Part shown: positions 1 through 64,000 of the stretch, in pieces
How the letters are laid out: each line of letters opens with the position of its first letter
Position numbering within the stretch: position 1 is the stretch's first letter
Assembly: GCA_028278645.1 (NCBI GenBank)
Contig: JANQDZ010000010.1
Coordinates: 1 to 64,000 of the forward strand
Origin: Longimicrobiales bacterium
GTDB lineage: Bacteria; Gemmatimonadota; Gemmatimonadetes; Longimicrobiales; Gaopeijiaceae
Reading direction: 5' to 3'
Length of the DNA: 64,000 bases
Translations under genes and position numbers: made by a program
Notes under the pieces: model-generated
What the model saw: only the letters and a program-made list of their open reading frames with translations
Database searches by the model: none
Told to the model about the DNA's origin: nothing

Positions 1-45
1 ATAGTCGAAGTGATCATTCTGGTAGCAGTTCTGGGCGGTCTGCAT
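1..45 (-). CDS. 5' tip of an unidentified minus-strand gene (partial)
   Basis: An ATG at 45-43 on the minus strand opens a frame that reads MQTAQNCYQNDHFDY and runs off the window edge. A good ribosome binding site (GGAGGGG) lies 6 bases upstream. Only 15 residues are visible, so no family can be named. The start context is the whole basis for the call. Confidence 0.4.
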   Translation of the reverse strand, partial: MQTAQNCYQNDHFDY

Positions 46-385
46 CGTCGTCCCCTCCCCGGAAAGGCCCATGGTGACAGTGGTTATCTACAATATACGG
101 GGCGGGTCCTTGGCTCCGTTGCTAGCCTACTGAGGACCAAAGAGAGGGTGCCAGATCATCGGATGAGGGGGAGGCCGACGACGGACGGCAGGGGGTCAGC
201 CACCCATACCCAAAGCCGAATCTGACCTGGGTCCGAGACCTGACCCATCGTGGCGCCCAAAAGTTGTCAATGGCTCGATGGGCCTCTTCATGCTCGGATG
301 GGCACGACAACGATAACGCCCCCATACCGGATCGGGCGCCGGCGGAGGCGGCATGACCAGGATGGACCCAAAACCCCACGACCCG

Positions 386-399
386 GGGCGGTACCGCCC
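386..399. repeat. 14-bp perfect palindrome
   Basis: GGGCGGTACCGCCC reads identically on both strands. It lies inside the C/A-rich non-coding stretch, 10 bases before the second CCACGACCCG copy. No gene is close enough to make it an obvious operator. Confidence 0.6.
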
Positions 400-525
400 G
401 CACGGCCACGACCCGAACCAGCGCAACATGGAAGCGCTCCGACCGAAAGAACACCACGAAAACCAAGACCCCACGACCCGCCCCACCCGAAACGGGACGG
501 CCCGCCGGCCCCCCCACCAGGCCCT

Positions 526-545
526 CTGCTCCCCGCGGGGAGCAG
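526..545. repeat. 20-bp perfect palindrome
   Basis: CTGCTCCCCGCGGGGAGCAG is a perfect 20-bp palindrome, downstream of the PilB-like gene that ends at 702. As RNA it would form a very stable GC hairpin. No T-run follows on either strand, so a classical Rho-independent terminator is doubtful; a protein site or a structural transcription stop is possible. Confidence 0.6.
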
Positions 546-701
546 GTTCCCGGAGGCTGGCCGTGGGTCTCAGGCGACAGTCAGCCCGGTCGGGGCCACT
601 CTACCGGAAGCCGGCCGCCATCCTCAGTTCAAGATGCCCGGACCCCTGCCTTGCTGGATTCTCTGGCGAAAAAGAAGGATGGTGCCCACGCCCGCGCACC
701 G

Positions 702-2813
702 TCAGAGACGTGACCGACGGATCACCGCCTTCACCCTGGCCAAGAACCGGGCGGCGCCTGCCGACTTGGTGACAAAATCATCGGCACCGGCGTCCAGAAG
801 GGCCGCTTCTTCCGCCTCGGTTTCGGACCCGGTTCGGATCAAAACGGGCAGAGCCGCCGTGTCCACAGAACCTCTCACGGCGTTCAACAGCTGTTTCCCG
901 TCCATTGCCGGCATGGCCAGGTCGAGGATCACCAGAGAGAAGTCGGTGTCCACCTGGAGAATGTCGATGGCCTCATGCCCGTTGGTCGCCTCCACCGTGT
1001 TGAAGCCCTCCCTCTCCAGGAGGGTCTTCATCATCACCCTGGCGTCCTCGTCATCGTCCACCAGGAGGATCCTGGGCGTGCTCGCCTCTTTCGAGGCCTG
1101 CTCCATCTCCTCCAGGCTTTGACCCAAGACCCTTTCCACCTCCACCAGAGTCGTCGCTCCGTCCCGCACCCAATCGAGGCCTACCGCATGCATGGTCCGC
1201 ATTCCACCCTGTTGTGCCAGCTTACCCAAAGTGATGGATCCTTTTCGGGCTTCGATGGCTTCCCCGAGCTTGTGACCCATGGTCAGGACCTCCATTACCG
1301 GCAGACGGCCCCTGTACCCGGAAAACCCACACTCCGGGCAGCCCACGGCCCGAACCTTTGGATCCACCCCGTGTCGCTCCACAAGCCTTTGCTCTTCCGG
1401 CGTCAGGTCTCCCTCAACCGGTTCCGCGCAACTGGAGCAAACCCTCCTCAGGAGCCTCTGGGCCAGCGCCCCCCGCAGGGTGGAGGCGATGACCGTGTAC
1501 TGAAGTCCCAGATCGACAAGCCGCGGAACGGCCGCAACCGCGTCGTTGGCGTGAACAGTTGCCAGAACCAGGTGCCCCGTCATGGCCGCTTGAGCAGCAG
1601 TTTCCGCCGTCTCCCTATCCCGGATCTCCCCTACGAGGATTACGTCCGGGTCTTGCCGCAGGATCGAACGGAGAGCCGAAGCGAAGGTGAGACCCTGCTT
1701 CGTCTCGACCTGTGTCTGAGTAATGGACGGAAGCTCGTACTCGATGGGGTCTTCCACCGTCATGATGTTGATCCGGCCGTCGGCCAGCTCCCGGAGGGCG
1801 CCGTACAGCGTCGTGGTCTTCCCCGACCCGGTGGGTCCAGTGACGACGACGATCCCCTCCCGGAAGGCCAGGAGCTGGCGAAGCCTCTCCAGCTCGTAGT
1901 CGGGAACGTGGAGATCCTCCAGCGTGACCGAAACATCGGAGTCCAACACCCGAATCACACATTTCTCCGCACCGCCGGCAGGCAAGGTGGATACCCGGAG
2001 ATCGTAGGCCGACCCGCCCACCTGGACCCTGGCCTTTCCGTCCTGCGGCCGGAGTCGGTCGGTGATATCAAGCCTGGATAGGATTTTGATCCGGGAGATG
2101 ACCCGGTTGAGGGCGGACATGGGCAAATCCATGTGCTTCCGCAGGACCCCGTCTACCCGGTACCGAACCGTGCCCAATCCCCGACCCGGCTCGATGTGAA
2201 TATCGCTCGCCCCTTGGGAGATCCCGTCCCGGATGATGAGATTTGTCAGCTTCACCACCGGGGTGGCCTGGACTTCCCCCTCGGTGATGGTCTCCGGGCC
2301 CATAGCCTCGACCAGCTTCACGGCATCTTCATCAGTTCCCACCAAATCCAGGTTCCCCAGGAGGTCCTCAACCGCTTTTTCCGGGGAGAAGCGTTCATCG
2401 AGGGCATTCTTTATGGCCTTTGGGGAGGCCACCTGGAAAACCACCTTCCGTCCGGAGGTGAACGCCAGGGTCCGTTCGGCCTCCATATCGGTGGGATCGG
2501 CTGTGGCTACGACCAACTGCCGGTCCGAGGCCGATACCGGAAAAACCCTGTGTCGCCTCGCCAGATCCTCCGGAACCAGCAGGAAGGCCCCGGGATCGGT
2601 GTGGGAGAAGTCAGCCACGGTCATCCGGAAAAACTCGGCCACCACTCCCGACAACTCGGCCTCCGATATGGCGGCGGCCTTGGCCACGGCTTCCCAGGCG
2701 TCGTCTGCCGAGGCCTGAGGGGGAAGATCCACCTCCACGTCGCCCAGGAGGTCTGCCCTCCCGGCGACCCGGACCATCCAGTGAGATGAGGCGTTGGGGT
2801 AGTCGGCGGTCAC
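702..2813 (-). CDS. pilB: PilB/GspE-type secretion ATPase fused to a response-regulator receiver domain
   Basis: 703 residues. An N-terminal GspE/PilB-like domain (about 1-160) is followed by the T2SS/T4P ATPase, with Walker A GPTGSGKTTT near residue 325, and a tetracysteine zinc site (CSSC near 458, CPEC near 489). Residues about 577-703 form a CheY-like receiver with acidic pocket LVDDDED and phospho-acceptor Asp in ILDLAMPAMDG. Known role of the family: hexameric ATPase powering pilin or pseudopilin assembly at the inner membrane. The receiver suggests direct control of the motor by phosphorelay (inference). The GTG at 2813 was chosen because the N-terminal domain begins immediately; its ribosome site is weak. 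No other pilus gene is visible. Confidence 0.88.
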   Translation of the reverse strand: MTADYPNASSHWMVRVAGRADLLGDVEVDLPPQASADDAWEAVAKAAAISEAELSGVVAEFFRMTVADFSHTDPGAFLLVPEDLARRHRVFPVSASDRQLVVATADPTDMEAERTLAFTSGRKVVFQVASPKAIKNALDERFSPEKAVEDLLGNLDLVGTDEDAVKLVEAMGPETITEGEVQATPVVKLTNLIIRDGISQGASDIHIEPGRGLGTVRYRVDGVLRKHMDLPMSALNRVISRIKILSRLDITDRLRPQDGKARVQVGGSAYDLRVSTLPAGGAEKCVIRVLDSDVSVTLEDLHVPDYELERLRQLLAFREGIVVVTGPTGSGKTTTLYGALRELADGRINIMTVEDPIEYELPSITQTQVETKQGLTFASALRSILRQDPDVILVGEIRDRETAETAAQAAMTGHLVLATVHANDAVAAVPRLVDLGLQYTVIASTLRGALAQRLLRRVCSSCAEPVEGDLTPEEQRLVERHGVDPKVRAVGCPECGFSGYRGRLPVMEVLTMGHKLGEAIEARKGSITLGKLAQQGGMRTMHAVGLDWVRDGATTLVEVERVLGQSLEEMEQASKEASTPRILLVDDDEDARVMMKTLLEREGFNTVEATNGHEAIDILQVDTDFSLVILDLAMPAMDGKQLLNAVRGSVDTAALPVLIRTGSETEAEEAALLDAGADDFVTKSAGAARFLARVKAVIRRSRL

Positions 2814-2999
2814 GAGTACGTCAGTCTTTCCCGTCTTTGCGTCTGGGTATTCGGTCCTGCCGTGGTTTCAGAACCGGAAAATGGCCTGTTCGGGCCGAGA
2901 GAAACCTAACCCGTGGACCCATCCGTGGCGATCTCCTAGGTTCAAGGGATAACCCCTCCCGCAAGGTCGTCTTTGGATCCTCCAGAACCGAGGAAACCG

Positions 3000-3620
3000 G
3001 TGAATCGAGCGTTGCAGAAGCGAATCTTTCAGGTCACTACTGGGCTCTTGATAGGCCTCCTGGCAGTGTTCTGGCTCTTCAGGCCGGAGAGCGGGGAGCA
3101 GCGGCGACAGCAGGAGAGTTATTTCCTCCCCGCTCCCATCCCCGCACCGGTCTTCACTCTCACTTCCCATGAGGGTGACCTGGTCACCTCCAACGCTCTT
3201 GACGCCGAATTGCTGGCGGTGTTTTTCGGATACACGTCCTGCCCCGACGTCTGCCCCCTTACCCTTGCCCACCTGGCCAGGGTCCTCGACGACCTCGGGG
3301 AAGACGGCGAGAGAATCCAAACTCTGTTCATAACCGTCGATCCCGAGAGAGATTCTCCGGAACGACTGGGCGTGTACCTGACCTCGTTCCACCCATCGTT
3401 TCTCGGCTTGGTCGGCACGGAGGAGGAGATCCAGGAGGTGGCGAACGCTTTCGGAGCCTTCTTCGCCAAAGTCGGCGAAGGCGAGGGTTATACGGTGGAC
3501 CACACGGCTCGGACGTTCATCGTCGATCCGAGCGGTGCGATTCCCCTGACCTTTCCGGTCACGGCTACCGCCGAGGAGATGGCCCGGGACCTGACGATTC
3601 TCCTGAGGGGACAGCCATGA
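3000..3620 (+). CDS. SCO1/SenC family copper chaperone
   Basis: 206 residues. A signal-anchor (about 9-25) is followed by a thioredoxin-like Sco domain. The copper motif CPDVC is near residues 80-84 and the conserved distal His in VDHTA near 166, so all three canonical ligands are present. Sco proteins deliver Cu(I) to the CuA site of cytochrome oxidases and related enzymes, or act as thiol oxidoreductases. GTG 3000 has GAGGAAA just upstream and gives a normal N-terminus; an in-frame TTG at 2973 lacks such a site. The stop overlaps the next ATG (ATGA), so it heads a translationally coupled operon. Confidence 0.9.
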   Translation: MNRALQKRIFQVTTGLLIGLLAVFWLFRPESGEQRRQQESYFLPAPIPAPVFTLTSHEGDLVTSNALDAELLAVFFGYTSCPDVCPLTLAHLARVLDDLGEDGERIQTLFITVDPERDSPERLGVYLTSFHPSFLGLVGTEEEIQEVANAFGAFFAKVGEGEGYTVDHTARTFIVDPSGAIPLTFPVTATAEEMARDLTILLRGQP

Positions 3621-4033
3621 ACCTCACTCCATTCTCCCGGGCTTTGGTCGTCTCGGTGGCCCTTCTTTCCTTTGTTTGTCTGTCGGGATGCCGGGGAAGT
3701 GGGTACATGGATGATTCCAGCTATGTGCTGGAGCTGGGAATTTCCCCTACCCCCCCGGCCGTAGGTCCGGCCCGCCTCATCATCGCTCTTTCCGATTCGG
3801 CCGGAAGGCCGGTGGATGGAGCCGAGATCGTGGTGGAGGGGAACATGACCCACGCGGGGATGGTCCCAGTGATCGACACGGCACAAGCCGAAGACCCGGG
3901 CCGGTATGGGATTTCCGACTTCAACTTCACAATGGCTGGAGATTGGATCCTTACCATCCGGGGTGTTCTCCCAAATGGCGACACCGTCTCGGTCCAGAGG
4001 AATACCAACGTGGTCGGTCGGGTCGGAGGCTGA
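3617..4033 (+). CDS. YtkA/FixH-like domain lipoprotein
   Basis: 138 residues. A signal peptide ends in the lipobox LSGC (Cys near 25), giving a predicted lipoprotein. The rest is a small beta-sandwich of the YtkA/FixH type (pattern GRPVDGAEIVVEGNMTHAGM...GDWILTIRG). Met and His residues in NMTHAGM could bind copper, but that is inference. The gene overlaps the Sco gene by ATGA and is followed immediately by a polyferredoxin gene. FixH-type proteins occur with oxidase-assembly genes, which fits this setting. Confidence 0.75.
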   Translation: MNLTPFSRALVVSVALLSFVCLSGCRGSGYMDDSSYVLELGISPTPPAVGPARLIIALSDSAGRPVDGAEIVVEGNMTHAGMVPVIDTAQAEDPGRYGISDFNFTMAGDWILTIRGVLPNGDTVSVQRNTNVVGRVGG

Positions 4034-4034
4034 T

Positions 4035-5507
4035 TTGAGGCAGGATCTTCTCAAAGTCCCCGTCCTGGGGCCTTTTTTGGGCTGGCGCCACGCCAGGACC
4101 GTGCTCCAGGTCTTGATGCTGGGTGTTGCTCTCCTGGTGATCCTGGACGGGCTGTGGGGGCCCCAACTTGCGCCGAAGAACATGGCCGGCGTCCTACCCT
4201 GGGTTCATTGGCGGGGTTTTGTTGCCTTGGCCCTTCTGGTGGCCGGTAACCTCTTCTGTTTGGCATGCCCTTTTATGCTTCCCAGGCGGCTGGCAAAGCG
4301 CCTCTTCCGCGGTGATAGGCATTGGCCTCGGTACCTCCGGACCAAGTGGCTGGCCCTGTTCCTCCTGCTTCTCTTTCTCTGGGCCTACGAAGCCTATGAC
4401 CTCTGGTCCAGCCCCCTCCTCACTGCCTGGCTGGCCCTGGCATATTTTGCCGCGGCCTTCGTCATCGACGGCTTCTTTAGAGGAGCGGCCTTCTGCAAAC
4501 ACGTCTGCCCCATCGGCCAATTCCACTTCGTGAACTCTCTGGCATCACCCATGGAAGTGGCCATCCGCTCTGCGGACGTTTGCGGGGACTGCCGAACCAG
4601 GGACTGTATTGTCGGGCGGTACGAAAATCCCCGTGGCTTGGATGCGGGAACGAAGGCCCTCCGCCCTCATGAGAGAGGGAAGCTCCTCCAGAACGGGTGT
4701 GAGCTTTGGCTCTACCAGGAGACCAAAGGGGGCAACATGGATTGCACCTTCTGTCTCGAGTGTGTCCACGCCTGCCCTCATGACAACGTGGGGATCCTCA
4801 CCCGCCCTCCCGCCCGGGAGCTCTGGGAGGACCCTCAACGAGCCGGGGTCGGCCGGTTTACCCAGAGGCCGGACCTGGCAGCCTTGGCGCTGTTTCTCAC
4901 AGCCGCCGCTTTTATCAACGCTTTTGGGATGGTCACCCCGGTCTACGCACTGGAGGAATGGATCGGACGGGCCTTAGGGACATCCAGTGAACCGCTGATC
5001 CTTGCACTGTTGTTCCTGATAGGGACCCTGGCCATCCCGGCCCTCCTCGCTGGAACGGCCGCCAAAGTGTCCGCCGGTGTTTCCGGGTCCGGACGGGGTG
5101 TGGTCCAGGAGGCGACACGGTACGTGTATGCCTTGATTCCGGTGGGTTTTGGGATGTGGATAGCCCATTATCTCTTCCACTTTCTCGTGGGTGGCCTGAC
5201 CATCGTTCCGTTGACCCAGGAGTATCTTACCTTTCTCGGCTTCTCATTTGCCGGTACGCCCGATTGGGCCCTGGGCCCTCTGGTGCCCGACGCCTGGCTG
5301 CTTCCGGTTGAGCTTCTCTTCCTCGAACTGGGGTTGCTTGTTTCCCTCGTGGTGGCCCACAGGATCGCTGTCCGTGAGGTCGGACCGGGCCCAAAAGCGA
5401 TGAAGGCCGCGGCACCCTGGGGCCTCCTTGCAATCACCCTTTCCATCGCCGGCGTGTGGCTCCTTCTCCAACCCATGGAGATGAGGGGCACCTTCATGGG
5501 GGGTTAG
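4035..5507 (+). CDS. Membrane-bound 4Fe-4S polyferredoxin (NosR/CcoG/NapH-like)
   Basis: 490 residues with several membrane helices at both ends and a central cysteine-rich section. Visible clusters are CLAC (near 75), CKHVCP, CGDCRTRDC and the ferredoxin-like CTFCLECVHACP. This resembles the membrane iron-sulfur proteins used in oxidase or nitrous-oxide reductase maturation and electron supply. TTG 4035 has GGAGG 5 bases upstream and follows the previous stop directly, so the longer frame starting at 3906 was rejected. Its substrate cannot be read from sequence. Position after Sco and a YtkA-like lipoprotein supports a role in assembling a copper or heme enzyme in the envelope. Confidence 0.78.
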   Translation: MRQDLLKVPVLGPFLGWRHARTVLQVLMLGVALLVILDGLWGPQLAPKNMAGVLPWVHWRGFVALALLVAGNLFCLACPFMLPRRLAKRLFRGDRHWPRYLRTKWLALFLLLLFLWAYEAYDLWSSPLLTAWLALAYFAAAFVIDGFFRGAAFCKHVCPIGQFHFVNSLASPMEVAIRSADVCGDCRTRDCIVGRYENPRGLDAGTKALRPHERGKLLQNGCELWLYQETKGGNMDCTFCLECVHACPHDNVGILTRPPARELWEDPQRAGVGRFTQRPDLAALALFLTAAAFINAFGMVTPVYALEEWIGRALGTSSEPLILALLFLIGTLAIPALLAGTAAKVSAGVSGSGRGVVQEATRYVYALIPVGFGMWIAHYLFHFLVGGLTIVPLTQEYLTFLGFSFAGTPDWALGPLVPDAWLLPVELLFLELGLLVSLVVAHRIAVREVGPGPKAMKAAAPWGLLAITLSIAGVWLLLQPMEMRGTFMGG

Positions 5508-5511
5508 CGAC

Positions 5512-6183
5512 TTGGTGAACGGCCTGGCCCGCCTCGGCGTACTGTGCGTTTCCGCATCAGCCGCGCTGTTAGCCGCTTTGGCCCTTCCTGGATCTGCCAA
5601 CCTCCTGCGGGCCGACGGTGGGACACTGCGGGTGGCCAACGTGCCCATGGGTGCCTACCGGGTGAACGTTTACACGGATCCCACTCCCATCACGCCCGAT
5701 TCCATCGACGTTTCCGTCCTTGCCACGTTCGAACGAGGACGGGGAGTGGCCTTGGGGTTGGAGATCGAGGTCGTGGCTCGGTTGGTGGCCCCGGCCAGCA
5801 CCGATCTGGGCCAGGGGAACAGGCGGAAGGAACCCGACGAGCGCCCTCCGGTGGCCGCCCATGGGGACAAGGGACCCCAGGGGGGCGCTGGCCTCCACGG
5901 CAAAGAGATCCGCCGCAAAGCCACTCGAGACCAAGCCGAGGACCCTCGATTCTACGCGGCGAAGTTCGCTCTGGGGGCCGAGGGGAAGTGGGAGATAACT
6001 GTGGCCGTGGACGGGCCGGAGGGTGCGGGAGAAGTGTTGTTTGTGGTGGAAGTCCGAGAGGCAGGGCTTTTCGCCAACCCATACCTCATTCTGGTCCTGG
6101 CCCTTCTGCCCCTCGGACTGGTTGCCGTGTGGTTCCGGAGGACGGCAGGCCCTAGCTCACCATCCAACCATCCTGAAGATTGA
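5512..6183 (+). CDS. YtkA-like envelope protein with C-terminal membrane anchor
   Basis: 223 residues: an N-terminal signal or anchor helix (about 5-30), a beta-rich extracytoplasmic region, a hydrophilic Lys/Arg/Gly-rich insert (about 100-145), a second beta section with a YtkA-like pattern (GKWEITVAVDGPEGAG), and a C-terminal helix (about 184-206). It begins 4 bases after the polyferredoxin stop and is the fourth gene of the Sco operon. TTG 5512 or GTG 5515 could be the start; a G-rich ribosome site lies 7-12 bases upstream. Its 3' end overlaps the convergent ATPase gene by 32 bases. Exact function unknown. Confidence 0.65.
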   Translation: MVNGLARLGVLCVSASAALLAALALPGSANLLRADGGTLRVANVPMGAYRVNVYTDPTPITPDSIDVSVLATFERGRGVALGLEIEVVARLVAPASTDLGQGNRRKEPDERPPVAAHGDKGPQGGAGLHGKEIRRKATRDQAEDPRFYAAKFALGAEGKWEITVAVDGPEGAGEVLFVVEVREAGLFANPYLILVLALLPLGLVAVWFRRTAGPSSPSNHPED

Positions 6184-6820
6184 TGATCCGCTGGCCGTAG
6201 GCCGCCCAGCTCTCGTTGTGGGTCACCTGAATGATGGTGGTGCCCTCCTCATTCAGGCCCTTCAACAGATCCATGATCATCTTGCCCTGGGAGGTGTGAA
6301 GGCTCCCCGTAGGCTCGTCGGCCAGGATCACTTTTGGCTCGGCGATGATGGCTCGGGCCACCGCAACCATCTGTTGCTGTCCCCCGGACAGCTGGTTCGG
6401 ATAGAGGTCCTTCTTCCCCACGATCTGGAAACGGTCCAGGGTGTCGGCCACGATCGCCTGCCGTTCCTTACGCTTCACGTTCCGGTACGAGAGGGGGATC
6501 TCGAGGTTCTCGTAGACCGTGAGGTCGTCCAGAAGGTGATACTGCTGGAAGACGAACCCGATGTACTCTCGATTCAGCGCGATCCGGTCCTTTGGACGCA
6601 TGGCGTGAACCGCTTCGTGTAGGAGGTAGTATTCCCCTCCCCAATCTCCGTCCAGCATCCCAAGGATCGCCAACAGAGTGGACTTCCCTGCCCCGGACGG
6701 GCCCATAACGGTGATGAAGTCGCCGGAGTCGATGTCCATGGTAATACGGCGTAGCACGAAGGTTTCGCCGGCACCCGTTTTATATGACTTCTCGAGATTC
6801 CGAAGACTGATGAGCGACAT
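6152..6820 (-). CDS. ABC transporter ATP-binding protein, LolD/MacB type (second copy, atypical D-loop)
   Basis: 222 residues with Walker [10 protein letters not shown]-loop VFQQYHLL, signature LSGGQQQ, Walker [10 protein letters not shown] and H-loop THN. Where the paralogue at 6911-7648 has NLDS after Walker B, this one has SLHT, so the D-loop aspartate is missing. LolD/MacB ATPases drive FtsX-like permeases in lipoprotein release or export. It is the last gene of a TolC-adaptor-ATPase-ATPase run and is separated from the previous ATPase by a terminator-like hairpin. No permease is adjacent. Confidence 0.88.
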
Positions 6821-6858
6821 TAGGTTGGACCTCTGGTTGAGTTATGGGTTCAAGAAAA

Positions 6859-6888
6859 GGGGGGTGAAGGATTGTCCCTTCACCCCCC
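6859..6888 (-). terminator. Terminator-like hairpin between the two ATPase genes
   Basis: Arms GGGGGGTGAAGG (6859-6870) and CCTTCACCCCCC (6877-6888) are perfectly complementary across a short loop. Read on the minus strand the stem is followed by TTTTCTTG, the form of a Rho-independent terminator. It lies after the first ATPase and before the second, so it may cut or attenuate expression of the distal gene. Confidence 0.75.
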
Positions 6889-6910
6889 GAAGCTATTGGG
6901 CTCGATGGTC

Positions 6911-7648
6911 TCAGGCTACATCGAAGCCGCTTTCTTCCAGTTCCGCCATCTTCTTGGCGTCCTCTTCGCTCACGATTTGACCGTCGAAGAGGTGGATCAT
7001 CCGCTGGGCCATATGGGCGTAACGCGGATCGTGCGTAACCATGCAGATGGTGGCCCCGTCGTCGTGCAGCTCCTTCAGAAGTTCCATGACCGCGTGACCG
7101 TTTTTCGAGTCCAGGTTACCCGTGGGCTCGTCAGCCAGGAGGATCAGGGGCTTCCCGACAATGGCCCGCGCCACAGCTACGCGCTGCTGCTGACCGCCGG
7201 AGAGCTGGGACGGATAGTGGTTGATCCTATGGGCCATTCCTACCCTCTCGAGGGCCTCCTGGACCCGCTCTTTCCTCTCCTTTCCGGGCATCCCCCGGTA
7301 CGTGAGAGGCAGCTCGACGTTCTCATAAACCGTGAGGTCGCCGATCAGGTTGAAGGCCTGGAAGATGAATCCGATGGCCTGGTTTCTGATTTTGGCTCGG
7401 GTGGAAGCCGTCAGGTTTTCGACGGGCTCGTTGTCCAGAACGTACTTTCCGCCGCTGGGTGAATCCAGGAGCCCGAGGATGGAGAGGAGGGTGGTCTTTC
7501 CGCACCCGGACGGACCGGCGATGGAGACGAACTCACCCTTCTGGATCTCCATGTCGATGTTGGAGAGAGCGTGGGTTTCCACCTCTTCCGTATAAAAGAC
7601 CTTGCTGAGTCCCTTGAGGTTGATCAGGGAGTGTGCGTCTGCGGACAT
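6911..7648 (-). CDS. ABC transporter ATP-binding protein, LolD/MacB type
   Basis: 245 residues. All catalytic motifs look intact: Walker A GPSGCGKTT, Q-loop FIFQAFNL, signature LSGGQQQR, Walker B LILLADEPTG, D-loop NLDS and H-loop THD. The ATG at 7648 has GAGGAGA 4 bases upstream. Proteins of this group energise MacB- or LolCE-type permeases that act on substrates at the periplasmic face. It follows the HlyD adaptor gene by 146 bases, which is too little space for a permease. Confidence 0.9.
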   Translation of the reverse strand: MSADAHSLINLKGLSKVFYTEEVETHALSNIDMEIQKGEFVSIAGPSGCGKTTLLSILGLLDSPSGGKYVLDNEPVENLTASTRAKIRNQAIGFIFQAFNLIGDLTVYENVELPLTYRGMPGKERKERVQEALERVGMAHRINHYPSQLSGGQQQRVAVARAIVGKPLILLADEPTGNLDSKNGHAVMELLKELHDDGATICMVTHDPRYAHMAQRMIHLFDGQIVSEEDAKKMAELEESGFDVA

Positions 7649-7794
7649 TGGTCTCCTCTATCTCCTGGGGTACGTTCTCGTGTCGTCTTCGTTGGTGCCG
7701 GGCAGGGCTCCACTTTGCAAGCCGTACGGCGGTTCGACCCCCCGGGTTTCATCACCCGTCGGCCGTCCGCCACCTCGGCCTGAAACGCAGGCCC

Positions 7795-9051
7795 CTAGCC
7801 CCTCAGCCTCACCCGGTCGTATCCGTCCCATTGGTCCATGGGGGACAGGATCACCACGTCCCCGGGCTCCAACCCCTCCATCACTTCGATCTCGTTCACC
7901 GAGCTGGCACCTAGTTGGACGCTGATTCGCTCGGCAAAGTTGCCCTCCTCCACCAGCTTGAAGATCCCGACCCGGCTGTTGGCCTGCCCGAAGGCGGGCC
8001 GCCCCACGAATACTACGTCCTCGAGGCGCTCGATTTCCACCGTCCCGTCGATGGTCAGGTCAGGTCGGGCGCTCTGGGGCAGCTCGGCCGGCAAAGCCAC
8101 GTCGATGAGGACAGCGGCGTTCTGGACGGCGGGATCGATCCTTGAAACCCTCCCAACTATGGTATCGTTCCGCGTATCGATCAACGCGGTCTGTCCCACC
8201 ACGATGTCTTGAGCCTGGGTTTGTGGGATCCGCACCTCGGCTTTCAGACGTCCGGGCTGGACGACCCGGGCGAGGCTACCCCCCGCCTGAACCCACTCCC
8301 CTTCCTGCACCGGCAGTTCGGCGAGGACTCCGGAAACCCCAGCTGTCACCAGCAACGAGGCCTGCCGGTCGGTGTTGAAAACGACGATGTCCTGGAGGCG
8401 CCGGACCTGGCTTTCCTGGGCGTTGATCTGCTCCTCCACCGAAGACTCCAAGACCTCCAGTCTCTCCTGCTCCAGGGCGAGACGGGTCTCCAATTCCTCC
8501 GCCAATTCGCGGCTACGTTCCAGCTCGGCCCGAACCACCAGGTCGGGATCCATGTCGTAGAGACGCTGGTTCTGATCGTAAATCCGCTTCGCGTCCAGAT
8601 ACTGGGTCCGGGTTTGAGCGACCATGCCTTCCTGGGTAAGTCGCTGCGTAGCCAACCCGGACCTAAGAGTGATGAGGTTCGCCTGGGCCTGGGTGAGCTG
8701 CTGTTGCGACTGGAGAAGTTGGACCTCCACATCGGGGTTGCTCAACCTCAGGATGACGGTCGTCGAATCGATTTCCTCTCCGGGTAGGAGGAACCGCTGC
8801 TCCACCCGGCCGGCCGTTAGGGCGGTGATATAGCGCATCTGTTCGGGGACCAAGGTCCCGTTCCCCCTGACGGCCCTGACGAACGTCCCGAACTGGACCG
8901 TATCGGTCCAGACGGTGGCCCGATCAACCGTGGGGGACGCAGGCTTGAGGTTGCTCAGGCCCCAGGTGATGAGGATCAGGACGATGACACCGGCGGATAT
9001 CTGGATCGCCCGCTTTTTCCCCTTGGGTTTCTGCTCTCGGATGATGTCCAA
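7795..9051 (-). CDS. HlyD/MacA-family periplasmic adaptor
   Basis: 418 residues. One N-terminal membrane helix (about 17-35) is followed by a barrel-sandwich/lipoyl-like half, a long coiled-coil hairpin rich in Gln, Glu and Arg (about 105-215), the second lipoyl half and a beta-barrel domain. This is the standard layout of membrane fusion proteins that bridge an inner-membrane transporter to TolC. The start is TTG at 9051 behind an AGAGGG site. It lies 25 bases after the TolC-family gene and upstream of two LolD-like ATPases, so it probably belongs to a MacAB-TolC-like exporter. Confidence 0.85.
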   Translation of the reverse strand: MDIIREQKPKGKKRAIQISAGVIVLILITWGLSNLKPASPTVDRATVWTDTVQFGTFVRAVRGNGTLVPEQMRYITALTAGRVEQRFLLPGEEIDSTTVILRLSNPDVEVQLLQSQQQLTQAQANLITLRSGLATQRLTQEGMVAQTRTQYLDAKRIYDQNQRLYDMDPDLVVRAELERSRELAEELETRLALEQERLEVLESSVEEQINAQESQVRRLQDIVVFNTDRQASLLVTAGVSGVLAELPVQEGEWVQAGGSLARVVQPGRLKAEVRIPQTQAQDIVVGQTALIDTRNDTIVGRVSRIDPAVQNAAVLIDVALPAELPQSARPDLTIDGTVEIERLEDVVFVGRPAFGQANSRVGIFKLVEEGNFAERISVQLGASSVNEIEVMEGLEPGDVVILSPMDQWDGYDRVRLRG

Positions 9052-9076
9052 GGAAACACCCTCTCAATTCTATGGT

Positions 9077-10627
9077 TTACGGCTGGAAGTCGACCTCAGG
9101 TCGAAGCCTCTCTCCCACTGCTGCCTCCAAGGCCCATATGGCCCCGTGGAAGCGGTACCGTGCGTTCAAGTAATCTCGTTCGGCCGTCGCCATGGAGGTC
9201 TGGGCCTCGAGAAGCTCGAGGAATGCGGAGGCACCCAAGCGATACCGCTGTTGGGCCAGCTCGAGTTGCTCTTCGGCGACTTCTCGGTTCCGGCCCTCGA
9301 TCTCCACGACTTGTGTGGCCGTCATCAGCTCGTCGTAGGCCTGGGTGACCCCGGTCTGGAGTCTGAGCTCCTCGGAGACCCGGTCCAACATGGCGTCTTC
9401 AGCAGCAGCCTTGGCTTCCGCCACCTGGCGCTGTCGCCCAAACCCCTGAAAAACCGGGAGAGACACCTGTACGTACAGGGACCAGGGTTCCCTGCGAAAG
9501 TTAAAAGGGAAGACATCATTGTTGGCCAGGATCTGTTCTTCCTGCTCCCGCGTGAGTATGCCGGCCCCGCAGTCCTGGGGGTAGCCAGTCAGTGGCTGAC
9601 TCAAGCCTGCGCTGATCTCGTTCAATCGCGCGCAGCTTGCTGCCTGGGAGGCCACCGATCCTCGAGCCGAATTCAGAAGGAACTGCTCGTCTCCGATCTG
9701 TCTCGCCCGGCCCGACCAGTTGGCGGAAAGGAAGATGTTGGGCAGGTACTGGCTCCAAGCCTGTCGGGAGGCCGCTTTGCGGGCGCTCTCCTGGGCCCTA
9801 GACGCCTGAAGCTGCGGGTGGCGTTCCATGGCCCGGCTTACCAGGTCCTCCCGGGCCCAGTTGGGCTCGAAGATCTCGAACTCACTCACCAGACTGAAGT
9901 GGCCCTCGGCGGGCACCCCCAACTGCTCCAGGAGCCGGAGTTTCTCGGTCCTGAGAAGGCTCTCGGCCTCCAGCAGGTCGATCTGCGCGCGACCCTTCTC
10001 CACCTCCGCCTGCTTTCCGTCGGTGGGCGTAGCTGCGCCGACGGACACCCTTGCATTGGCGAGCTCGAAGTTCTGCTGAGCCCGGTCCAGTTGCCTTAAG
10101 GCGACTTCCACGCCATCCCGGGCCCTGAGAGCTATCAGATATTGGGCCGTGACTTCCGACTCCAGGGTGAAGGACGCCGCCGTGATCCGCGCCTCCGTCG
10201 CCTTACGATCCGCCCTGGCGCTCGCGACCTGGAAAATGTTCCCGCCCAGGAGGCTATACGTGGCCGTGAGGCTGTATCCGGAGAAGTAGTAATCGGTCAC
10301 ATCCAGCCCGAGGTCACCCGCGTCGAAGATCCCGAAGGACGGAGAACCAGGAGCGAGATACTGGCCTGAAATGCTTGTGCTCAGGTCGGGCAGGAATAGG
10401 CCATAAGCCTGCCTGACGTTCCAATCCGCCGGCCCCTGGTCGTTCTCTGTGCTCAGGAACGTGGGGTTATGGCGGCGTGCCAGGTTTATGGCATTGTCCA
10501 ACGTCAGTGTGCTCCCAACCTCTTGGCCGCCCAAGTCTTCTCCGGCCCATGGAGGGGCCATCAGGAGGGGAGTGAGGATGAGGAGGGTCGCAGCCCGCCA
10601 GTAAAAACCAGGTATTCCTCGAGTCAC
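9077..10627 (-). CDS. TolC-family outer-membrane efflux protein
   Basis: 516 residues. A signal peptide (about 10-30) precedes two OEP repeats with long helical coiled coils, as in TolC, an outer-membrane channel trimer. An unusual loop (around residues 330-390) contains two cysteines and Asn-rich sequence. GTG 10627 was chosen because GGAAGGAG lies 8 bases upstream and the hydrophobic signal follows; starting at 10690 would add a basic, implausible leader. First gene of the adaptor/ATPase operon. Confidence 0.87.
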   Translation of the reverse strand: MTRGIPGFYWRAATLLILTPLLMAPPWAGEDLGGQEVGSTLTLDNAINLARRHNPTFLSTENDQGPADWNVRQAYGLFLPDLSTSISGQYLAPGSPSFGIFDAGDLGLDVTDYYFSGYSLTATYSLLGGNIFQVASARADRKATEARITAASFTLESEVTAQYLIALRARDGVEVALRQLDRAQQNFELANARVSVGAATPTDGKQAEVEKGRAQIDLLEAESLLRTEKLRLLEQLGVPAEGHFSLVSEFEIFEPNWAREDLVSRAMERHPQLQASRAQESARKAASRQAWSQYLPNIFLSANWSGRARQIGDEQFLLNSARGSVASQAASCARLNEISAGLSQPLTGYPQDCGAGILTREQEEQILANNDVFPFNFRREPWSLYVQVSLPVFQGFGRQRQVAEAKAAAEDAMLDRVSEELRLQTGVTQAYDELMTATQVVEIEGRNREVAEEQLELAQQRYRLGASAFLELLEAQTSMATAERDYLNARYRFHGAIWALEAAVGERLRPEVDFQP

Positions 10628-10747
10628 CGTCCATACTCCTTCCAAAATCACCATCGGCCCCTGCCTCCGCCCTGCCCCATTTCCGCCCACCGGGATCAGC
10701 GGGCCATCTACTCCGATGACGCGTCTACTTGAATCACGTCGATGAGC

Positions 10748-10761
10748 CCTACGGCCGTAGG
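10748..10761. promoter_or_regulatory. 14-bp palindrome, possible operator
   Basis: CCTACGGCCGTAGG is a perfect palindrome about 120 bases upstream of the TolC-family start. Size and placement suit a dimeric regulator; no regulator gene is adjacent, so the binding protein is unknown. Confidence 0.45.
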
Positions 10762-10817
10762 ATGCCGAAAGTTGCAGTAAAGTTCGAAATGTTCAGCTCC
10801 CAGGCCCATGCCTAGAT

Positions 10818-10860
10818 AATCGACAACGCCATGGGTATCCTTACCCCTCTTCTGTCGATT
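10818..10860. repeat. Nested inverted repeats
   Basis: Outer arms AATCGACA (10818-10825) and TGTCGATT (10853-10860) are perfectly complementary. Inside them GGGTA and TACCC form a second hairpin. The block is about 240 bases upstream of murB and could be a folded RNA leader or a two-part operator. Confidence 0.4.
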
Positions 10861-11096
10861 GTCAAGAGGAGCGTTTTGGAAACATTCAAGACAGACCAGC
10901 GTAGAGTCTCAGGTCTACCCCGACACCCCGACAAACGCAGGTCTTATGAGGAAAAACACTCATCCCACGCCATCGTTCCAAACTTGGTTCACCCATGGTC
11001 CCGTGGCCCGAACAGGAGCTGCGATCCTTCATCACGTCAGAACTTCGGGCTGAGAACTCGCCTTCCGGCGCCTTCATCCCAACTGTAGGTTCCAGC

Positions 11097-12047
11097 ATGT
11101 TTCCGGAGACCGCACGCCATAAGAGTGAATTGGAGGCTTACCTGGGCCCGGCCCGGATCCAGGATTCGGTGCCCCTCGCCCCCTTCACCACCTTCGGAAT
11201 TGGTGGCCCCGCCGACCTTTTCTTCATCGCCACCACCACACGGGAATTGGTTCAGGTCCTGAACCTGAGCCGCGAGTTGGCGGTCCCCACGTTCCTCCTG
11301 GGCCGCGGAGCGAACCTCCTCGTGGGTGACGGGGGCTTCCGCGGGCTTGTCATAAAAAACGAGGTCAGGGGCATCCGGTTCCTGGACGCGAATCGGGTCA
11401 GGGCAGACGGGGGAGCCGAGGTCTTTCCGCATCTCGTCCAGGCAACCGTGGAACGAGGTCTCGGGGGCCTTCACCATTTTGTCGGTATCCCGAGCACGGT
11501 AGGCGGCGCGCTCTGGCAGAACCTCCACTTCCTCTCCCCCGCCCCGGAGCGGGAACGCACCGTATTTATCGAGGAAGTGGTCGAGTCGGCCGAAATCCTC
11601 TCCGAGGAAGGGGAAGAAAAGAAGGTCGGGAAAGCGTACTTCGAGTTCGGATACGACTACAGCGTCCTTCACGACAGGGACGACGTCGTCCTTTCCGTCA
11701 CCTTCTCCCTAGAGAAGGCCCCCCTCGAAGAGCTAAAGCGGATCATGCAGGAGAACCTCTTTTGGAGGCGGGAGAGACATCCGGATCTTCGGAGGCTTCC
11801 GTCAGCCGGATCCATCTTCAAAAAGGTGGAAGGGGAAGGTGCCGGACGCCTCATCGACCAGTGTGGCCTCAAGGGTCAGGCCCACGGAAACGCACAGATC
11901 TTCGAGAAACATGCCAACATCATCGTCAATCTCGGCGGCGCGACCGCGGCGGACGTGGTAACCCTCATGAACCTGGCCCAGGACACGGTTCAAAGGGAAT
12001 TCGGCCTTACGTTGGAGCCGGAGATCACCCTCCTGGGAGACTTCTGA
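11097..12047 (+). CDS. murB: UDP-N-acetylmuramate dehydrogenase
   Basis: 316 residues, the usual MurB length. It reduces UDP-GlcNAc-enolpyruvate to UDP-MurNAc with NADPH in the cytoplasmic stage of peptidoglycan synthesis. The FAD-binding section begins with FTTFGIGGPADLF, followed by LGRGANLLVGDGGFRG and VGIPSTVGGAL. The catalytic Ser is in SAGSIFKK and a C-terminal Glu in LEPEI. ATG 11097 is preferred over 10995 because it gives a normal N-terminus. The region after STVGGAL (WQNLHFLSP) departs from the usual NAG motif. It stands alone rather than in a division/cell-wall cluster. Confidence 0.93.
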   Translation: MFPETARHKSELEAYLGPARIQDSVPLAPFTTFGIGGPADLFFIATTTRELVQVLNLSRELAVPTFLLGRGANLLVGDGGFRGLVIKNEVRGIRFLDANRVRADGGAEVFPHLVQATVERGLGGLHHFVGIPSTVGGALWQNLHFLSPAPERERTVFIEEVVESAEILSEEGEEKKVGKAYFEFGYDYSVLHDRDDVVLSVTFSLEKAPLEELKRIMQENLFWRRERHPDLRRLPSAGSIFKKVEGEGAGRLIDQCGLKGQAHGNAQIFEKHANIIVNLGGATAADVVTLMNLAQDTVQREFGLTLEPEITLLGDF

Positions 12048-12073
12048 CAGGCAAAAACCGCCGTCGACAGCCT

Positions 12074-12412
12074 CTATCCCACCCAGCTCCGCACCGCATA
12101 GACCAGGAACGAAAGGTGGATCAAAAGGAATCCGCCCAGTACGATCCTCGGGAGCTTGAAGCCTTCCATCCTCAGGTTGTGGATGGTCGTCCAGATTGGG
12201 ACCACCAGGAGCCATCCCAGGATCGGAATGGTCTTGGAAGCGACGAAGGGGATGGTGTCGATAAACGGAGAAGGCCCACGATCGGGAACTAGGAGGCCCA
12301 ACAATCCTCCCAGGGCCAGGGGGAATAGCACCACCAACTCCGGCGCCACCAGGACGGCGTTCACAAAAAACCAGCCACCCTGCCTGGTCTCGATCCAGGG
12401 CTCCTTCTTCAT
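12074..12412 (-). CDS. Small integral membrane protein, unknown
   Basis: 112 residues with about three hydrophobic helices (residues about 14-42, 55-72 and 85-106). It begins at ATG 12412, overlapping the stop of the LON-domain gene (TGATG), so translation is probably coupled. I do not recognise a family. It is the last gene of the five-gene operon at 12.1-15.6 kb. Confidence 0.6.
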   Translation of the reverse strand: MKKEPWIETRQGGWFFVNAVLVAPELVVLFPLALGGLLGLLVPDRGPSPFIDTIPFVASKTIPILGWLLVVPIWTTIHNLRMEGFKLPRIVLGGFLLIHLSFLVYAVRSWVG

Positions 12413-13035
12413 CAGGCTTCCGTTCCCCCACCGGCCCACCATCGTTCGATCCCGGCTTGGAAAACGGGGTCCAGGCGGTCCAGGCGGTCGGCTTCGTTTC
12501 GCAGTTCCAAGAGTTCCTTTTGCCAAAAAGGATCCATCCTTACCACTCCTGCCAGCCTGAAGGAGAGCTCTCGTTTCACTGAAAAGGAAGGCAAGGCATC
12601 GGGCACGTGGGGCTGAGTCTGGAGGATATTCTTAAAAAGGGCCAGGGATCGTTTCCTCCGAGCCACCAGAGCCGCCGGGTCAGAGGCCGGTGGATGGTCC
12701 TCGTAAGGGGCCACCACCGCCTCATAATAGAGGGCATCGCCAGTGACCTCCTCCTCAATTCGGAAGCGGTCTTCCCCCTTCACCAGGATCATAGACCGCC
12801 CATCGGGCAAAGGTTGGTGCCGTCGAATCAAGGCCACCGTGCCGACCCGTCCCGTCTCGTTCATGAAAGGGCCGGATTCATCCGGGTCGTGGTAGAGGAG
12901 ACCGAACCTCTTTTCCCCCTCCAACACATCCGAAACCATGTCCCGGTACCGCTGCTCAAAAATGTGAAGCGGCACCAGGGTTCCGGGGAATAGGACCATG
13001 GGCAACGGAAAAAGAGGAATTCTGGAAGGCTCCAT
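12412..13035 (-). CDS. LON peptidase substrate-binding (LON-N) domain protein
   Basis: 207 residues. The N-terminus IPLFPLPMVLFPGTLVPLHIFE and the following RYRDMV, GRVGTVA and EDRFRI blocks are characteristic of the stand-alone LON N-terminal (PUA-like) domain. There is no AAA or protease domain, so it is not a protease itself. The biochemical role of these proteins is largely unknown. It starts 8 bases after the MATE stop and overlaps the next gene. Confidence 0.85.
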   Translation of the reverse strand: MEPSRIPLFPLPMVLFPGTLVPLHIFEQRYRDMVSDVLEGEKRFGLLYHDPDESGPFMNETGRVGTVALIRRHQPLPDGRSMILVKGEDRFRIEEEVTGDALYYEAVVAPYEDHPPASDPAALVARRKRSLALFKNILQTQPHVPDALPSFSVKRELSFRLAGVVRMDPFWQKELLELRNEADRLDRLDPVFQAGIERWWAGGGTEA

Positions 13036-13043
13036 GGGACCTT

Positions 13044-14459
13044 CTACTCCTCATCGTCGATGACGATCCGCCTCAACTCCGTACCCAGGTATGCTCGAAT
13101 CCTCCACAACAGCATCACCGCAACGGCCGCCAGCCCCACTACCAACCCCCACCACAGGCCCACTGGACCGGCGGCTGTGCGGAACCCCATCCAGACGCTC
13201 ACCGGCATGCCCAGGCACCAGAATCCGAGGAGGTTCAGGATCATTGGGGAACGGGTGTCTCCAACCCCCCGGAGCACCCCGGAGGCCACGACCTGAAGTC
13301 CGTCGAAGACCTGAAACAGGCCCGCCAAGGGGATCAGCATGGCCGCCAGGGCCAGCACCTCGGTTTCGTCCGTGTAAATCCCAGCGAAGAAGTGCGGGAG
13401 GAACCGGAACAGGACAGCGGTAACGGCCATAAAGGCCACCCCGAGCAGCAATCCCGCCCCTGCCGCGCGCCTCGCTCCAAGCAGATCCTCTCGTCCAACC
13501 CCCTGACCCACCAGCACAGCGGAGGCCTGGGAAATCCCCAGGGGGACCATGAAGGTCAGGGAGGCCAGGTTGATGGCCACCTGATGGCCAGCCATGGCTA
13601 TGGCTCCCAGCCATCCCATGAGAATGCCGATGGCTCCAAACGCACCGAACTCCAGGCCGAATTGGATTCCAATCGGCGCACCCAGACGCACCATCCTGAT
13701 CAGAGGCTTGAGAAGGAACGCGTCTGGGCGGAGGGGCTTGATATAGTCCTTTAAAAGAGGCCAGGAAAACGCCAGGAGCCCGATCAACATGAGCCACCTG
13801 GAAAGGCTCGAAGCCCATCCCGTCCCGACGGCACCCAGGGCCGGAGAACCCAGGTTACCAAAGATCAGGACCCAGTTGAAGAACACGTTCGCCACGTTCG
13901 CCAGGACGATGGTGATGACAATGGGTGCCACCCGGCTCATGGCCTGGAGCGTTTGCCGCATGACGATGAACGCCAGGAAGGGGAAGATCCCCGGGATGGA
14001 GGCGAGCGCGTATCCAGCCGCCACCGGCACAACTTCAGGGGGTTGCCGGAGGACGGTCAGAAGGTAGTCTCCGGGCACCAGCACCAGCCCAACCGGTACG
14101 GAAAGGCAGAGCGCCAACAATCCTCCCCGTTGCAGGGCCCGGGCGATGGCCGGCCGGTCCCCTGCTCCCACCGCCTGGGACACCAGCGGATCCAGGGACA
14201 TGAGGAGTCCCATGGGGAAAACCACGGCGGTGAAGAAGTAGAGATTTCCCAGTGCGACCGCGGCCAGGTCTCGGGCTGAGAAGTGTCCTACCATCACCGT
14301 ATCCACCACCCCCATGAACATCATCCCTACCTGGACCGTGGCCACGGGGAAAGCCAGGGCCATGACGGCACGAAGCTCCTTCTTTTTGGGTATGAGCTGA
14401 AGGAGGGAGGCCCTCCGCCCGGGGCCCTGCCCACCCTCAGTGGGGTTGGTCTGACTCAT
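13044..14459 (-). CDS. MATE-family multidrug/toxin efflux transporter
   Basis: 471 residues with about 12 membrane helices in two homologous halves, as in the NorM/DinF superfamily; these export cationic or other compounds using Na+ or H+ gradients. Recognisable blocks include ALAFPVATVQVGMMFMGVVDTVMVGHF and, in the second half, RLGAPIGIQFGLEFG and GISQASAVLVGQ. ATG 14459 has TGAGGA 9 bases upstream and lies inside the end of the DUF2203 gene; the longer frame (14501) adds an Arg-rich leader. Confidence 0.9.
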   Translation of the reverse strand: MSQTNPTEGGQGPGRRASLLQLIPKKKELRAVMALAFPVATVQVGMMFMGVVDTVMVGHFSARDLAAVALGNLYFFTAVVFPMGLLMSLDPLVSQAVGAGDRPAIARALQRGGLLALCLSVPVGLVLVPGDYLLTVLRQPPEVVPVAAGYALASIPGIFPFLAFIVMRQTLQAMSRVAPIVITIVLANVANVFFNWVLIFGNLGSPALGAVGTGWASSLSRWLMLIGLLAFSWPLLKDYIKPLRPDAFLLKPLIRMVRLGAPIGIQFGLEFGAFGAIGILMGWLGAIAMAGHQVAINLASLTFMVPLGISQASAVLVGQGVGREDLLGARRAAGAGLLLGVAFMAVTAVLFRFLPHFFAGIYTDETEVLALAAMLIPLAGLFQVFDGLQVVASGVLRGVGDTRSPMILNLLGFWCLGMPVSVWMGFRTAAGPVGLWWGLVVGLAAVAVMLLWRIRAYLGTELRRIVIDDEE

Positions 14460-14925
14460 CCGGCGCGTCCTCAGCCTCTGTCTTCCCCATCCGGTCAGCA
14501 ACCTGTGGTGTCAGGGGCTTTCTCCCATCAAACCCGTCCGCCACTTCATGCCACGCGCAAAGCTCCATTTCGCCGAGACGCCAGCACAGGTACACCCAGC
14601 GGCCGTCCAGGCGAGTTGGGAAGTCCAACAGACCGTACTCGAGACCACCTGGGGGAAACCGGACCCCCAGTGCCAGAATCTCCTCCCGGATGAGGCGTTC
14701 GATCTCCCGCACGGCCCCGGCGATGGCCCTCCGGTGCCCCTCGAAGTCTGAGTGGTCGGGATTGACGGGATCCTGGATCTCCCTGCCCCAGATCACGTCC
14801 AAGATCTTGATCTGGTCTGAATGCTCGCCCACCTGCCCTCGAAGCTCCTGGATCCTCGCCAGGATCTCTCGGAGGTGGGGGAGCAGGGCGTTCGCCTCTC
14901 CGACGGTGAAGTTGCGCCGTCTCAT
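14437..14925 (-). CDS. DUF2203 family protein
   Basis: 162 residues. The opening FTVGEANALLPHLREIL, the central FPPGGLEYGLLDFP and the YLCWRLGEMELCAWH block match the DUF2203 family, which has no established function. The C-terminal 30 residues are a polar tail extending into the MATE gene. It lies 21 bases after the ankyrin gene and overlaps MATE by 23 bases, indicating co-transcription. Confidence 0.82.
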   Translation of the reverse strand: MRRRNFTVGEANALLPHLREILARIQELRGQVGEHSDQIKILDVIWGREIQDPVNPDHSDFEGHRRAIAGAVREIERLIREEILALGVRFPPGGLEYGLLDFPTRLDGRWVYLCWRLGEMELCAWHEVADGFDGRKPLTPQVADRMGKTEAEDAPDESDQPH

Positions 14926-14946
14926 CTCACGACCGGTCCCGGCTTC

Positions 14947-15615
14947 CTATCCGCCGAGGAGGCCCTCGAGCCCTTCATGTCCTTTGGCCCGGGCCATTTC
15001 CAACGGGGTCCGGCCGTCGTCACTCTTTGCGGCCAAGGAAGCTCCGTGCTCCACCAAGAGCTTGGCACACTCCTCCCGCCCATGTGCGGCGGCCTGGTGA
15101 AGAGGGGTCCAGCCGCCGGCCTGCACCACGTTCGGATCAGCCCCGCCTTCCAGGAGGAGCTTCACCAACTCGAGAGAACGCTCGGCGTCGAGATGGGCCG
15201 CGGCGCTGTGGATCGGTCGAACTTTGAACTGGTTTGCCGAGGACGTGTTGGGGTTCGCGCCGGCCTTCAGGAGCATCTCCGCCGTTTCCAGGCGGCCGAA
15301 GTACACGGACAAGCCCAGGACACCGAAGCCGTCAGGGGCGATGGCGTTGGCCCCACCCGGTGCCCCTTCCATCAGCACCGAAGCCAGCTCCGACTCGCCG
15401 AGGGCAGCGGCTTCAAAGAAGTCCACGGTCTCCGTTCGTTCCCGAATGAGGGTGGCCAGGGGTTCGTTCCTGAAGTAGAGGGCCAGGAGAATCGGCGTCC
15501 GACCCTCCGAGTCCCGCGTAGTGAAGAGGTCAGGCTCCTCGGACAAAAGGGCTCCAACCCGAAAAGCATCATTCCCTGCAATAGCCTGCACGAGTTCATT
15601 AAACCGATCGGTCAC
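14947..15615 (-). CDS. Ankyrin-repeat protein
   Basis: 222 residues made of about five to six ankyrin repeats, seen in GRTPILLALYFRN, LGLSVYFGRLETAEMLLKAGANPN, VRPIHSAAAH, GWTPLHQAAAHGREECAKLLVEHGA and GRTPLEMARAKGHE. There is no signal peptide, so it is probably cytoplasmic. Ankyrin proteins mediate protein contacts; the partner is unknown. The start is GTG 15615 and it is the first gene of the minus-strand operon. Confidence 0.88.
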   Translation of the reverse strand: MTDRFNELVQAIAGNDAFRVGALLSEEPDLFTTRDSEGRTPILLALYFRNEPLATLIRERTETVDFFEAAALGESELASVLMEGAPGGANAIAPDGFGVLGLSVYFGRLETAEMLLKAGANPNTSSANQFKVRPIHSAAAHLDAERSLELVKLLLEGGADPNVVQAGGWTPLHQAAAHGREECAKLLVEHGASLAAKSDDGRTPLEMARAKGHEGLEGLLGG

Positions 15616-15763
15616 GGGCCACCATCCCCAAGAGGTATCGAAGTATGGAAGGAGTGGAATCTAGGCATCCGACCCGTACCTTTCCACCGGCCTCTGGTGA
15701 CAGGTCGCCATCCTTTGCATATCGTTACGGCGTCTTGAGATTCTCGATTGCCGAGGAAAGGGA

Positions 15764-16504
15764 ATGTTCTACGATCAAGGGTGCGTCGGACGGATCGAGG
15801 TCGGCTCCATTCCGGGAGCGGTTGCCAACCGCTTGGCGGCCATCCCAGGGGAATGGCTCGAGTTCGATCCCCCGACGGGTTCCATTGTCGTCCGGCATGT
15901 GGAACCCACCTCAACCCATCACCTTCCGGCCATCGCCCACGAACTGGTGAGGATCTTTTCGGAGATCCCTGCGGAGTACCATGAGGACATGCCCGGCGGG
16001 GATCTCTTCGTCCACACGGAGGACGAACACGGCCAGCTCGTTCGCATTCGAGTGGAATCCGGTGGAACGATCCACATCCAATGGGCCCACCCCGATTTCA
16101 GACGGGCTCTGAGGCGTCCCTACATGGGCGGGGCGGAGCTCGCCATCGATCCCGAGGTGCAACGCCTCGACGGAAAGGTCACCCTGAGGTCTCAAACACC
16201 TGAAGCTGCGGCAGTGGCTCTTCAAGATCTCGCTGATACGTTCGAAGGCCTCTACCCCGAAGGGGACTGCGTCGCCAGGGCGACCGGCGGTGCAGAAGTC
16301 GAGCTGACCATGTCCGAAGTCAACCTCGATGCGGCCCGGCTTGTATCTCTTCTCCAGGAGGTGGCGCAGCCGCGGAGCCTCATGGGTTGGTTTGAAGTAA
16401 GCGCGTTTGGCACCGTCCTCCCCGAGAACCAACTCCGGCTTGTCTTCGATGCCGGAAAGCTCTGGGTCCAACACCCGCTCTTATGGGCGGACAACTCTGA
16501 ATAA
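15764..16504 (+). CDS. Hypothetical protein, unknown family
   Basis: 246 residues, acidic, with no membrane helix or signal peptide. The ATG at 15764 follows GAGGAAAGGG, a strong ribosome site. Composition is mixed alpha/beta. I recognise no domain. It is divergent from the ankyrin operon and 48 bases upstream of the acyl-CoA dehydrogenase with no terminator between, so the two may be co-transcribed. Confidence 0.65.
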   Translation: MFYDQGCVGRIEVGSIPGAVANRLAAIPGEWLEFDPPTGSIVVRHVEPTSTHHLPAIAHELVRIFSEIPAEYHEDMPGGDLFVHTEDEHGQLVRIRVESGGTIHIQWAHPDFRRALRRPYMGGAELAIDPEVQRLDGKVTLRSQTPEAAAVALQDLADTFEGLYPEGDCVARATGGAEVELTMSEVNLDAARLVSLLQEVAQPRSLMGWFEVSAFGTVLPENQLRLVFDAGKLWVQHPLLWADNSE

Positions 16505-16552
16505 GAACAAAATCCACCGTACGGATCTGAAGAATACGAAGGAGACTACCAC

Positions 16553-17725
16553 GTGCTCGACTATGGATTGACGGAAGAACAGGAAGCCATCCGCGAGTTG
16601 GCAAAGACCATCGCAGATGAGGAAATCCGCCCGGTTGCGGCGGAATACGACGTGACGGGTGAGTTCCCCTGGCCCGTGGTCAAAAAGATGGCTGAGGTGG
16701 ACCTCTTCGGCATTCTGGTTCCAGAGGAATACGGCGGCTTCGGCGGAACCATGACCATGAATATGTGTCTGGCGACGGAGGAGCTATCGAAGGCATGCGG
16801 AGGGACGGCTCTGGCTTTTGCCGGCACGGCCCTGGGGGTCCTCCCCATCATCATCTCGGGTGGCCCGGAGGTGAAGGAGCGTTTCCTCCCGTCGGTCGCC
16901 AGTGGCGAGCGTCTTTGCGCCTTTGCCATCACCGAGCCCGGCGCTGGATCCGACGCGGGCGGGGTGAAGACGACGGCTATCCGGGACGGAGACCATTACG
17001 TCCTGAACGGAACCAAGCAGTGGATCACCAACGGCGGTGAGGCGGAGATCTACACGATTGTCGCCCTGACCAACCCGGACAAAGGCCCTCGGGGCGCCTC
17101 CGTGATTGTCGTAGAAAAGGACACCCCCGGATTCACCTTCGGTAAGAAGGAAGACAAGATGGGGATTCGGGCTTCGGCCACCCGGGAGCTGCATTTCGAG
17201 GATTGTCGGGTGCCGGCGGAGAACCTCCTGGGTCGAGAGGGTACGGGGTTTATTACCGCCATGAAGACCTTCGATGCTTCCAGGCCCGGTGTAGGAGCCC
17301 AGGCCCTCGGCATCGCCCAGGGAGCGCTGGATATGGCGGTGGATTATTCCATCGAACGTCGGCAGTTCGGACACCCCATTTCATCTTTCCAGGGGCTCCG
17401 GTTCATGCTGGCCGATATGGCCATGAAGGTGGAAGCGGCCAGAGCACTGATCTACTCCACCGCCCGACACATCGACTCGGACACCAAGCTCCGCCCCACC
17501 ATGTACTCCGCCATGTCCAAGTGCTTCGCCGGGGACATGGCCATGGAAGTCACCACCGACGCGGTTCAAGTGTTCGGCGGCTACGGCTACATGCGGGACT
17601 ACCCGGTGGAGAAGTACATGCGTGACGCCAAGATCACGCAGATCTACGAGGGGACCAACCAGATCCAACGGGACGAGATCGGGAAAATCCTCATTGGGGA
17701 GCACGTGTCCGGCCAGGCGAGATAG
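16553..17725 (+). CDS. Acyl-CoA dehydrogenase
   Basis: 390 residues, full length. It contains the FAD/substrate signatures AITEPGAGSDAGGVKTTA and the C-terminal DAVQVFGGYGYMRDYPVEKYMRDAKITQIYEGTNQIQR. The catalytic glutamate of short/medium-chain enzymes corresponds to the Glu of QIYEGTNQ. The reaction is FAD-dependent alpha,beta-dehydrogenation of acyl-CoA, with electrons passed to ETF. The start is GTG 16553 behind AAGGAGA. It stands alone without other beta-oxidation genes, so the chain length is not known. A terminator follows. Confidence 0.95.
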   Translation: MLDYGLTEEQEAIRELAKTIADEEIRPVAAEYDVTGEFPWPVVKKMAEVDLFGILVPEEYGGFGGTMTMNMCLATEELSKACGGTALAFAGTALGVLPIIISGGPEVKERFLPSVASGERLCAFAITEPGAGSDAGGVKTTAIRDGDHYVLNGTKQWITNGGEAEIYTIVALTNPDKGPRGASVIVVEKDTPGFTFGKKEDKMGIRASATRELHFEDCRVPAENLLGREGTGFITAMKTFDASRPGVGAQALGIAQGALDMAVDYSIERRQFGHPISSFQGLRFMLADMAMKVEAARALIYSTARHIDSDTKLRPTMYSAMSKCFAGDMAMEVTTDAVQVFGGYGYMRDYPVEKYMRDAKITQIYEGTNQIQRDEIGKILIGEHVSGQAR

Positions 17726-17774
17726 GGCTTGGGGCCCGGGGCGATCACAGCCCCTTCCTCGCTCCTTCGACGAG

Positions 17775-17812
17775 AGAGCCCCGGTGGCATCCCACGCCAT
17801 CGGGGCTTTCTT
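17775..17812 (+). terminator. Rho-independent terminator of the acyl-CoA dehydrogenase
   Basis: Arms AGCCCCGGTGGC (17777-17788) and GCCATCGGGGCT (17796-17807) pair with one mismatch around a short loop, followed by TTCTT. It lies 50 bases after the stop codon. Confidence 0.85.
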
Positions 17813-17909
17813 CGCGTCTGGGGTCAGGGAATCCAACCCCCTGTCGCTGTGACCCCATGGATCGCATAGAATATTCTAGCATCCTTCACCATTTCCATGA
17901 GAGGACCTC

Positions 17910-18836
17910 ATGATGCGGCATTTCTCAAGCTGGCGTTGGCCGGTCACGTTACTTTTCTCCGCCCTGGCCTGTCTCACTCTGCTGCCGTCCACGCTTTCCG
18001 CACAGGACGGTCTGAAGGTCTACATCTCCGCCGACATGGAAGGCGTGGTAGGTGTCGTCACCGGCGACCATCTGGGACCTACCGGCTTCGAGTACCAGAA
18101 GGCGAGGGAATGGCTGACCGATGAGGTGACTACCGCCATCCGAGCCGCTCAGCTGGCAGGCGCCACCGAGATCGTCGTGAGCGACTCCCACGGGAACGGA
18201 GAGAACATTCTCCTGGACCGGATCCCCAGAGGGGTAAGGCTGGTCCGCTCCTGGCCTCGACCCCTGGCCATGATGCAGGGCATCGACGAGAGCTTTGACG
18301 CGGTCCTGTTCATCGGGTATCACACGAGCACCACCAATTCCGAGGGCGTCCGGGCCCACACCATGTCCTCGGGCACTCTCACCAGCGTAAAGCTGAACGG
18401 AATCCCTGTCCCTGAAGCCACCATCAACGCGGCCATCGCCGGGCACTTCGGGGTTCCAGTGGTAATGATCTCCGGTGACGATGCCATCGTGAAGGAGGCC
18501 CGGGACCATCTGGGGGACCTGGAGGGAGCGGTCTTGAAGTGGAACTACGGCTTCCATTCAGCCATGACGGTGACTCCCGAGGAGGGACGAGAGATCATCG
18601 CCGAAAAAGTGACCGCGGCCTTGGGCCGGTTGGAGGATTTTGAGGTCTACCGCCTCGAAGGCCCCATCGACGTCGAGGTGAGCTTCAAGAACTATATGGC
18701 CGCCGAGCTCCTCGCCTATCTCCCCATCGTAGACAGGGTTGATAGCCACACCATATCCTTCACCGGGAAGGACATGGTGGAAGTCTCGAAATTCTTCAGC
18801 TTCATGACCCGATACCGACCGGACATAACGCCATGA
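17910..18836 (+). CDS. M55 family D-aminopeptidase (DppA-like), exported
   Basis: 308 residues. A signal peptide (about 1-31, ending LSAQ) precedes an M55 domain: YISADMEGV with the metal-binding Asp and Glu, SDSHGNG, a GYHTS motif and the catalytic-region HTMSS. Known DppA enzymes are zinc D-aminopeptidases that release D-Ala; here the enzyme is predicted to be periplasmic and may act on peptidoglycan-derived peptides (inference). ATG 17910 follows GAGGACC. Its stop overlaps the start of the potassium channel gene (ATGA), so the two are translationally coupled. Confidence 0.88.
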   Translation: MMRHFSSWRWPVTLLFSALACLTLLPSTLSAQDGLKVYISADMEGVVGVVTGDHLGPTGFEYQKAREWLTDEVTTAIRAAQLAGATEIVVSDSHGNGENILLDRIPRGVRLVRSWPRPLAMMQGIDESFDAVLFIGYHTSTTNSEGVRAHTMSSGTLTSVKLNGIPVPEATINAAIAGHFGVPVVMISGDDAIVKEARDHLGDLEGAVLKWNYGFHSAMTVTPEEGREIIAEKVTAALGRLEDFEVYRLEGPIDVEVSFKNYMAAELLAYLPIVDRVDSHTISFTGKDMVEVSKFFSFMTRYRPDITP

Positions 18837-19744
18837 TCCATGATGGGGGGACTGGATCCCGGCCCTTCGGTGGCGGACCACGGAATCCCTGGCGGGGGAA
18901 CCCCAAGGTCGACGACTGGCGGCCCGACGGGGGCCCCAGTTGGAAGACCCGCACCTACGACATCATCTTCCTCCACGACACACCGGCCGGGAAGACCTTC
19001 GACGTCGCTCTCATCGCGGCCATCCTCATCAGTGTCGCCGTGGTCATGCTGGACTCGGTGGAGTCCGTTGCCGGATCAAACCGAACAGCCTTCAGAGTCG
19101 CCGAATGGATCTTCACGATCCTCTTCAGCATCGAGTACGTCCTAAGGATCCTGACGGTACGGAAAGCGTCGAAGTACGCTCTGAGCTTCTTCGGGATCAT
19201 CGACCTCCTGGCGGTCCTCCCCACTTACCTCAGCCTCCTTCTGCCCGGCGGTCAGTACCTGATTGTGATCAGGATCCTGAGGGTCCTCAGGGTTTTCAGG
19301 GTGCTGAAGCTGGCCCAGTACGTCGGCGAGGCCCGGACCTTGGGCGCCGCCCTCAGAGCAAGTCGATACAAAATCACCGTTTTTCTCTTCGCCGTACTCT
19401 CCATCGTCATCGTGGTGGGTTCGATGATGTTCCTGATCGAGGGGCCCGAGGCCGGCTTCACCAGCATTCCGAAAGGGGTATACTGGGCGATTGTGACCCT
19501 CACCACCGTAGGGTACGGCGACATCCACCCGGTAACGGCGATAGGCCAACTCCTGGCCTCGTTGGTCATGATCATGGGGTATGGCATCATCGCAGTGCCC
19601 ACGGGCATCGTCACCGTTGAACTGGCCCAACAGGCACGACAAAGGAACTCCCTTTCGACCTGCCCCGGATGTGGTCGGGCCGACCACGAAGAAGACGCAG
19701 GTTTTTGTAGAGGATGCGGCACAAAACTCACGGCCAAGGGATAG
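18833..19744 (+). CDS. Voltage-gated K+ channel with C-terminal zinc ribbon
   Basis: 303 residues. After a glycine/proline-rich cytoplasmic head (about 1-45), S1-S4 follow, with a regular arginine voltage sensor RILRVLRVFRVLKL near 143-157. The pore helix and selectivity filter TVGYGD are near 224-229, followed by S6. The tail holds two CxxC pairs (CPGC near 281, CRGC near 294) that should form a zinc ribbon. This is the Kv-type tetrameric channel fold. The overlap with the M55 peptidase gene suggests a shared physiological setting, perhaps envelope stress or osmotic control, which is speculative. Confidence 0.9.
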   Translation: MIHDGGTGSRPFGGGPRNPWRGNPKVDDWRPDGGPSWKTRTYDIIFLHDTPAGKTFDVALIAAILISVAVVMLDSVESVAGSNRTAFRVAEWIFTILFSIEYVLRILTVRKASKYALSFFGIIDLLAVLPTYLSLLLPGGQYLIVIRILRVLRVFRVLKLAQYVGEARTLGAALRASRYKITVFLFAVLSIVIVVGSMMFLIEGPEAGFTSIPKGVYWAIVTLTTVGYGDIHPVTAIGQLLASLVMIMGYGIIAVPTGIVTVELAQQARQRNSLSTCPGCGRADHEEDAGFCRGCGTKLTAKG

Positions 19745-19841
19745 GCCGCCCGACTAACCTTGAAGGATGACTCTCTCAGCGAGTATCTTGCTCCAAGACC
19801 AAGAGGGAAATGCTGTATTTTTTCGGGATTGGGAGGAAAGA

Positions 19842-20306
19842 ATGCGCTGGTTCGCACTTCCGTTGGTTGTCGCTCTTTTCGCCGTCGCCTGCGGCCCGAC
19901 CGAAGAGGAGATCGCCGCTGAAGCGGCTGCAGCTGCCGCAGCTGCCCAAGACAGCATGATGGCAGCAGCCGAAAGAATGTTCGACGCCTCGGTCTTCGAC
20001 ACGGTCACCTGGGAGACTCCCCAGAAACGGGCCGACCGGGGAGCACAGGTCTACACATTCAGCTGTGCCCGCTGCCACGGTGATGATGGCCTCGGTGACG
20101 CCGGGTTCGTGATGGCCGGTGACACGCTCAGGCCGCCATCGTTTCGTGAGCCCACCTGGCCCCTGGCGGGTGATGAAAACGCCATCCGTAGGGCCATTTT
20201 TGTGGGAACCAAGGAAGGGATGCCGCACTGGGGGCTGGAAGGCCTGAAGGCTGAAGCGGTCGATGCCGTTGCGGCTTATATCCTCGAAGGATTGGGGAGC
20301 GACTGA
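19842..20306 (+). CDS. Cytochrome c domain lipoprotein
   Basis: 154 residues. A short signal ends in lipobox VACG (Cys near 17), predicting a membrane-anchored lipoprotein. An alanine-rich helical linker follows (about 24-45), then a class I cytochrome c domain with heme motif CARCH near residue 75 and distal Met in KEGMPHWG. ATG 19842 is preceded by GGAGGAAAGA; an earlier in-frame start at 19767 would lose the signal peptide. The protein probably carries electrons in the periplasm. A terminator follows. Confidence 0.88.
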   Translation: MRWFALPLVVALFAVACGPTEEEIAAEAAAAAAAAQDSMMAAAERMFDASVFDTVTWETPQKRADRGAQVYTFSCARCHGDDGLGDAGFVMAGDTLRPPSFREPTWPLAGDENAIRRAIFVGTKEGMPHWGLEGLKAEAVDAVAAYILEGLGSD

Positions 20307-20333
20307 CCCGTAGGCCATAGATCCAAAGACCTC

Positions 20334-20378
20334 GGGGCCCAGGGGGGGGTTTTCAGACTCCCGTGGGCCCCTTCGTTT
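20334..20378 (+). terminator. Terminator between convergent genes
   Basis: Arms GGGGCCCA (20334-20341) and TGGGCCCC (20364-20371) are perfect, followed by TTCGTTT. It serves the cytochrome gene. Confidence 0.75.
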
Positions 20379-20455
20379 ATCACCCGGTCTCCCCTATTCC
20401 CGACCGTCCCGTCCCGCACCCTTCCTTTTCCGCCCTTCGCCGTCCGGATTCCCGT

Positions 20456-20941
20456 CTAATCCTCCTCGGTCAGCTCCACCAGGAGACGGGAATGCCGCCA
20501 CCACAAGTACCCACCTGCGGTTACACCTGCGGCAACATTGGCGATCACGATGACGGGCCAGGACAACAGCTCGACCACCTCGGCGACCAAAACTCCAACC
20601 AGGGCCACGCTATAGATGAAACCGGCAAGGAACACGAAGAACACGATGAACCAAAGTGGGTGGTTCTTCTCGGTCTGAAAGATCAACCAGGCAGCACCCA
20701 GACCAATCACCAAAGACACCAGCATGTGCACGCCGTTGTAGGCGATGATGGGGCCGGGCCCGGCCACGACCTCGGCCGCCCCCCGGGCACCAAAGAACAG
20801 AGCCGAACCCAGGAGGGCCGCAGTGTGGAAGACCGCCTCACCCCCCACAACATTGATGAAACCAAAGAGGGCTACCACCGTCACATAGCCGATCAGGCCC
20901 GCCAGCAGGCCAACAGGCACCCACGCACCCTTTTTAGTCAT
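20456..20941 (-). CDS. Integral membrane protein, unknown
   Basis: 161 residues with about five hydrophobic helices (around 8-30, 37-60, 68-88, 96-118 and 125-148). No family recognised. ATG 20941 follows GGAGGATCC. It starts 12 bases after the AlkD-like gene and is the last gene of the operon descending from 22578. Confidence 0.65.
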   Translation of the reverse strand: MTKKGAWVPVGLLAGLIGYVTVVALFGFINVVGGEAVFHTAALLGSALFFGARGAAEVVAGPGPIIAYNGVHMLVSLVIGLGAAWLIFQTEKNHPLWFIVFFVFLAGFIYSVALVGVLVAEVVELLSWPVIVIANVAAGVTAGGYLWWRHSRLLVELTEED

Positions 20942-20953
20942 TGGATCCTCCGG

Positions 20954-21676
20954 TCAACCGTTTGGGTTCTTCTTTCCCGTTTTTAACTTGTTCCCCACCT
21001 CCCGCTTCACCAGAGCCGGGAGACGCTCATCCTGATCAACCAAGAACCCCTCCACCCGGCGGCGATCTACCGCAATCAGGGCCCGTAGGGCCCAGGAAAG
21101 GCCCTTGGCCACCATGGGCTCCCCGTCACCGGCAAGCTCTCGGCAGATCAGGAGGGTCCTGTCAGCGTCACCCGACCCTCCCCGAGACTTCATGTTGAGA
21201 GGAACCGTAGACACGAGGGCAGTCCGACGCCACCAAAGATCCTTTGATCTCGTCCACCGCAGGACTTCGGAGTCCGAAATCTGCCCATCCCGCCATACCG
21301 GTCCAGATACATAGACGGAAAACGCGTCCACCGACGCCCAGTTGTCGTTGCCCCTTCCCAGGCTCCGGACGTCCCGGGTTTTCAGATGGGACCGGGCATC
21401 TTTGCGCCGGTCGAACAACTCGTACGCCACCTGCCGCCCCTCGTGGGTACCCTGGGCTCTGAGGAGGCAGACCAACTCGAGGACGACGCCCGGAGATTGG
21501 CCTTTGAGGTCTCTCAGGAGTTGCCGGAGGACGGTTCGCATTTTCGGAGCCGAGACACCGAGGATCTCCATGGCGGTAGGGAAATACCCCTGGGTGACCC
21601 GTTGCCGCTCCGGATCGGTCAGGGACCGGAGGGTGTTGTCAGCCCACTGTGCTCTCTCAGCGAGATCGACGCTCAC
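20954..21676 (-). CDS. DNA alkylation repair protein, AlkD-like HEAT-repeat fold
   Basis: 240 residues, all-helical. It resembles the AlkC/AlkD glycosylase family in ARSHLKTRDVRSLGRGNDNWASVDAF, in the WTRSKDLWWRRTALVSTVPL block, which carries the Trp/Asp-type residues near the lesion pocket, and in the GLSWALRAL segment. The family excises alkylated bases without base flipping. GTG 21676 has CAGGAGG 6 bases upstream and lies 20 bases inside the preceding gene. Confidence 0.8.
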   Translation of the reverse strand: MSVDLAERAQWADNTLRSLTDPERQRVTQGYFPTAMEILGVSAPKMRTVLRQLLRDLKGQSPGVVLELVCLLRAQGTHEGRQVAYELFDRRKDARSHLKTRDVRSLGRGNDNWASVDAFSVYVSGPVWRDGQISDSEVLRWTRSKDLWWRRTALVSTVPLNMKSRGGSGDADRTLLICRELAGDGEPMVAKGLSWALRALIAVDRRRVEGFLVDQDERLPALVKREVGNKLKTGKKNPNG

Positions 21677-22280
21677 GAAGGCCTCCTGCCAGCATTTGGG
21701 ATTCGACCTCGAACAGCACACCCCTCACAAGCTCAACGAAAGACAAGAGCTTCTTTTGGTCCCTTCTGAGGGTTTTTCGCAGACCCTCGCTGATCTCCAG
21801 CTGGCCTCCTACTCCAGAGGAGCCACGGTTGCAGATGTTCTTCGGGTTCATTCCGCCGAGGCCCTCCCTCGGGTCCAACGCTGTGATCCCGGCACCTTCC
21901 AACGCTTCCACCAGCCCCGTTCTGAATTGGTCCCACAGACCCCCGACCATGACAAATTCCCGGCTGGAATCCCGTTCACCGTGGACAGTCAGGACCCACA
22001 AGGCCGCAGCTGCGGCGCCCAAGGCCAGGGGCTCGTCGAATCGATGGCTTGTGAGGTGAAGGCTTTTGTTTTCACGCCGTTTCAGCCCCTGGAAAGCGTA
22101 GAAGGAGAGGTCGTTCCCGGCGATGGCTCCGGCCAACTCCGCCGTAAAGGGTTCGATCCACCCACCATGGGGCGCCAGAACGAGGATGTTGGACCCCCGA
22201 TTTACGTATTCCCGGGTCCAATCCTCCCCTTCCCTCTCGTGGGCTTCCAGTTCACGGAAGTCCTGGTACGTGTCTATCAT
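21657..22280 (-). CDS. Poly-gamma-glutamate hydrolase family protein (YjqB/PghP-like)
   Basis: 207 residues. Key blocks are VLAPHGGWIEPFTAELAGAIAG, LSFYAFQGLKR, LHLTSHRFDEP, a central VHGERD, and NICNRGSSGVGGQLEISEGLR near the C-terminus. These match the zinc carboxypeptidase-like family that includes phage PghP, which cuts poly-gamma-glutamate. There is no signal peptide. No poly-glutamate synthesis genes or phage genes are near, so the real substrate is open. ATG 22280 was chosen over an upstream extension that lacks family similarity. Confidence 0.8.
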   Translation of the reverse strand: MIDTYQDFRELEAHEREGEDWTREYVNRGSNILVLAPHGGWIEPFTAELAGAIAGNDLSFYAFQGLKRRENKSLHLTSHRFDEPLALGAAAAALWVLTVHGERDSSREFVMVGGLWDQFRTGLVEALEGAGITALDPREGLGGMNPKNICNRGSSGVGGQLEISEGLRKTLRRDQKKLLSFVELVRGVLFEVESQMLAGGLRERRSR

Positions 22281-22308
22281 CCCCGGTCCCTCGGAGGCCA
22301 CCCGGCCC

Positions 22309-22578
22309 TCATGGCCGCTTATTCCTTCTCCCCAGCCACGATCGACCCAAAGGGCCGCTCCTCCACAGCCGCTGTTCCCGCCGTTTCTCAAGAGAGTCCT
22401 TCCCCTTCCCGATCCGACTGCCCCCCACAGCAAATGACAGTACGGAAACGCACAAGAAGGTCAGGCCGATAGCCATAAGCCTCTCGGCCCGGCCTTCCAT
22501 CCAAAGGAAGAGAAGGACGGCACCTGCCAGGAACAGGACACCGCCCAAAGCGAGGACCAGGGCGGGAGTGTTCTTCAT
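22309..22578 (-). CDS. Small two-helix membrane protein
   Basis: 89 residues beginning MKNTPALVLALGG, with two hydrophobic helices (about 5-25 and 32-52) and a basic, Arg/Lys-rich C-terminal tail. It is 28 bases upstream of the poly-gamma-glutamate hydrolase-like gene and follows a terminator, so it may be the first gene of that operon. Function unknown. Confidence 0.5.
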   Translation of the reverse strand: MKNTPALVLALGGVLFLAGAVLLFLWMEGRAERLMAIGLTFLCVSVLSFAVGGSRIGKGKDSLEKRREQRLWRSGPLGRSWLGRRNKRP

Positions 22579-22666
22579 ATCGGCAAGGTAAGAACGTCCC
22601 TCGTTCTGGGCCAAGGAAGGGGAATGTGACGGGGCCGGGAGAGACGGCGGACGCCCTCGAAGAGGA

Positions 22667-22700
22667 CAAGAAAAGAGCCGGGCAAATGCCCGGCTCTTCC
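22667..22700 (-). terminator. Terminator after the beta-barrel gene
   Basis: Perfect 12-base arms, AAGAGCCGGGCA and TGCCCGGCTCTT (22673-22698), lie around a 2-base loop. On the minus strand the stem runs into TTTTCTTG, a strong Rho-independent terminator ending the RND operon. Confidence 0.9.
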
Positions 22701-22732
22701 TATGGATCTTTCCCCTGTCGCCCCCGGGAAGC

Positions 22733-24076
22733 CTACCTCCCGCGGCCGTAACCCCCACCGAAGCTGGAGAACCCTCCTCCGCCACCAAACCCGAATCGGT
22801 TGTTCACGATGTTGTTGTAAATCGATCCAAACCGGAATGAGAATCCGGTGTTGATGCTCAACCTGGAGTCGGTGGGTAGCTGCCGACGTCCCAGGAGGAC
22901 GTCCTCGTCGGACAGATCAGCCAACGGGATATAGATCTGATCTTTAATCCTGGAGATGTCTCCGCCAATATTCCATTCCAGGCCTCGAGCGATCCTGATG
23001 CTCAACCGGCCACCGAAGGAGAGGCGGTGGAGGTTCTTCGGGTCGTGGAGGTAAGCCTCGGCCGTGGCATTGATGTTCGCCGTCCCCCAAGGCTGTCGGA
23101 ACCCGATGCCCCACCTGAGAGACCCCTCCATCACCGTCTCGGACATCTTGTCGAACTGGGTGACCTCCTCATAATCGAAGTACCGGGCATAAACCAACGC
23201 CTGGGCGGTCATCCGCCGACGGGTCCAATCCCGATAGGGGAAGAAAGAGTATTCGACCCCTGTTCCGACCCGGGCGCCCAGATCCTGGTTGTTTCGGGTG
23301 GAAGTAGAAGCGCCGCCCTCGAAGCCCCAGGACCAGCGTTCGGCCAGGGAGTAGAACACCCGTGCGTCCAGGGAGCCTTCCCGACGGGTGGTCTCTACCG
23401 GCGTCCCGTCACTGTACACCCGGGTTTCGTCGGTGTATGAGCCCCGACCGCTGATGGTGATCTTCCACATCTCAGTGGTTCGGTTCGCGCTCAGGTTCCC
23501 CGAGTACCGCTTTTCGTCCGACCGGTCCTCGTCCTCGTACCGGACGTCCCCACCAACGCTGAACACCCAGTAATCCCAAGGATCGTCCACGGCACCCTGG
23601 AGGCCCGGCGGAAGGTCGGCGATTCGCTCCTCCTCACGGGGGGTATTGACGGTGAAGGGACCCGTCTGGCCCACCAGGACCGCGTACCTGGCCAGCCCCA
23701 CTCCCAGGACCCCAGTGATCCCTTGGCTTCGCTGGAAGTCCGTATCGGTGTCAGAATGGGAGTAGGTGAGCTGGTCGTCGTTCCCCTCGAGATCTTCCCG
23801 TCCCATGAAGTCCAACTGAAAGAGGTCTCCGGACCCCGTGCCCACCATGGTCATGATGATATGAAGCTGGGAATCCTGAATGTCCCGGACCCAGTTCACG
23901 AAAGTTAGCTCGGTCCGGTAGTGGTTCATCTCGCACGCCCACCGGGCACCCTCACAGTCCAGATAGACGTTCAGGGCTCCCGCACGAATATCGTCGCCTT
24001 CCTGCCGGCCCATGACGGGGCTCGGAAGAGCGATGGCACTCAACAGGAGAGTGGCCAGGATCGATTCCTTTAACAT
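22733..24076 (-). CDS. Putative outer-membrane beta-barrel protein
   Basis: 447 residues. A signal peptide (about 1-23) is followed by alternating amphipathic strands throughout and a glycine/phenylalanine-rich C-terminus (GFGGGGGFSSFGGGYG). Two cysteines near residues 41 and 48 could form a disulfide. No named family is recognised. ATG 24076 (MLKESILATLLL) gives a clean signal peptide. It lies 97 bases after the RND permease gene and ends at a strong terminator, so it is probably co-expressed with the pump. Confidence 0.7.
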   Translation of the reverse strand: MLKESILATLLLSAIALPSPVMGRQEGDDIRAGALNVYLDCEGARWACEMNHYRTELTFVNWVRDIQDSQLHIIMTMVGTGSGDLFQLDFMGREDLEGNDDQLTYSHSDTDTDFQRSQGITGVLGVGLARYAVLVGQTGPFTVNTPREEERIADLPPGLQGAVDDPWDYWVFSVGGDVRYEDEDRSDEKRYSGNLSANRTTEMWKITISGRGSYTDETRVYSDGTPVETTRREGSLDARVFYSLAERWSWGFEGGASTSTRNNQDLGARVGTGVEYSFFPYRDWTRRRMTAQALVYARYFDYEEVTQFDKMSETVMEGSLRWGIGFRQPWGTANINATAEAYLHDPKNLHRLSFGGRLSIRIARGLEWNIGGDISRIKDQIYIPLADLSDEDVLLGRRQLPTDSRLSINTGFSFRFGSIYNNIVNNRFGFGGGGGFSSFGGGYGRGR

Positions 24077-24122
24077 CACGTACCGCTTCCGTGTGCGTGA
24101 ACTGGTCGAGTTTCCCCACATC

Positions 24123-24145
24123 GTTCCCCCATGGTCCGAGGGAAC
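24123..24145. repeat. Short inverted repeat between RND and beta-barrel genes
   Basis: Arms GTTCCC (24123-24128) and GGGAAC (24140-24145) flank an 11-base loop. No T-run follows on the minus strand, so processing or attenuation is more likely than termination. Confidence 0.35.
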
Positions 24146-24173
24146 ATTTTCCTATCAGAAAAAGTAGCCCCGC

Positions 24174-27100
24174 CTACTCGGTCTGGGGGCGCAATGAGGG
24201 CGTCCTGAGCTTTTTCTTACCCACTCTTAACACGGGGGCCGCCTCCGGCTCGGGAGCCGTATCGGCCTCTTGTTCCGCGTCGAACCCCGGAGCACCGGCC
24301 TCCTCGACCTCCGCAGACGTGTCGAGCCCTTCCGGTTCGACCTCATCCCCCTCCCCATGCTGTGAGGTGTAGTGCCTCCGGAAGAACGCCGTGAAGTCGT
24401 CCACCAAAGAGTACATTACCGGGACCAGAATCAGCGTCAGGAACGTGGCGAACATGATTCCCACGATGACCGCCACGGCCATGGAGCCCCACCATGCGGC
24501 CTGGTCACCGCCCCAATACAGCTCCGGCGTCAGCGACCCGTAGAGGCCGAAGAAGTCGAAGTTCAGCCCAATGGCCAGTGGAACGAGGCCCAGGGCTGTC
24601 GTTGTGGCCGTCAGGATCACCGGCCGGAATCTCGTCTTGCCCCCCTGGACCAGTGCCTTCCTCCGGTCCATTCCGTCCCGCTCCCGGAGGACGTCGATAT
24701 AGTCGATCAGCACGATGGCGTTGTTCACTACGATCCCCGCCAGCGAGATGATTCCCAGCCCGGTCATGATGATGACGAAGGGCATGTTGAACACCATCAG
24801 GCCCGCCAGGACCCCCACGGTGGACATCACCACGGAACTCAGGATGATGACCGGCTTCACGATGGAGTTGAACTGGGAGATCAGAATGAACCCCATCAGC
24901 GCAAGTGCCATCATGAACGCCGTGGACAGGAACTCGCTGGCCTCGTCCTGTTCCTCGGTCTCTCCGGTGTATTGAACCGTATATCCCGGCGGAAGCGAAG
25001 CCTCAAAACCGGCCAACACGGCCTGGACCTCGGCCAGGGTGGCGTTGCTATTGTAGCCGCTGGCCACGTCGGAGCTGACCGTAGCGACCCGGACCATATC
25101 CTTCCGCCGGATGGATCCCAGGCCTTCCCCGACCTCCCAGTCCGCCACCGACACCAGGGGCACCTGGGTGTCCTCATCCATGACAGTCAGGTCCTTCAAA
25201 GCGTTGAGCTCGTTCCGGAACTCAGGGGCGAGGCGGACGATGATGTCGTACTCGTCGTTTCCGGTCCGGTACTTACCGGCCTCGATCCCGTTGATGGCAC
25301 CCCGGACCGCCATGGCCACCTGGGAGGTCGAGAGGCCATATAGGGCCGCCTTCTCTCGGTCCACCAGGACCGACAGCTCGGGGCGTGCCTCGTTCAGGTC
25401 ACTATCCAGACCCACGAGCTTGGGATAAACGGGGTCCCCCTCCAGAATCTGGATCACTTCCTCAGAGAGGGTCTCCAGAACCGCAGGGTCCTCCCCGATG
25501 ATCTCGATATTCACCGGGGCCCCGGTGGGGGCTCCCTCCGTCAGCTTGTCGACGGTGATGTCCACTCCGGCCAACTCTTTACCTACGGTCTCCTGCATTT
25601 GAGCCAGGGTTTCGAACGCGTCGAACTCCCGGTCCTGGAAGTCCACAAAAGAGATATTCACGCGGCCGGCCTCCGGCCCGCCCGGCCCCTCTTCCATGAA
25701 GTTCCCGCCCCCGGCACCCACCGTGGTCACCACGGATTCCGCGTCGGCCATGCCATCGAAGTGCTGCACCTGCTCTTCCAAGACTCCAGCTATCCGGTTG
25801 GTGACTTCGGCTCTGGTTCCCACCGGCCCGTCTACATCCACCCAGAGCTGCCTCGGCGGGATGCTCTCAGGAAAGAACTCGACCCCGTTGTTGAAGGCAC
25901 CGAAGAGCATGACGGTTCCGACGAGAGCTCCAGCGGCGATGGCCAGGACGGCCGGTCGATGCTCCAGAGCCCACCAGAGCTGTTTCTCGTACGCTCGGAT
26001 CCAGTTGGGGATCGCCTTTTCCTGGAACCAGTCTTCCAGCTTGTGGAGCACCGTCCGATGGGCCCCGAACGCCAGGGCCGCGGTCAAGACGAAGAGGACA
26101 GCGGTGAGCCAGTTGATCCCTGCTACGATGAAGATGAAGAGGCCGGCCAACCCGATCATGGTCCTCTTCGCAATCTTCGTGAGAGGCTTCTTCGGAGCCT
26201 CGTCCAGCCGGATGAAGAGGCTGCACAACGTAGGGATAATGATCACCGCAACGAAGAGAGAACTTGAGAGGGTGATGATGAGGGTCAGGGGCAGGTACCC
26301 CATGAAGTCCCCGATCATCCCTGGCCAGAACAGGAGCGGAGCGAACGCCGCCAACGTCGTCATGGTCGCGGCGATGACCGGCATCGCAACCTCACCGGTG
26401 GCCTTCTTGGACGCCGTGACCCGGTCCCAGCCTTCCTCCAAATACCGGTAGATGTTCTCCACGATGACGATGGCGTTATCCACCAACATCCCCAGCGCCA
26501 AAATCAGGGAAAAGAGCACGATCATGTTCATGCTCACTCCCAGTGCTCCCAGCACCAGGAAGGAGAGGAACATGGAGGTCGGGATGGACAACGCCACGAA
26601 GATCGACGTCCTCACACCCAGGACAAAGAACAACACGCCGATGATCAGGAGGAGTCCGGAGATGACGTTGTTCTCCAAACTGCTCACCATCATCCTGATG
26701 TCTTTGGACTGATCCGAGGTGATCTTCACCACCGTGGAGGGCGGGAAGACGGCTTCCATCTCGTCGATGGCGGCCTTCACGGCCTCCGAAGTCTCGATGA
26801 TGTTCTCACCGGTCCGCTTCACGATGTCCAGCGTCACGACGGGGTTCCCATCCAGTCTGGCATACGTCTCCCGCTCGGCAAACCCGAATTCCACCGTGGC
26901 TACGTCCCGAACGTAAACCGGCCGCCCCTCTTCGGTGGTGACCACCAGGTCCTCGATGAGGGTCGGATCCTCGAACTCACCATCGATCCGGACCAGGTAC
27001 TTAAACGCCCCAACGTCGATGGTCCCGCCCGGGATGTTCACGTTCTCGGTCTGGACAGCCACGATGACGTCGTCGATGGACAGCCCGTAGAACTTCAGCT

Positions 27101-27743
27101 TGGCCAAATCGACGTCGACCTTCACTTCCCGTTCCAATCCGCCCCGCAGGTCGGCTCGGAGAACGGACGGAATCTGCTCCAGCCGATCTTGGAGGTCCTC
27201 CCCGATCTCCTTCAGGCGAACCAGCCCGTACTCACCGGACAGGTTCACCTGCATGATGGGGACCTCCGAGAAGTTGAACTCCATGATGGAGGGATCTTCG
27301 GCGTCCTCCGGAAGCTCCGGCTTCGCCAGGTCCACCTTCTCTCGGACCTTTTGCAGGGCTTCGTCCAGGTCCACCGTGGTTTCGAACTCCGCCACCACGC
27401 TCGAATAGCCCTCCACCGAAGTGGATGTGAGCTCCTTGATGTCACCGATGGTGTTCAGCTCGTCCTCGATGGGCCGGGTTACCAGCGTCTCGATATCGGA
27501 CGGGGAGACACCAGGGTACACGGTGCTCACGGCGATCATGGGGATCTCCAGCTCCGGGAAGGATTCTTTTGGAATCCGCCCGTAGGTGATAATCCCGGCG
27601 ATGGCCACGATGATGAATAGAAGGATCACGCTGGTGCTGTGATCGATCGCGAAAGAAGTCAGGCGGAACTCTTTGAACTCCTTGAGCTCCTCCTCCGTCT
27701 TCGGAGGGGCCTTCCCTCTCCCGTTCTCCGGTTGCTTGATCAT
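24174..27743 (-). CDS. RND efflux pump permease (AcrB/HAE1-like)
   Basis: 1189 residues. It has the RND layout: helix 1 near 28-48, a first large periplasmic loop, helices 2-6, a second periplasmic loop, helices 8-12. Recognisable parts include VSTVYPGVSPSDIETLVTRPIE, the helix-4 region MLVDNAIVIVENIYR with the proton-relay Asp, and GIISLAGIVVNNAIVLIDYI. Two features are unusual against E. coli AcrB: an extra hydrophobic pair in the middle (about 520-560) and an acidic cytoplasmic C-terminal tail of about 70 residues. Gene order TetR-TolC-adaptor-RND supports a complete tripartite pump. Confidence 0.93.
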   Translation of the reverse strand: MIKQPENGRGKAPPKTEEELKEFKEFRLTSFAIDHSTSVILLFIIVAIAGIITYGRIPKESFPELEIPMIAVSTVYPGVSPSDIETLVTRPIEDELNTIGDIKELTSTSVEGYSSVVAEFETTVDLDEALQKVREKVDLAKPELPEDAEDPSIMEFNFSEVPIMQVNLSGEYGLVRLKEIGEDLQDRLEQIPSVLRADLRGGLEREVKVDVDLAKLKFYGLSIDDVIVAVQTENVNIPGGTIDVGAFKYLVRIDGEFEDPTLIEDLVVTTEEGRPVYVRDVATVEFGFAERETYARLDGNPVVTLDIVKRTGENIIETSEAVKAAIDEMEAVFPPSTVVKITSDQSKDIRMMVSSLENNVISGLLLIIGVLFFVLGVRTSIFVALSIPTSMFLSFLVLGALGVSMNMIVLFSLILALGMLVDNAIVIVENIYRYLEEGWDRVTASKKATGEVAMPVIAATMTTLAAFAPLLFWPGMIGDFMGYLPLTLIITLSSSLFVAVIIIPTLCSLFIRLDEAPKKPLTKIAKRTMIGLAGLFIFIVAGINWLTAVLFVLTAALAFGAHRTVLHKLEDWFQEKAIPNWIRAYEKQLWWALEHRPAVLAIAAGALVGTVMLFGAFNNGVEFFPESIPPRQLWVDVDGPVGTRAEVTNRIAGVLEEQVQHFDGMADAESVVTTVGAGGGNFMEEGPGGPEAGRVNISFVDFQDREFDAFETLAQMQETVGKELAGVDITVDKLTEGAPTGAPVNIEIIGEDPAVLETLSEEVIQILEGDPVYPKLVGLDSDLNEARPELSVLVDREKAALYGLSTSQVAMAVRGAINGIEAGKYRTGNDEYDIIVRLAPEFRNELNALKDLTVMDEDTQVPLVSVADWEVGEGLGSIRRKDMVRVATVSSDVASGYNSNATLAEVQAVLAGFEASLPPGYTVQYTGETEEQDEASEFLSTAFMMALALMGFILISQFNSIVKPVIILSSVVMSTVGVLAGLMVFNMPFVIIMTGLGIISLAGIVVNNAIVLIDYIDVLRERDGMDRRKALVQGGKTRFRPVILTATTTALGLVPLAIGLNFDFFGLYGSLTPELYWGGDQAAWWGSMAVAVIVGIMFATFLTLILVPVMYSLVDDFTAFFRRHYTSQHGEGDEVEPEGLDTSAEVEEAGAPGFDAEQEADTAPEPEAAPVLRVGKKKLRTPSLRPQTE

Positions 27744-27751
27744 GGTTTCCC

Positions 27752-28951
27752 CTATCTTCCCGCTACCACGGTGACCCGGTCGCCGGCGGCCACTGTTTGC
27801 TGGCCTACGACGATGAGTCTGTCACCGGCCTCGATCCCCGATAGGACCACGACCTCGTTCTGTTGTGCCGGGCCCAGCTCCACGGGATTGGATCGAACCA
27901 TGTCGGCTCCGTTTTCTGCTTCCACCGTGAAGACCACGTACCCGTCCTCCACCCGGACCAGCGCCTCCTGGGGAACCACCATGGCCTCCTCCAGGATCCT
28001 CCGGACCATATCTACGTTCGCCACCATCTCCGGCTTGATCATGCCCCCGGGGTTCGGGAGTCTGAGCTCCACCGGGAAGGTGCGGTTTCGAGGGTTCACC
28101 ACAGCACCCACATACGAGATCTGGCCCTCGAAGACCTGATCGGGGAGCACGTCGAAGGTGACCGTAGCCCCCGTCCCCGTTCGGACATCGGTGGCGTACC
28201 GCTCGGGGACCCCTCCGGTGACCTTCACGGGATCCGTGTCCACGATTCGGGCGACAGGGGTCCCAGCACCCACCATGGTCCCTACCTCGACCTGACGGCT
28301 GTCCAGGATCCCGGATATGGGAGCCCGGATGACGGTCCGAGCTAAGCGCTCTTCTAGGAGGTTGAGGTTGGCGGCAGCCTGCTCCGCCGCGTACTTGGCC
28401 TCCAAGTAGGCCAATTCCGACCCGACCTGGTCCTCTTCGTAGAGCCGCTTCCGCCGGTCCCAGGTTTCCTGAGCGAGGGTGGCCAGGGCCCTGGCCTGTT
28501 CCACCTGAGAAGAAAGGAGGTCGTCGTCCAACCGGAAGATTGCCTGCCCTTCCTGAACCCACCGACCCTTGTCCACCACGATCTCCCGAATGACGCCGCT
28601 CTCTTCGGCGGAGATTACGACGTCCTTGTCCGCCTGGACCGTCCCTGTCAGGCGGATCGTCTCGGTGAACGTTGTTGTGGCGACTTTTTCCACCTCCACG
28701 TTCAGGATGCGGGTGTACCCTTCTTCTCCCGCGGCTCCCTCGGCTTGAGCTCCGCCGCAGCCGAGCGAAAAAACCGTGAGGAATACGAGGGCGCCAAGGA
28801 GGGCGATCCTCATGAGACCGAATCGACCCCGGGTCTGGTCCGCCTGGATTTGGTCCTTCGAATGCCTCGTGTATCCCGTCATCTCTCTATTCCGATCGTG
28901 TGTTCTTTGGGTCTGAATACTCATTTCAGTCATTTCGCGCAGGCTTCTCAT
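27752..28951 (-). CDS. RND efflux periplasmic adaptor lipoprotein
   Basis: 399 residues of the membrane-fusion type: lipoyl halves around a helical hairpin (about 145-215) and a C-terminal beta-barrel. A lipobox FSLGCGG near residue 64 indicates lipid anchoring. ATG 28951 has GGAGGGG upstream and overlaps the TolC stop by ATGA, but implies a long N-region before the signal helix. An internal ATG at 28813 (MRIALLGALVF) would give a standard lipoprotein signal but has no clear ribosome site. It is 8 bases upstream of the RND gene. Confidence 0.9.
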   Translation of the reverse strand: MRSLREMTEMSIQTQRTHDRNREMTGYTRHSKDQIQADQTRGRFGLMRIALLGALVFLTVFSLGCGGAQAEGAAGEEGYTRILNVEVEKVATTTFTETIRLTGTVQADKDVVISAEESGVIREIVVDKGRWVQEGQAIFRLDDDLLSSQVEQARALATLAQETWDRRKRLYEEDQVGSELAYLEAKYAAEQAAANLNLLEERLARTVIRAPISGILDSRQVEVGTMVGAGTPVARIVDTDPVKVTGGVPERYATDVRTGTGATVTFDVLPDQVFEGQISYVGAVVNPRNRTFPVELRLPNPGGMIKPEMVANVDMVRRILEEAMVVPQEALVRVEDGYVVFTVEAENGADMVRSNPVELGPAQQNEVVVLSGIEAGDRLIVVGQQTVAAGDRVTVVAGR

Positions 28952-30465
28952 GAGACGCCCCTCCGGTCCAGAAGCTCACCGACCATCGGCACCTCTCCCA
29001 CGGCCTCATCCAGCTGGGCCTGGTACACCAGGAAGTCGTATACGGCCTGAGCATAGTTGAACTCGCTCTGACGAAGAGCCACTTCGGCGTCCCTCTGCTC
29101 AAGCTCACTGCTCAACCCCTCCCGGTACTGGGCCCGGGCGATCTCGAATCCCCGGCGCGCCTGTTCCACCGCCAACTGCTGGCCACGGGCCCGGTCCAAT
29201 GCCTCTTCGGCCAGCTCCCGGACCGACTTCACCTGCCCCTCTGCCTGAAGCCGGGTGAGGGCCGTCTGGTTCCTCGCCTGGTTCAGCAAGGCTCGCTTCT
29301 GGTCGATGCGGGATTTGCGGCTGAAACCGGTAAACACCGGAAGTGAGACCGACACCCCCACCCACTTCGAGGTAGCCCGCGTCAGCTCGTCCCCGAAGAA
29401 GTTCGGGGCACCATCCTGCTGTGCGTTGATGGAGTAGTTCCCGAAGAAGGAGATCTTGGGCAGGAATTCCACCTGTTCCGCCCTCATCTCCGCCGTCCGG
29501 AGTTTCTCCATCAGCTCCATTTGCTTCAGGTCGGACCGGCCTTCCATGGCTATTTCCAAAACCTCGTCCATGCCCGTCGTCAAGGCCAGGTCCAGGCGAC
29601 CGAGGTTCAGGATTTCACGGTTCGCCTCGTTGTTCCCTTCAATCCTCTCCAGGTCCATGGCTGCGAGGGAGCCTGTCACCCGAAGGCTTTCCATCTGCTC
29701 CAGGTTCAATTCGATGGCCAACTGCCTTCGAGCCTGGGTGACGGCGTTGTCGGCCCGCCGGAGGTTCGGCTCCAGGTTGGCCAACTCCACTTCCAACCTG
29801 AGCACGTCGTAATCCGAAGCGAGACCGGCACGGTTCAGGGAGCGGGTCTCGTCCAACGATTGGCGGACTCGGTCCACCGATTCCGTGATGAGGCGGGAAT
29901 CCTCCTGTGCCAGAAGGAGCCCGTAGTAGGCCAACCGGACCCTGGTCACCAGCGCTTGGGCCCGACCCCGTACCACCTCCTCCTGGAGGCCCTTGTACCT
30001 GGCCGCCGCGCCCACACCGATGAAGGCTCCGCCCTCAAAGATCGGCTGGTCCAGCACCACGCTTGTGGCCCAAGCATTGTCTGCACCGAACCGGACCGGG
30101 CAGAACTCTCCAGGTTCCTCAGGAGGGCAGAAATTTTTGGGGAGGAATGACACGGCTGGAGCGATGTTCCGGGTATAGCTCCCGGAGAAATCGACTCGGG
30201 GCATCACATTGCTCCAGGCCTCCGAAACCCTTTCGTTCGCCTCCTCCAGCGTCAGGAAGGCGTCTTGAATATCGAGACTCTGGTTCAGCGCGGTCTCGAT
30301 GGCCTCTCGCATGGAAAAAGTCACGATCTCGGGGGCGGATTCTGCCACCCCGGGCCCTTCGGGGGCGGACGCGCCACTCCCCGATTCGGCCCGGGGCTGG
30401 GCACTCAACGCAGCCCATGGCCCGAGGAGGAGGAGGATCAGTAGGGTCTTGGCTTCTATCTTCAT
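28948..30465 (-). CDS. TolC-family outer-membrane channel
   Basis: 505 residues. A signal peptide ends around ALSAQ (about residue 22); two OEP repeats with long coiled-coil helices follow. A small loop near residues 109-120 has two cysteines (FCPPEEPGEFC). It probably forms the outer-membrane exit duct of the RND pump encoded downstream. It starts 24 bases after the TetR gene and overlaps the adaptor gene. Confidence 0.9.
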   Translation of the reverse strand: MKIEAKTLLILLLLGPWAALSAQPRAESGSGASAPEGPGVAESAPEIVTFSMREAIETALNQSLDIQDAFLTLEEANERVSEAWSNVMPRVDFSGSYTRNIAPAVSFLPKNFCPPEEPGEFCPVRFGADNAWATSVVLDQPIFEGGAFIGVGAAARYKGLQEEVVRGRAQALVTRVRLAYYGLLLAQEDSRLITESVDRVRQSLDETRSLNRAGLASDYDVLRLEVELANLEPNLRRADNAVTQARRQLAIELNLEQMESLRVTGSLAAMDLERIEGNNEANREILNLGRLDLALTTGMDEVLEIAMEGRSDLKQMELMEKLRTAEMRAEQVEFLPKISFFGNYSINAQQDGAPNFFGDELTRATSKWVGVSVSLPVFTGFSRKSRIDQKRALLNQARNQTALTRLQAEGQVKSVRELAEEALDRARGQQLAVEQARRGFEIARAQYREGLSSELEQRDAEVALRQSEFNYAQAVYDFLVYQAQLDEAVGEVPMVGELLDRRGVS

Positions 30466-30489
30466 CGTGTCGGCTCTTTTTTGTTTTCT

Positions 30490-31134
30490 TTACGCCGTTA
30501 ACGTTTCCATACGCCTTACTTCTCGGATCTTCTCGACCACCTCTTCGAAGGCATCGGTGCCCAAGCCTCTCATCACGCGGAAGAAGGATTCCGTCATCAG
30601 GACCCGGAACTCCGCCTCCGATTCGACCGGGAGAAGCCCCCGGTGGTAAATGGAGATGAGCCCGTGGGCATGACCCCAAAGGGTGTTGGACACCTCGTAC
30701 GGATCGCCCTCTTTCAGGTATCCAGCGTCCATCATCTCTCTAACCCGGTCTGTCCAGAACTGACCGATGGCGCAGGCCTGATCCGCCAAAGGCGATTCGA
30801 CGGTGTCCGCTCCAAGAAGCTCCCTCGGCAAATAGATGATCTCGTACAGGGCCGGCTGCTCCATTGCGAAGTCGAAGTAACTCTTCCCAGCCAGGGTGAA
30901 CCGGTCGATCGGGGTCCGGCCCTCCAGGGCCCGATAGAGGTACTGGGTGAATTGCCGATAAGCCTCGGCCACAACATCCTGAATGACCTCTTCCTTACTT
31001 TCGTAATAGCGATACAGGGCCGGTGCGGTGCAGCCGACACACTTCGCCAGCTTCCGCATGGAAAAACCCTCGATCCCATCCGAGAGGTAGAGGTCGCAGG
31101 CACACTTGATGATCTGTTCCCTTTGAATGCTCAT
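30490..31134 (-). CDS. TetR/AcrR-family transcriptional repressor
   Basis: 214 residues. The N-terminal helix-turn-helix is clear: DGIEGFSMRKLAKCVGCTAPALYRYYESKEEVI (residues about 19-52). The larger C-terminal ligand domain has WHG-type features. It is the first gene of the TolC/adaptor/RND operon and most likely represses it and itself. The start codon is directly preceded by an operator-like dyad, with no Shine-Dalgarno sequence visible. Confidence 0.92.
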   Translation of the reverse strand: MSIQREQIIKCACDLYLSDGIEGFSMRKLAKCVGCTAPALYRYYESKEEVIQDVVAEAYRQFTQYLYRALEGRTPIDRFTLAGKSYFDFAMEQPALYEIIYLPRELLGADTVESPLADQACAIGQFWTDRVREMMDAGYLKEGDPYEVSNTLWGHAHGLISIYHRGLLPVESEAEFRVLMTESFFRVMRGLGTDAFEEVVEKIREVRRMETLTA

Positions 31135-31136
31135 AG

Positions 31137-31153
31137 TGTTAACAACGTAAACA
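31137..31153. promoter_or_regulatory. Probable TetR operator
   Basis: TGTTAACAACGTAAACA is an imperfect 17-bp dyad (arms TGTTAAC and GTAAACA, one mismatch), 3 bases upstream of the tetR start. TetR-family proteins typically bind 15-19 bp palindromes at their own promoters. Assignment to this regulator is inference from position. Confidence 0.65.
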
Positions 31154-31203
31154 GGCCGGGGAAGGTTTCAAGGGATTACAAGGCTTCTCGATTTGTTACA
31201 TGT

Positions 31204-31272
31204 TTAGACCACTTGGTCGATACACACGATTCAGGCCCGAGAATACAAGTGTTTCCGGGTTAGACCACCTGG
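31204..31272. repeat. Two operator-like direct repeats upstream of the metalloprotease
   Basis: TTAGACCACTTGG (31204-31216) and TTAGACCACCTGG (31260-31272) differ at one base and are 56 bases apart, start to start. The first extends into a perfect dyad, GACCA-CT-TGGTC (31207-31218). They lie in the divergent tetR/metalloprotease region, 140-200 bases before the metalloprotease start. Confidence 0.5.
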
Positions 31273-31410
31273 GCCAGATTTCCGGGGTACCAGAGCTGGG
31301 TCTTCCGCCGTTCGCTGCCAACGCCCAGTTTGCCGAAACCAACACGCCGGATCCGATCCACCTGATTGCGAGCCATCTGGGTCCAACCCGATCAACGCGG
31401 GAGCCGAATC

Positions 31411-33840
31411 ATGCAGCGGATTTCCACCTACCCATTCCTCATCCTTTTTGCTTTGGCACCTCTCGCCGGATGCGCAGGGGGGCCTTCAGCCGTGGCAGCG
31501 CCAGGTCCGGAAGGGGACAGGGACGCCCCGGGGTCGGCGGAAGAAGGGGGGATGAAGGCCTATTCCGACGTCATCTCCTCTTCGGCCGTTACCGATGACG
31601 GCGTTTTTAAGGTCCACACCGACGGAGACGACCTCTTTTTCGAAATCCCCCTGCCCCTCCTTGGCAGGGAGATGGTCCTCCAGTCCCGTATCGCAAAGAC
31701 GGCGAATGGAGTGGGGTTTGGAGGAAGTCAGTCGGATTTCTCGGTAGTGGCTTGGGAGAGGATGGGCGACAGGATTCTCTTCCGGCGAATGAATTATGAG
31801 AACATCGCCCACGAAGCAGAACCGATTTCCCGGGCCGTCGAGAGCTCGAACTTCGAGCCGATCCTCGCCGTCTTTGACATCGAGGCACTTTCTCCCGACT
31901 CGGGGGCGGTGGTCATCGAGGTGTCCGACCTCTTCACGTCGGATGTGCCCCTGCTAGGCTTACAGAAGAGCCGCCGGGAGCAGTTCGGTGTCCGGAGAGT
32001 GGATTCCGACCGGACCTTTCTGCTTTGGACCAAGAGTTTCCCCATCAACGTGGAAGTTCGGCGAGTCCTCACCTACGAAGCGACGGATCCCCCTTCCGAC
32101 AGCCCTACCAACACCATCTCGCTGGAGATGAACCATTCCATGGTCCTCCTGCCCGAGGAGCCCATGCAACCCCGAATCTGGGACGAGCGGGTCGGCTTCT
32201 TCTCGGTTCAGCAGACGGACTTCGGACTGGACAACCAGAGGGCCGAGACCCGCCGGTACATCACACGGTGGCGTTTGGAGCCATCGGATACGGCGGCCTT
32301 CCGGAGGGGCGAGTTGGTGGACCCGGTCAAGCCCATCGTCTACTACATCGATCCGGCTACTCCGGAGAAGTGGCGCCCCTATCTCAAGCAGGGGATCGAG
32401 GATTGGCAGGAGGCATTCGAGACAGCTGGATTCAGCAACGCCATCATCGCCAAAGACCCTCCGACCCCTGAGGAAGATCCGGACTTCAGCCCGGAAGACG
32501 CACGGTATTCCGTGATTCGATATCTGGCCTCGACGGTCCAGAATGCCTCCGGGCCCCACATCCACGATCCAAGGTCAGGGGAGATCCTGGAGAGTGACAT
32601 CCAGTGGTACCACAACGTCATGAACCTGGTCAGGAACTGGTACTTCGTTCAAACCGCCGCGGCGAACCCCAGCGCCAGGGGCGTTGAGTTCGACGACGAT
32701 GTCATGGGCGAGTTGATCCGATTCGTGTCGTCCCACGAGGTGGGGCATACGCTGGGACTACCGCACAACATGAAATCCTCGGCCATGTGGCCAGTGGATT
32801 CCCTCCGGACCGACTTCGTGTGCCGAAACGGTACGGCCACCACAATCATGGACTACGCCAGGTTCAACTACGTGGCCCAACCGGGGGACGACACCTGCTA
32901 CAATCCCAAGATCGGGCCTTACGATCTCTACAACATCGAGTGGGGTTACCGGCCCATCTTGGACGCCATGAGCGCCGAGGAAGAGCTCCCGACCCTCCGA
33001 GAGTGGATCCTCGAAAAGGCCAACGATCCTACCTACCGATTCGGTGACGGGAGCCGGACCGACCCGACTTCCCTTTCAGAGGCTTTGGGAGACGACGCTA
33101 TACGAGCGTCGGACTTTGGAGTCGAGAATCTCAAGCTTACGGTGGCGAACCTGAGGGACTGGGCCGGAGAGTTCGGGAAGGATTACAGCCAGATCGCCGA
33201 ACTCTACAACGCAATTATCGGCCAATGGAACCTCTACGTCGGCCACGTCGTCACCAACATTGGGGGTGTGGTCTGGACACGGAAGGATCAGAGCCAGACT
33301 GGCACTCCCTACGTTCCCGTCCCGGAGGCCACCCAGCGGAGAGCCATGGACTACCTGGACCGTCAAGTCTTCCAGACACCACACTGGATGCTGGATCGGG
33401 CCCTTCTGTACCGGATCCAGGACTCTGGTAGCCAAGACCGGATCCAGCAGCTCCAGGCTGGTGCCCTCACCCGGGTTCTTGATGTGGACCGCATGAAACG
33501 ACTCATCGAGGATGAAGCCTTCCGGGGCGACCTGGCGTACAGCTTGCCCGAGATGTTGGAAGAGCTCCGTGGGTCGGTTTGGGCCGAGCTACGGACGGGA
33601 GGGGAGATCGATTCCTATCGCCGGAACCTCCAGAGGGCTTATGTGGCCAGGGTTGGGGCGGTCATGGAGGACGAGGCGGCCATCCCCACGGACATCGTAC
33701 CCTACCTCAGAGGGGAGCTGGAGCAGGTAAAGAGGCAAATCCAAACAGGGATCATGCTGAGAGGAGCCCCCACGTCCACGAGACTCCATCTCCAGGACGT
33801 GGTGCAGAGGATCGACGAGATTCTGGATCCGGGAACCTGA
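31411..33840 (+). CDS. Secreted zinc metalloprotease lipoprotein (DUF5117/DUF4953 type)
   Basis: 809 residues. The signal peptide ends in lipobox LAGCAGG. The body matches the large zinc-dependent metalloproteases described by DUF5117/DUF4953, with the extended zinc motif HEVGHTLGLPHN near residue 442 (third ligand His in the HN pair) and a downstream Met-turn-like AMWPVDS segment. ATG 31411 has GGGAG upstream; an earlier ATG would precede the signal peptide with an unrelated leader. Probably digests proteins outside the cell or in the periplasm. A terminator follows. Confidence 0.88.
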   Translation: MQRISTYPFLILFALAPLAGCAGGPSAVAAPGPEGDRDAPGSAEEGGMKAYSDVISSSAVTDDGVFKVHTDGDDLFFEIPLPLLGREMVLQSRIAKTANGVGFGGSQSDFSVVAWERMGDRILFRRMNYENIAHEAEPISRAVESSNFEPILAVFDIEALSPDSGAVVIEVSDLFTSDVPLLGLQKSRREQFGVRRVDSDRTFLLWTKSFPINVEVRRVLTYEATDPPSDSPTNTISLEMNHSMVLLPEEPMQPRIWDERVGFFSVQQTDFGLDNQRAETRRYITRWRLEPSDTAAFRRGELVDPVKPIVYYIDPATPEKWRPYLKQGIEDWQEAFETAGFSNAIIAKDPPTPEEDPDFSPEDARYSVIRYLASTVQNASGPHIHDPRSGEILESDIQWYHNVMNLVRNWYFVQTAAANPSARGVEFDDDVMGELIRFVSSHEVGHTLGLPHNMKSSAMWPVDSLRTDFVCRNGTATTIMDYARFNYVAQPGDDTCYNPKIGPYDLYNIEWGYRPILDAMSAEEELPTLREWILEKANDPTYRFGDGSRTDPTSLSEALGDDAIRASDFGVENLKLTVANLRDWAGEFGKDYSQIAELYNAIIGQWNLYVGHVVTNIGGVVWTRKDQSQTGTPYVPVPEATQRRAMDYLDRQVFQTPHWMLDRALLYRIQDSGSQDRIQQLQAGALTRVLDVDRMKRLIEDEAFRGDLAYSLPEMLEELRGSVWAELRTGGEIDSYRRNLQRAYVARVGAVMEDEAAIPTDIVPYLRGELEQVKRQIQTGIMLRGAPTSTRLHLQDVVQRIDEILDPGT

Positions 33841-33884
33841 TGGGATGGGGGTCGGGCCGGCGTCCGGCACCCTCAGTTTCACGA

Positions 33885-33924
33885 AAAGGCGCCGATCCCC
33901 ATTTTGGGAGAGGCGCCTTCTTTT
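33885..33924. terminator. Terminator after the metalloprotease
   Basis: Arms AAGGCGCC (33886-33893) and GGCGCCTT (33912-33919) are perfect, followed by CTTTTCT on the plus strand. An A-rich run before the first arm means it may also serve the convergent EamA gene. Confidence 0.85.
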
Positions 33925-34833
33925 CTACCGCCCACGGGGCGCTGCTACGGGGTGGAGACGCCCCATCACGAAGGTAGACGCAATGATGATGGTCGCGCCC
34001 AGTACCGTCCATCGGTCCGGGATTTCCCGGAAAAATGTTAAGCCCCAGGCCGCCGCAAATACGATTTGCAGGTACCCCACGGCCATGACTCGCCCCGCTT
34101 TTTCCACCTGAAGCGCTTTCGTCACATAGACCTGCCCGCCTTGGGCCCCCAGACCTACCCCGAGCAGTAACATCCACTCCCACGGTCCGGGCATCACGAA
34201 CCCCGAGACCGTTGGGGGGATGGATCCCACCAGAGAGACCGCCGCGAAGGAGAATACGATTACAAGCGTGTCTTGAGTCCGGGTGAGGCGTTTTGCCGAG
34301 ACGTAGGCCGCCGCGGAGAGAAGGGCCCCCGCCAAAGCCGCCCCCACCGCAACCGGATCCAAACCTGACGTGTCGCCGAGAAGGAAACCGGGCCGGGCGA
34401 CGATGATCACGCCTCCCAAGGCGAGGACGGCCAGAAGGACTTCCCAGCGCCTCAGCACCTCCCCCAGGAACACTGCGGCCAAGAGGGCGGTCCAGACCGG
34501 GTTTGTGAAGTGGATGACCGTGGTATCGGCCAGCGGAAGCCGGATCACCGCCCAAAGGAAACAGCTCAGAGCGGCGTAGCCAAGGAGACCCCGCAGGAGG
34601 AGCAGGCGTCGATCGGTCCTGACCTGGGTCGGGTCCCGCCCAGCTCCCCAGGGACTCAAGCCCTTGTTTCGAAGGGCGTAGTACGTCAGACCCGTGACGA
34701 CGATAGCCCGGAAGAACACGATCTCCTGGCTGGGCAATCGAGCACCGGCCAGCTTGGCGCAGGCGCTCATTATCGAAAAGTAGAGGGCCCCCAGGACCGC
34801 AAATCGGAGGCCTCGGGAGAATCCGGTGGTCAC
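33925..34833 (-). CDS. EamA/DMT-family transporter
   Basis: 302 residues, ten predicted membrane helices in two EamA repeats of about 140 residues (for example ALYFSIMSACAKLAGARLPSQEIVFFRAI and ADTTVIHFTNPVWTALLAAVFLGE). These drug/metabolite transporters export amino acids, nucleosides or other metabolites; the substrate is unknown. The start GTG overlaps the previous stop (TAGTG), so translation is coupled to the HEAT/cyclophilin gene. Confidence 0.88.
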   Translation of the reverse strand: MTTGFSRGLRFAVLGALYFSIMSACAKLAGARLPSQEIVFFRAIVVTGLTYYALRNKGLSPWGAGRDPTQVRTDRRLLLLRGLLGYAALSCFLWAVIRLPLADTTVIHFTNPVWTALLAAVFLGEVLRRWEVLLAVLALGGVIIVARPGFLLGDTSGLDPVAVGAALAGALLSAAAYVSAKRLTRTQDTLVIVFSFAAVSLVGSIPPTVSGFVMPGPWEWMLLLGVGLGAQGGQVYVTKALQVEKAGRVMAVGYLQIVFAAAWGLTFFREIPDRWTVLGATIIIASTFVMGRLHPVAAPRGR

Positions 34834-36848
34834 TACTGGTCAGGCTCCACCCGCGCAGATACGACCCGGTCCTCGGCGTAAAGGTTGTCCACCACGTCCA
34901 TTCCGGACTCCACCCAGCCGAAAGCCGTGTACCCGCCGTCGAGGTGGGGAGCCATGGAGTGCATGATGAAAAACTGTGATCCCTCGGTGTCCTTCCCAGA
35001 GCTGGCCATGCCAAGTACGCCCCGCCGATACGGGATCTGGGTGAACTCGCTTCGGATCGAAAACCCCGGGCCGCCGAACCCGTCGCGCCGGGCGAAATCC
35101 CCACCTTGGATCACGAAGTTCGGCACCACCCGGTGGAATGGAGTCCCGTCGTACAATCCTTCCATGGCGAACCCGGCGATGGTCTGAACCGTGAGGGGAG
35201 CGCTTTCCGTATCCAGAACCAGGGTCACGGCACCCTTTTCAGTTTCCAGAATGAGCTTTGGATAGGAACCCAAACCCGCCAGCATCTCCCAATCCATCTG
35301 TCTGGCGTTGGCATCCGCCCCACTCTCCATCTCGACCCCCGTTCCCGGGGTTCCGGCGTCCTCTGAAGTGCCGGTTATGGCTGAGATAGCCCTCTCGATA
35401 GCCTGCATGCCTTCAGGGTTCTCCTGGGGGGAGAGCTTCCCATACTCCGATACCAGGAGATCCATGGAACCCAAGGGTAGGAACGCCGAGTCGGCCAGAG
35501 CTGGCGCCACGATGAACACCGCCGACGGGTCCCCCGTCTCCAATCCGGCCTTAAAAACCTGGAAGTATCGATCCACGGTCTCACCAGTTTTCTGCTCAAC
35601 CCTCCATCTCCGGGCCAGCCCCCCCAGGGCTGTTCGCCGAATCTGGGGTTGGGGAGAGGAGGCCAACTCCATCAGGTCCGCCGTAGCGTCGGCGTTGGGG
35701 ACAAACGCCAAAGCACCAATCCCCCGGGTCCGAGGAATCACATCCTCTTCCGGCCAGTTGGCCAGCCATTCCCGAAGGAACTCACCCTCCCCGACCCGCC
35801 CCAAGGTGGCGAGAATCGGCCCAGCCCGTTGCCAGTCGGTGGGATTATCCTCCACCCACCTCTTCAGGTCCTCACGTTCCGAGGAGGAAAGCTGCTGGAC
35901 CCGAGTGAGGACATCGGCGGCCGATATGGCAACGTGGGTGCTGGGATCGTCCAGGGCTTGCATCAGGCCTTCCCGGACCCTGGGGCCCCCACTCCGGCCG
36001 GTGGCTCCCACCGCGGCATTGGTACGGATCCTCCAGTCAGGGGAGGATCCCAACCACGACACGAGGCGCCCGTTGTCCTCCAGCTCCCCAAGAAGCGCCA
36101 GCCCCAGGAGAAGGTGGGCGGCCGTTAAATCCGATGGCGAGAGAGCGTCCAGCGCTGCCCGGATCGAACCTGCCGACCCGGCCCAGGGGGTGGGGTTGTC
36201 GTGCCGCCCGAAGTAGTAGGCCGCGTACTTCCTCACCTCCGGGTCCTCATGTCCGAGGGCCCCAACGAGATGGTTGATGCTGGTGGGTTGGGTGAAGCCA
36301 CGGAGGCCCATCCTGGAGACCGCCAGATTCCTGGCCGCCTCTTCTCCCGGAGGCAGCACCTCGTCCAGGAACGGCTGGAGGATTCGGAGATCTCCGGCCT
36401 TCCCCACGGCCTCCAATAACCGGAACCGCACCGCTGGATCCGCTTCGTCTCGCAAAGAGCCCAGAAGGGCCGGGCCGTAGAGGGGATCCGTCAGTTGCCC
36501 GAGGGCAAATGCAGCATCCCGCCTCACGGCCGCGTCGGGGTCGGAAAGAAGGGAGACCAAAGTCGATGCCGCCCCTGGATCCTGGACCGAGCCCAGTGCG
36601 TAGGCCGCTCGAGCTCGGACCGCAGCGTTCTCGGACCGAAGAAGGGCCGTCAAGGCTCCCCCGTCTCTGGCTACCTGGAGCTCTACCACTTCCTGGAGAG
36701 CCGGGTTGGACAATAGGCCGTCGGTGGGCCTGGTCGGCGGGGCTGGAACGTCCCCCACCGGCTCATCGGGCACCGGGGCCGGTCCACAGGAGGAGAGGGT
36801 CGGTGCCAGGGCGAGCACCACGGCGAGAGAGAGGGCCGTTTTGTACAT
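34833..36848 (-). CDS. HEAT-repeat lipoprotein fused to a cyclophilin peptidyl-prolyl isomerase
   Basis: 671 residues. A lipoprotein signal (lipobox LSSC, Cys near 22) is followed by about 450 residues of HEAT/PBS-type helical repeats (VRARAAYALGSVQD, VRRDAAFALGQLTD and so on) and a C-terminal cyclophilin domain (about 510-665). The isomerase residues look intact: FHRVV, NFVIQGGDF, GSQFFI and HLDGGYTAFG. It should be a periplasmic folding factor with a protein-binding superhelix. An in-frame ATG at 36869 is an alternative start adding seven residues. Confidence 0.88.
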   Translation of the reverse strand: MYKTALSLAVVLALAPTLSSCGPAPVPDEPVGDVPAPPTRPTDGLLSNPALQEVVELQVARDGGALTALLRSENAAVRARAAYALGSVQDPGAASTLVSLLSDPDAAVRRDAAFALGQLTDPLYGPALLGSLRDEADPAVRFRLLEAVGKAGDLRILQPFLDEVLPPGEEAARNLAVSRMGLRGFTQPTSINHLVGALGHEDPEVRKYAAYYFGRHDNPTPWAGSAGSIRAALDALSPSDLTAAHLLLGLALLGELEDNGRLVSWLGSSPDWRIRTNAAVGATGRSGGPRVREGLMQALDDPSTHVAISAADVLTRVQQLSSSEREDLKRWVEDNPTDWQRAGPILATLGRVGEGEFLREWLANWPEEDVIPRTRGIGALAFVPNADATADLMELASSPQPQIRRTALGGLARRWRVEQKTGETVDRYFQVFKAGLETGDPSAVFIVAPALADSAFLPLGSMDLLVSEYGKLSPQENPEGMQAIERAISAITGTSEDAGTPGTGVEMESGADANARQMDWEMLAGLGSYPKLILETEKGAVTLVLDTESAPLTVQTIAGFAMEGLYDGTPFHRVVPNFVIQGGDFARRDGFGGPGFSIRSEFTQIPYRRGVLGMASSGKDTEGSQFFIMHSMAPHLDGGYTAFGWVESGMDVVDNLYAEDRVVSARVEPDQ

Positions 36849-36892
36849 TGGAATGTCTCTGTGGCTCATTTGTGTCTCGGTCTCGATCGTTC

Positions 36893-37843
36893 TCAGGTAG
36901 GGGTGTCGGGCTCACGTGCGGCCTCAGTTTGGCCACCGAAGCCCAGGGTGCCAAGAGCGATGCCGAAGAGGATGAGGAGCCCCCCGACGATGGTTTGTGG
37001 CGGGGGTACCTCCCGGATGGCCGGGAGAGCCCAGGCGATCAGGGTGGCGCCTACGGGCTCACCCAGAGAGGCCAGGTTTGCCATATAGGCCGGGAAATAG
37101 CGAAGGGCGTAGTTGATTCCGGTATGGCCCAGCATCATGGGACCCGCAGCCAAGGCCAGGAAAACCCACCAGTCCTGGGCTGGGTACCCGGCGAGGGGCA
37201 CGCCCGGAGAAGCCAAAACAGCCACGAGCAGGAGGACTGCGGCGGCCCCGTATACGATCCCGATATAGGCCCAGAGGTCCAGCTTCTTCCGAAGACTCCG
37301 ACCGATGGAGAAGTACCCCGCAGCCATCACGGCAGCCGAGAGGGCCAAGGCGTCACCCAGAAGAGCCTTTCCGCCCAGGGCAAAAGCCCCGAACCCGATG
37401 ACAAAGGCCCCGGAGATGGCAACCAGAATCCCTAACCACTGCCTGGGCGCGGGACGCTCTCCCAGAAACATCACCGAGAGGGCGGCCACGAAGAGAGGCT
37501 GGGTGCTCACGAGCACGGCCGAGTTGGCGATGGTCGTGAATTGTATAGAAGCCACCCAGGCCCAGAAGTGTCCCGCCAGGAGGAAACCGGCCAGCACGCC
37601 AAGGGCCCAGTCTTTCCCTGTGATCTCGGCGCTTTTCAGAAAGCTCCCACGGAGGAGGAGAACCAACCCGACAAAGGCTACCGAGAAGAGGAGACGCCAC
37701 CCGGCGATGGCCAAGGCAGGAGCCCCCGAAAAGCGAACCAAAGGCCCGGCCAGTGACACGGCCGTGACGGCACCAAGAAGCGCCAGGCCGGGAGGGACCG
37801 CTGGCCTGGGATCGATTTCTCCGGAATCAGGGGTAACGTTCAT
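36893..37843 (-). CDS. EamA/DMT-family transporter
   Basis: 316 residues with two EamA repeats and ten helices (LALLGAVTAVSLAGPLVRFSG, FTTIANSAVLVSTQPLFVAALSVMFLGE, second-half GINYALRYFPAYMANLASLGEPV). ATG 37843 starts just before the first repeat; the longer upstream frame is low-complexity. Different enough from the EamA protein at 33925 to be a separate paralogue. It is first in a three-gene minus-strand group. Confidence 0.88.
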   Translation of the reverse strand: MNVTPDSGEIDPRPAVPPGLALLGAVTAVSLAGPLVRFSGAPALAIAGWRLLFSVAFVGLVLLLRGSFLKSAEITGKDWALGVLAGFLLAGHFWAWVASIQFTTIANSAVLVSTQPLFVAALSVMFLGERPAPRQWLGILVAISGAFVIGFGAFALGGKALLGDALALSAAVMAAGYFSIGRSLRKKLDLWAYIGIVYGAAAVLLLVAVLASPGVPLAGYPAQDWWVFLALAAGPMMLGHTGINYALRYFPAYMANLASLGEPVGATLIAWALPAIREVPPPQTIVGGLLILFGIALGTLGFGGQTEAAREPDTPT

Positions 37844-37942
37844 CGGAAACGAATCTACGGGAATCCCGTACGGGGACCCAGGAGGAGGGGAAAGGAAGAA
37901 CCTCCTCTTCGCCCCGGGGCCAGTCCACCCTATGTTGCGAGG

Positions 37943-38947
37943 ATGATGGAAAGTCCGCCGAAATTCACCGTCGCGCCCTACCGGCCAGCCTGGTGGCTCC
38001 CTGGAGGCCACCTGCAAACCCTTGGGGGCAAGTACCTCCGCCGGTCGGGCCCCTTCCCCTACAAACGGGAGCGGATCGACACTCCGGACGGTGATTTCCT
38101 GGACCTGGATTTCAGCCCGGACCCTGACCCAGAAGCCCCCCTCGTCCTCCTCTTGCACGGTCTGGAGGGATTCACCCAGCGACCCTACATGATCCAGGCG
38201 GCACAGGCTCTCAAAGCCAGGGGAATGGCGTCGGTGGGTCTGAACTTCCGGTCTTGCTCGGGTGAGATGAACATACGCCCCCGGATGTACCATTCCGGAG
38301 GCACGGAAGACGTAGCTCTGGTCCTGAGATTCCTGAAGGGTCAGTGGCCAAATCGGCCTTTGGGAGCCATCGGGTTCTCTCTCGGCGGGAACGTCCTCTT
38401 GAAGCTCCTTGGCGAGAGGGACGACGGAGGAAGAGGGCTTATCGATGCAGCTGTGGGCATCTCGGTCCCGTACGACCTGGCTGCCGGGGCCGCTTACCTG
38501 GAGCAGGGGGTCCTCGGCTGGCTTTACGCCCGTTACTTCCTGAAGCAGTTGATGGTGAAGGTAAAAGCAAAGGAAGGGCTCCTTTCGCCCCTACTGGACC
38601 TCCGGAAGGTCTACGCCTCCACCACCCTCAGAGAGTTTGACGATCACGCCACAGGACCGCTCCACGGGTTCGAAGACGCGGCCGACTACTACCGGCAATC
38701 CAGCTGCGGCCAGTTCCTTCACCGGATCAGGGTTCCTACCCTCCTGTTCCATGCCCGGAACGATCCCTTCCTGCCCCCCCGAGCCATCCCTCACGAGATC
38801 GTCGGGGAGAACCCCTACCTCTTCCCGGCCTTTGCTCGGAGGGGTGGTCATGTAGGTTTCTTGGGCGGCCAGATTCCGGGCCTGCCCACCTTCTGGACCG
38901 AGGACGAGGGGACGAGGTTCTTAAGAGAAGTTCTAGAATCGGTTTGA
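37943..38947 (+). CDS. Alpha/beta hydrolase, YheT family
   Basis: 334 residues. The N-terminus PAWWLPGGHLQTLGGKYLRR and the hydrolase core are diagnostic: LLLHGLEGF (oxyanion region), NFRSCSGE, and nucleophile elbow GFSLGGN. A C-terminal catalytic His is likely in RRGGHVGFLGG. YheT-like proteins are putative esterases of uncertain substrate. ATG 37943 directly follows GCGAGG. Three bases separate it from the next gene. Confidence 0.88.
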   Translation: MMESPPKFTVAPYRPAWWLPGGHLQTLGGKYLRRSGPFPYKRERIDTPDGDFLDLDFSPDPDPEAPLVLLLHGLEGFTQRPYMIQAAQALKARGMASVGLNFRSCSGEMNIRPRMYHSGGTEDVALVLRFLKGQWPNRPLGAIGFSLGGNVLLKLLGERDDGGRGLIDAAVGISVPYDLAAGAAYLEQGVLGWLYARYFLKQLMVKVKAKEGLLSPLLDLRKVYASTTLREFDDHATGPLHGFEDAADYYRQSSCGQFLHRIRVPTLLFHARNDPFLPPRAIPHEIVGENPYLFPAFARRGGHVGFLGGQIPGLPTFWTEDEGTRFLREVLESV

Positions 38948-38950
38948 GCC

Positions 38951-39430
38951 ATGAAAGCGATCTTGAGGAAGCTCCGCGGCGGTTTGGGAACGGCCATCAC
39001 CTGGGCCGTGACCTGGGGCCTGGGCGGGTTTGGGCTGTACTCCTTCCTGCATCTCCTATCCCCGGGCCCAGCCTTCTTTTTTCCGGGGGTTTTTCCCGCC
39101 ACTGCGATCTCGGCAGCTTCCGGGTTCGTGGGTGGCACGGCCTTCTCGACAGTCCTGAGCACGTTCTACGGGCGGCGGAACCTCGCCGATCTGAGCCCCG
39201 CGGGCATGGGCTTTTGGGGGACCCTCTGTGGCCTCCTGGTGCCATCCGGGATTTTTGGGATCGGCAGTCTGGTAGGAGTGGGTTTCCAGGCCACGGTTGC
39301 CGTGATCATGTTAGCGGCCATGGGCGTATTTGGTGCCCTTACCGGGTATGGAACCATCAAGCTCGCCCAATCCGGCCAACCCCATCTGGAGGACGGCGAC
39401 TCCGATTGGATGTTGGAGGATGGGGAGTAG
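38951..39430 (+). CDS. Small membrane protein, unknown
   Basis: 159 residues with four hydrophobic helices (about 12-36, 43-65, 85-107 and 113-135) rich in Gly and Phe, and a short acidic cytoplasmic tail. No family recognised. Its start lies 3 bases after the YheT stop, so it shares that transcript. A terminator follows. Confidence 0.7.
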   Translation: MKAILRKLRGGLGTAITWAVTWGLGGFGLYSFLHLLSPGPAFFFPGVFPATAISAASGFVGGTAFSTVLSTFYGRRNLADLSPAGMGFWGTLCGLLVPSGIFGIGSLVGVGFQATVAVIMLAAMGVFGALTGYGTIKLAQSGQPHLEDGDSDWMLEDGE

Positions 39431-39480
39431 AGCCGAACTCGGGGCGTCGGCGGGAGGCCGGCTGGCGTGACACGTCAAAA

Positions 39481-39520
39481 CGGCCGGGAGGACTGATCCC
39501 CCCGGCCGCTTCTCTTCTTT
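39481..39520 (+). terminator. Terminator of the YheT operon
   Basis: Arms CGGCCGGG (39481-39488) and CCCGGCCG (39501-39508) are perfect and followed by CTTCTCTTCTTT. Confidence 0.85.
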
Positions 39521-39579
39521 ACCTGTCCCCGGGCTTGGCCCTTCTCCCGGATCACCAGGCGCCGGCCAGAAGCCGGCCG

Positions 39580-41073
39580 TTATTCAACCCCACCTTGCAG
39601 CCTCCTGATGGGACCCTTGAACAGGATGAACAGGATACCAGCCCCAATGGCCACCATGGCCACCGTGTTGAAAAGCTGCGTGAGGGGCATGTTCTCCATC
39701 TGCCCCGCCGCCAGACCGGCGATGAGGTTCCCGAGGCTGGCGCCCATGAACCAGATTCCCATCATTTGACCCACCAGCTTCTTCGGCGACAGCTTTGTGA
39801 TGCTCGAGAGCCCGATGGGGCTCAGGCAGAGTTCACCGGAGGTGTGGAGGAAGTAGGTCACCACCAACCACATGGGGCTCACCCCATCGGTGGGGGTGGC
39901 GTAGACCGCCGCCCAGCCGATGACCAGGAATCCGAGGCCCAGAAGTAACAGGCCGTACCCGAACTTCACCGGGAGGGAAGGATTCCACTTCCCCAGGGCC
40001 AACCAAAGCCAGCCGAAGATTGGGGCGAAGATGATGATGAAGATTGGGTTCACTGCCTGGAGCCAACTCGCCGGCGCTTCCCATCCGAAGATGACACGGT
40101 CCGTGAAGTCGGCCGCGAACAGGTTCAAAGCCGAACCGGCCTGCTCGAATCCCGACCAGAACAGCGCAGCACCCAGGAACAGGAAGAAGATCACCACCAG
40201 CCGCTTCTGTTCGGCTGTAGTGTACCCGCCGAACATGAGAGCGATGGCGAAGTAGACCACCACCAGGCCGAAGATCAGAACGCCCGTGGCGGTTGCGGCC
40301 TGTTCAAGGGTGAAGGTGAAGATGCCGGAGGTGTAGAGCCAGTAGAGGACGGCAACCACGGCGACGATTCCAAAGATCACTCCCCAGAGCGTCTTGTTGG
40401 TGTTGCTTTTCTCTTCAGGCGTCGGGGTCGGCGGACCACCCAGGTCTCCCAGCCCCGCTCCGATCTTGTACTGGATCAGACCCAGGATCATCCCGATCCC
40501 TGCGGCCCAGAAAGCGTAGCTCCAGGCGATGTTCTCCCCCAGATAGCCGCAGAGGAGTGGCCCGACGAAGGCGCCGATGTTGATCCCCATGTAGAAGACC
40601 GAGAACCCGGCATCCCTCCTGGCCCCGCCGTCTGGGTAGAGATCCCCGACGATGGCGCTGACGTTCGGCTTCAGAAGTCCGGTTCCCGTCACCACCAACA
40701 GGAGGCCGCTGTAAAACCCGGCCTGAGTAGTGGCCGACATGGCCAGTGTGATCTGGCCTGCGGCGATGAGAATCCCGCCGTAAAAGACGGCGTTCCTGGC
40801 ACCGACGATCCTATCGGCGAACCATCCTCCCGGAAGAGCGGTCAGGTAGGCGGCGGCAGTATAAAGGCCGTAGATGGCGGCGGCCCTTCCCACGGTCAGG
40901 CCCAGGCCGCCGGTTTGAATGGCGTCTACCATGAAGAGGATGAGGATCCCCCTCATCCCGTAGTACGAAAACCGCTCCCACATCTCCGTAAAGAAGAGGG
41001 TGGCCAGACCCCTGGGGTGGCCAAAAAAGCCTCCGCCTTGGGGCACGGTGGAGGCCTGCGACGAGTGGGTCAT
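39580..41073 (-). CDS. POT/PTR2-family proton-dependent oligopeptide transporter
   Basis: 497 residues, about 14 membrane helices of the MFS type. Signature residues are EMWERFSYYGMRGIL (the ExxERFxYY proton-coupling motif), GGWFADRIVGARNAVFYGG, and FYMGINIGAFVGPLLCGYLGE (PTR2 motif). These carriers import di- and tripeptides with H+. ATG 41073 has GGAGC upstream and begins just before helix 1. It is divergent from a secreted S9 peptidase, so peptide release and uptake may be coordinated. Confidence 0.92.
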   Translation of the reverse strand: MTHSSQASTVPQGGGFFGHPRGLATLFFTEMWERFSYYGMRGILILFMVDAIQTGGLGLTVGRAAAIYGLYTAAAYLTALPGGWFADRIVGARNAVFYGGILIAAGQITLAMSATTQAGFYSGLLLVVTGTGLLKPNVSAIVGDLYPDGGARRDAGFSVFYMGINIGAFVGPLLCGYLGENIAWSYAFWAAGIGMILGLIQYKIGAGLGDLGGPPTPTPEEKSNTNKTLWGVIFGIVAVVAVLYWLYTSGIFTFTLEQAATATGVLIFGLVVVYFAIALMFGGYTTAEQKRLVVIFFLFLGAALFWSGFEQAGSALNLFAADFTDRVIFGWEAPASWLQAVNPIFIIIFAPIFGWLWLALGKWNPSLPVKFGYGLLLLGLGFLVIGWAAVYATPTDGVSPMWLVVTYFLHTSGELCLSPIGLSSITKLSPKKLVGQMMGIWFMGASLGNLIAGLAAGQMENMPLTQLFNTVAMVAIGAGILFILFKGPIRRLQGGVE

Positions 41074-41277
41074 ATCGGGCTCCTGAATACAAGTCTCGAG
41101 TGGCCAAAGGGACGAGCCATGAATCCCAAGGCAAACATGGAACGGTGCCAATATCCCCGGGCCACCCCCTAAAGGCAAGCGCGACATTCCGTTGCCGGTT
41201 CTGGAACCTCCTGATTTCTTCCCGCGGCCAGCTTGCCGCGCATAAGCTGGGGCCCGAATCATGTCCGGACTTTGACC

Positions 41278-41302
41278 GGAGCCGAGGGACATTCGCGGCT
41301 CC
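41278..41302. repeat. Hairpin in the 5' leader of the S9 peptidase
   Basis: Arms GGAGCCG (41278-41284) and CGGCTCC (41296-41302) are perfectly complementary with an 11-base loop, 33 bases before the start codon. No T-run; could influence translation or mark an operator. Confidence 0.35.
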
Positions 41303-41334
41303 TCATAGGATTCCAAAACCCTCAGGGCAAAAAA

Positions 41335-44300
41335 ATGGACTTCAAGAAAATCTCCCGTCGCCTGCTCACCCTGGGCGTTCTTCTCTGTGCAGCCCCGAGT
41401 TTCCTAGGGGCTCAGGTCACAGGGAAGAAGGCCCTGACCCACGACGACTACGACCTCTGGAAGAGGATCAGCGCCCGGGCTCTCGCCAACAATGGCGAGT
41501 ACATCGCCTACGTGACCTCCCCCGGGAAGGGCGACGGGATCATGACCCTCCGTTCCCTGGGAGGCAGCGCCCGGGTAGTGGAGGTGGACAGGGCTTCCGG
41601 CCCCCGCATCACCCCCGACTCCCGCTTTCTCATCTTCACCATCGATCCGATGTACGCGGTTGTGGATTCTCTTGAGGACGCCGATGCCGACAGGGACGAG
41701 ATGCCAAAGGACTCCCTGGGGATTATCGACCTTTCTTCCGCCTTCAGCGGTGGCTCCTTCAACGCCGACTTCTTCCGGGCCGAGAGGATCCAGAACTGGA
41801 AAACCCCGGCCGACGAAGGATCCTACCTGGCCTATCTCCTGGAGCCGGAAGAAGAGGACCCCGATTCCGCCGCCGAGGGTGAGGAGGCCGAAGAAGAAGC
41901 CCCAGCCCGGGCACGGCGCCCTGGCGAGGGACGCCCCGGGGCTGCCCGGAGGAGTGGTGGCCAAGAGGGAGAAGAAGGGGAGCGGGACAAAGCCGAGGGT
42001 GACGTTCTGGTCTTCCGGGATCTGAGGAGCGGCGAAGAAACCCGGTTCGAAGACGTTACGAACTACTACTTCACCGATGACGGAGCCTGGTTGGTCTATA
42101 CCGCTTCGAACGAGGACGGCGCAGCTGATGGTGTCTACGCCGTTCGGACCTCTTCCGGCGAAGCCTCGCCGGTGCTGACAGGTGAGGGTGAGTACAGCTC
42201 CGTGGCCCTGGCCGACAACGGAGACCAGGTAGCGTTCCTCACCAACCGGGACGACTGGGAAGCCGATGAACCGGCCCAGACCCTCTACCACGCTTTGCTG
42301 GGTGGAGGGGAGCCCACGGCGGTGGCCACCGAGGGCACAGCGGGGATCCCAGAGGGCTGGTGGGTCCCCGACAACGCGTCACCTTCTTTCTCCGACGAGG
42401 GATCCCGGCTCCTGTTCCGGACCGCTCCCAAACCTCCTGAAGAGGACGACGAGGAGATCCCCGAGGATGAGGAAGTGGTGCTGGACATCTGGAACTGGAA
42501 GGATCCGCTCATCCAGCCCATGCAGAAAGTCCAGGCCAACCGGGAACGGGAGCGGAACTACCTGGCTTACGCCTCAACCCAGGACTTCAACGTGGTCCAG
42601 TTGGCCACACTGGAAATCCCAGAGGTGACTATTGGACTGGGCGGCGAAGGGGACCTGGCCATCGCCACCACCAACACCATGGTCAAGTACGGGTGGCACG
42701 TGTCTCACGACGGTACGTACCGTGACATTTACCTCATGAACGTGACCACCGGTGAAGCCGAGATGATCCGGGAATTTGATCCAAACTCTCCGGGCAGCTT
42801 CTCCACCACGGGCCGATACTTGAGCTGGTGGGACGGGGTGGCCAAACACTGGATGGTAATGGACATCCAGAGCCGGACGGTTCGGAATGTTTCCGAAGAT
42901 CTCCCCTACCCCGTCTATCGGGAATGGGATGACCATCCGGACGAGCCACCCTCATACGGGAATGAGGGTTGGTTCGAGAATGACGTCGCCTTCGTGATCA
43001 AAGACGCCTACGATCTCTGGGCGGTGGATCCAGCCGGTGTCGCGGAACCCAGAAACCTCACGGAGGGGGTAGGACGGGCCAATGACATCCGCTTCGACCT
43101 CATTGATCCCACAGCCGGCGGCGGCGGGGGTGGCTTCCGTGGATTCGGCGGCAGCGGTGCCGAAGAAGGCCTCGATCCGACCGAGGACGTCCTTCTTTCC
43201 GCATTTGGTGTTTACACCAAACAGAGCGGCTTCTACCGCGACCGCTTCGACGGTGACCGGGAACCGCGCCAGCTCATCATGGACGACGTCCGGTTCTCGA
43301 ATCCCACCAAGGCGGAGGATTCCGACCTCTACCTCCTGACCCGTTCCACCTTCCAGGAATACCCGGAGCTCTGGACGACGAACCGGAACTTCGAAGACAT
43401 GGAGAGGATCTCCTCCACCAACCCCCAGCAGGACGACTACGTGTGGGGCGAGGCGGAGCTCATGAACTGGGTGTCGAACGACGGGATTCCCATCCAGGGC
43501 ATCCTCATCAAGCCGGAGGGATTTGATCCCCGGCAGAAGTATCCCATGATGGTGTATTTCTATGAGCGGAGCTCCGACGGATTGCACAGCTACCGAGCCC
43601 CGAACCACGGCGGGTCGGTGAATGCCACGTTCTACGTGAGCCGTGGATACGTGTTCTTCATCCCGGACATTCCTTACGAAATCGGCCACCCGGGGGAGAG
43701 CGCCATCGACGCCGTGGTCCCGGGGGTGCTCAAGATCGTGGATCAGGGATACATCGATAAGGACCGGATCGGAGCCCAGGGACACTCGTGGGGCGGTTAT
43801 CAGCTCGCCTACATGGTCACCCGCAGCAACCTGTTCGCGGCAGTTGAAGCCGGCGCCCCGGTTTCCAATATGACCTCCGCGTACGGGGGAATCCGCTGGC
43901 AGAGCGGGATGAACCGCCAGTTCCAGTACGAACACACCCAGAGCCGGATAGGGGGAACCCTCTGGGAGGAGACCCTCAGGTACATCAACAACTCGCCGAT
44001 CTTCGAGGCCGACAAAGTCCAAACGCCGGTCCTCATGATCCACAACGACCAGGACGGGGCCGTACCGTGGTACCAAGGCATCGAGTATTTCATGGCACTC
44101 AGGAGGCTCCAGAAGCCCGTCTGGATGCTGAACTACAACGGTGAGCCCCACGGAGTCCGGAAGGAGCAGAACCGGAGAGACTGGACCGTCCGGATGCAGC
44201 AGTTCTTCGACCACTACCTCAAAGGCGCCCCCGCACCGGTCTGGATGGTGGAGGGCGTGCCGGCGGTCATGAAGGGCAAGACCCTAGGGCTGGAGCTCGT

Positions 44301-44343
44301 TGGAGACAGCGGAACCGACAAGGGTAAGGGAGACGGCCTCTAG
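41335..44343 (+). CDS. Secreted S9-family serine peptidase (prolyl oligopeptidase-like)
   Basis: 1002 residues. A signal peptide ends near FLGAQ (about residue 25). A beta-propeller-like N-terminal region follows, then the alpha/beta hydrolase catalytic domain with GHSWGG (Ser near 818), Asp near 907 in HNDQDGAVPW and His near 939 in GEPHG. Two insertions are unusual: an acidic/Arg-rich low-complexity segment (about 175-222) and a Gly-rich loop near residue 600. The propeller restricts such enzymes to short peptides. ATG 41335 gives the signal peptide; ribosome site CAGGG. It is divergent from the POT transporter. Confidence 0.92.
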   Translation: MDFKKISRRLLTLGVLLCAAPSFLGAQVTGKKALTHDDYDLWKRISARALANNGEYIAYVTSPGKGDGIMTLRSLGGSARVVEVDRASGPRITPDSRFLIFTIDPMYAVVDSLEDADADRDEMPKDSLGIIDLSSAFSGGSFNADFFRAERIQNWKTPADEGSYLAYLLEPEEEDPDSAAEGEEAEEEAPARARRPGEGRPGAARRSGGQEGEEGERDKAEGDVLVFRDLRSGEETRFEDVTNYYFTDDGAWLVYTASNEDGAADGVYAVRTSSGEASPVLTGEGEYSSVALADNGDQVAFLTNRDDWEADEPAQTLYHALLGGGEPTAVATEGTAGIPEGWWVPDNASPSFSDEGSRLLFRTAPKPPEEDDEEIPEDEEVVLDIWNWKDPLIQPMQKVQANRERERNYLAYASTQDFNVVQLATLEIPEVTIGLGGEGDLAIATTNTMVKYGWHVSHDGTYRDIYLMNVTTGEAEMIREFDPNSPGSFSTTGRYLSWWDGVAKHWMVMDIQSRTVRNVSEDLPYPVYREWDDHPDEPPSYGNEGWFENDVAFVIKDAYDLWAVDPAGVAEPRNLTEGVGRANDIRFDLIDPTAGGGGGGFRGFGGSGAEEGLDPTEDVLLSAFGVYTKQSGFYRDRFDGDREPRQLIMDDVRFSNPTKAEDSDLYLLTRSTFQEYPELWTTNRNFEDMERISSTNPQQDDYVWGEAELMNWVSNDGIPIQGILIKPEGFDPRQKYPMMVYFYERSSDGLHSYRAPNHGGSVNATFYVSRGYVFFIPDIPYEIGHPGESAIDAVVPGVLKIVDQGYIDKDRIGAQGHSWGGYQLAYMVTRSNLFAAVEAGAPVSNMTSAYGGIRWQSGMNRQFQYEHTQSRIGGTLWEETLRYINNSPIFEADKVQTPVLMIHNDQDGAVPWYQGIEYFMALRRLQKPVWMLNYNGEPHGVRKEQNRRDWTVRMQQFFDHYLKGAPAPVWMVEGVPAVMKGKTLGLELVGDSGTDKGKGDGL

Positions 44344-44432
44344 GGGTATGGTAACCACACCGCTGCGGTTGGTGGATTAGCGAAAAGGTCCGCTAAACGG
44401 GCCAAGGTGTGGCTCGGCCTTCAGATCATCCC

Positions 44433-44476
44433 GAAAAGAACGCCCGTCGGTGCCAACTGGCGCTGGCGGGCTTTTC
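44433..44476. repeat. Repeat hairpin element, copy 1 (terminator-like)
   Basis: A 44-base imperfect palindrome (outer arms GAAAA and TTTTC, inner GCCCG and CGGGC, core GTGCCAACTGGCGC) matching 47423-47466 at 37 of 44 positions. The paired bases of the GCCCG/CGGGC stem remain pairable in both copies although the sequence differs. On the plus strand it ends in CTTTTC, so it can terminate the S9 peptidase transcript. Confidence 0.75.
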
Positions 44477-44528
44477 GTGGGTATCGTTGAAGAGACCAAC
44501 CACCCTCACCTGGAAGAGGCATGCCCGC

Positions 44529-47360
44529 ATGGGGCACGACCACTCTGAAACCCTGATCCACGAGATCTTCCGAGCACAGTCTGAGAAGGATCCGGAGGGC
44601 ACCGCCCTCCGATACGGGAACGAGACTATCACTTACTCGGCCTTGGAAGCCCGGGCTGCGCAGCTGGCTGTTGGTTTGGTTGCCAGAGGGATCGGTTCAG
44701 GCTCGACTGTTGGCCTCCACATGGATCGATCCATCGACTGGGTGGTGGGGATTCTTGGGGTCCTGAAAACCAACGCTGCAGTGGTTCCCCTCCCGGCATC
44801 GAACCCTGAAGGATGGCTCAGGGACATCCTGGCCTTCTCATCTCTGGACTTGGTCGTCGATCAGGGGCAAGGAGTTCCGGACCCTCGGCCCCCGACCGAC
44901 GTGGTCTCTTTCTCCGGGCTCCTCGCGGAGGTGGGATTCACTTTCGAAAAACCCGCTTCCGAAATCGAAACTGGCGACCCCCAACAGCCGGCGTTCGTCC
45001 TCTGCTCTTCAGGTTCCACCGGTCGCCCCAAGATGATCGTCCGAAGCCACGACTCCTTCTTCCACCGGTTCCGATGGACCTGGGGAGAGCACCCTTTCGG
45101 GCCCGGCGAGGTGTGTTGCCAAAAGGCCCACATGACCACCACACACTCGGTCTACGAGTTGTTGGAACCCCTCCTCGTGGGCGTTCCGGTGGTGATCATT
45201 CCAGACGAGGCCGTACGGAACCTGGAGGTCTTCTGGCGCCTCATCCGCGAGAATGGAGTCACACGCCTTCTGATCGTCCCGTCCGCGTTACGAGCCAGCC
45301 TGGATGTGCCCGGCTTCTCGGCTCCGCCCATGAATGTCCTGGTGATCATGGGCGAATACCTGAACACCCGGTTGGCCGAAAGGACATTGAAGGCCTTCCC
45401 CGAGGACACCAAGGTTTTCTCCATCTACGGGAGCACCGAAGCGAGCTCTACTCTGGTCTGCGACGTTCGTAAGTACCTCCGGCCATCGGAGGAGCTCCCG
45501 CTCGGAGTCCCCATCTCTTCTGACGTCCGGCCCCTTGTGTTGGACCGGGACTCCGCCACGGTAGAGCCGGGAGGCGAAGGTCGCCTCTTCATGGCCGGGA
45601 CCGCCCTCTTTCAGGAGTATTTCAAGGACCCGGAAATGACGGAGGAGGCATTTTCAGAGTTTCCCGATGTGCCCTCCCCGGTTTACGACACCAAGGATCA
45701 GGTCCGGCTTTCGACCAGTGGTGAGATTCAATACGTCGGGCGCGTAGACGACACAGTAAAAATTCGTGGATTCCGTGTCGATCTCCCAGAGGTCGAGCGG
45801 GGTCTGCTCCTCCATCCCGATGTCGGCCAGGCAATAGCCCTCGCCACCGACCAGCTCGGTGAGGGGACCTCCCTGATCGGCTTTTACACTCCGAATACCA
45901 TTCATCGGTCGGAGGTGGCGGCCACCCTCCGACAGCACCTGCCATCCTATATGGTTCCGTCGTTTCTGGTGGGCCTCGAGAGTTTTCCACTCACGGCCAG
46001 TGCAAAGGTGGACAGGATCAAGCTCCTGGAGCGCTTCGCCCAACGGGCCGATGTCCCGGTTAGCGACTCGGGGCTCACCACGACGGAAGAGAAGGTGATG
46101 GCCGTCTGGAAAGGGACCCTCGGGCACTCCCAGTTCGGCGCCACGGACAACTTCTTCGAAGTGGGAGGTGACTCCCTCTCTGTATTCACGCTGGCCCACA
46201 GTATCTGCGACGGCTTTGGAATCACTCCCGATCAGATGCCGGAACAGTCGATATACAACGCGCCGACGGTGTCTGAGATGGCAGTGCGCGTCGAAGGGAT
46301 CCTCTCGGGGGACGTCCCCGTTGGGAATACCGACTCCCCGATCCGGGTGACCCTCAGGAAGGGCTTGGCTCCCGATAAGTCGCCTCTATTCCTCATTGCG
46401 TCGGCCGGAGGCACCCTGGGGGTTTATCAGAAGCTGGCAGGCGCCCTCACCACCGATCGGGAAGTCATCGGGATCCGGGACCCGTTTGTGTGGGGCCAAC
46501 GCGATCCGACGGAGGGCTTCCAGCGCTGGGTCGGCCTGTATCTGGACGCCATCCGGGAGAGGCAGCCAAGCGGCCCATATTTCATCGGGGCCTACTCCGC
46601 CGGCGGCGCATGGGGATTGGAGATCGCTCGCCAACTCCAGGAGCAAGGCCAGGAAGTACCGCTCCTCGCCCTGATCGACCCCCTTGCCTTGGATCGCCGG
46701 AACAAGTGGCGATACGGGCACTGGGCTCTCCAGGCGACCTGGATGGGGCCAGTATTTCGGGAGATCGTAAAACTGGTGGGTCGGCTTCGGGCGCCCTTCC
46801 TCAGGCTGGTCGGTGCAATCCGAACCAGCCCTGGCCCAAATAATCACACATTCTCAGACCAGATGGTGGAAGAGATCACCCGGTACGCATCGACGAAGAA
46901 ATCTCACATCAGAGCTCTAGCAGGTCTGATGGAGCTCAATACCGGCGTCCCCTACGACCTGGCCGACGACGCGTTTTTGGGCATACCGGCGGAAGAGTAT
47001 CTCGGCGTCCTTTTGGCCCGAGTGGCGGAACTGACTCCAGAGGTGGATCCCTCCACCGTCGAGCGGATCGCCGTCCAGTACGAGTTACAGGCTCGCTCCC
47101 AGCACGCCTATGAACTTCGGGCCTACGATGGATTTGTCTGGTTAGCCCAGGCGCGCACCAAATACCTTGGCCTCCTGGAGGCTCAACTCCGGCCACATTT
47201 GAAACACCTGGAGACTCAGGTCTACGACCTGGGCACCCCGACCGTGCGGACGGCGGCAATCGTAGAGCGTTTCGGGAGCCTTGAGGCCCACTTCCGATGT
47301 ATGCGGGACGATCAGTTTGTAGCTTCTCTGGCAAAGGGGTTGGACCGGTTCCTGGGCTGA
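44529..47360 (+). CDS. NRPS-like A-PCP-TE enzyme without condensation domain
   Basis: 943 residues. The adenylation domain (about 1-520) shows A3 CSSGSTGRPK near 160, A5 YGSTEAS, A7 YDTKDQ, A8 GRVDDTVKIRGFRVDLPEVE and A10 SAKVDR. A carrier domain follows with FFEVGGDSLS (phosphopantetheine Ser near 549), then a type I thioesterase (about 625-943) with GAYSAGG (Ser near 690) and late catalytic His in EAHFRCM. At the A4 position, where amino-acid-activating domains have the alpha-amino-binding Asp, this one reads TTTHSVYE (Thr205). An alpha-keto or other non-amino acid is therefore likely (inference). The same architecture occurs in arylpyruvate-dimerising enzymes such as RalA and fungal atromentin synthetases. 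ATG 44529 follows AGAGGC. Confidence 0.88.
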   Translation: MGHDHSETLIHEIFRAQSEKDPEGTALRYGNETITYSALEARAAQLAVGLVARGIGSGSTVGLHMDRSIDWVVGILGVLKTNAAVVPLPASNPEGWLRDILAFSSLDLVVDQGQGVPDPRPPTDVVSFSGLLAEVGFTFEKPASEIETGDPQQPAFVLCSSGSTGRPKMIVRSHDSFFHRFRWTWGEHPFGPGEVCCQKAHMTTTHSVYELLEPLLVGVPVVIIPDEAVRNLEVFWRLIRENGVTRLLIVPSALRASLDVPGFSAPPMNVLVIMGEYLNTRLAERTLKAFPEDTKVFSIYGSTEASSTLVCDVRKYLRPSEELPLGVPISSDVRPLVLDRDSATVEPGGEGRLFMAGTALFQEYFKDPEMTEEAFSEFPDVPSPVYDTKDQVRLSTSGEIQYVGRVDDTVKIRGFRVDLPEVERGLLLHPDVGQAIALATDQLGEGTSLIGFYTPNTIHRSEVAATLRQHLPSYMVPSFLVGLESFPLTASAKVDRIKLLERFAQRADVPVSDSGLTTTEEKVMAVWKGTLGHSQFGATDNFFEVGGDSLSVFTLAHSICDGFGITPDQMPEQSIYNAPTVSEMAVRVEGILSGDVPVGNTDSPIRVTLRKGLAPDKSPLFLIASAGGTLGVYQKLAGALTTDREVIGIRDPFVWGQRDPTEGFQRWVGLYLDAIRERQPSGPYFIGAYSAGGAWGLEIARQLQEQGQEVPLLALIDPLALDRRNKWRYGHWALQATWMGPVFREIVKLVGRLRAPFLRLVGAIRTSPGPNNHTFSDQMVEEITRYASTKKSHIRALAGLMELNTGVPYDLADDAFLGIPAEEYLGVLLARVAELTPEVDPSTVERIAVQYELQARSQHAYELRAYDGFVWLAQARTKYLGLLEAQLRPHLKHLETQVYDLGTPTVRTAAIVERFGSLEAHFRCMRDDQFVASLAKGLDRFLG

Positions 47361-47412
47361 CCGGCTCAAGATCGGTCTATTCCCCTGGGAGCCATCTCCT
47401 CAGCCTGAGACT

Positions 47413-47913
47413 TCACCCGGCGGAAAAGAATGCTCGTTTGTGCCAGCTGGCGCTCGCGGGTTTTTCCCATCCACCTGCCTCGAGCTCCGACAACCGGGTG
47501 ATGGAGTTGTCGAACACCACCGTGTCCAGGGTGATCTCGCCTGCGTCTACCTTCGCCTTGAACTCGGCTCTGGTGAGGCGCCGGACGTGATCTCCCTCCT
47601 TATAGAGGACCGGCCCTTGGTCCACGAAGCTCATGCCGAAGTCCTGGCCCAACTCCTTGAGGATCCGGGTCATGGCATCGATGGAGCATCCCGACGGGGG
47701 TTCGGAGGCCTCGTCTACGGCGACCAGGAGGAACCTGCCGTACCGCCAATCCCGTGCGCAGGTCAGGGGCATACCGTGGGCGGCCCAGCCTTTCAGGAAC
47801 GTGTCGGCTCGAGCCAGGAACTCGGTCTCTTCCTCTTGGGACAAAGGGCGCTCGGCGGGGAATATCCAGAGGCGGGAGGCCGAGGGAAGGTCGGAAAATG
47901 GAATCTGGGGCAT
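47413..47913 (-). CDS. Conserved small protein of the family often mislabelled ABC transporter ATPase
   Basis: 166 residues. The blocks IPFSDLPSASRLWIFPAERPLSQEE, FLKGWAAHGMPL, FLLVAVDEASEPPSGCSIDAMTRILKELG and the C-terminal WEKPASASWHKRAF resemble a small family seen in Bacteroidota and relatives, commonly given that name although it has no Walker motifs. Function unknown. ATG 47913 has GGAGGACC upstream. Its last 15 or so codons coincide with the repeat hairpin at 47423-47466, so coding and terminator functions overlap. Confidence 0.7.
   Translation of the reverse strand: MPQIPFSDLPSASRLWIFPAERPLSQEEETEFLARADTFLKGWAAHGMPLTCARDWRYGRFLLVAVDEASEPPSGCSIDAMTRILKELGQDFGMSFVDQGPVLYKEGDHVRRLTRAEFKAKVDAGEITLDTVVFDNSITRLSELEAGGWEKPASASWHKRAFFSAG
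47423..47466. repeat. Repeat hairpin element, copy 2 (terminator inside a convergent gene)
   Basis: A 44-base element matching 44433-44476 at 37 of 44 positions, with a perfect GCCAGCTGGC core. On the plus strand the stem ends in GGGTTTTTC and so can terminate the NRPS-like gene that stops at 47360. On the minus strand it encodes the C-terminus of the convergent gene. Confidence 0.75.
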
Positions 47914-47994
47914 GACTGGTCCTCCGGGTGCCAATGCCGGGTCCCGCATGGTCTGCGGCGTGCATCGCCATCGCAGGTTCAGTGGGAGGCTCGT

Positions 47995-48022
47995 AAAAAA
48001 GCCCGGCGCCTTCAACGCCGAG
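47995..48022 (-). terminator. Terminator of the AI-2E-family transporter
   Basis: On the minus strand CTCGGCG pairs with CGCCGGG around a 7-base loop and is followed by six T after a C. This is a strong Rho-independent terminator, 90 bases after the transporter stop. Confidence 0.85.
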
Positions 48023-48112
48023 CACCTGATACTCCCGTACGCCCTTTAGGATCCCCCCTGGATCCTCATACAGGACCAACTCCGCTTATCAAGCTGATGA
48101 ACCTGAGGCTCC

Positions 48113-49207
48113 CTAATCACCCAGATCTTCGATGACGACTCCGGGACCCCCCGGGTCAGGCCCAGCTTTGTCGAGAAGAATGGCAATCCACCTCAGGTCG
48201 GCGGTGTTCTCCAGCATGATCTTCACGACCATGGTGAGGGGCACTGCCAAGAGGGCTCCCACCGCCCCCCATACCCAACCCCAGAAAACCAGGGAGAGGA
48301 TCACAACGAGCGTGGAGAGGCCTAACCGCCGACCAAGGAGATTCGGTTCGATGAGGTTCCCGAACCCGAAGTTCACCAGAACGTACCCGACCCCAACGAT
48401 GAACATGTGCCCCGCTCCGACCTGGATGAGGCCCAGGAGCATGGCAGGAACCGCAGCGATGATGGAGCCGATTGTGGGGACGAAGTTCAGGACAAAAGCC
48501 ACCAGCCCCAGCAACACCGGAAAGTCCAGACCCAGGACCCAACACCAGGCGCCCAACAGAATCCCCGTGACCAGACTGATGAAGAACTTGATCCCCAGGT
48601 ACTCCTGGACCTCTGTGACGATCTTCGTCAGGCGACTGGAATGGCCTTGTTCCCGGCCCAGGATCGCCCGGAATTTGGCCGGGAAAACGGTGGCCTCGCC
48701 AAGGATGAAGATGAGTATCAAAAAGACCAGGAAGGCACTGCCGGCAAAGGAAAAGGCGGTGAACAGGGTGCCCTGCAAGAAGGAAAACAACTGCCCGGGG
48801 TCCAGATCCAGAATCTCGGGGTTCAGGTACTGGGCGAGAAAGTTGGCTCCCGGGAACGTCGCTTCTTCCAGACTCTCGATCCAACCTGTCCAGATCCCGC
48901 TCAATCGGAAACCGTACCGCCTGACTTCACCCTCCAGGTCATTGAGGGATTGGCTGGCAAGGAGAACGAGCAACCCGAAGAGGGCCACATCCACCAGGAC
49001 CGCCAGAAGAACCGCGGGTGATCTGGGCACCCCCCGCTGCTGGAGCCAGACAACGATGGGAAGGGTCAGGATGGCCAGGAAAAGGGCCAGGGCAAAAGGC
49101 AGCAGGATGGGGGCACCCAGCTTCAACCCCGCCACCACAACTACGACCAAAGCGAGATTGAACAGGAACCGGGTCCCGGCATTCTGCTCCATCCGCTCCA
49201 AAACCAT
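48113..49207 (-). CDS. AI-2E family transporter (TqsA/PerM-like)
   Basis: 364 residues with about eight membrane helices and a large loop containing the amphipathic region (about 120-200). The C-terminal block VLNFVPTIGSIIAAVPAMLLGLIQVG and VNFGFGNLIEPNLLGRRLGLSTLVVILSLVFWGWVWG is diagnostic of the family. Members export AI-2 or act as Na+/H+ or other carriers; the substrate here is unknown. ATG 49207 follows GGAGACCCC; an upstream frame to 49279 lacks a ribosome site. Confidence 0.9.
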   Translation of the reverse strand: MVLERMEQNAGTRFLFNLALVVVVVAGLKLGAPILLPFALALFLAILTLPIVVWLQQRGVPRSPAVLLAVLVDVALFGLLVLLASQSLNDLEGEVRRYGFRLSGIWTGWIESLEEATFPGANFLAQYLNPEILDLDPGQLFSFLQGTLFTAFSFAGSAFLVFLILIFILGEATVFPAKFRAILGREQGHSSRLTKIVTEVQEYLGIKFFISLVTGILLGAWCWVLGLDFPVLLGLVAFVLNFVPTIGSIIAAVPAMLLGLIQVGAGHMFIVGVGYVLVNFGFGNLIEPNLLGRRLGLSTLVVILSLVFWGWVWGAVGALLAVPLTMVVKIMLENTADLRWIAILLDKAGPDPGGPGVVIEDLGD

Positions 49208-49333
49208 GGGGTCTCCGTCCTGTCGGTGAAAAGAACTTCTATCTTTGGAACATAACCGGGCCGGCGGATCCTTTGCCATAGCGATTCGACCGGAATTGTG
49301 GCTATTTCCCGCTTATTCCCTAAGGTTTGAACC

Positions 49334-49714
49334 ATGGAGAGTGAGATTTCGTTCCCGGATCACTTCCCCATCCCCGAAACCGACGAGGAGCTTCTTTCCC
49401 AATGCCGGGTGGAAACCTTCAGGTCGGGCGGGAAAGGCGGGCAACACCAAAATAAGACCGAGAGTGGGGTGAGGCTCGTTCATGAGCCTACCGGGATCAC
49501 TGTGGCAAGCCGGGCCGAGCGCAGCCAACACAGGAATAAGGCCATCGCCCTGGACCGCCTGAGGGACAAGCTTGAGAAACGGAATCAGCGTCCCAAGACG
49601 CGCCGCCCTACCAAAGTCCCCAAACCCGAGCGGGAAAAGCGAATCGCGGATAAGAAGCGACGGGGACGGGTGAAGGAGTTGAGGAAAAAGCCGCTGGCCG
49701 AGCGGGACGACTGA
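49334..49714 (+). CDS. RF-1 domain peptide-release-factor-like protein
   Basis: 126 residues with the GGQ catalytic motif in [26 protein letters not shown] and a long, highly basic C-terminal tail rich in Lys and Arg. The codon-recognition domains of RF1/RF2 are absent. ArfB-type and other short GGQ proteins hydrolyse peptidyl-tRNA on stalled ribosomes, using the basic tail to enter the mRNA channel; that role is plausible here. It is divergent from the AI-2E-type transporter. Confidence 0.88.
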
Positions 49715-49900
49715 GGATGCATCATCCTTCCACCAGCTCCATCGCCAGGCCCGATGGCGCCATCCCGGATGCAGACGACAGCGCCTTGAGGTGACTCCCA
49801 GCCACCACTATTCTTGGGCCGTTCCGTCAACTCCGAACCGACACACCGGTGGAGGGAAGCCCGGGCCGGACGGCCGTTCAAAATGCGAACAGGAGATCAA

Positions 49901-50773
49901 GTGGAAACCGAGCAAATCAAGGTCCTGCTGGTAGACGACGACCAGGGTGATTTCGAGATGATCCGCGTCATGCTGGCCAAGGCGGAGCACCAGGAATATG
50001 CACTGGAATGGGTCTCGAGCTACGAAGAGGCAATGGACGCGTTTGATGCCGCCGAGCACGACGTCTACTTCCTGGACTATTTCCTGGAGGACCGGACCGG
50101 CCTGGATCTGCTGAGAGAAGCCCGGGGGCGAGGGATCACGTCTCCCATCATCATGCTCACCGGCCGGGGAAGCCGAAAAGTGGACATGGAGGCCATGGAG
50201 CTCGGAGCGTCAGACTACCTGGTGAAGGGCCTCATCGATCCCGACGCCCTGGAGAGAGCCATAAGGCATGCCCTCGAGAGAGCCGAAGGCGCCCAGGCGG
50301 TTAGGGAGAAACGGGAACGCGAGATGGGGGCTCCCGCGGGGAAAACCGCATCCGCCGGCCCACCAGCGAGCGGCCCCGTGGCGGCGGGACCTGCTCCGAA
50401 CGACCGGGTCGGGGACGCCGCACGATTCCAGGCGATCTTTCAGGCCACCCGGTCGGGTGTAGCGCTCATAGACCTGGAAGGTCGGATTCATGATGTGAAC
50501 CCGTCCTTCGCAGGGTTGTTCTCCCCCGCCCTCCGATGGACCGAGGGGATCTCCTTTGTGGAGCTCCTGAACGAGAGTGACAAAGAGCCGGTCGCCAAGG
50601 AGCTGGAAGCTCTAGCCAACGGGGAAGCTGGGCGGTTCGAAGCCGCGCGCCGGTTCATGACGAAAGACGGTGAGGTGTTCTGGACCCACACGACGATGGC
50701 CCTCATCAGAAACGATGAAGGCCACCCGGACCAGGTCCTGGTAGTGGTGGAAAAGGCGGAAGTGGCCGGCTGA
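49901..50773 (+). CDS. Response regulator with receiver and PAS domains
   Basis: 290 residues. Receiver (about 5-125): LLVDDDQGDFEMI, phospho-acceptor in YFLDYFLEDRTG, then MLTGRGSRKVDMEAMELGASDYLVKG. A charged, Ala/Pro-rich linker (about 135-170) leads to a PAS domain (about 172-285; GVALIDLEGRIHDVNPSFAGLF). No kinase, HTH or cyclase output is present, so it probably acts through protein contacts. GTG 49901 is chosen for GGAG 5 bases upstream; ATG 49883 lacks one. Convergent with the polysaccharide export gene. Confidence 0.85.
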   Translation: METEQIKVLLVDDDQGDFEMIRVMLAKAEHQEYALEWVSSYEEAMDAFDAAEHDVYFLDYFLEDRTGLDLLREARGRGITSPIIMLTGRGSRKVDMEAMELGASDYLVKGLIDPDALERAIRHALERAEGAQAVREKREREMGAPAGKTASAGPPASGPVAAGPAPNDRVGDAARFQAIFQATRSGVALIDLEGRIHDVNPSFAGLFSPALRWTEGISFVELLNESDKEPVAKELEALANGEAGRFEAARRFMTKDGEVFWTHTTMALIRNDEGHPDQVLVVVEKAEVAG

Positions 50774-50795
50774 AGTAGGCCCAACAGGAGGGTTT

Positions 50796-51578
50796 CTACC
50801 AGCCCCCGTAAATACGGAAACCGAGCACGAGGACGCTTACGGCGCCGATCCCCCAGGTAACCAATCGCCTGATGGTGAATATCCTTTCGGGAACGTTGAT
50901 TTCGTCCCCGGGGCGCAGCCCCAACTGGTCGAAGGTTGTGCCCTCCGCAATCGCGGTTTGAATCTCCTCTCCACTGTAGAGCAGGAACCCATCTCTCTGA
51001 ACCTTGATAGCGTCCATCCTGGACTCAGCGCCGGGGCCGCCGGCGGCCATGATGGCCTCTCCGATTGGTAATCCAGCTGGGAAGGTATAGAACCCAGGTC
51101 GGCCGATTCGGCCGGCCATCGTGAGACGGATGGTGGGAAAAGCCCTGACTATCGGGTCACGAATGTACCGCGACAACTGTTCGGCCAGATGGTCGTTCAG
51201 TTCGGACCGAAGCACCCCCTCCAGGGACACGGTCCCCACGTTCGGAATCAAGACCGAGGGGCCTGTCTCAACCACGAGAGTGTCCGGAAAAGCGTCCTCC
51301 CCCTCCACAAAAAAGACAATCTGATCCCCCACTCGAAAGTCTCCCTCACGGAGGCGGTTCTGGATCTGTTCAATCGCATCGAGGGCCTTTTCCCGCTCAC
51401 GCTCCTTTACACCCAAGGAGTCGGCTAAGGCTTGGTGCCAAGCGAGACTCTCCTCGAGTTCGGCTCGGGTTACAAGCGGCAGCGCACGGCCGACACTCAT
51501 CCAATCGACTTCCGTTTGGGCTTCAGCCCCGGGAAGGGAGAGGGCAAGAAGGGCAACTGATAAGATGATGCTTCTCAT
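50796..51578 (-). CDS. Polysaccharide export protein with SLBB domain (Wza-like)
   Basis: 260 residues. A signal peptide ends near LSLPGAEAQ. A helical segment and a polysaccharide-export domain follow (about 85-170; FRVGDQIVFFVEG, IPNVGTVSLEGVLRSELNDHLAEQL), then a soluble-ligand-binding beta-grasp block (MAGRIGRPGFYTFPAGLPIGEAIMAAGG). A C-terminal hydrophobic helix (about 237-258) replaces the usual Wza tail, and there is no lipobox. Probably the outer-membrane or periplasmic conduit for exopolysaccharide. ATG 51578 follows GGGAAAAA. A sigma-54-type promoter lies about 100 bases upstream. Confidence 0.87.
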   Translation of the reverse strand: MRSIILSVALLALSLPGAEAQTEVDWMSVGRALPLVTRAELEESLAWHQALADSLGVKEREREKALDAIEQIQNRLREGDFRVGDQIVFFVEGEDAFPDTLVVETGPSVLIPNVGTVSLEGVLRSELNDHLAEQLSRYIRDPIVRAFPTIRLTMAGRIGRPGFYTFPAGLPIGEAIMAAGGPGAESRMDAIKVQRDGFLLYSGEEIQTAIAEGTTFDQLGLRPGDEINVPERIFTIRRLVTWGIGAVSVLVLGFRIYGGW

Positions 51579-51949
51579 TTTTTCCCATGCCTGACGGGTG
51601 GAAGTTGGGCGGTTCGGCCGTTCCCGCGGGTCACTGAACCTACGTTTGTCAACGATCGAACCCCGCTGAGACAAATGCAAGGGTTAAGCCGGTTTCCACC
51701 CCGGGACCCGCACCTTCTTCAGGCTTGCGAAACCCAGGCGGCGAAATCATCATCTGGGAAGCCTTTTCTCCGGCCTGTCACCGGGATTGGCGGCTCGCCG
51801 CTGCGTTCTGTTGCAGGGCTGATACAAGGTTCGCCGGATCGGGGCTAGGGGCCTTCGGAATTTCACCCCCACCAGAACCCCGGAAGGGAAGCACAATTCT
51901 TGCCGTCTTTGACGTTTCACGTGATTCTGTCGACTGTCCGGAGTGAATA
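51579..51949. other. Divergent intergenic region, export gene versus receiver-GGDEF gene
   Basis: 371 bases without a gene. It carries the minus-strand sigma-54-type element at 51676-51691 for the export gene. I found no correctly spaced sigma-54 element on the plus strand for the gene at 51950. Confidence 0.55.
51676..51691 (-). promoter_or_regulatory. Sigma-54 (-24/-12) promoter of the export gene
   Basis: On the minus strand CGGCTTAACCCTTGCA has GG and GC at exactly the required 10-base spacing and a full TTGCA -12 box (consensus TGGCACG-N4-TTGCW). The expected start is near 51665, giving a leader of about 85 bases. Confidence 0.75.
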
Positions 51950-52840
51950 GTGACGACCCCAACTGTGTTGGTGATTGAAGACCAGGAATGGACCGCCCGC
52001 TCTATCGAGAGCATCCTCCGGCCCGCCAATTTTGCAGTCTTCAAGGCCTATACCGGGAACCAGGGGCTGGAGGTTGCAAGCAAGGTCGCACCCGACCTGG
52101 TTCTGGTGGATCTCCACTTGCCAGACATGAGCGGATCGGACGTAATCCGACAACTCAGAGACGTACGCACCATTGGAGACGTCACCCCGATAGCCGTAAT
52201 CACCAGTGGTCAAGTCACCCAGTCAGAGAAGCTGGCCCTCCTTCGGATCGGTGCCTGGGAAGTGTTCACTTCCCCGTTCCCTCCTGAGGAGCTGTCACTG
52301 AGGGTGAGCACGTGGGTCAAGGCAAAAAAGGAAACCGACCGAGCAAGAGAAAAAAGCCTGGTCGATGAAAACACGGGGGCCTACAACTTCGAGGGGCTCA
52401 CCAGACGAGTACATGAGATCGTGGCGGAATCCCTCCGTTACGAGCGCCCCCTGACCTGCATCGTGCTTGGACGCCCGAACGCTACCGAGAAAACCAATGG
52501 CAACCGCCACAAAGACAACGACGTCGACCTGAAGGTTGTTCGGGCCCTGATGGACGTGTGCCGAACCTCGGATGCGGTGGGGCTGGTGCGAGACAGGGAG
52601 TTCCTGGTGGTTGCACCCAACACGGACAGTTCCGGTGCAGGGGTCCTGGCGAACCGGATCATGGCCGCTCTGGAAGGATCGGTCTCAGAAGCCGATATCA
52701 AGGCAGGTGTTTTCTCGGTGACCCGATCTCATCGCGAGCCCCTGGACTTCACGGACCTCATCGGGCCGGCCACTGCCGCCCTCCGGAAAGCTCAGGCCGG
52801 CCAGGACAGGATTTCCTTCCAGGAACCGGAAATGAACTAG
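51950..52840 (+). CDS. Response regulator with receiver and degenerate GGDEF domain
   Basis: 296 residues. Receiver about 5-122 (VLVIEDQEWTARSIE, LVDLHLPDMSG). The C-terminal half has the GGDEF-domain fold (DENTGAYNFEGLTRRVHEIV... opening), but the active-site GGDEF is replaced by RDREF, so diguanylate cyclase activity is unlikely. It may instead bind a nucleotide or dimerise. GTG 51950 follows GGAGTGAATA. It sits between export and kinase genes, so it may tune exopolysaccharide export. Confidence 0.82.
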   Translation: MTTPTVLVIEDQEWTARSIESILRPANFAVFKAYTGNQGLEVASKVAPDLVLVDLHLPDMSGSDVIRQLRDVRTIGDVTPIAVITSGQVTQSEKLALLRIGAWEVFTSPFPPEELSLRVSTWVKAKKETDRAREKSLVDENTGAYNFEGLTRRVHEIVAESLRYERPLTCIVLGRPNATEKTNGNRHKDNDVDLKVVRALMDVCRTSDAVGLVRDREFLVVAPNTDSSGAGVLANRIMAALEGSVSEADIKAGVFSVTRSHREPLDFTDLIGPATAALRKAQAGQDRISFQEPEMN

Positions 52841-52856
52841 GTCGTTCGGGAACCGG

Positions 52857-55259
52857 CTAGCTGCCCACCTCCTCCACCACTTCATCCACTACCTCATCCA
52901 ACTCTTCGGCAGCTTCATAGCCGGGGAGATACCTGGAGTAGTACTTGTAGTAACCCTGACCGATCTGAGGGATGAAGTCATTCAGAACCGCCCCGAGAAT
53001 CCTCACCGGCAAGCGGAGGAATGACTCCATCTGGACTGTGGCCAGGTCTTTGTTGGTACTCCCGGACCTGAGAACCATCAGGACGTTCCCTGCATGGGCC
53101 CCGATGACGAACGCGTCACTTCCGGCCGCCAGCGGAGGTGAATCGAGAATGATCACCTCATACCTCCGCTTCAAGCCCGCAAGGAGAGCCTGCATGCGGG
53201 AAGAATTCAGGAGCTCCGGCGAGGAGGAAGACCTGGAGCCAAAACCCACGAAATGGAGTTTGGGGTTTTCGGTCTCCTGCACCACCTGTGCATTCGCGCC
53301 GTTCATCAGGAAGTCTGTGAGGCCGGGCTTTCGGTTCCTCTCCAGGATGTGATGCAGATCCCCCCTTCTCGTATCCCCGTCCAAGAGGATGGTTTTTCGC
53401 CCGAGGTCCGCGAAGGCAGTAGCGAGGTTGGCCGACACGAAGGTTTTCCCCTCACCCTCCGACGGACTCGTGACCGACAAAACCAGGGGTCGGGCAGCCC
53501 CGATGGCGAAATCGACTTTCATCCGCAGGTCTCTGAAGGCCTCACGTATCTCCTCGGAGTTGTCACGCCCTCGCGCCGAGCGTCGGTACCTGGGGATCGT
53601 GGCCAGCCAGTCGAGCCCGATATCACCACCGATCTCGGCAGGGTCCCTGAGGCGCGGATCGAGTCGGTCCAGGAGAACGATCAGCAAGACGCCAACGCCC
53701 AGCGGAATGAGAAAAACCATCCCCGCGAAGCCCAGCCGATCGTCGGAGCTCGGCCTGCGAGGGGGGACCGGTTCGTCGAAGACCATCACATCCGGGATAC
53801 TGCTGGCAGCAGCGAGGCGGGCCGTCTCGTATCGGCGCTCCACATTGATATAAAGATCGTTGGCTATCTGGTAATCCCTCTGCCGCCGGCCTTCCTCAAT
53901 CGCTCGAGGGGGGATCTCCATAAGTTCCTCACCCCGTGATCCGATGAGGGCCGCGAGATCGTCTTCCTGATTTTGGAGTTCCTCGAGGAGGATTCTCGTG
54001 AGGGACGGGATTGTTACGGTTTTGAGGTTTTCTTCCCTCCGAACCAGGTCAACCACCGGACCCCATTCGTCCGTGTAGGTCTCGCGGAGGGTCCGCAAAT
54101 CAGCTTTGACCGAGGTCAACTCATTGAGCACCCCGACCAAAGGGCTGGACCCTTGGACCGACTGGATCATCTGGTAGCTCTCTACCCTCACGTCACCGGA
54201 GAGGGTCTGTTCCAGCGCCGCTTCGAGGCGGCGACGATCCGACTGGAGGGCGTCCTGCCTCATCCTGAGGTTGAAGAACTCGCCTAAAACCGTTCCCGTC
54301 GTCTGCTGGAGACCCGGAACGATTGGTGAGGCCTCTTCCGACGGAAGGGTGATGGTTGCGATCTGATACCCTTCCAAGTCGGCCTCGGCCTGCACCAGCT
54401 TGGCCTCCGCCGTATCCAGCTGTTCCCGGAGGAGGACGGTCAGCTCATCGAGTTTCCTTCTCTTGAGTTCGGCGGCCACCTCCACAAGCCGGTCCATCAG
54501 GGAGGTCAACACACTGGCCACTCGGACCGGGTCTCTCCCCTCCAGCTGCAGACGAAGGAAATTCCCGTCCCGATCCAGACGCGGAATGACTCGACGGGCC
54601 AAGCCGCGAGCGGCTTCCCGTGGCGTCGTGACCGAAAAGGTCAGATCTGCCTCCGGCGAGTAGGCCACCACGGGAGGAGCCCAAGAAAACCCCAGCGATA
54701 CGCCGATGGAGTCTCCTGCCTCCCCCTCTTCCAACACCATCCCCTCTTCATCAAAGAGTGTATAGCCAGCCGCGTCAGCGGAGGTCGTGAGCTGGTACGT
54801 TCCGGGATCGAACGCGTCAGCCAGGGAAAAATCCTGAAAAAATAGAGAATCCTGTGGAGGGGAGGAGAGGTATAGGCGTTCCTGGAGCACCACCGGATCG
54901 AGGACCTGGAAGGAGGTGAGCAACTCCTCCCAGGCCGTGGACTCCAGAAGCTCCCCTTGAGTGATGGGGCCGGGGAGATCCCCCTGGCGGGTATCGGTGG
55001 TAATCCAGATCGATCCCTGGGCCCTATACTCAACGGTACCCATCCGGAATGCTATGGTGGCAGCACCCACACCCGCAGCGACCGACAGGACCATCACCCA
55101 CCAGTACCGTTTGAAAGCCGGAAGAATCCATTTCAGAGAGAAGCCCAGCCCCTCATCCATGTCTCGGGATGAAAAGGCGGATTCGTGTGGGTAGTATTCG
55201 AACTCCTCCTGAGGAGCAGGGGAGTCCGGCCCACGCTGTGTGGGGAGGTTCTCGCTCAT
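52857..55259 (-). CDS. Wzc-type polysaccharide co-polymerase and tyrosine autokinase
   Basis: 800 residues. Wzz-like domain with first helix near 55-75, a long coiled-coil periplasmic region, second helix near 515-535, then a cytoplasmic BY-kinase: Walker A SPSEGEGKT near 600, Walker A' ILLDGDTRRGD, Walker B VIILDSPPL, and a tyrosine cluster near 768-782 (GYYKYYSRYLPGY). This single-chain architecture controls chain length and export with the Wza-like partner through cycles of autophosphorylation. A sigma-54-type element lies 67 bases upstream of the start. Confidence 0.93.
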   Translation of the reverse strand: MSENLPTQRGPDSPAPQEEFEYYPHESAFSSRDMDEGLGFSLKWILPAFKRYWWVMVLSVAAGVGAATIAFRMGTVEYRAQGSIWITTDTRQGDLPGPITQGELLESTAWEELLTSFQVLDPVVLQERLYLSSPPQDSLFFQDFSLADAFDPGTYQLTTSADAAGYTLFDEEGMVLEEGEAGDSIGVSLGFSWAPPVVAYSPEADLTFSVTTPREAARGLARRVIPRLDRDGNFLRLQLEGRDPVRVASVLTSLMDRLVEVAAELKRRKLDELTVLLREQLDTAEAKLVQAEADLEGYQIATITLPSEEASPIVPGLQQTTGTVLGEFFNLRMRQDALQSDRRRLEAALEQTLSGDVRVESYQMIQSVQGSSPLVGVLNELTSVKADLRTLRETYTDEWGPVVDLVRREENLKTVTIPSLTRILLEELQNQEDDLAALIGSRGEELMEIPPRAIEEGRRQRDYQIANDLYINVERRYETARLAAASSIPDVMVFDEPVPPRRPSSDDRLGFAGMVFLIPLGVGVLLIVLLDRLDPRLRDPAEIGGDIGLDWLATIPRYRRSARGRDNSEEIREAFRDLRMKVDFAIGAARPLVLSVTSPSEGEGKTFVSANLATAFADLGRKTILLDGDTRRGDLHHILERNRKPGLTDFLMNGANAQVVQETENPKLHFVGFGSRSSSSPELLNSSRMQALLAGLKRRYEVIILDSPPLAAGSDAFVIGAHAGNVLMVLRSGSTNKDLATVQMESFLRLPVRILGAVLNDFIPQIGQGYYKYYSRYLPGYEAAEELDEVVDEVVEEVGS

Positions 55260-55304
55260 CCGGTTGTTCTCTCAACAATTAAAGGAATCTGAACGACCTG
55301 GAGT

Positions 55305-55320
55305 CCAAACAGTTGTTTGG
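55305..55320. promoter_or_regulatory. Dyad CCAAACAGTTGTTTGG
   Basis: Seven-base perfect arms around GT, overlapping the expected transcription start of the kinase gene. It shares the core AAACAGYTGTT with the dyad at 55562-55571. Binding protein unknown; the adjacent NtrC-type regulator is one candidate. Confidence 0.5.
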
Positions 55321-55325
55321 TACCT

Positions 55326-55341
55326 AGCAGCCACGGTGCCA
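55326..55341 (-). promoter_or_regulatory. Sigma-54 (-24/-12) promoter of the tyrosine kinase gene
   Basis: On the minus strand TGGCACCGTGGCTGCT matches the consensus TGGCACG-N4-TTGCW at 10 of 12 defined positions, with GG and GC correctly spaced. The expected start is near 55314, 55 bases before the ATG. Confidence 0.8.
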
Positions 55342-55539
55342 GTTCCATTCCAGCCGGTCCAAATCGGTTTACACCGCCACAAAAACAAATATTACCGCCT
55401 TCCAGCAGGAACAAAAGCCTTTCGGTTCGGGTGACCTTCGACCCCCAACTTCCTACTTGCCCGTGGCGCGGATCCATCACTCCAGGCATTTGGTGTTGCT
55501 GGAGCACCACAAAACCCTTGCAGAAACCAGATGGGAGTT

Positions 55540-55555
55540 GGAAATTTAAATTTCC
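55540..55555. promoter_or_regulatory. 16-bp perfect palindrome upstream of the activator gene
   Basis: GGAAATTTAAATTTCC is a perfect AT-rich palindrome 38 bases before the activator start. Its position suits autoregulation or an enhancer for the divergent promoter about 200 bases away. Confidence 0.5.
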
Positions 55556-55561
55556 CCTGTA

Positions 55562-55571
55562 AACAGCTGTT
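55562..55571. promoter_or_regulatory. 10-bp palindrome AACAGCTGTT
   Basis: Perfect palindrome 22 bases upstream of the activator start, related to the core of the dyad at 55305-55320. Confidence 0.4.
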
Positions 55572-55592
55572 CGTGCCTCTTCGAGGACTTGA

Positions 55593-57149
55593 ATGTCGAT
55601 CACAGAAAGAGACGGGCCCGGCTCTCCAGAAACAGTTCGGGCCCGACCGAGTCAGGAACCCAGCGGCCCCTTGACCCTCCCTGAAGAAGCAAAGGCGACG
55701 GTCGAAGTCCTCGTGATTGACGACGAGTTTTCCCTTCGCGAGAGCTGCGCTTCCCTCCTGCGAGCCGAGGGTTACCCGGTAACCCTTTGCGGACGCGGGG
55801 ACGATGCCATCGACCTCGTGAAAAAGAGACATTACGACATCGTTTTGGTGGACCTCTTCATGAGCCAGGTGGGGGGAATGGAGATCCTGGCGTTTACCAG
55901 GGAACAATCTCCGGCCTCCCTCGTCATCCTGATGACCGGCAACCCCTCCGTCGAGAGTAGTCTCGAAGGCCTCAGGGCCGGGGCTTGGGATTATCTGCCG
56001 AAACCCTTCTCTGCGACCCAACTCCAGGTCTTGATCGGACGGGCGGCACACGCCGTCACGGTGGCCCGGGAGAGCGGCGTGGAGGTGGGCCGAGCCGAAA
56101 AGGAAGCCGACCCGGTTCCAGAGGTAGGTGGCAGGAAAATCTTGGGTGAATCCCTGGCAATGACAGAGGTGGTCCAGCTGGCCTCGAAGGTTGCCGGCAC
56201 GGATGCTTCTGTTTTTCTGACCGGAGAGAGTGGGACGGGAAAAGAGCTCCTGGCCCACTTTATTCACGACAACAGCCGGAGGAACTCCCGGAGCCTGGTG
56301 CCCGTGAACTGCGCGGCGCTGCCTGAGCCGCTCCTCGAGTCTGAGATGTTCGGCCACACGGAAGGAGCCTTCACGGGAGCCACCAAGGCAAAGCCAGGGT
56401 TGTTGGAGGTCGCCCACGGTGGGACCCTCTTCCTGGACGAGCTCTCTGATATGCCCCTCTCCGTCCAGGCGAAGATCCTCCGTGTGATTCAAGATGGCGT
56501 GGTCCGGAGGGTTGGGAGCACAAAGGTTGATGCCGTCGTAAACGTCCGCTTCATCGCAGCCACCAATGTCGATCCTCTCGAGGCTGTGAAGGAGGGCACG
56601 CTGAGGCGGGATCTCCACTACCGGCTACGGGTCGTTCCGATTCATATCCCACCCCTGAGGGAGCGCCGGGAGGACATCCCCGTACTGGCGGAGAGTTTCC
56701 TCTCTGAGTTCTGGTTAAATCACCGTGGATCTGCCGGAGACATGCCGACTTTCTCTGCCCCGGCCATGACCGCACTCCAGGGTTGGCCCTGGAGAGGAAA
56801 CGTCCGTGAGCTGAGGAACGTCATTGAACATCTCGTGGTGCTGGCCGATCCGGATTCGGAGATCTTCCCGGAGGCCATCCCGTTCATCCACGAGGACATG
56901 GACGACTCCCCTGGTGTGGGAACCGGGCTGGCCTTGGACAGAGCCGTTCTGAATGCCGACTACCATGCGGCACGGGAGATGGTCCTCGCCCAGTTCGAGG
57001 TTGAATACCTGGAACACATTGTCAGGGAAGCCAACGGGAACATTTCCGACGCGGCGAGGCTCGCCGGAGTGGACAGGACTACACTCTACCGGATGATGGA
57101 ACGACATGGGACGTCCCGGGACGCCCTTCTGTCGGGTTTACGGCAATGA
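55593..57149 (+). CDS. NtrC-family sigma-54-dependent response regulator
   Basis: 518 residues. Receiver about 38-155 (LVIDDEFSLRESCASLL; phospho-Asp near 86 in LVDLFM), then the AAA+ domain with Walker A GESGTGKE near 211, the sigma-54 contact loop GAFTGA near 258 and Walker B GTLFLDEL. A Fis-type HTH lies at the C-terminus (ISDAARLAGVDRTTLYRMMERHG). It therefore activates sigma-54 promoters from upstream sites. It overlaps its histidine kinase gene by ATGA. Three sigma-54 elements nearby make the exopolysaccharide genes its probable targets. Comparable to PrsR of PEP-CTERM systems (inference). Confidence 0.93.
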   Translation: MSITERDGPGSPETVRARPSQEPSGPLTLPEEAKATVEVLVIDDEFSLRESCASLLRAEGYPVTLCGRGDDAIDLVKKRHYDIVLVDLFMSQVGGMEILAFTREQSPASLVILMTGNPSVESSLEGLRAGAWDYLPKPFSATQLQVLIGRAAHAVTVARESGVEVGRAEKEADPVPEVGGRKILGESLAMTEVVQLASKVAGTDASVFLTGESGTGKELLAHFIHDNSRRNSRSLVPVNCAALPEPLLESEMFGHTEGAFTGATKAKPGLLEVAHGGTLFLDELSDMPLSVQAKILRVIQDGVVRRVGSTKVDAVVNVRFIAATNVDPLEAVKEGTLRRDLHYRLRVVPIHIPPLRERREDIPVLAESFLSEFWLNHRGSAGDMPTFSAPAMTALQGWPWRGNVRELRNVIEHLVVLADPDSEIFPEAIPFIHEDMDDSPGVGTGLALDRAVLNADYHAAREMVLAQFEVEYLEHIVREANGNISDAARLAGVDRTTLYRMMERHGTSRDALLSGLRQ

Positions 57150-58285
57150 ATCCTTCTTCCGAAGCCCCCGAGCCGTGGACGGCACCCTTCCCAGTCCGGG
57201 ATCAAAGCCAGATAGCGGAGGTGCCGTCCATCCTGTCCAGAGCGGCCGATGCTTTTTCGGACGCCTGGCCGGAGGACTCCCCGTACCGAACACGGGAAGA
57301 GATCACCAAACGGCTCCAGACCATTCTTCGTGCCACCGGGTTCGAACGCAGAGAGGACTGGTCTGCTGACATTTCCGAGGAACTCACGAAGGACCGGACC
57401 CTGGTAGGGAGGCTCGTCAGGGCTCTCAGAATGGAAGTGCTCGAAGAATCCGAGAAAGCTCGGTCAGAGGAATCGGCTGCTGCCTATCTGAAAGCCCTCC
57501 AAGACCTGGAGAAGGTCAGGCGGTCGACCCTTCCGAGGGAGGCACAGGAGTTTGCCTCCCGGCTCACCGATCCGGACGGCTTCGAGCTCTTGGTCGAAGT
57601 AGCCCATGACCTGCGCTCACCTCTTACATCGATCACCTTCATGGCGGAAACCCTTCGGGCTGGGTACAGCGGAGAACTCACCGATCTTCAGAAAGACCAA
57701 CTCAGCTTGATCTGGAGCGCTGCGTTCGGGATGATGTCGGTGTTCTCCGACCTGATGGACCTCGCAAAGGATCGGGCGAACATGTTTGAGGATTCCCCGG
57801 GTCCTTTTTCCATCAGCGGGCTTTTCGAAGAACTTCGACAGATGGTTGAGCCGATGGTGGTAGTAAAAGGGATCGACCTCCGACTCACCCCTCCGCTTCA
57901 TGAGAAAGTGACGGGTCACCGCTTGGCCCTCCTCCGAGTGCTCCTGAACTTGACGACCAACGCCATCAAGTTCACCGAGGAGGGATTTGTGGAGGTCACC
58001 GCCAAGAGCCTCGACCGTGACCTTGTGGAATTCTCGGTGCGCGACAGTGGCAGGGCCATCGCTCCGGAAGCGCAGGAAACGCTCTTCGAACCTTTTAAGA
58101 AATCCAGGGATCGGCGAGGATACTTCTTCTCGGGTAGCGGCCTTGGGCTGAGCATCGCCCGTCGGTATCTGAGAGCGCTGGACTCCGACCTGACCTTTGA
58201 AACCAAACCTGGCTGGGGGACAAGGTTCCACTTCGAACTCAAGCTGGCCCCGGCCCTGGAAGGAGGATGGACGAATACCGAATAG
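57146..58285 (+). CDS. Cytoplasmic sensor histidine kinase, partner of the sigma-54 activator
   Basis: 379 residues without membrane helices. An N-terminal helical region of unknown fold (about 1-145) is followed by a HisKA domain with phospho-acceptor His near 154 in AHDLRSP and a HATPase domain (N box LLNLTTNAIKF, G2 box GSGLGLSIARR). The G1 box reads DSGRAIA where DxGxGI is usual, so nucleotide binding may be altered. Translational coupling to the activator gene indicates a cognate pair. With no sensor helices it probably reads an internal signal or works through partners. Confidence 0.9.
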   Translation: MNPSSEAPEPWTAPFPVRDQSQIAEVPSILSRAADAFSDAWPEDSPYRTREEITKRLQTILRATGFERREDWSADISEELTKDRTLVGRLVRALRMEVLEESEKARSEESAAAYLKALQDLEKVRRSTLPREAQEFASRLTDPDGFELLVEVAHDLRSPLTSITFMAETLRAGYSGELTDLQKDQLSLIWSAAFGMMSVFSDLMDLAKDRANMFEDSPGPFSISGLFEELRQMVEPMVVVKGIDLRLTPPLHEKVTGHRLALLRVLLNLTTNAIKFTEEGFVEVTAKSLDRDLVEFSVRDSGRAIAPEAQETLFEPFKKSRDRRGYFFSGSGLGLSIARRYLRALDSDLTFETKPGWGTRFHFELKLAPALEGGWTNTE

Positions 58286-58292
58286 TCGAGTT

Positions 58293-58312
58293 CGCCCCGC
58301 TCGAGTAGGGCG
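58293..58312. repeat. Inverted repeat upstream of the sugar transferase promoter
   Basis: Arms CGCCC (58293-58297) and GGGCG (58308-58312), 30 bases upstream of the sigma-54 element. Could be an activator site or a weak terminator of the kinase gene. Confidence 0.3.
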
Positions 58313-58342
58313 GGACAACCCGGCGGGGTGTGGAGAAGAGGA

Positions 58343-58358
58343 GGGCGCGGCTGTTGCT
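58343..58358 (+). promoter_or_regulatory. Sigma-54 (-24/-12) promoter of the sugar transferase
   Basis: GGGCGCGGCTGTTGCT fits TGGCACG-N4-TTGCW at 10 of 12 defined positions, with a full TTGCT -12 box and correct spacing. The expected start is near 58370, leaving a leader of about 175 bases before the gene. Confidence 0.78.
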
Positions 58359-58546
58359 GAATGACGACATTCGTGGACTCCCCGCCCCAAAGTAACAAAT
58401 TTCACGGATCCCTTGCCGTCCCTTAAGTTAGGGCCCCCATTATCTTTAGGGGCACAAGGAAGTCGCTCGGAGAACGAGAACAAGCCTTGCATTGGGGAAC
58501 GACCAACGACCAGTCGTTTATCGACCCAACGAAGTGAGATTAGATC

Positions 58547-59353
58547 TTGGAGCCATCAACCCCACCAGCGCTGGGCATGAAGGTCAAGGGAAACCTCGGC
58601 CGTAATCTCATGTCCCCCATCATGCGGTGGACCGAGCAACCCGTTTTCAGGGACCCGGAATTCGCTGACCCGAACCGGTCCTCCTGGGTGCAGGACGCTG
58701 CCGGTAAAGCCCGGCGCGCCCTGAATGTCGGCGTTGCGTTTGTTTCCCTCTTGCTGCTTCTCCCACTCTTCCTGATCGTTGCGATTGCGGTGAAGCTCTC
58801 TTCTCCGGGACCGGTGTTCTACAGCCAAGAGAGAGTGGGTCTCAATCGGCGCCGCCGGAATCGGGACAGGAGAAGAAGGAACAGAGCCGGGACCGACCGA
58901 CGAGGAGCCTGTGCGGGCGGACGGGTTTTTCGGATGTACAAGTTCAGGACTATGTATGTGAATTCCGAAGACTCGGGGCAGGTGTGGGCAAAGAAAGACG
59001 ATCCGAGGGTAACTCCGGTGGGACGGGTGCTGAGGGCCTTCCGGTTTGACGAGCTCCCCCAACTCTGGAACGTGCTCCGAGGGGACATGAACATTGTCGG
59101 GCCTCGCCCTGAACAACCGGAGATCTTCCGAGAACTCCGAGGCGAGATCTCCGACTACCCGCAACGACAACGGGTACTCCCCGGCATCACGGGCCTCGCC
59201 CAGATCAACAACGGGTACGATCAAACCTTCAAGGACGTTCAGCGCAAGCTTGGGTACGACCTAGAGTACGTGCACAACTGCTCACCCGCTGAAGATTTTA
59301 AGATCATGGCAAAAACGGTTCCGGTCGTCCTGGGCCGGAAAGGGTACCACTAG
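58547..59353 (+). CDS. Polyprenyl-phosphate phosphoglycosyl transferase (initiating sugar transferase)
   Basis: 268 residues. One membrane hairpin (about 58-85) precedes the catalytic domain: KLSSPGPVFYSQERVGLNRR, MYKFRTM, FRFDELPQLWNVLRGDMNIVGPRPEQP and PGITGLAQI. It loads the first sugar phosphate onto undecaprenyl phosphate at the inner membrane. An Arg-rich insert (about 104-125) interrupts the usual loop before MYKFRTM. TTG 58547 and ATG 58577 are both possible starts; neither has a strong ribosome site. Driven by the sigma-54 element at 58343. Confidence 0.92.
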   Translation: MEPSTPPALGMKVKGNLGRNLMSPIMRWTEQPVFRDPEFADPNRSSWVQDAAGKARRALNVGVAFVSLLLLLPLFLIVAIAVKLSSPGPVFYSQERVGLNRRRRNRDRRRRNRAGTDRRGACAGGRVFRMYKFRTMYVNSEDSGQVWAKKDDPRVTPVGRVLRAFRFDELPQLWNVLRGDMNIVGPRPEQPEIFRELRGEISDYPQRQRVLPGITGLAQINNGYDQTFKDVQRKLGYDLEYVHNCSPAEDFKIMAKTVPVVLGRKGYH

Positions 59354-59368
59354 AAGGCTCGTTGTCGA

Positions 59369-60430
59369 TCAATCCCGGTCAAAATTGGTCAGGTACCAGG
59401 GGAGCCCGGATTCAAATCCGGGCCCTTTTCCTTTAATGACCATCACCGGACTCGATCCCCTCTGAATAAACCCTGCCCGACGCAGCGGCTTCTCGAAGGA
59501 CCTGGGGCATGAGATCTCAACCGATATGGAATCACACCCGGCCTGCTTAGCCTTCCTTGAGCAGCCTCTCAGAAGCGCCTCGAAGATATCCGGGCGTGGC
59601 CCCGCGAATATATCGAGGATCAGTGCCTTACCCTCATCCAAACCCCAAACGGCATAGCCCGCCACCTTTCCCGTCTTAGGAGATTCAGCCACGAGAACCT
59701 TCACAGGCACCCTCCTCGGGCCACGGAGGAACCGCCAGCGGAGGGTTTCACCCGACCGGACCGCGATCAGAGACCGCCCGCCCTCGGAGGAAGCCCACAA
59801 CTCATCGAACCGCTCGTCGAAGTCTGCCACCTCCGCCCATCGAAGGTTCCGTAGAGCCCTGGCAGATCCTCTGATCCCCATCAAAGAGATGAGCGGATCC
59901 GTAACGAGAGAAAGGGCCGCCGCCAGGCCCTTCGGCAGCCTCTCCCTCAGCAGGTGCTTCGAGCGGAGGACCTTCGCGAACCTCCGGATCTCGAGAGTCG
60001 GCTCCACCCCCGCCCGCTTGAAGACTCCCAAAGCAGTCTTATTCGGGAATCCGTAGAGAAAGGCCACAGAGGCTTTGGCACTCGAAATACTCTCCTTGAG
60101 CAGGCTCAACGCAGGCCCGAGAGATCGATGGCCAGGCTTCACGACGAAGTCCGCCATGATCGCGCCCGTGGCTACTCCCTCCCCAACGCCGAACGCACGG
60201 CGTCCAAAACCTTTGGAGCCCACCAGGTCATCCTCCTGGGTGACCAAAACAAAAACCTCTCCCGCGCCATCGGGGTTCTCTCGGTAGAGCCATTCCAGCT
60301 TCTTTGCCCCAGCCTCCCCTGCTAGCCCGTCCAGACCGTCCGCCCACAGCTGGAGGATCGCAGGAGCGTCCTCGCTCAGCTTCGCCTTTCGGACCCGATA
60401 CGGTGTTCCGGATACGGTCTTAACGTCCAC
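59369..60430 (-). CDS. GNAT-family acetyltransferase-like protein
   Basis: 353 residues. The N-terminal half has a GNAT fold: YRVRKAKLSEDAPAILQLW opening, ADFVVKPGHRSLGPALSLLKESI (acetyl-CoA-binding region) and FLYGFPNKTALGVFKRAGV. The C-terminal half resembles a second degenerate GNAT lobe. It may acylate a sugar or amino-sugar of the polymer. Start GTG 60430 lies 3 bases after the NadE-like stop, so both are in one transcript. The 3' end of the gene contains a terminator for the convergent sugar transferase. Confidence 0.75.
   Translation of the reverse strand: MDVKTVSGTPYRVRKAKLSEDAPAILQLWADGLDGLAGEAGAKKLEWLYRENPDGAGEVFVLVTQEDDLVGSKGFGRRAFGVGEGVATGAIMADFVVKPGHRSLGPALSLLKESISSAKASVAFLYGFPNKTALGVFKRAGVEPTLEIRRFAKVLRSKHLLRERLPKGLAAALSLVTDPLISLMGIRGSARALRNLRWAEVADFDERFDELWASSEGGRSLIAVRSGETLRWRFLRGPRRVPVKVLVAESPKTGKVAGYAVWGLDEGKALILDIFAGPRPDIFEALLRGCSRKAKQAGCDSISVEISCPRSFEKPLRRAGFIQRGSSPVMVIKGKGPGFESGLPWYLTNFDRD
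59404..59430 (+). terminator. Terminator of the sugar transferase, inside the convergent gene
   Basis: Perfect arms GCCCGGATT (59404-59412) and AATCCGGGC (59415-59423), followed by CCTTTTC. The hairpin lies within the last codons of the GNAT gene on the other strand. Confidence 0.8.
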
Positions 60431-60433
60431 GGA

Positions 60434-61441
60434 TCACCCTGGGCTTGTGATGGGTCCCTCCACGGAGTCGAGAAGGAGGCCCGACCAATGAAGGGGAGCG
60501 GTGGTGCGTCTCTTTTGCTCGATGGAGGAGTAGACCAGACCCGCCCTTGTTTCATCGATCCCTAGGGCTTCTGCGAGGGCGGAGATCGGTCTCCCCTGGT
60601 TGAAGAAAAGGAGGGCGAGGTCCATTTCCCAGTATGGCAGACCGAAGTAGAACTCGTCCTGACTCTGGGGCAGGCTGTACGTATCCGTCGTCGGGGTCGC
60701 TCCGCAAATCTCCTCTGGAACCCCGAGGTGGCGGGCAAGCATGTAGACCTGAGACTTGTAAAGGTGGGCGATCGGTTTGATATCCGCCGATCCATCACCG
60801 TTTTTGACAAAAAAACCTTGGTCGAACTCCACTCGATTCGGCGTCCCGAGGACAGCGTAATTAAGACGATCCGCGTGTGCGTATTCCAGGGTTTTCCGCA
60901 CCCGCTGTTTGAAGTTCGTGCCTGCGAGAACCTCCAGGTATTCCTCCAATCTCAAGCGTTCCCGGGTCTCGTTCCCTTCCGGGTCCTGTGCCACGACCAG
61001 AAAATGGGTGTATGGGTCGGTCAACCCTCCGGAAATGACGAGCTTGCTCTTCCAATTGGGGCCATATTCCGGAATGACCTTCTTGATCGCGGCGTCCCGC
61101 CACCGGTAACAGCCGATGGCCTCGAGGATTGGAGAAATGTCCTCGACCTTCGTAGGGATCCCCAACTGATTCGCCAGTGTTTGTGCCCGTTCTTCGCCCG
61201 AAGGCGCGGACTCGGTTTCGCTGAGAATCAGGCCAAGGACCTTATCCGGGCCAACGGCCCGGCTTCCCAAGGCTGCGGCAACCGAACTGTCCACCCCACC
61301 GGACAGCCCCACCACCAACCCCCGCTTTCGGAGTCGGACCCGGAGGTGGTCCTGAATCCCCGTGGAAATCCGTTCCACCTCCTCAGCCATGTCGAAAGAG
61401 AACAGGCTCTCCAGGGTCTTCTCGAGTCGATCAGGAATCAT
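60434..61441 (-). CDS. nadE: NadE-like ammonia-dependent amide ligase
   Basis: 335 residues. It has the PP-loop SGGVDSS near 46 and NadE-type blocks GTPNRVEFDQGFFVKNGDGSADIKPI and LYKSQVYMLARHLGVP. NadE forms NAD from deamido-NAD, ATP and ammonia. No glutaminase domain is fused. The location inside an exopolysaccharide island, next to an asparagine-synthase-like gene and co-transcribed with a GNAT gene, raises the possibility that it amidates a sugar acid instead (inference). ATG 61441 follows GGTGAAGA. Confidence 0.85.
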   Translation of the reverse strand: MIPDRLEKTLESLFSFDMAEEVERISTGIQDHLRVRLRKRGLVVGLSGGVDSSVAAALGSRAVGPDKVLGLILSETESAPSGEERAQTLANQLGIPTKVEDISPILEAIGCYRWRDAAIKKVIPEYGPNWKSKLVISGGLTDPYTHFLVVAQDPEGNETRERLRLEEYLEVLAGTNFKQRVRKTLEYAHADRLNYAVLGTPNRVEFDQGFFVKNGDGSADIKPIAHLYKSQVYMLARHLGVPEEICGATPTTDTYSLPQSQDEFYFGLPYWEMDLALLFFNQGRPISALAEALGIDETRAGLVYSSIEQKRRTTAPLHWSGLLLDSVEGPITSPG

Positions 61442-61652
61442 TCTTCACCGCCGAAAGGACGTTGGTTGGACACAGGGCCACCATTGAAGCGACCGGGACC
61501 GGTGCCCTGAGACCATTCTACTGGGACATCTGGCCTTTGGGTACAAGCCCCACTACTTCCCGGTTTCTATGATCTCATCGTACCTTTGATACTGGCTTGC
61601 CGTGGCTCCGTGAGCGTTCCCTGACCCAGGCTCATCAAAAGAGGAAACCCAA

Positions 61653-63650
61653 GTGTGCGGAATCGCTGGGATCGTGAACCTCCAAAGTGACATGAGCCCG
61701 CCCTCCCGTGATTCCCTCAGCCGTATGGTTTCCGCGATCCGTCACCGTGGCCCGGATCAGGCCGGGATCTTCCGCGACAGACGGGCGGGTCTGGTGGCAG
61801 CCAGGCTCTCGATCATCGATCTGGAACACGGCCAGCAGCCCCTCTCCAACGAAGACGGTACCCTCTGGGTGGTGTTCAACGGAGAGATCTTCAACTACGT
61901 GGAACTCCGGGCCCAGCTAGTCCAACGGGGACACACCTTCCGCACGTCGTCCGACACCGAGGTCATCGTCCACGCTTGGGAGGAGTGGGGTAAGGACTCA
62001 CTGGGAATGTTCAACGGACAATGGTCGTTTGCAATCTGGGACTCCGAAAAGTCCGAATTGATCCTTTCCAGAGATGGAATGGGAATCCTCCCCCTTTATT
62101 ATGCCGAGAAAGGGTCCCGGGTAGTATTCGCCAGTGAGGTAAAGGCCCTTTTTGCGGGTGATCCGTCTCTCCGTCGGGGATTAGACCCCCTGGGCCTTCT
62201 GCAGACATTCACGTTTTGGTCCTCTTTGTCTCCCACCACCGTCTTCGATGGAGTTTCCGAACTTCCCCCGGGTTCGTATCGGATCTACCGGAGGGGCGAG
62301 GTCGGCGAGGGTCGTCATTGGGACTGGACCTTCCCCGTGGACGGGGGCGGTGAGTTCCAAGGGGCGGAGAGCGGAGGGGTGGAGGAGCTGGAGGAGGAGC
62401 TTTTGAGGGCCACTTCGCTGCGAATGCTCCGGTCCGACGTTCCGGTGGGTTGTTATTTGTCGGGGGGGCTGGACAGCTCCCTGGTGACAAGCCTGGCCAT
62501 CGAAGCCAAAGAGGCTTCGTGCCAGACGTTCTCGATCAGGTTCGAAGAGGACGAGTTCGACGAGGCGTCCTTCCAGCAGACCCTGGTGAAGACTCTTGAC
62601 GTAGATCACCACGAGGTTCGGGTTTCGGGACGGGATATTTGCGGGGTCTTTCCCGAGGTGATTCGTCACGCAGAGCGGCCCGTACTCCGGACTGCTCCCG
62701 CTCCTCTCTTTCTCCTTTCAAGGCTGGCTCGAGATGCCGGCGTGAAAGTAGTCCTCACCGGTGAAGGCGCTGATGAGATCTTCGCAGGGTACGATCTCTT
62801 CCGAGAGGGTATCTTGCGTCGGCGATGGGCTCAGGAACCGGATTCCGATGGGCTTCCCGAGCTCTTCAGCCGTCTGTACCCATACCTCTCCCGCTCTCCA
62901 GTATCCCAACGGTCCATGGCTCGTCAGTTCTTCGGGCAGGGTCTCGAACGTTGGCAGGAACCCGGATTCGCCCACAGCCTCCGCTGGAAGACCACGGGAG
63001 CCCTGCGAAAGCTGTTCTCCCGAGACCTACTCCTTGACCTCGCCGATCAAGACACCGTTGGGGATTTCCGCGCCGAACTTCCCCCGTCGTTCTCGCGATG
63101 GGAGTACTTGGCCCAGGACCAATACATCGAAGCGGTTACCCTGCTACCTGGATACATCCTCTCCTCCCAAGGAGACCGGATGCTGATGGCCCATTCGGTA
63201 GAGGGGCGGTTTCCCTTCCTGGACAAACAGGTGGTTCAGCTGGCCAACTCCTTCCCCGGGGATTTCAAGATCCGAGACATGGAGGAGAAACGTATACTTC
63301 GTTTGATTGCTGCTGCCAGGGTCCCGGCGTCGATCCTGGAACGCCCGAAACAACCCTACCGGGCTCCAGGAGCCGTCTCTTTTGTTTCCGAGGACCGGGG
63401 TGAATGGGTGGATGAGGTCCTCTCCCCTGAAGAGGTCCGGGGGGCCGGAATCTTCAATCCAGAGTTGGTCTCACTCCTTTGGGAGAAGTGCCTTTCAGGT
63501 ACCCACAGCCGACCGCTTTCAAACACGGACGACATGGCTCTGGTCGGCGTGGCCTCCACGCAGTTGCTCGTAAGGGAGTTCTTTTCCTACCCCTCCCTTA
63601 CCCATCCCGAGATGCACTTCTCAGTAAGTGTGGATAGGGTGGACGGATGA
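61653..63650 (+). CDS. asnB: Asparagine synthase-like glutamine amidotransferase
   Basis: 665 residues. The class II glutaminase domain (about 1-215) keeps the nucleophile Cys2 (MCGIAG) and RHRGPDQ. The synthetase domain has the PP-loop SGGLDSS near 269 and LTGEGADEIFAGYD. AsnB amidates aspartate with glutamine nitrogen and ATP; homologues in polysaccharide and exosortase loci probably amidate other carboxylates. GTG 61653 has GAGGAAA upstream and exposes Cys2 correctly. Its stop overlaps the start of the acyl-ligase gene (ATGA). Confidence 0.93.
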   Translation: MCGIAGIVNLQSDMSPPSRDSLSRMVSAIRHRGPDQAGIFRDRRAGLVAARLSIIDLEHGQQPLSNEDGTLWVVFNGEIFNYVELRAQLVQRGHTFRTSSDTEVIVHAWEEWGKDSLGMFNGQWSFAIWDSEKSELILSRDGMGILPLYYAEKGSRVVFASEVKALFAGDPSLRRGLDPLGLLQTFTFWSSLSPTTVFDGVSELPPGSYRIYRRGEVGEGRHWDWTFPVDGGGEFQGAESGGVEELEEELLRATSLRMLRSDVPVGCYLSGGLDSSLVTSLAIEAKEASCQTFSIRFEEDEFDEASFQQTLVKTLDVDHHEVRVSGRDICGVFPEVIRHAERPVLRTAPAPLFLLSRLARDAGVKVVLTGEGADEIFAGYDLFREGILRRRWAQEPDSDGLPELFSRLYPYLSRSPVSQRSMARQFFGQGLERWQEPGFAHSLRWKTTGALRKLFSRDLLLDLADQDTVGDFRAELPPSFSRWEYLAQDQYIEAVTLLPGYILSSQGDRMLMAHSVEGRFPFLDKQVVQLANSFPGDFKIRDMEEKRILRLIAAARVPASILERPKQPYRAPGAVSFVSEDRGEWVDEVLSPEEVRGAGIFNPELVSLLWEKCLSGTHSRPLSNTDDMALVGVASTQLLVREFFSYPSLTHPEMHFSVSVDRVDG

Positions 63651-64000
63651 GTCGAGACTCTGAACCAAAAACCGGCCTCCGGCGATACCTCGAAAGAGTA
63701 GCCGACACGCTCCCCGAAAAAGAGGCCGTCGTAACCCAGGAAGGGAGAGTCACTTATGGTCAACTCGAGAAAGACGGGAACGCCGTAGCGAACTGGCTGA
63801 AGCAGGGTGGGGTGAGGAACGGAGACCGGGTCTTTGTTTTTGGGTCGAACTCTGCCCAGGCTGTGGCAGCATTCTGGGGAGTTCAGAAGGCGGGTGGGGT
63901 GGTGTCGGTCATCCACCCACAGACCAAGGGAAGTAAACTCGCTTTTCTGCTCGGAGATTCCTCGCCGAAGGCCCTTGTGATGGAATCCCACCTGTTCCCG
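63647..64000 (+). CDS. AMP-dependent acyl-CoA ligase/synthetase (partial, runs off window)
   Basis: The first 118 residues are visible, from ATG 63647, which overlaps the asnB stop. The sequence has the N-terminal AMP-binding pattern: EAVVTQEGRVTYGQLEKD, GVRNGDRVFVFGSNS, AAFWGVQKAGGVVSVIHP. The core AMP motifs lie beyond the edge. Acyl ligases of this kind accompany AsnB-like genes in exosortase A loci, which fits, but the substrate is unknown. Confidence 0.82.
   Translation, partial: MSRDSEPKTGLRRYLERVADTLPEKEAVVTQEGRVTYGQLEKDGNAVANWLKQGGVRNGDRVFVFGSNSAQAVAAFWGVQKAGGVVSVIHPQTKGSKLAFLLGDSSPKALVMESHLFP

Follow-up and report, generated by a model that had tools for sequence, protein, structure and literature searches.

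Judged from its sequence, one gene in the 64,000-nucleotide stretch of a Longimicrobiales genome analysed here (the window) encodes a genuine small-molecule synthetase that consists of a single protein and does without a condensation domain (Table 1). Its adenylation (A) domain groups in sequence comparisons with VD-type, beta-alanine-like domains, and Thr, His and Met at pocket positions 235, 236 and 301, as placed by alignment, match neither amino acid codes nor published keto-acid codes. We tentatively favour, at slightly short of even probability, a free-standing NRPS-like enzyme that activates a non-amino carboxylic acid, holds it on a carrier domain and uses its thioesterase (TE) to couple it to a second unit.

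Translation from the ATG, in the frame 44529-47357, gives a protein in which Pfam detects AMP-binding (residues 14-365), AMP-binding_C (421-493), PP-binding (521-585) and Thioesterase (619-727) domains and no Condensation domain, in agreement with the A-carrier-TE plan proposed in a preliminary description of this DNA. The three units lie in a single chain, as in non-reducing NRPS-like (A-T-TE) enzymes, and the catalytic set of that class (A3 and A10 Lys, carrier Ser, TE Ser and His) is complete and invariant across the three orthologs. The long and poorly conserved middle region of the TE (22% three-way identity) is probably a lid.

Table 1. Features of the synthetase gene and its surroundings, in window positions.
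Feature	Position	Strand	Details
Left 44-nt direct repeat	44433..44476	+	Strong intrinsic-terminator-like hairpin, -34.2 kcal/mol
Putative Shine-Dalgarno-like purine-rich sequence GGAAGAGG	44511..44518	+	About 10 nt upstream of ATG
A-PCP-TE synthetase gene	44529..47360	+	ATG 44529, stop ends 47360, 943 aa; ortholog alignment
Adenylation domain, residues 9-505	44553..46043	+	A3 Lys168 and A10 Lys493 both present
A4 motif QKAHMTTTHSVYE	45120..45158	+	Thr205 (codon 45141) = GrsA 235; His206 (codon 45144) = GrsA 236
Carrier (PCP) domain, residues 521-585	46089..46283	+	Phosphopantetheine site Ser549, codon 46173
Thioesterase domain, residues 618-943	46380..47357	+	Ser690 (46596), His921 (47289)
Thioesterase acid candidates	Asp717 (46677) or Asp722 (46692)	+	Presumptive choice between the two
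Right 44-nt direct repeat	47423..47466	+	Weaker hairpin, -21.3 kcal/mol; 37/44 identical to left repeat

A thioesterase search over 395 genomes of the phylum, together with later searches whose draws overlap with it, recovered two intact orthologs, both in other Gemmatimonadota. P0002, from a genome of a different family within the same class (G188), is identical at 468 of 942 positions (50% over the full length), and P0003, from the same family as the window genome (G415), shows 44% identity over the thioesterase region. Lys168, Lys493, Ser549, Ser690 and His921 are invariant in all three intact proteins, as is the acid candidate Asp722; Asp717 is replaced by Glu in P0002. Since the altered pocket and the main catalytic residues are kept in two intact orthologs, the enzyme family is maintained rather than decaying, and the conservation of motifs in three copies rules out a pseudogene or degenerate domain. 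A decayed synthetase copy was found in a genome of the same genus as G415 (G286, locus L046, about 7370-8800), with most of the adenylation core gone, frame breaks and a damaged thioesterase. No ortholog was found in the two other species of the window organism's genus, G001 and G002 (the latter 67% complete), a scan of the window genome's contigs gave a single weak acyl-ligase match, and plasmid searches yielded nothing beyond ordinary NRPS modules, about 30% identical. As a separate observation, an exceptionally long open frame (1540 aa as reported) on contig C67 of the window genome (L007, about 6544-10644) combines an acyl-CoA-ligase-like domain with further, unassigned regions.

Alignment to the GrsA A domain, using a reference sequence that matches 1amu and yields its own ten-residue code DAWTIAAICK, gives the window protein the pocket code THYSVMISTK, with GrsA D235 falling on T205, A236 on H206 and code position 301 on Met274. 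The replacement of the A4 Asp by Thr205, which had been claimed from the sequence at the outset, is borne out by this alignment and recurs in both orthologs, and realignment, named in advance as the point on which the claim might fall and carried out here against GrsA, restored no Asp at 235 or 236. The ortholog codes are THYSIMISTK (P0002) and THYSVMISAK (P0003), leaving eight of the ten code residues invariant among the three intact proteins. His occupies position 236 in all three, where VD-type domains carry Asp, and the Asp, Asn or Glu usual in the VD clade at position 331 is also replaced, again in conserved fashion. Conservation peaks in the A3-A5 segment (58% three-way identity vs 36% for the whole protein), so the pocket is evidently under constraint. 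A single-sequence AlphaFold model of the A domain (pLDDT 34, pTM 0.25) was left unused for reading the pocket.

Published work places recognition of the amino group at D235, where alpha-hydroxy- and alpha-keto-acid domains have small or aliphatic residues (reviewed in PMC11253843). Val at the first code position is regarded as a keto-acid mark (PMC10316625), and published alpha-keto-acid codes begin with Val or, once, Gly (PMC10316625, PMC5238615). Codes for aliphatic alpha-keto acids, such as V-G-M-W-N-G-A-S-V-K and similar, have Gly at 301 and either Gly or Ile at 236, in a table that covers aliphatic keto-acid enzymes and not RalA or AtrA (PMC5238615). Against that same aliphatic table the window protein has His206 and Met274 at these two positions; at position 235, normally Val in alpha-keto-acid A domains (PMC10316625), it is non-Asp, but carries Thr. 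The Pro of YGPTE, missing too from StsA, an alpha-keto-acid A domain (PMC11253843), is Ser in the window protein; YGSSE is, however, frequent in the VD-type clade, so this change alone is no sign of a keto acid. Taken together, the pocket residues suggest a small substrate, which is probably a non-amino acid.

Among the A domains sampled, those nearest to the window A domain have VD-type codes (VDWSISLANK and VDVSVGVSEK, for example) and share with it the motifs GEVCCQK and YG[SM][ST]E. In a 44-row tree, whose rows were picked for their resemblance to the window protein and a VD-type domain and so do not sample neutrally, the three A domains of the family and all 11 VD-type domains fall within a 15-row set (support 100/99) that also holds GrsA, a row flagged for odd composition; an AU test did not reject the family and the VD-type domains as one clade (p-AU 0.74). 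This placement hinges on the exclusion of acyl-CoA ligases, because an earlier FastTree that contained them drew the family's long branch towards them and was discarded in favour of the tree without them. The VD code resembles VDWVISLADK, which we take to be the published beta-alanine code, and VD-clade domains probably take beta-alanine-like substrates. Since position 235 is already non-Asp in the VD-type group, its lack of Asp is a shared feature, and the new step in this family would be the change from D236 to His; for the same reason, loss of D235 alone is no pointer to RalA or AtrA. A VD-type A-carrier protein, which runs into a condensation-like region, is encoded on Rhizobium leguminosarum plasmid p3 (L095, 3377-6622) next to a cupin-like gene and is annotated just as NRPS.

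A condensation domain was undetected in all four genomes examined, namely the window genome, G188, G415 (61% complete) and G286 (89% complete), using a search that detects such domains in control genomes such as those of Bacillus subtilis and E. coli. This strengthens the earlier suggestion of a minimal one-enzyme pathway. The companion claim that no biosynthetic gene is adjacent holds in the window, where the ORF translations point to a peptidase, a small uncharacterised ORF and transporters as neighbours, but in both relatives a gene for a 4'-phosphopantetheinyl transferase (PPTase) lies alongside: its end overlaps the synthetase start by 4 nt in G415, and in G188 it is divergent from the synthetase at a distance of about 195 nt. 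Pfam confirms the PPTase in both, as well as one on a separate contig of the window genome.

The gene is bracketed by two terminator-like direct repeats, the right one of which overlaps the 3' end of a convergent downstream ORF (47413-48015, minus strand), and a search with a 21-nt core and up to 3 mismatches found no further copies in the genome. In the related species G001 the repeat occurs once (L067, 114-157; 40/44 identical to the left repeat), flanked on one side by the downstream ORF and on the other by an apparent peptidase 3' end, with the contig ending about 110 nt away. This locus is apparently an empty site for the synthetase; gain in the window genome and loss in G001 would both fit. 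An integron or transposon cassette was rejected as an account of the repeats, the two hairpins being its sole support.

Under the reading that we favour, the VD-related A domain would adenylate a carboxylic acid devoid of the amino group that Asp235 or Asp236 ordinarily grips. The substrate would probably be an oxo-, hydroxy- or dicarboxylic acid of small size, with a polar group that would meet Thr205 and His206. The acyl group would then be loaded onto the phosphopantetheine arm at Ser549 and pass from the carrier to Ser690 of the thioesterase, which would couple it to a second acyl unit, in a self-condensation, and release the product. That the substrate is non-amino, that it is small, and that two acyl units condense with each other instead of one being handed to a different molecule is what we infer.

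The thioesterase could instead pass on the loaded acid, with an amine, alcohol, polyol or lipid as acceptor, in a manner like that of Ebony and Dlt-type systems, which transfer a loaded acid via other release parts. We consider such a ligase unlikely. It would accord with the missing condensation domain in the genome and with VD-type kinship to beta-alanine-like A domains, and the divergent middle of the TE could form an acceptor site; however, no acceptor-modifying gene is conserved beside the synthetase across the three loci, and nothing specific marks an acceptor.

Quite unlikely, in our estimate, is the RalA/atromentin-like route put forward in the preliminary description, dimerisation of an arylpyruvate to a furanone or quinone; the arylpyruvate would be activated by the A domain, and Claisen-type chemistry in the TE would link two such units. 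The A-T-TE plan and the size are the same as in the window protein, and the top TE profile match is the aflatoxin-PKS TE (3ils, E=1e-14), presumably a fungal Claisen-type TE. Alignments to this profile and to those of a tyrocidine-synthetase-like TE (5e-14) and the enterobactin TE (5e-12) cover the first third of the domain only, and since the nearest solved relatives, a Claisen-type, a tyrocidine-like and the enterobactin TE among them, score broadly alike, the profile does not decide TE chemistry. Non-reducing NRPS-like enzymes were described in 2025 as known solely for aromatic alpha-keto acids (PMC12105029), and code position 5 is Val or Ile in phenylpyruvate-using quinone synthetases (PMC10316625), as it is here, but Val or Ile at position 5 is frequent in the VD clade too. 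Against the route stand the Thr in place of the Val (once Gly) that opens the published codes, the grouping with VD-type domains, and the lack of any aminotransferase beside the gene among the ORF translations of the window. Moreover, His236 and Met301 replace mostly small residues and should narrow the pocket, their bulk disfavouring an arylpyruvate in its usual pose. Arylpyruvate dimerisation is thus weakened to mere plausibility.

Slightly less likely still is a reading in which the enzyme, for all the loss of its Asp, takes an ordinary or beta-amino acid as substrate and its TE releases either the free acid or a dimer (e.g. a diketopiperazine) or oligomer: McyG, which activates Phe despite Val at position 235 (PMC11253843), makes loss of D235 compatible with such a substrate, the nearest NCBIfam models, all below cut-off, are amino-acid NRPSs, and the VD-clade relatives probably use beta-alanine-like substrates as judged by code resemblance, but both amino-gripping Asp positions and the Asp/Asn/Glu of position 331 have given way to other residues, which are themselves conserved.

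Returning to activation of a non-amino acid with TE coupling, a broader version is possible but on balance improbable. In it, beta-alanine-type domains would have given rise to a condensation-free Gemmatimonadota A-T-TE family separately from the arylpyruvate dimerases, and one enzyme together with a PPTase would turn a non-aromatic, non-amino acid into a new class of product. A conserved bacterial A-T-TE enzyme of apparently different ancestry, and without both amino-binding Asps, offers a direct single-gene test of how far this chemistry reaches, and it could be expressed with one PPTase.

Among known systems, RalA, EchA, AtrA, TdiA and AlfA share with the window protein the A-T-TE layout, the lack of a condensation domain and the lack of Asp235, but they use aromatic alpha-keto acids and have codes that start with Val, unlike THYSVMISTK; RalA and AtrA are set apart here by published codes and the VD-type grouping, not by direct sequence comparison. 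The VD-type domains of Nostoc and Gloeocapsopsis (L089 and L051, code [VI]DWSISLANK) share the motifs GEVCCQK, YG[SM][ST]E and VTR..LVPS and the tree group, but carry Asp236 and Val or Ile235 where the window protein has His and Thr and, unlike the window synthetase, lie within larger NRPS or NRPS/PKS proteins. Another free-standing A-T-TE enzyme of the same layout and phylum (G244, L048, 5602-8316) differs in its code, DVFSLALTFK, which retains the canonical Asp. Ebony, a beta-alanyl-amine synthetase, is by description likewise an A-T enzyme that lacks a condensation domain and has a release domain of its own, but it ends in an amine-selecting domain, whereas the window synthetase ends in a thioesterase.

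Follow-up and report, generated by a model that had tools for sequence, protein, structure and literature searches.

Within the window, that is, the whole 64-kb stretch of DNA analysed here, lies a Gemmatimonadota exopolysaccharide (EPS) cassette which, with a probability of about 0.8 in our estimate, has its own sigma-54 switch. According to the proposed mechanism, an NtrC-type protein would receive its phosphate from a histidine kinase that is encoded in the same operon and lacks membrane spans. This activator would then recognise TGTTGC-N6-GCAACA dyads located in three intergenic regions, and its GAFTGA loop and ATPase would drive open-complex formation by sigma-54 polymerase at the promoters of wzc, wza and the sugar transferase gene. 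In this way the genes for chain length, export and chain start would be switched on jointly, and the gene for a receiver protein with a degenerate GGDEF-like domain is probably switched on along with them. A little-cultured phylum would in this way gain a defined EPS regulon, predicted to comprise one activator, one 18-bp operator and three or four promoters throughout the class.

Genes of the cassette and their conservation

The genes, identified by domain and profile matches, are the following:

49883-50773, + strand: receiver-PAS protein (Pfam)
50796-51578, - strand: Wza-type polysaccharide export protein (Poly_export and SLBB; Pfam)
51950-52840, + strand: receiver protein with a degenerate GGDEF-like domain (domain and profile matches)
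52857-55259, - strand: Wzc-type chain-length protein/tyrosine autokinase (domain and profile matches)
55593-57149, + strand: NtrC-type activator with receiver, sigma-54 activation domain with GAFTGA, and Fis-type HTH (sequence and Pfam)
57146-58285, + strand: histidine kinase, membrane span not predicted (Pfam; orthologues in relatives)
58547-59353, + strand: Bac_transf sugar transferase for chain initiation, start codon uncertain (domain and profile matches)

The wza start was set at 51578 on our own reading of a signal-peptide-like sequence after that codon. Judged from gene content and order, these genes are a conserved Gemmatimonadota EPS cassette: the unbroken order wza(-), receiver/degenerate-GGDEF gene(+), wzc(-), ntrC-type gene(+), histidine kinase gene(+) is found in 31 of 83 loci, and the activator/kinase pair is retained in the cassette throughout the class. 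The loci compared are kin, and counts across them, here and below, are not independent. The two receiver proteins without DNA-binding output that the initial annotation had described in the island are real according to their domain matches. For one of them, the GGDEF motif is found at the aligned position in 0/53 rows; for the other, the receiver-PAS protein, the gene maps of the loci compared give an above-threshold match only in the sister locus L061 and in L086, where it has a different position within the locus.

The genome contains rpoN (E 3.4e-64), the gene on whose presence a sigma-54 circuit depends. The cassette activator, which carries an AAA+ domain and the GAFTGA loop, had been regarded as the only sigma-54 activator; no other full activator lies within the 64 kb, but the whole genome has 16 full-length matches, this one included, and 4 weak partial ones.

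The wzc promoter and the shared dyad

The sites discussed below are:

51676-51691, - strand: -24/-12 element of canonical form, lying 98 nt ahead of the wza start (matrix rank 2 in the window)
51809-51826: putative enhancer dyad in the gap of wza and the receiver gene, differing from TGTTG-N8-CAACA at 2 positions (window rank 5)
51889-51904, + strand: AAGCACAATTCTTGCC, a variant -24/-12-like element ahead of the receiver gene (conserved dyad CA-N7-TGC)
55326-55341, - strand: sigma-54 -24/-12 element lying 67 nt ahead of the wzc start (matrix rank 1 in the window; conserved)
55494-55511: putative enhancer dyad in the wzc-ntrC gap, with a single mismatch (window rank 1)
58352-58369: putative enhancer dyad ahead of the sugar transferase gene, overlapping 58343-58358 (window rank 2)
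58476-58491, + strand: variant -24/-12-like element GAGAACAAGCCTTGCA, likely transferase promoter (conserved spacing to the dyad)

A dedicated sigma-54/NtrC circuit acting on export, chain length and chain initiation had been proposed on the basis of three -24/-12 strings, and all three are indeed present: CGGCTTAACCCTTGCA at 51676-51691 (-), TGGCACCGTGGCTGCT at 55326-55341 (-) and GGGCGCGGCTGTTGCT at 58343-58358 (+). The wzc site is conserved, whereas the wza site is weakly conserved and the third string belongs to the dyad. The circuit itself is favoured by rpoN, by the conserved wzc promoter and by the occurrence of the dyad in all three regions and in relatives; the third -24/-12 element has to be given up.

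Sites with at most 2 mismatches to the consensus TGGCACNNNNNTTGCW number 18, against 18.2 expected, and the wza site, with 3 mismatches, is outside them; an exact sigma-54 pattern gave 5 matches genome-wide versus 19 in the reversed-pattern control. Since neither count was discriminating, both were dropped and conservation was used instead. A graded matrix of general sigma-54 promoter frequencies, set independently of the window, places the wzc site first, the wza site second and the third string seventh over both strands of the 64 kb. Among 21,504 gapped dyads, GG-N9-TGC shows the strongest enrichment in the wzc upstream regions, being found in 39 of 47 loci versus 9.8 expected and in 5-12 loci for other gaps; this conservation confirms, at the level of sequence comparison, the sigma-54 form of the promoter (GG-N10-GC). 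That all the strings are chance matches in GC-rich DNA, the island being constitutive or sigma-70 driven, agrees with the chance-level consensus count and with the loss of one of the three sites as a conserved promoter; it is nevertheless very improbable, being largely contradicted by the conservation of the wzc site and of the dyad.

The 18-bp dyad TGTTGC-N6-GCAACA is common to the wza and wzc gaps, and is most simply explained as the enhancer of the activator. TGT-N12-ACA is the top palindrome in both divergent gaps (22/41, 2.8 expected, and 18/28, 2.1 expected). Within 2 mismatches the dyad is missing from 6 of 41 wzc-ntrC gaps; in the transferase gaps it occurs at p<=0.05 in 20 of 22, at a density 13-16 times that of the remaining locus sequence. 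The dyad matrix, which gives the three window gaps ranks 1, 2 and 5, was built from relatives only and has no transferase sites in it. Loci in which wzc was not identified, such as L115, L136, L137 and L145, likewise have dyads ahead of ntrC.

Alone, the dyad is non-specific in its own genome, with 109 sites at no more than one mismatch versus 63 in the control. Combined with an element, it gives 11 matches in 105 genomes versus 2 in the control; nine of the 11 adjoin cassette genes, four of these at loci known beforehand, and the strict combined pattern does not match the window itself. The operator permits regulon prediction across many metagenome genomes.

The EPS genes could be sigma-54 dependent while the dyad belongs to a different regulator, or to one of the fifteen other full-length activators of the genome, the linked pair controlling something else; binding of the dyad by the cassette activator is indeed inferred. 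We consider this unlikely, as the dyad is located upstream of the activator gene itself and accompanies ntrC even where wzc is not found, and the pair is retained in the cassette across the class.

Variant elements at the sugar transferase, the receiver gene and wza

The string at 58343-58358 was rejected as a conserved promoter: it overlaps the dyad at 58352-58369 and has no support in relatives. It is not found in the sister L061, and GG-N9-TGC overlapping the dyad occurs in 1 of 23 transferase gaps, namely that of the window. Canonical sites are no more frequent in these gaps than expected by chance (10/23, versus 10.7 in shuffles); the GG-N10-GC form is thus not supported at the transferase, where a variant element is found instead. 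The likely transferase promoter, on sequence grounds, is the element at 58476-58491, about 118 nt from the dyad centre. Of 22 loci, 21 have such an element at a dyad distance of 105-133 nt; these 21 include L068 by way of a GCAC element that is probably a chance match, and L073 is the sole miss. Both loci were excluded from the periodicity test, which used 20 dyad-element distances, our own pick being taken where there were two candidates. A MAFFT alignment of the transferase upstream regions was too divergent for use. At wzc, the dyad-to-promoter distance varies widely, ranging between about 58 nt and at least 200 nt.

Upstream of the receiver gene, CA-N7-TGC is the top dyad (41 of 53 loci, 10.2 expected). 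In the wza gaps beyond the sister, GG-N9-TGC is found in 15 of 41, versus 8.6 expected; a canonical site 50-220 nt from the dyad is present in 8 of 28 gaps, a variant only in 11 and neither in 9. The wza element stands at the same place in L061, and outside the window and this sister the wza promoter is weakly conserved.

G at -25 of sigma-54 promoters is otherwise nearly invariant. In the variant elements it is avoided, being found in 2 of 21 at the transferase and in just 1 of 35 at the receiver gene. One regulon may contain two sigma-54 promoter forms, each tied to a TGTTGC-N6-GCAACA enhancer: at wzc the canonical YGG...TTGC, and at the sugar transferase a form in which G-(C/T/A)-G replaces TGG, which has similar counterparts before the receiver gene and, in some relatives, before wza. 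We regard this proposal as evenly balanced. Perhaps the absence of G at -25 keeps the variant promoters silent without the activator; the variant elements bear on whether GG at -25/-24 is required.

The element GCA-N7-TGC before the receiver gene was first taken as the operator of some regulator; the dyad scan and the dyad-element distances then led us to assign the enhancer role to the TGTTGC dyad and to regard GCA-N7-TGC as promoter-like, with the operator reading kept as a rival. In its general form, this rival makes the variant elements, those of the transferase as well as those of the receiver gene, operators of a second DNA-binding protein, and only wzc and wza would be sigma-54 genes. 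The avoidance of G at -25 fits this reading, as does the core GCA-N7-TGC, itself a dyad; conversely, GCACG-N4-TTGC and its spacing fit sigma-54 from -24 to -12, the distance to the dyad falls within a narrow range, and in L192 and L195 the equivalent dyad-plus-element pattern before wzc has the canonical GG. We rate this operator reading as somewhat less likely than not.

Exosortase and the comparison with known systems

No exosortase is found in the window, as the initial annotation had stated; one is present on contig C82 of the genome, scoring 127.8 against the general exosortase cut-off of 105.55 and, with 172.1, below the XrtA cut-off of 208. The link with exosortase appears closer than was visible in the window, as in seven relatives an exosortase gene lies directly behind the transferase. 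In the 40 kb examined around the C82 exosortase no strong dyad was found, the best scores (11.1 and 10.7) being kilobases away. The XrtA-system amidotransferase (TIGR03108, 407.3, cut-off 816.9) and ligase models (TIGR03098, 357.1, cut-off 592.35, scored on the 413-aa part beyond the window only) stay below their cut-offs, and one PEP-CTERM match was found.

The suggested likeness to PrsK/PrsR holds for function but not for family. The response regulator scores 341.1 bits with the PrsR model TIGR02915 (cut-off 502.6), and none of the 33 genome matches to the PrsK model TIGR02916 exceeds its cut-off of 300, the window kinase reaching 43.2 bits; with these scores and a kinase without predicted membrane span, membership in the PrsK/PrsR system was rejected. 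As described by Haft et al. 2006 (PMC1569441), the PrsK/PrsR/PrsT system and the PEP-CTERM upstream box of Proteobacteria share with the cassette an NtrC-type response regulator beside a histidine kinase, the EPS setting and the link to exosortase, and an activator site followed by a -24/-12 element. Conversely, PrsK spans the membrane, motif 1 has 17 nt with TTTACA at its end and is not TGTTGC-N6-GCAACA, and the targets are PEP-CTERM genes, whereas those of the cassette would be the polysaccharide machinery; that study detected its motifs in Proteobacteria only. This suggests that Gemmatimonadota have a counterpart of the sigma-54 plus NtrC-type logic of proteobacterial exosortase loci, built from other proteins and a different operator and directed at the polysaccharide machinery.

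Sigma-54 control of EPS or PEP-CTERM genes is also described by Francke et al. 2011 (PMC3162934), on exterior functions, and by the work on the RpoN-dependent pepA of Aquincola (PMC9850573); the material compared from these two papers contains neither a Gemmatimonadota cassette nor the TGTTGC dyad. In Burkholderia cenocepacia, an NtrC-type activator is reported to affect EPS synthesis (PMC5491218), as is predicted for the cassette; there the regulator is the nitrogen regulator NtrC, whereas the cassette has an activator of its own locus with its own kinase.

Conservation of the exopolysaccharide cassette

Contig C99, of which the window covers the greater part, is 73,866 bases long. The draft genome it belongs to (4.91 Mb, 103 contigs) contains one rpoN gene and, for sigma-54 activators, 16 full-length matches and four weak partial ones. 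In the island, Pfam and NCBIfam models recognized a receiver-PAS protein, a Wza-type export protein, a receiver with a GGDEF-like domain, a Wzc-type tyrosine autokinase, an NtrC-type activator, a histidine kinase, for which hydropathy indicated no membrane span, and a Bac_transf sugar transferase. The GGDEF motif is absent at the aligned position of the receiver/GGDEF-like protein in all 53 rows, the window included; judging from its sequence, the protein therefore probably does not synthesize c-di-GMP. Its gene (51950-52840) and the orthologues, having lost the motif, are retained beside the wza gap, and the product may partner the kinase in a non-catalytic role.

At E<=1e-30, a match to the kinase is present in 39 genomes out of 98, counting the window's own. 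In the named search, among the best 80 of the matches listed, 50 of the first 53 (loci L093-L145) are named as Gemmatimonadota, as Gemmatimonadetes or after a Gemmatimonad taxon of lower rank, and the later ones are mostly from other phyla, with low identity. Mapping of 85 loci (L061-L145; 83 counted after removal of two duplicates) revealed the unbroken order wza(-), receiver-GGDEF(+), wzc(-), ntrC(+), histidine kinase(+) in 31; the remaining loci are truncated at contig ends, have another arrangement or have some member undetected. In the gap analysis, which took in 22 loci with the window counted, 21 relatives have the transferase 3' of the kinase and pointing the same way. No such cassette is described in the titles and abstract openings, from one library, of Gemmatimonad literature on exosortase, sigma-54, rpoN or polysaccharide; the available portion of a Gemmatimonas phototrophica transcriptome study mentions a PEP-CTERM protein, and neither sigma-54 nor polysaccharide was found in that portion (PMC11406998).

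The wzc promoter and a shared dyad

The initial annotation proposed three -24/-12 promoters, and all three strings are present; they are listed here together with the dyads and the conserved transferase element:

51676-51691, minus strand, string upstream of wza
51809-51826, dyad in the wza-receiver gap, rank 5 in the window by the relatives' matrix
55326-55341, minus strand, string upstream of wzc
55494-55511, dyad in the wzc-ntrC gap, rank 1
58343-58358, plus strand, string upstream of the transferase
58352-58369, dyad upstream of the transferase, rank 2
58476-58491, conserved transferase element GAGAACAAGCCTTGCA, downstream of the preceding string

Plain consensus matches are uninformative (18 found, 18.2 expected). 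A graded -24/-12 matrix, set independently of the window, ranked the wzc, wza and transferase strings 1, 2 and 7 among all positions on both strands. When 21,504 gapped dyads were compared with shuffles in the 150 nt upstream of wzc (47 loci, including the window), the highest z-score belonged to GG-N9-TGC, the sigma-54 signature, found in 39 of 47 loci versus 9.8 in shuffles; it falls on the proposed wzc site, which is thereby upheld. The same letters with wrong gaps (5-8 and 10-14) occur in only 5 to 12 loci; none of the locus counts is independent, the loci being related, but the wrong-gap controls carry equal relatedness.

In each of the two divergent gaps, the leading 3-mer dyad of a palindrome scan was TGT-N12-ACA (22/41 wzc-ntrC gaps versus 2.8 expected; 18/28 wza-receiver gaps versus 2.1), with the consensus TGTTGC-N6-GCAACA; with up to two mismatches, TGTTG-N8-CAACA is found in 35/41 and 27/28 gaps, respectively. 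The matrix was built from 31 sites of relatives, leaving out the window, its sister species and every transferase site; its ranks 3 and 4 in the window (19615 and 52605) lie outside the three gaps. The best dyad reached p<=0.05 versus shuffles in 20 of 22 transferase gaps, where dyad density is 13 to 16 times that of the remaining locus DNA. Read most simply, the dyad is a putative enhancer to which the cassette's own activator would bind. Dyads are found upstream of ntrC even where wzc is undetected, and in three such loci they are paired between the receiver gene and ntrC (L136, 7959 and 8120; L145, 7500 and 7658; L137, 5206 and 5366), hinting at autoregulation.

Variant elements upstream of the transferase

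The third proposed promoter, 58343-58358, overlaps the third dyad, and therefore its TTGC is the left dyad arm. Among 23 transferase gaps only that of the window has such a site, and the sister species lacks it; the canonical GG-N9-TGC is at chance in these gaps (10/23 versus 10.7 in shuffles), and the proposal was abandoned. What recurs instead is G(C/A)A(C/T)-N6-TGC: 21 of 22 transferase loci have such an element at a distance of 105-133 nt from the dyad centre, with only two bin entries beyond the two distance bins spanning this range. Twenty distances cluster near 107, 117 and 129 nt (periodicity over 10-11.5 nt, p = 0.0015 versus distances spread uniformly over that range); in the sister species the element lies at 117 nt.

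These elements carry G at -25 in 2/21 cases and G at -26 in 18/21, and similar ones upstream of the receiver gene carry G at -25 in 1/35 matches. The 28 wza gaps comprise 8 with canonical elements, 11 with variant elements only and 9 with neither; 8 of 12 variant wza elements lie 104-108 nt from the dyad. The boldest point of the analysis is that the variant elements are a putative promoter form devoid of G at -25.

A pattern of the dyad, 88-110 nt and G(A/C)ACG-N4-TTGC gave 11 matches in 10 of 105 genomes of the order, versus two for the reversed control. All but two (L194 and L202) precede cassette genes: transferase six, wzc two, receiver one. Of these nine, four had served to derive the pattern (L193, L196, L198, L200), and five are new places (L192, L195, L197, L199, L201). 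At L192 and L195 the matched element upstream of wzc bears the canonical GG, which argues that the variant elements would occupy the sigma-54 position. The strict pattern misses the window, whose element has GAACA, not GAACG.

Relation to exosortase-linked systems

In the part of Haft et al. consulted, PrsK, PrsR and PrsT are linked with a 17-nt motif that ends in TTTACA and precedes a -24/-12 motif, upstream of PEP-CTERM genes, with such upstream motifs reported from Proteobacteria only (Haft et al. 2006, PMC1569441). Available excerpts of other studies describe RpoN-dependent transcription of a PEP-CTERM gene in Aquincola (PMC9850573) and link sigma-54 to exterior functions (Francke et al. 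2011, PMC3162934). The likeness to PrsK/PrsR proposed initially holds for the way the activator/kinase pair appears to work, yet not for membership, since the pair falls under the PrsR and PrsK cut-offs. Overall, the initial observation was confirmed in part, for the strings and not for the third promoter, and its interpretation is partly supported, with a dedicated sigma-54 regulon as the leading explanation (probability about 0.8).

An exosortase over cut-off is present in 14 of 98 genomes; the kinase is found in 11 of these 14 at E<=1e-48 (28 genomes overall; Fisher p 3.8e-5) and in 12 at E<=1e-30 (p 2.2e-4). By coordinate subtraction, in seven relatives (G038, G043, G050, G078, G079, G081, G084) an interval of 87-107 nt separates the transferase match from the start of the exosortase match that follows it on the same strand, so that the exosortase would share the transferase promoter. 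The window's genome has no exosortase behind the transferase; its only one, with a fused EpsI-type C-terminal domain and under the XrtA cut-off, is on another contig, C82 (L024 10582-12606), among glycosyltransferase-like and O-antigen-ligase-like genes, and the dyad matrix gave no strong dyad in the 40 kb examined near it. The genome has one PEP-CTERM match (L188, C35:9140-9211, 26.2 bits).

Behind the transferase, 59369-60430 (-) encodes a 353-aa protein that matched nothing in Pfam or NCBIfam at the thresholds applied. Further on, NAD synthase-like, asparagine synthase-like and acyl-CoA ligase genes (60434-63650, and 63647 into L023 1-1242) are related to the amidotransferase and ligase of the XrtA system, yet score under the cut-offs for these. 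Elsewhere in the window, 44409-47360 (+) encodes a 983-aa protein resembling an NRPS adenylation module, with extra C-terminal sequence.
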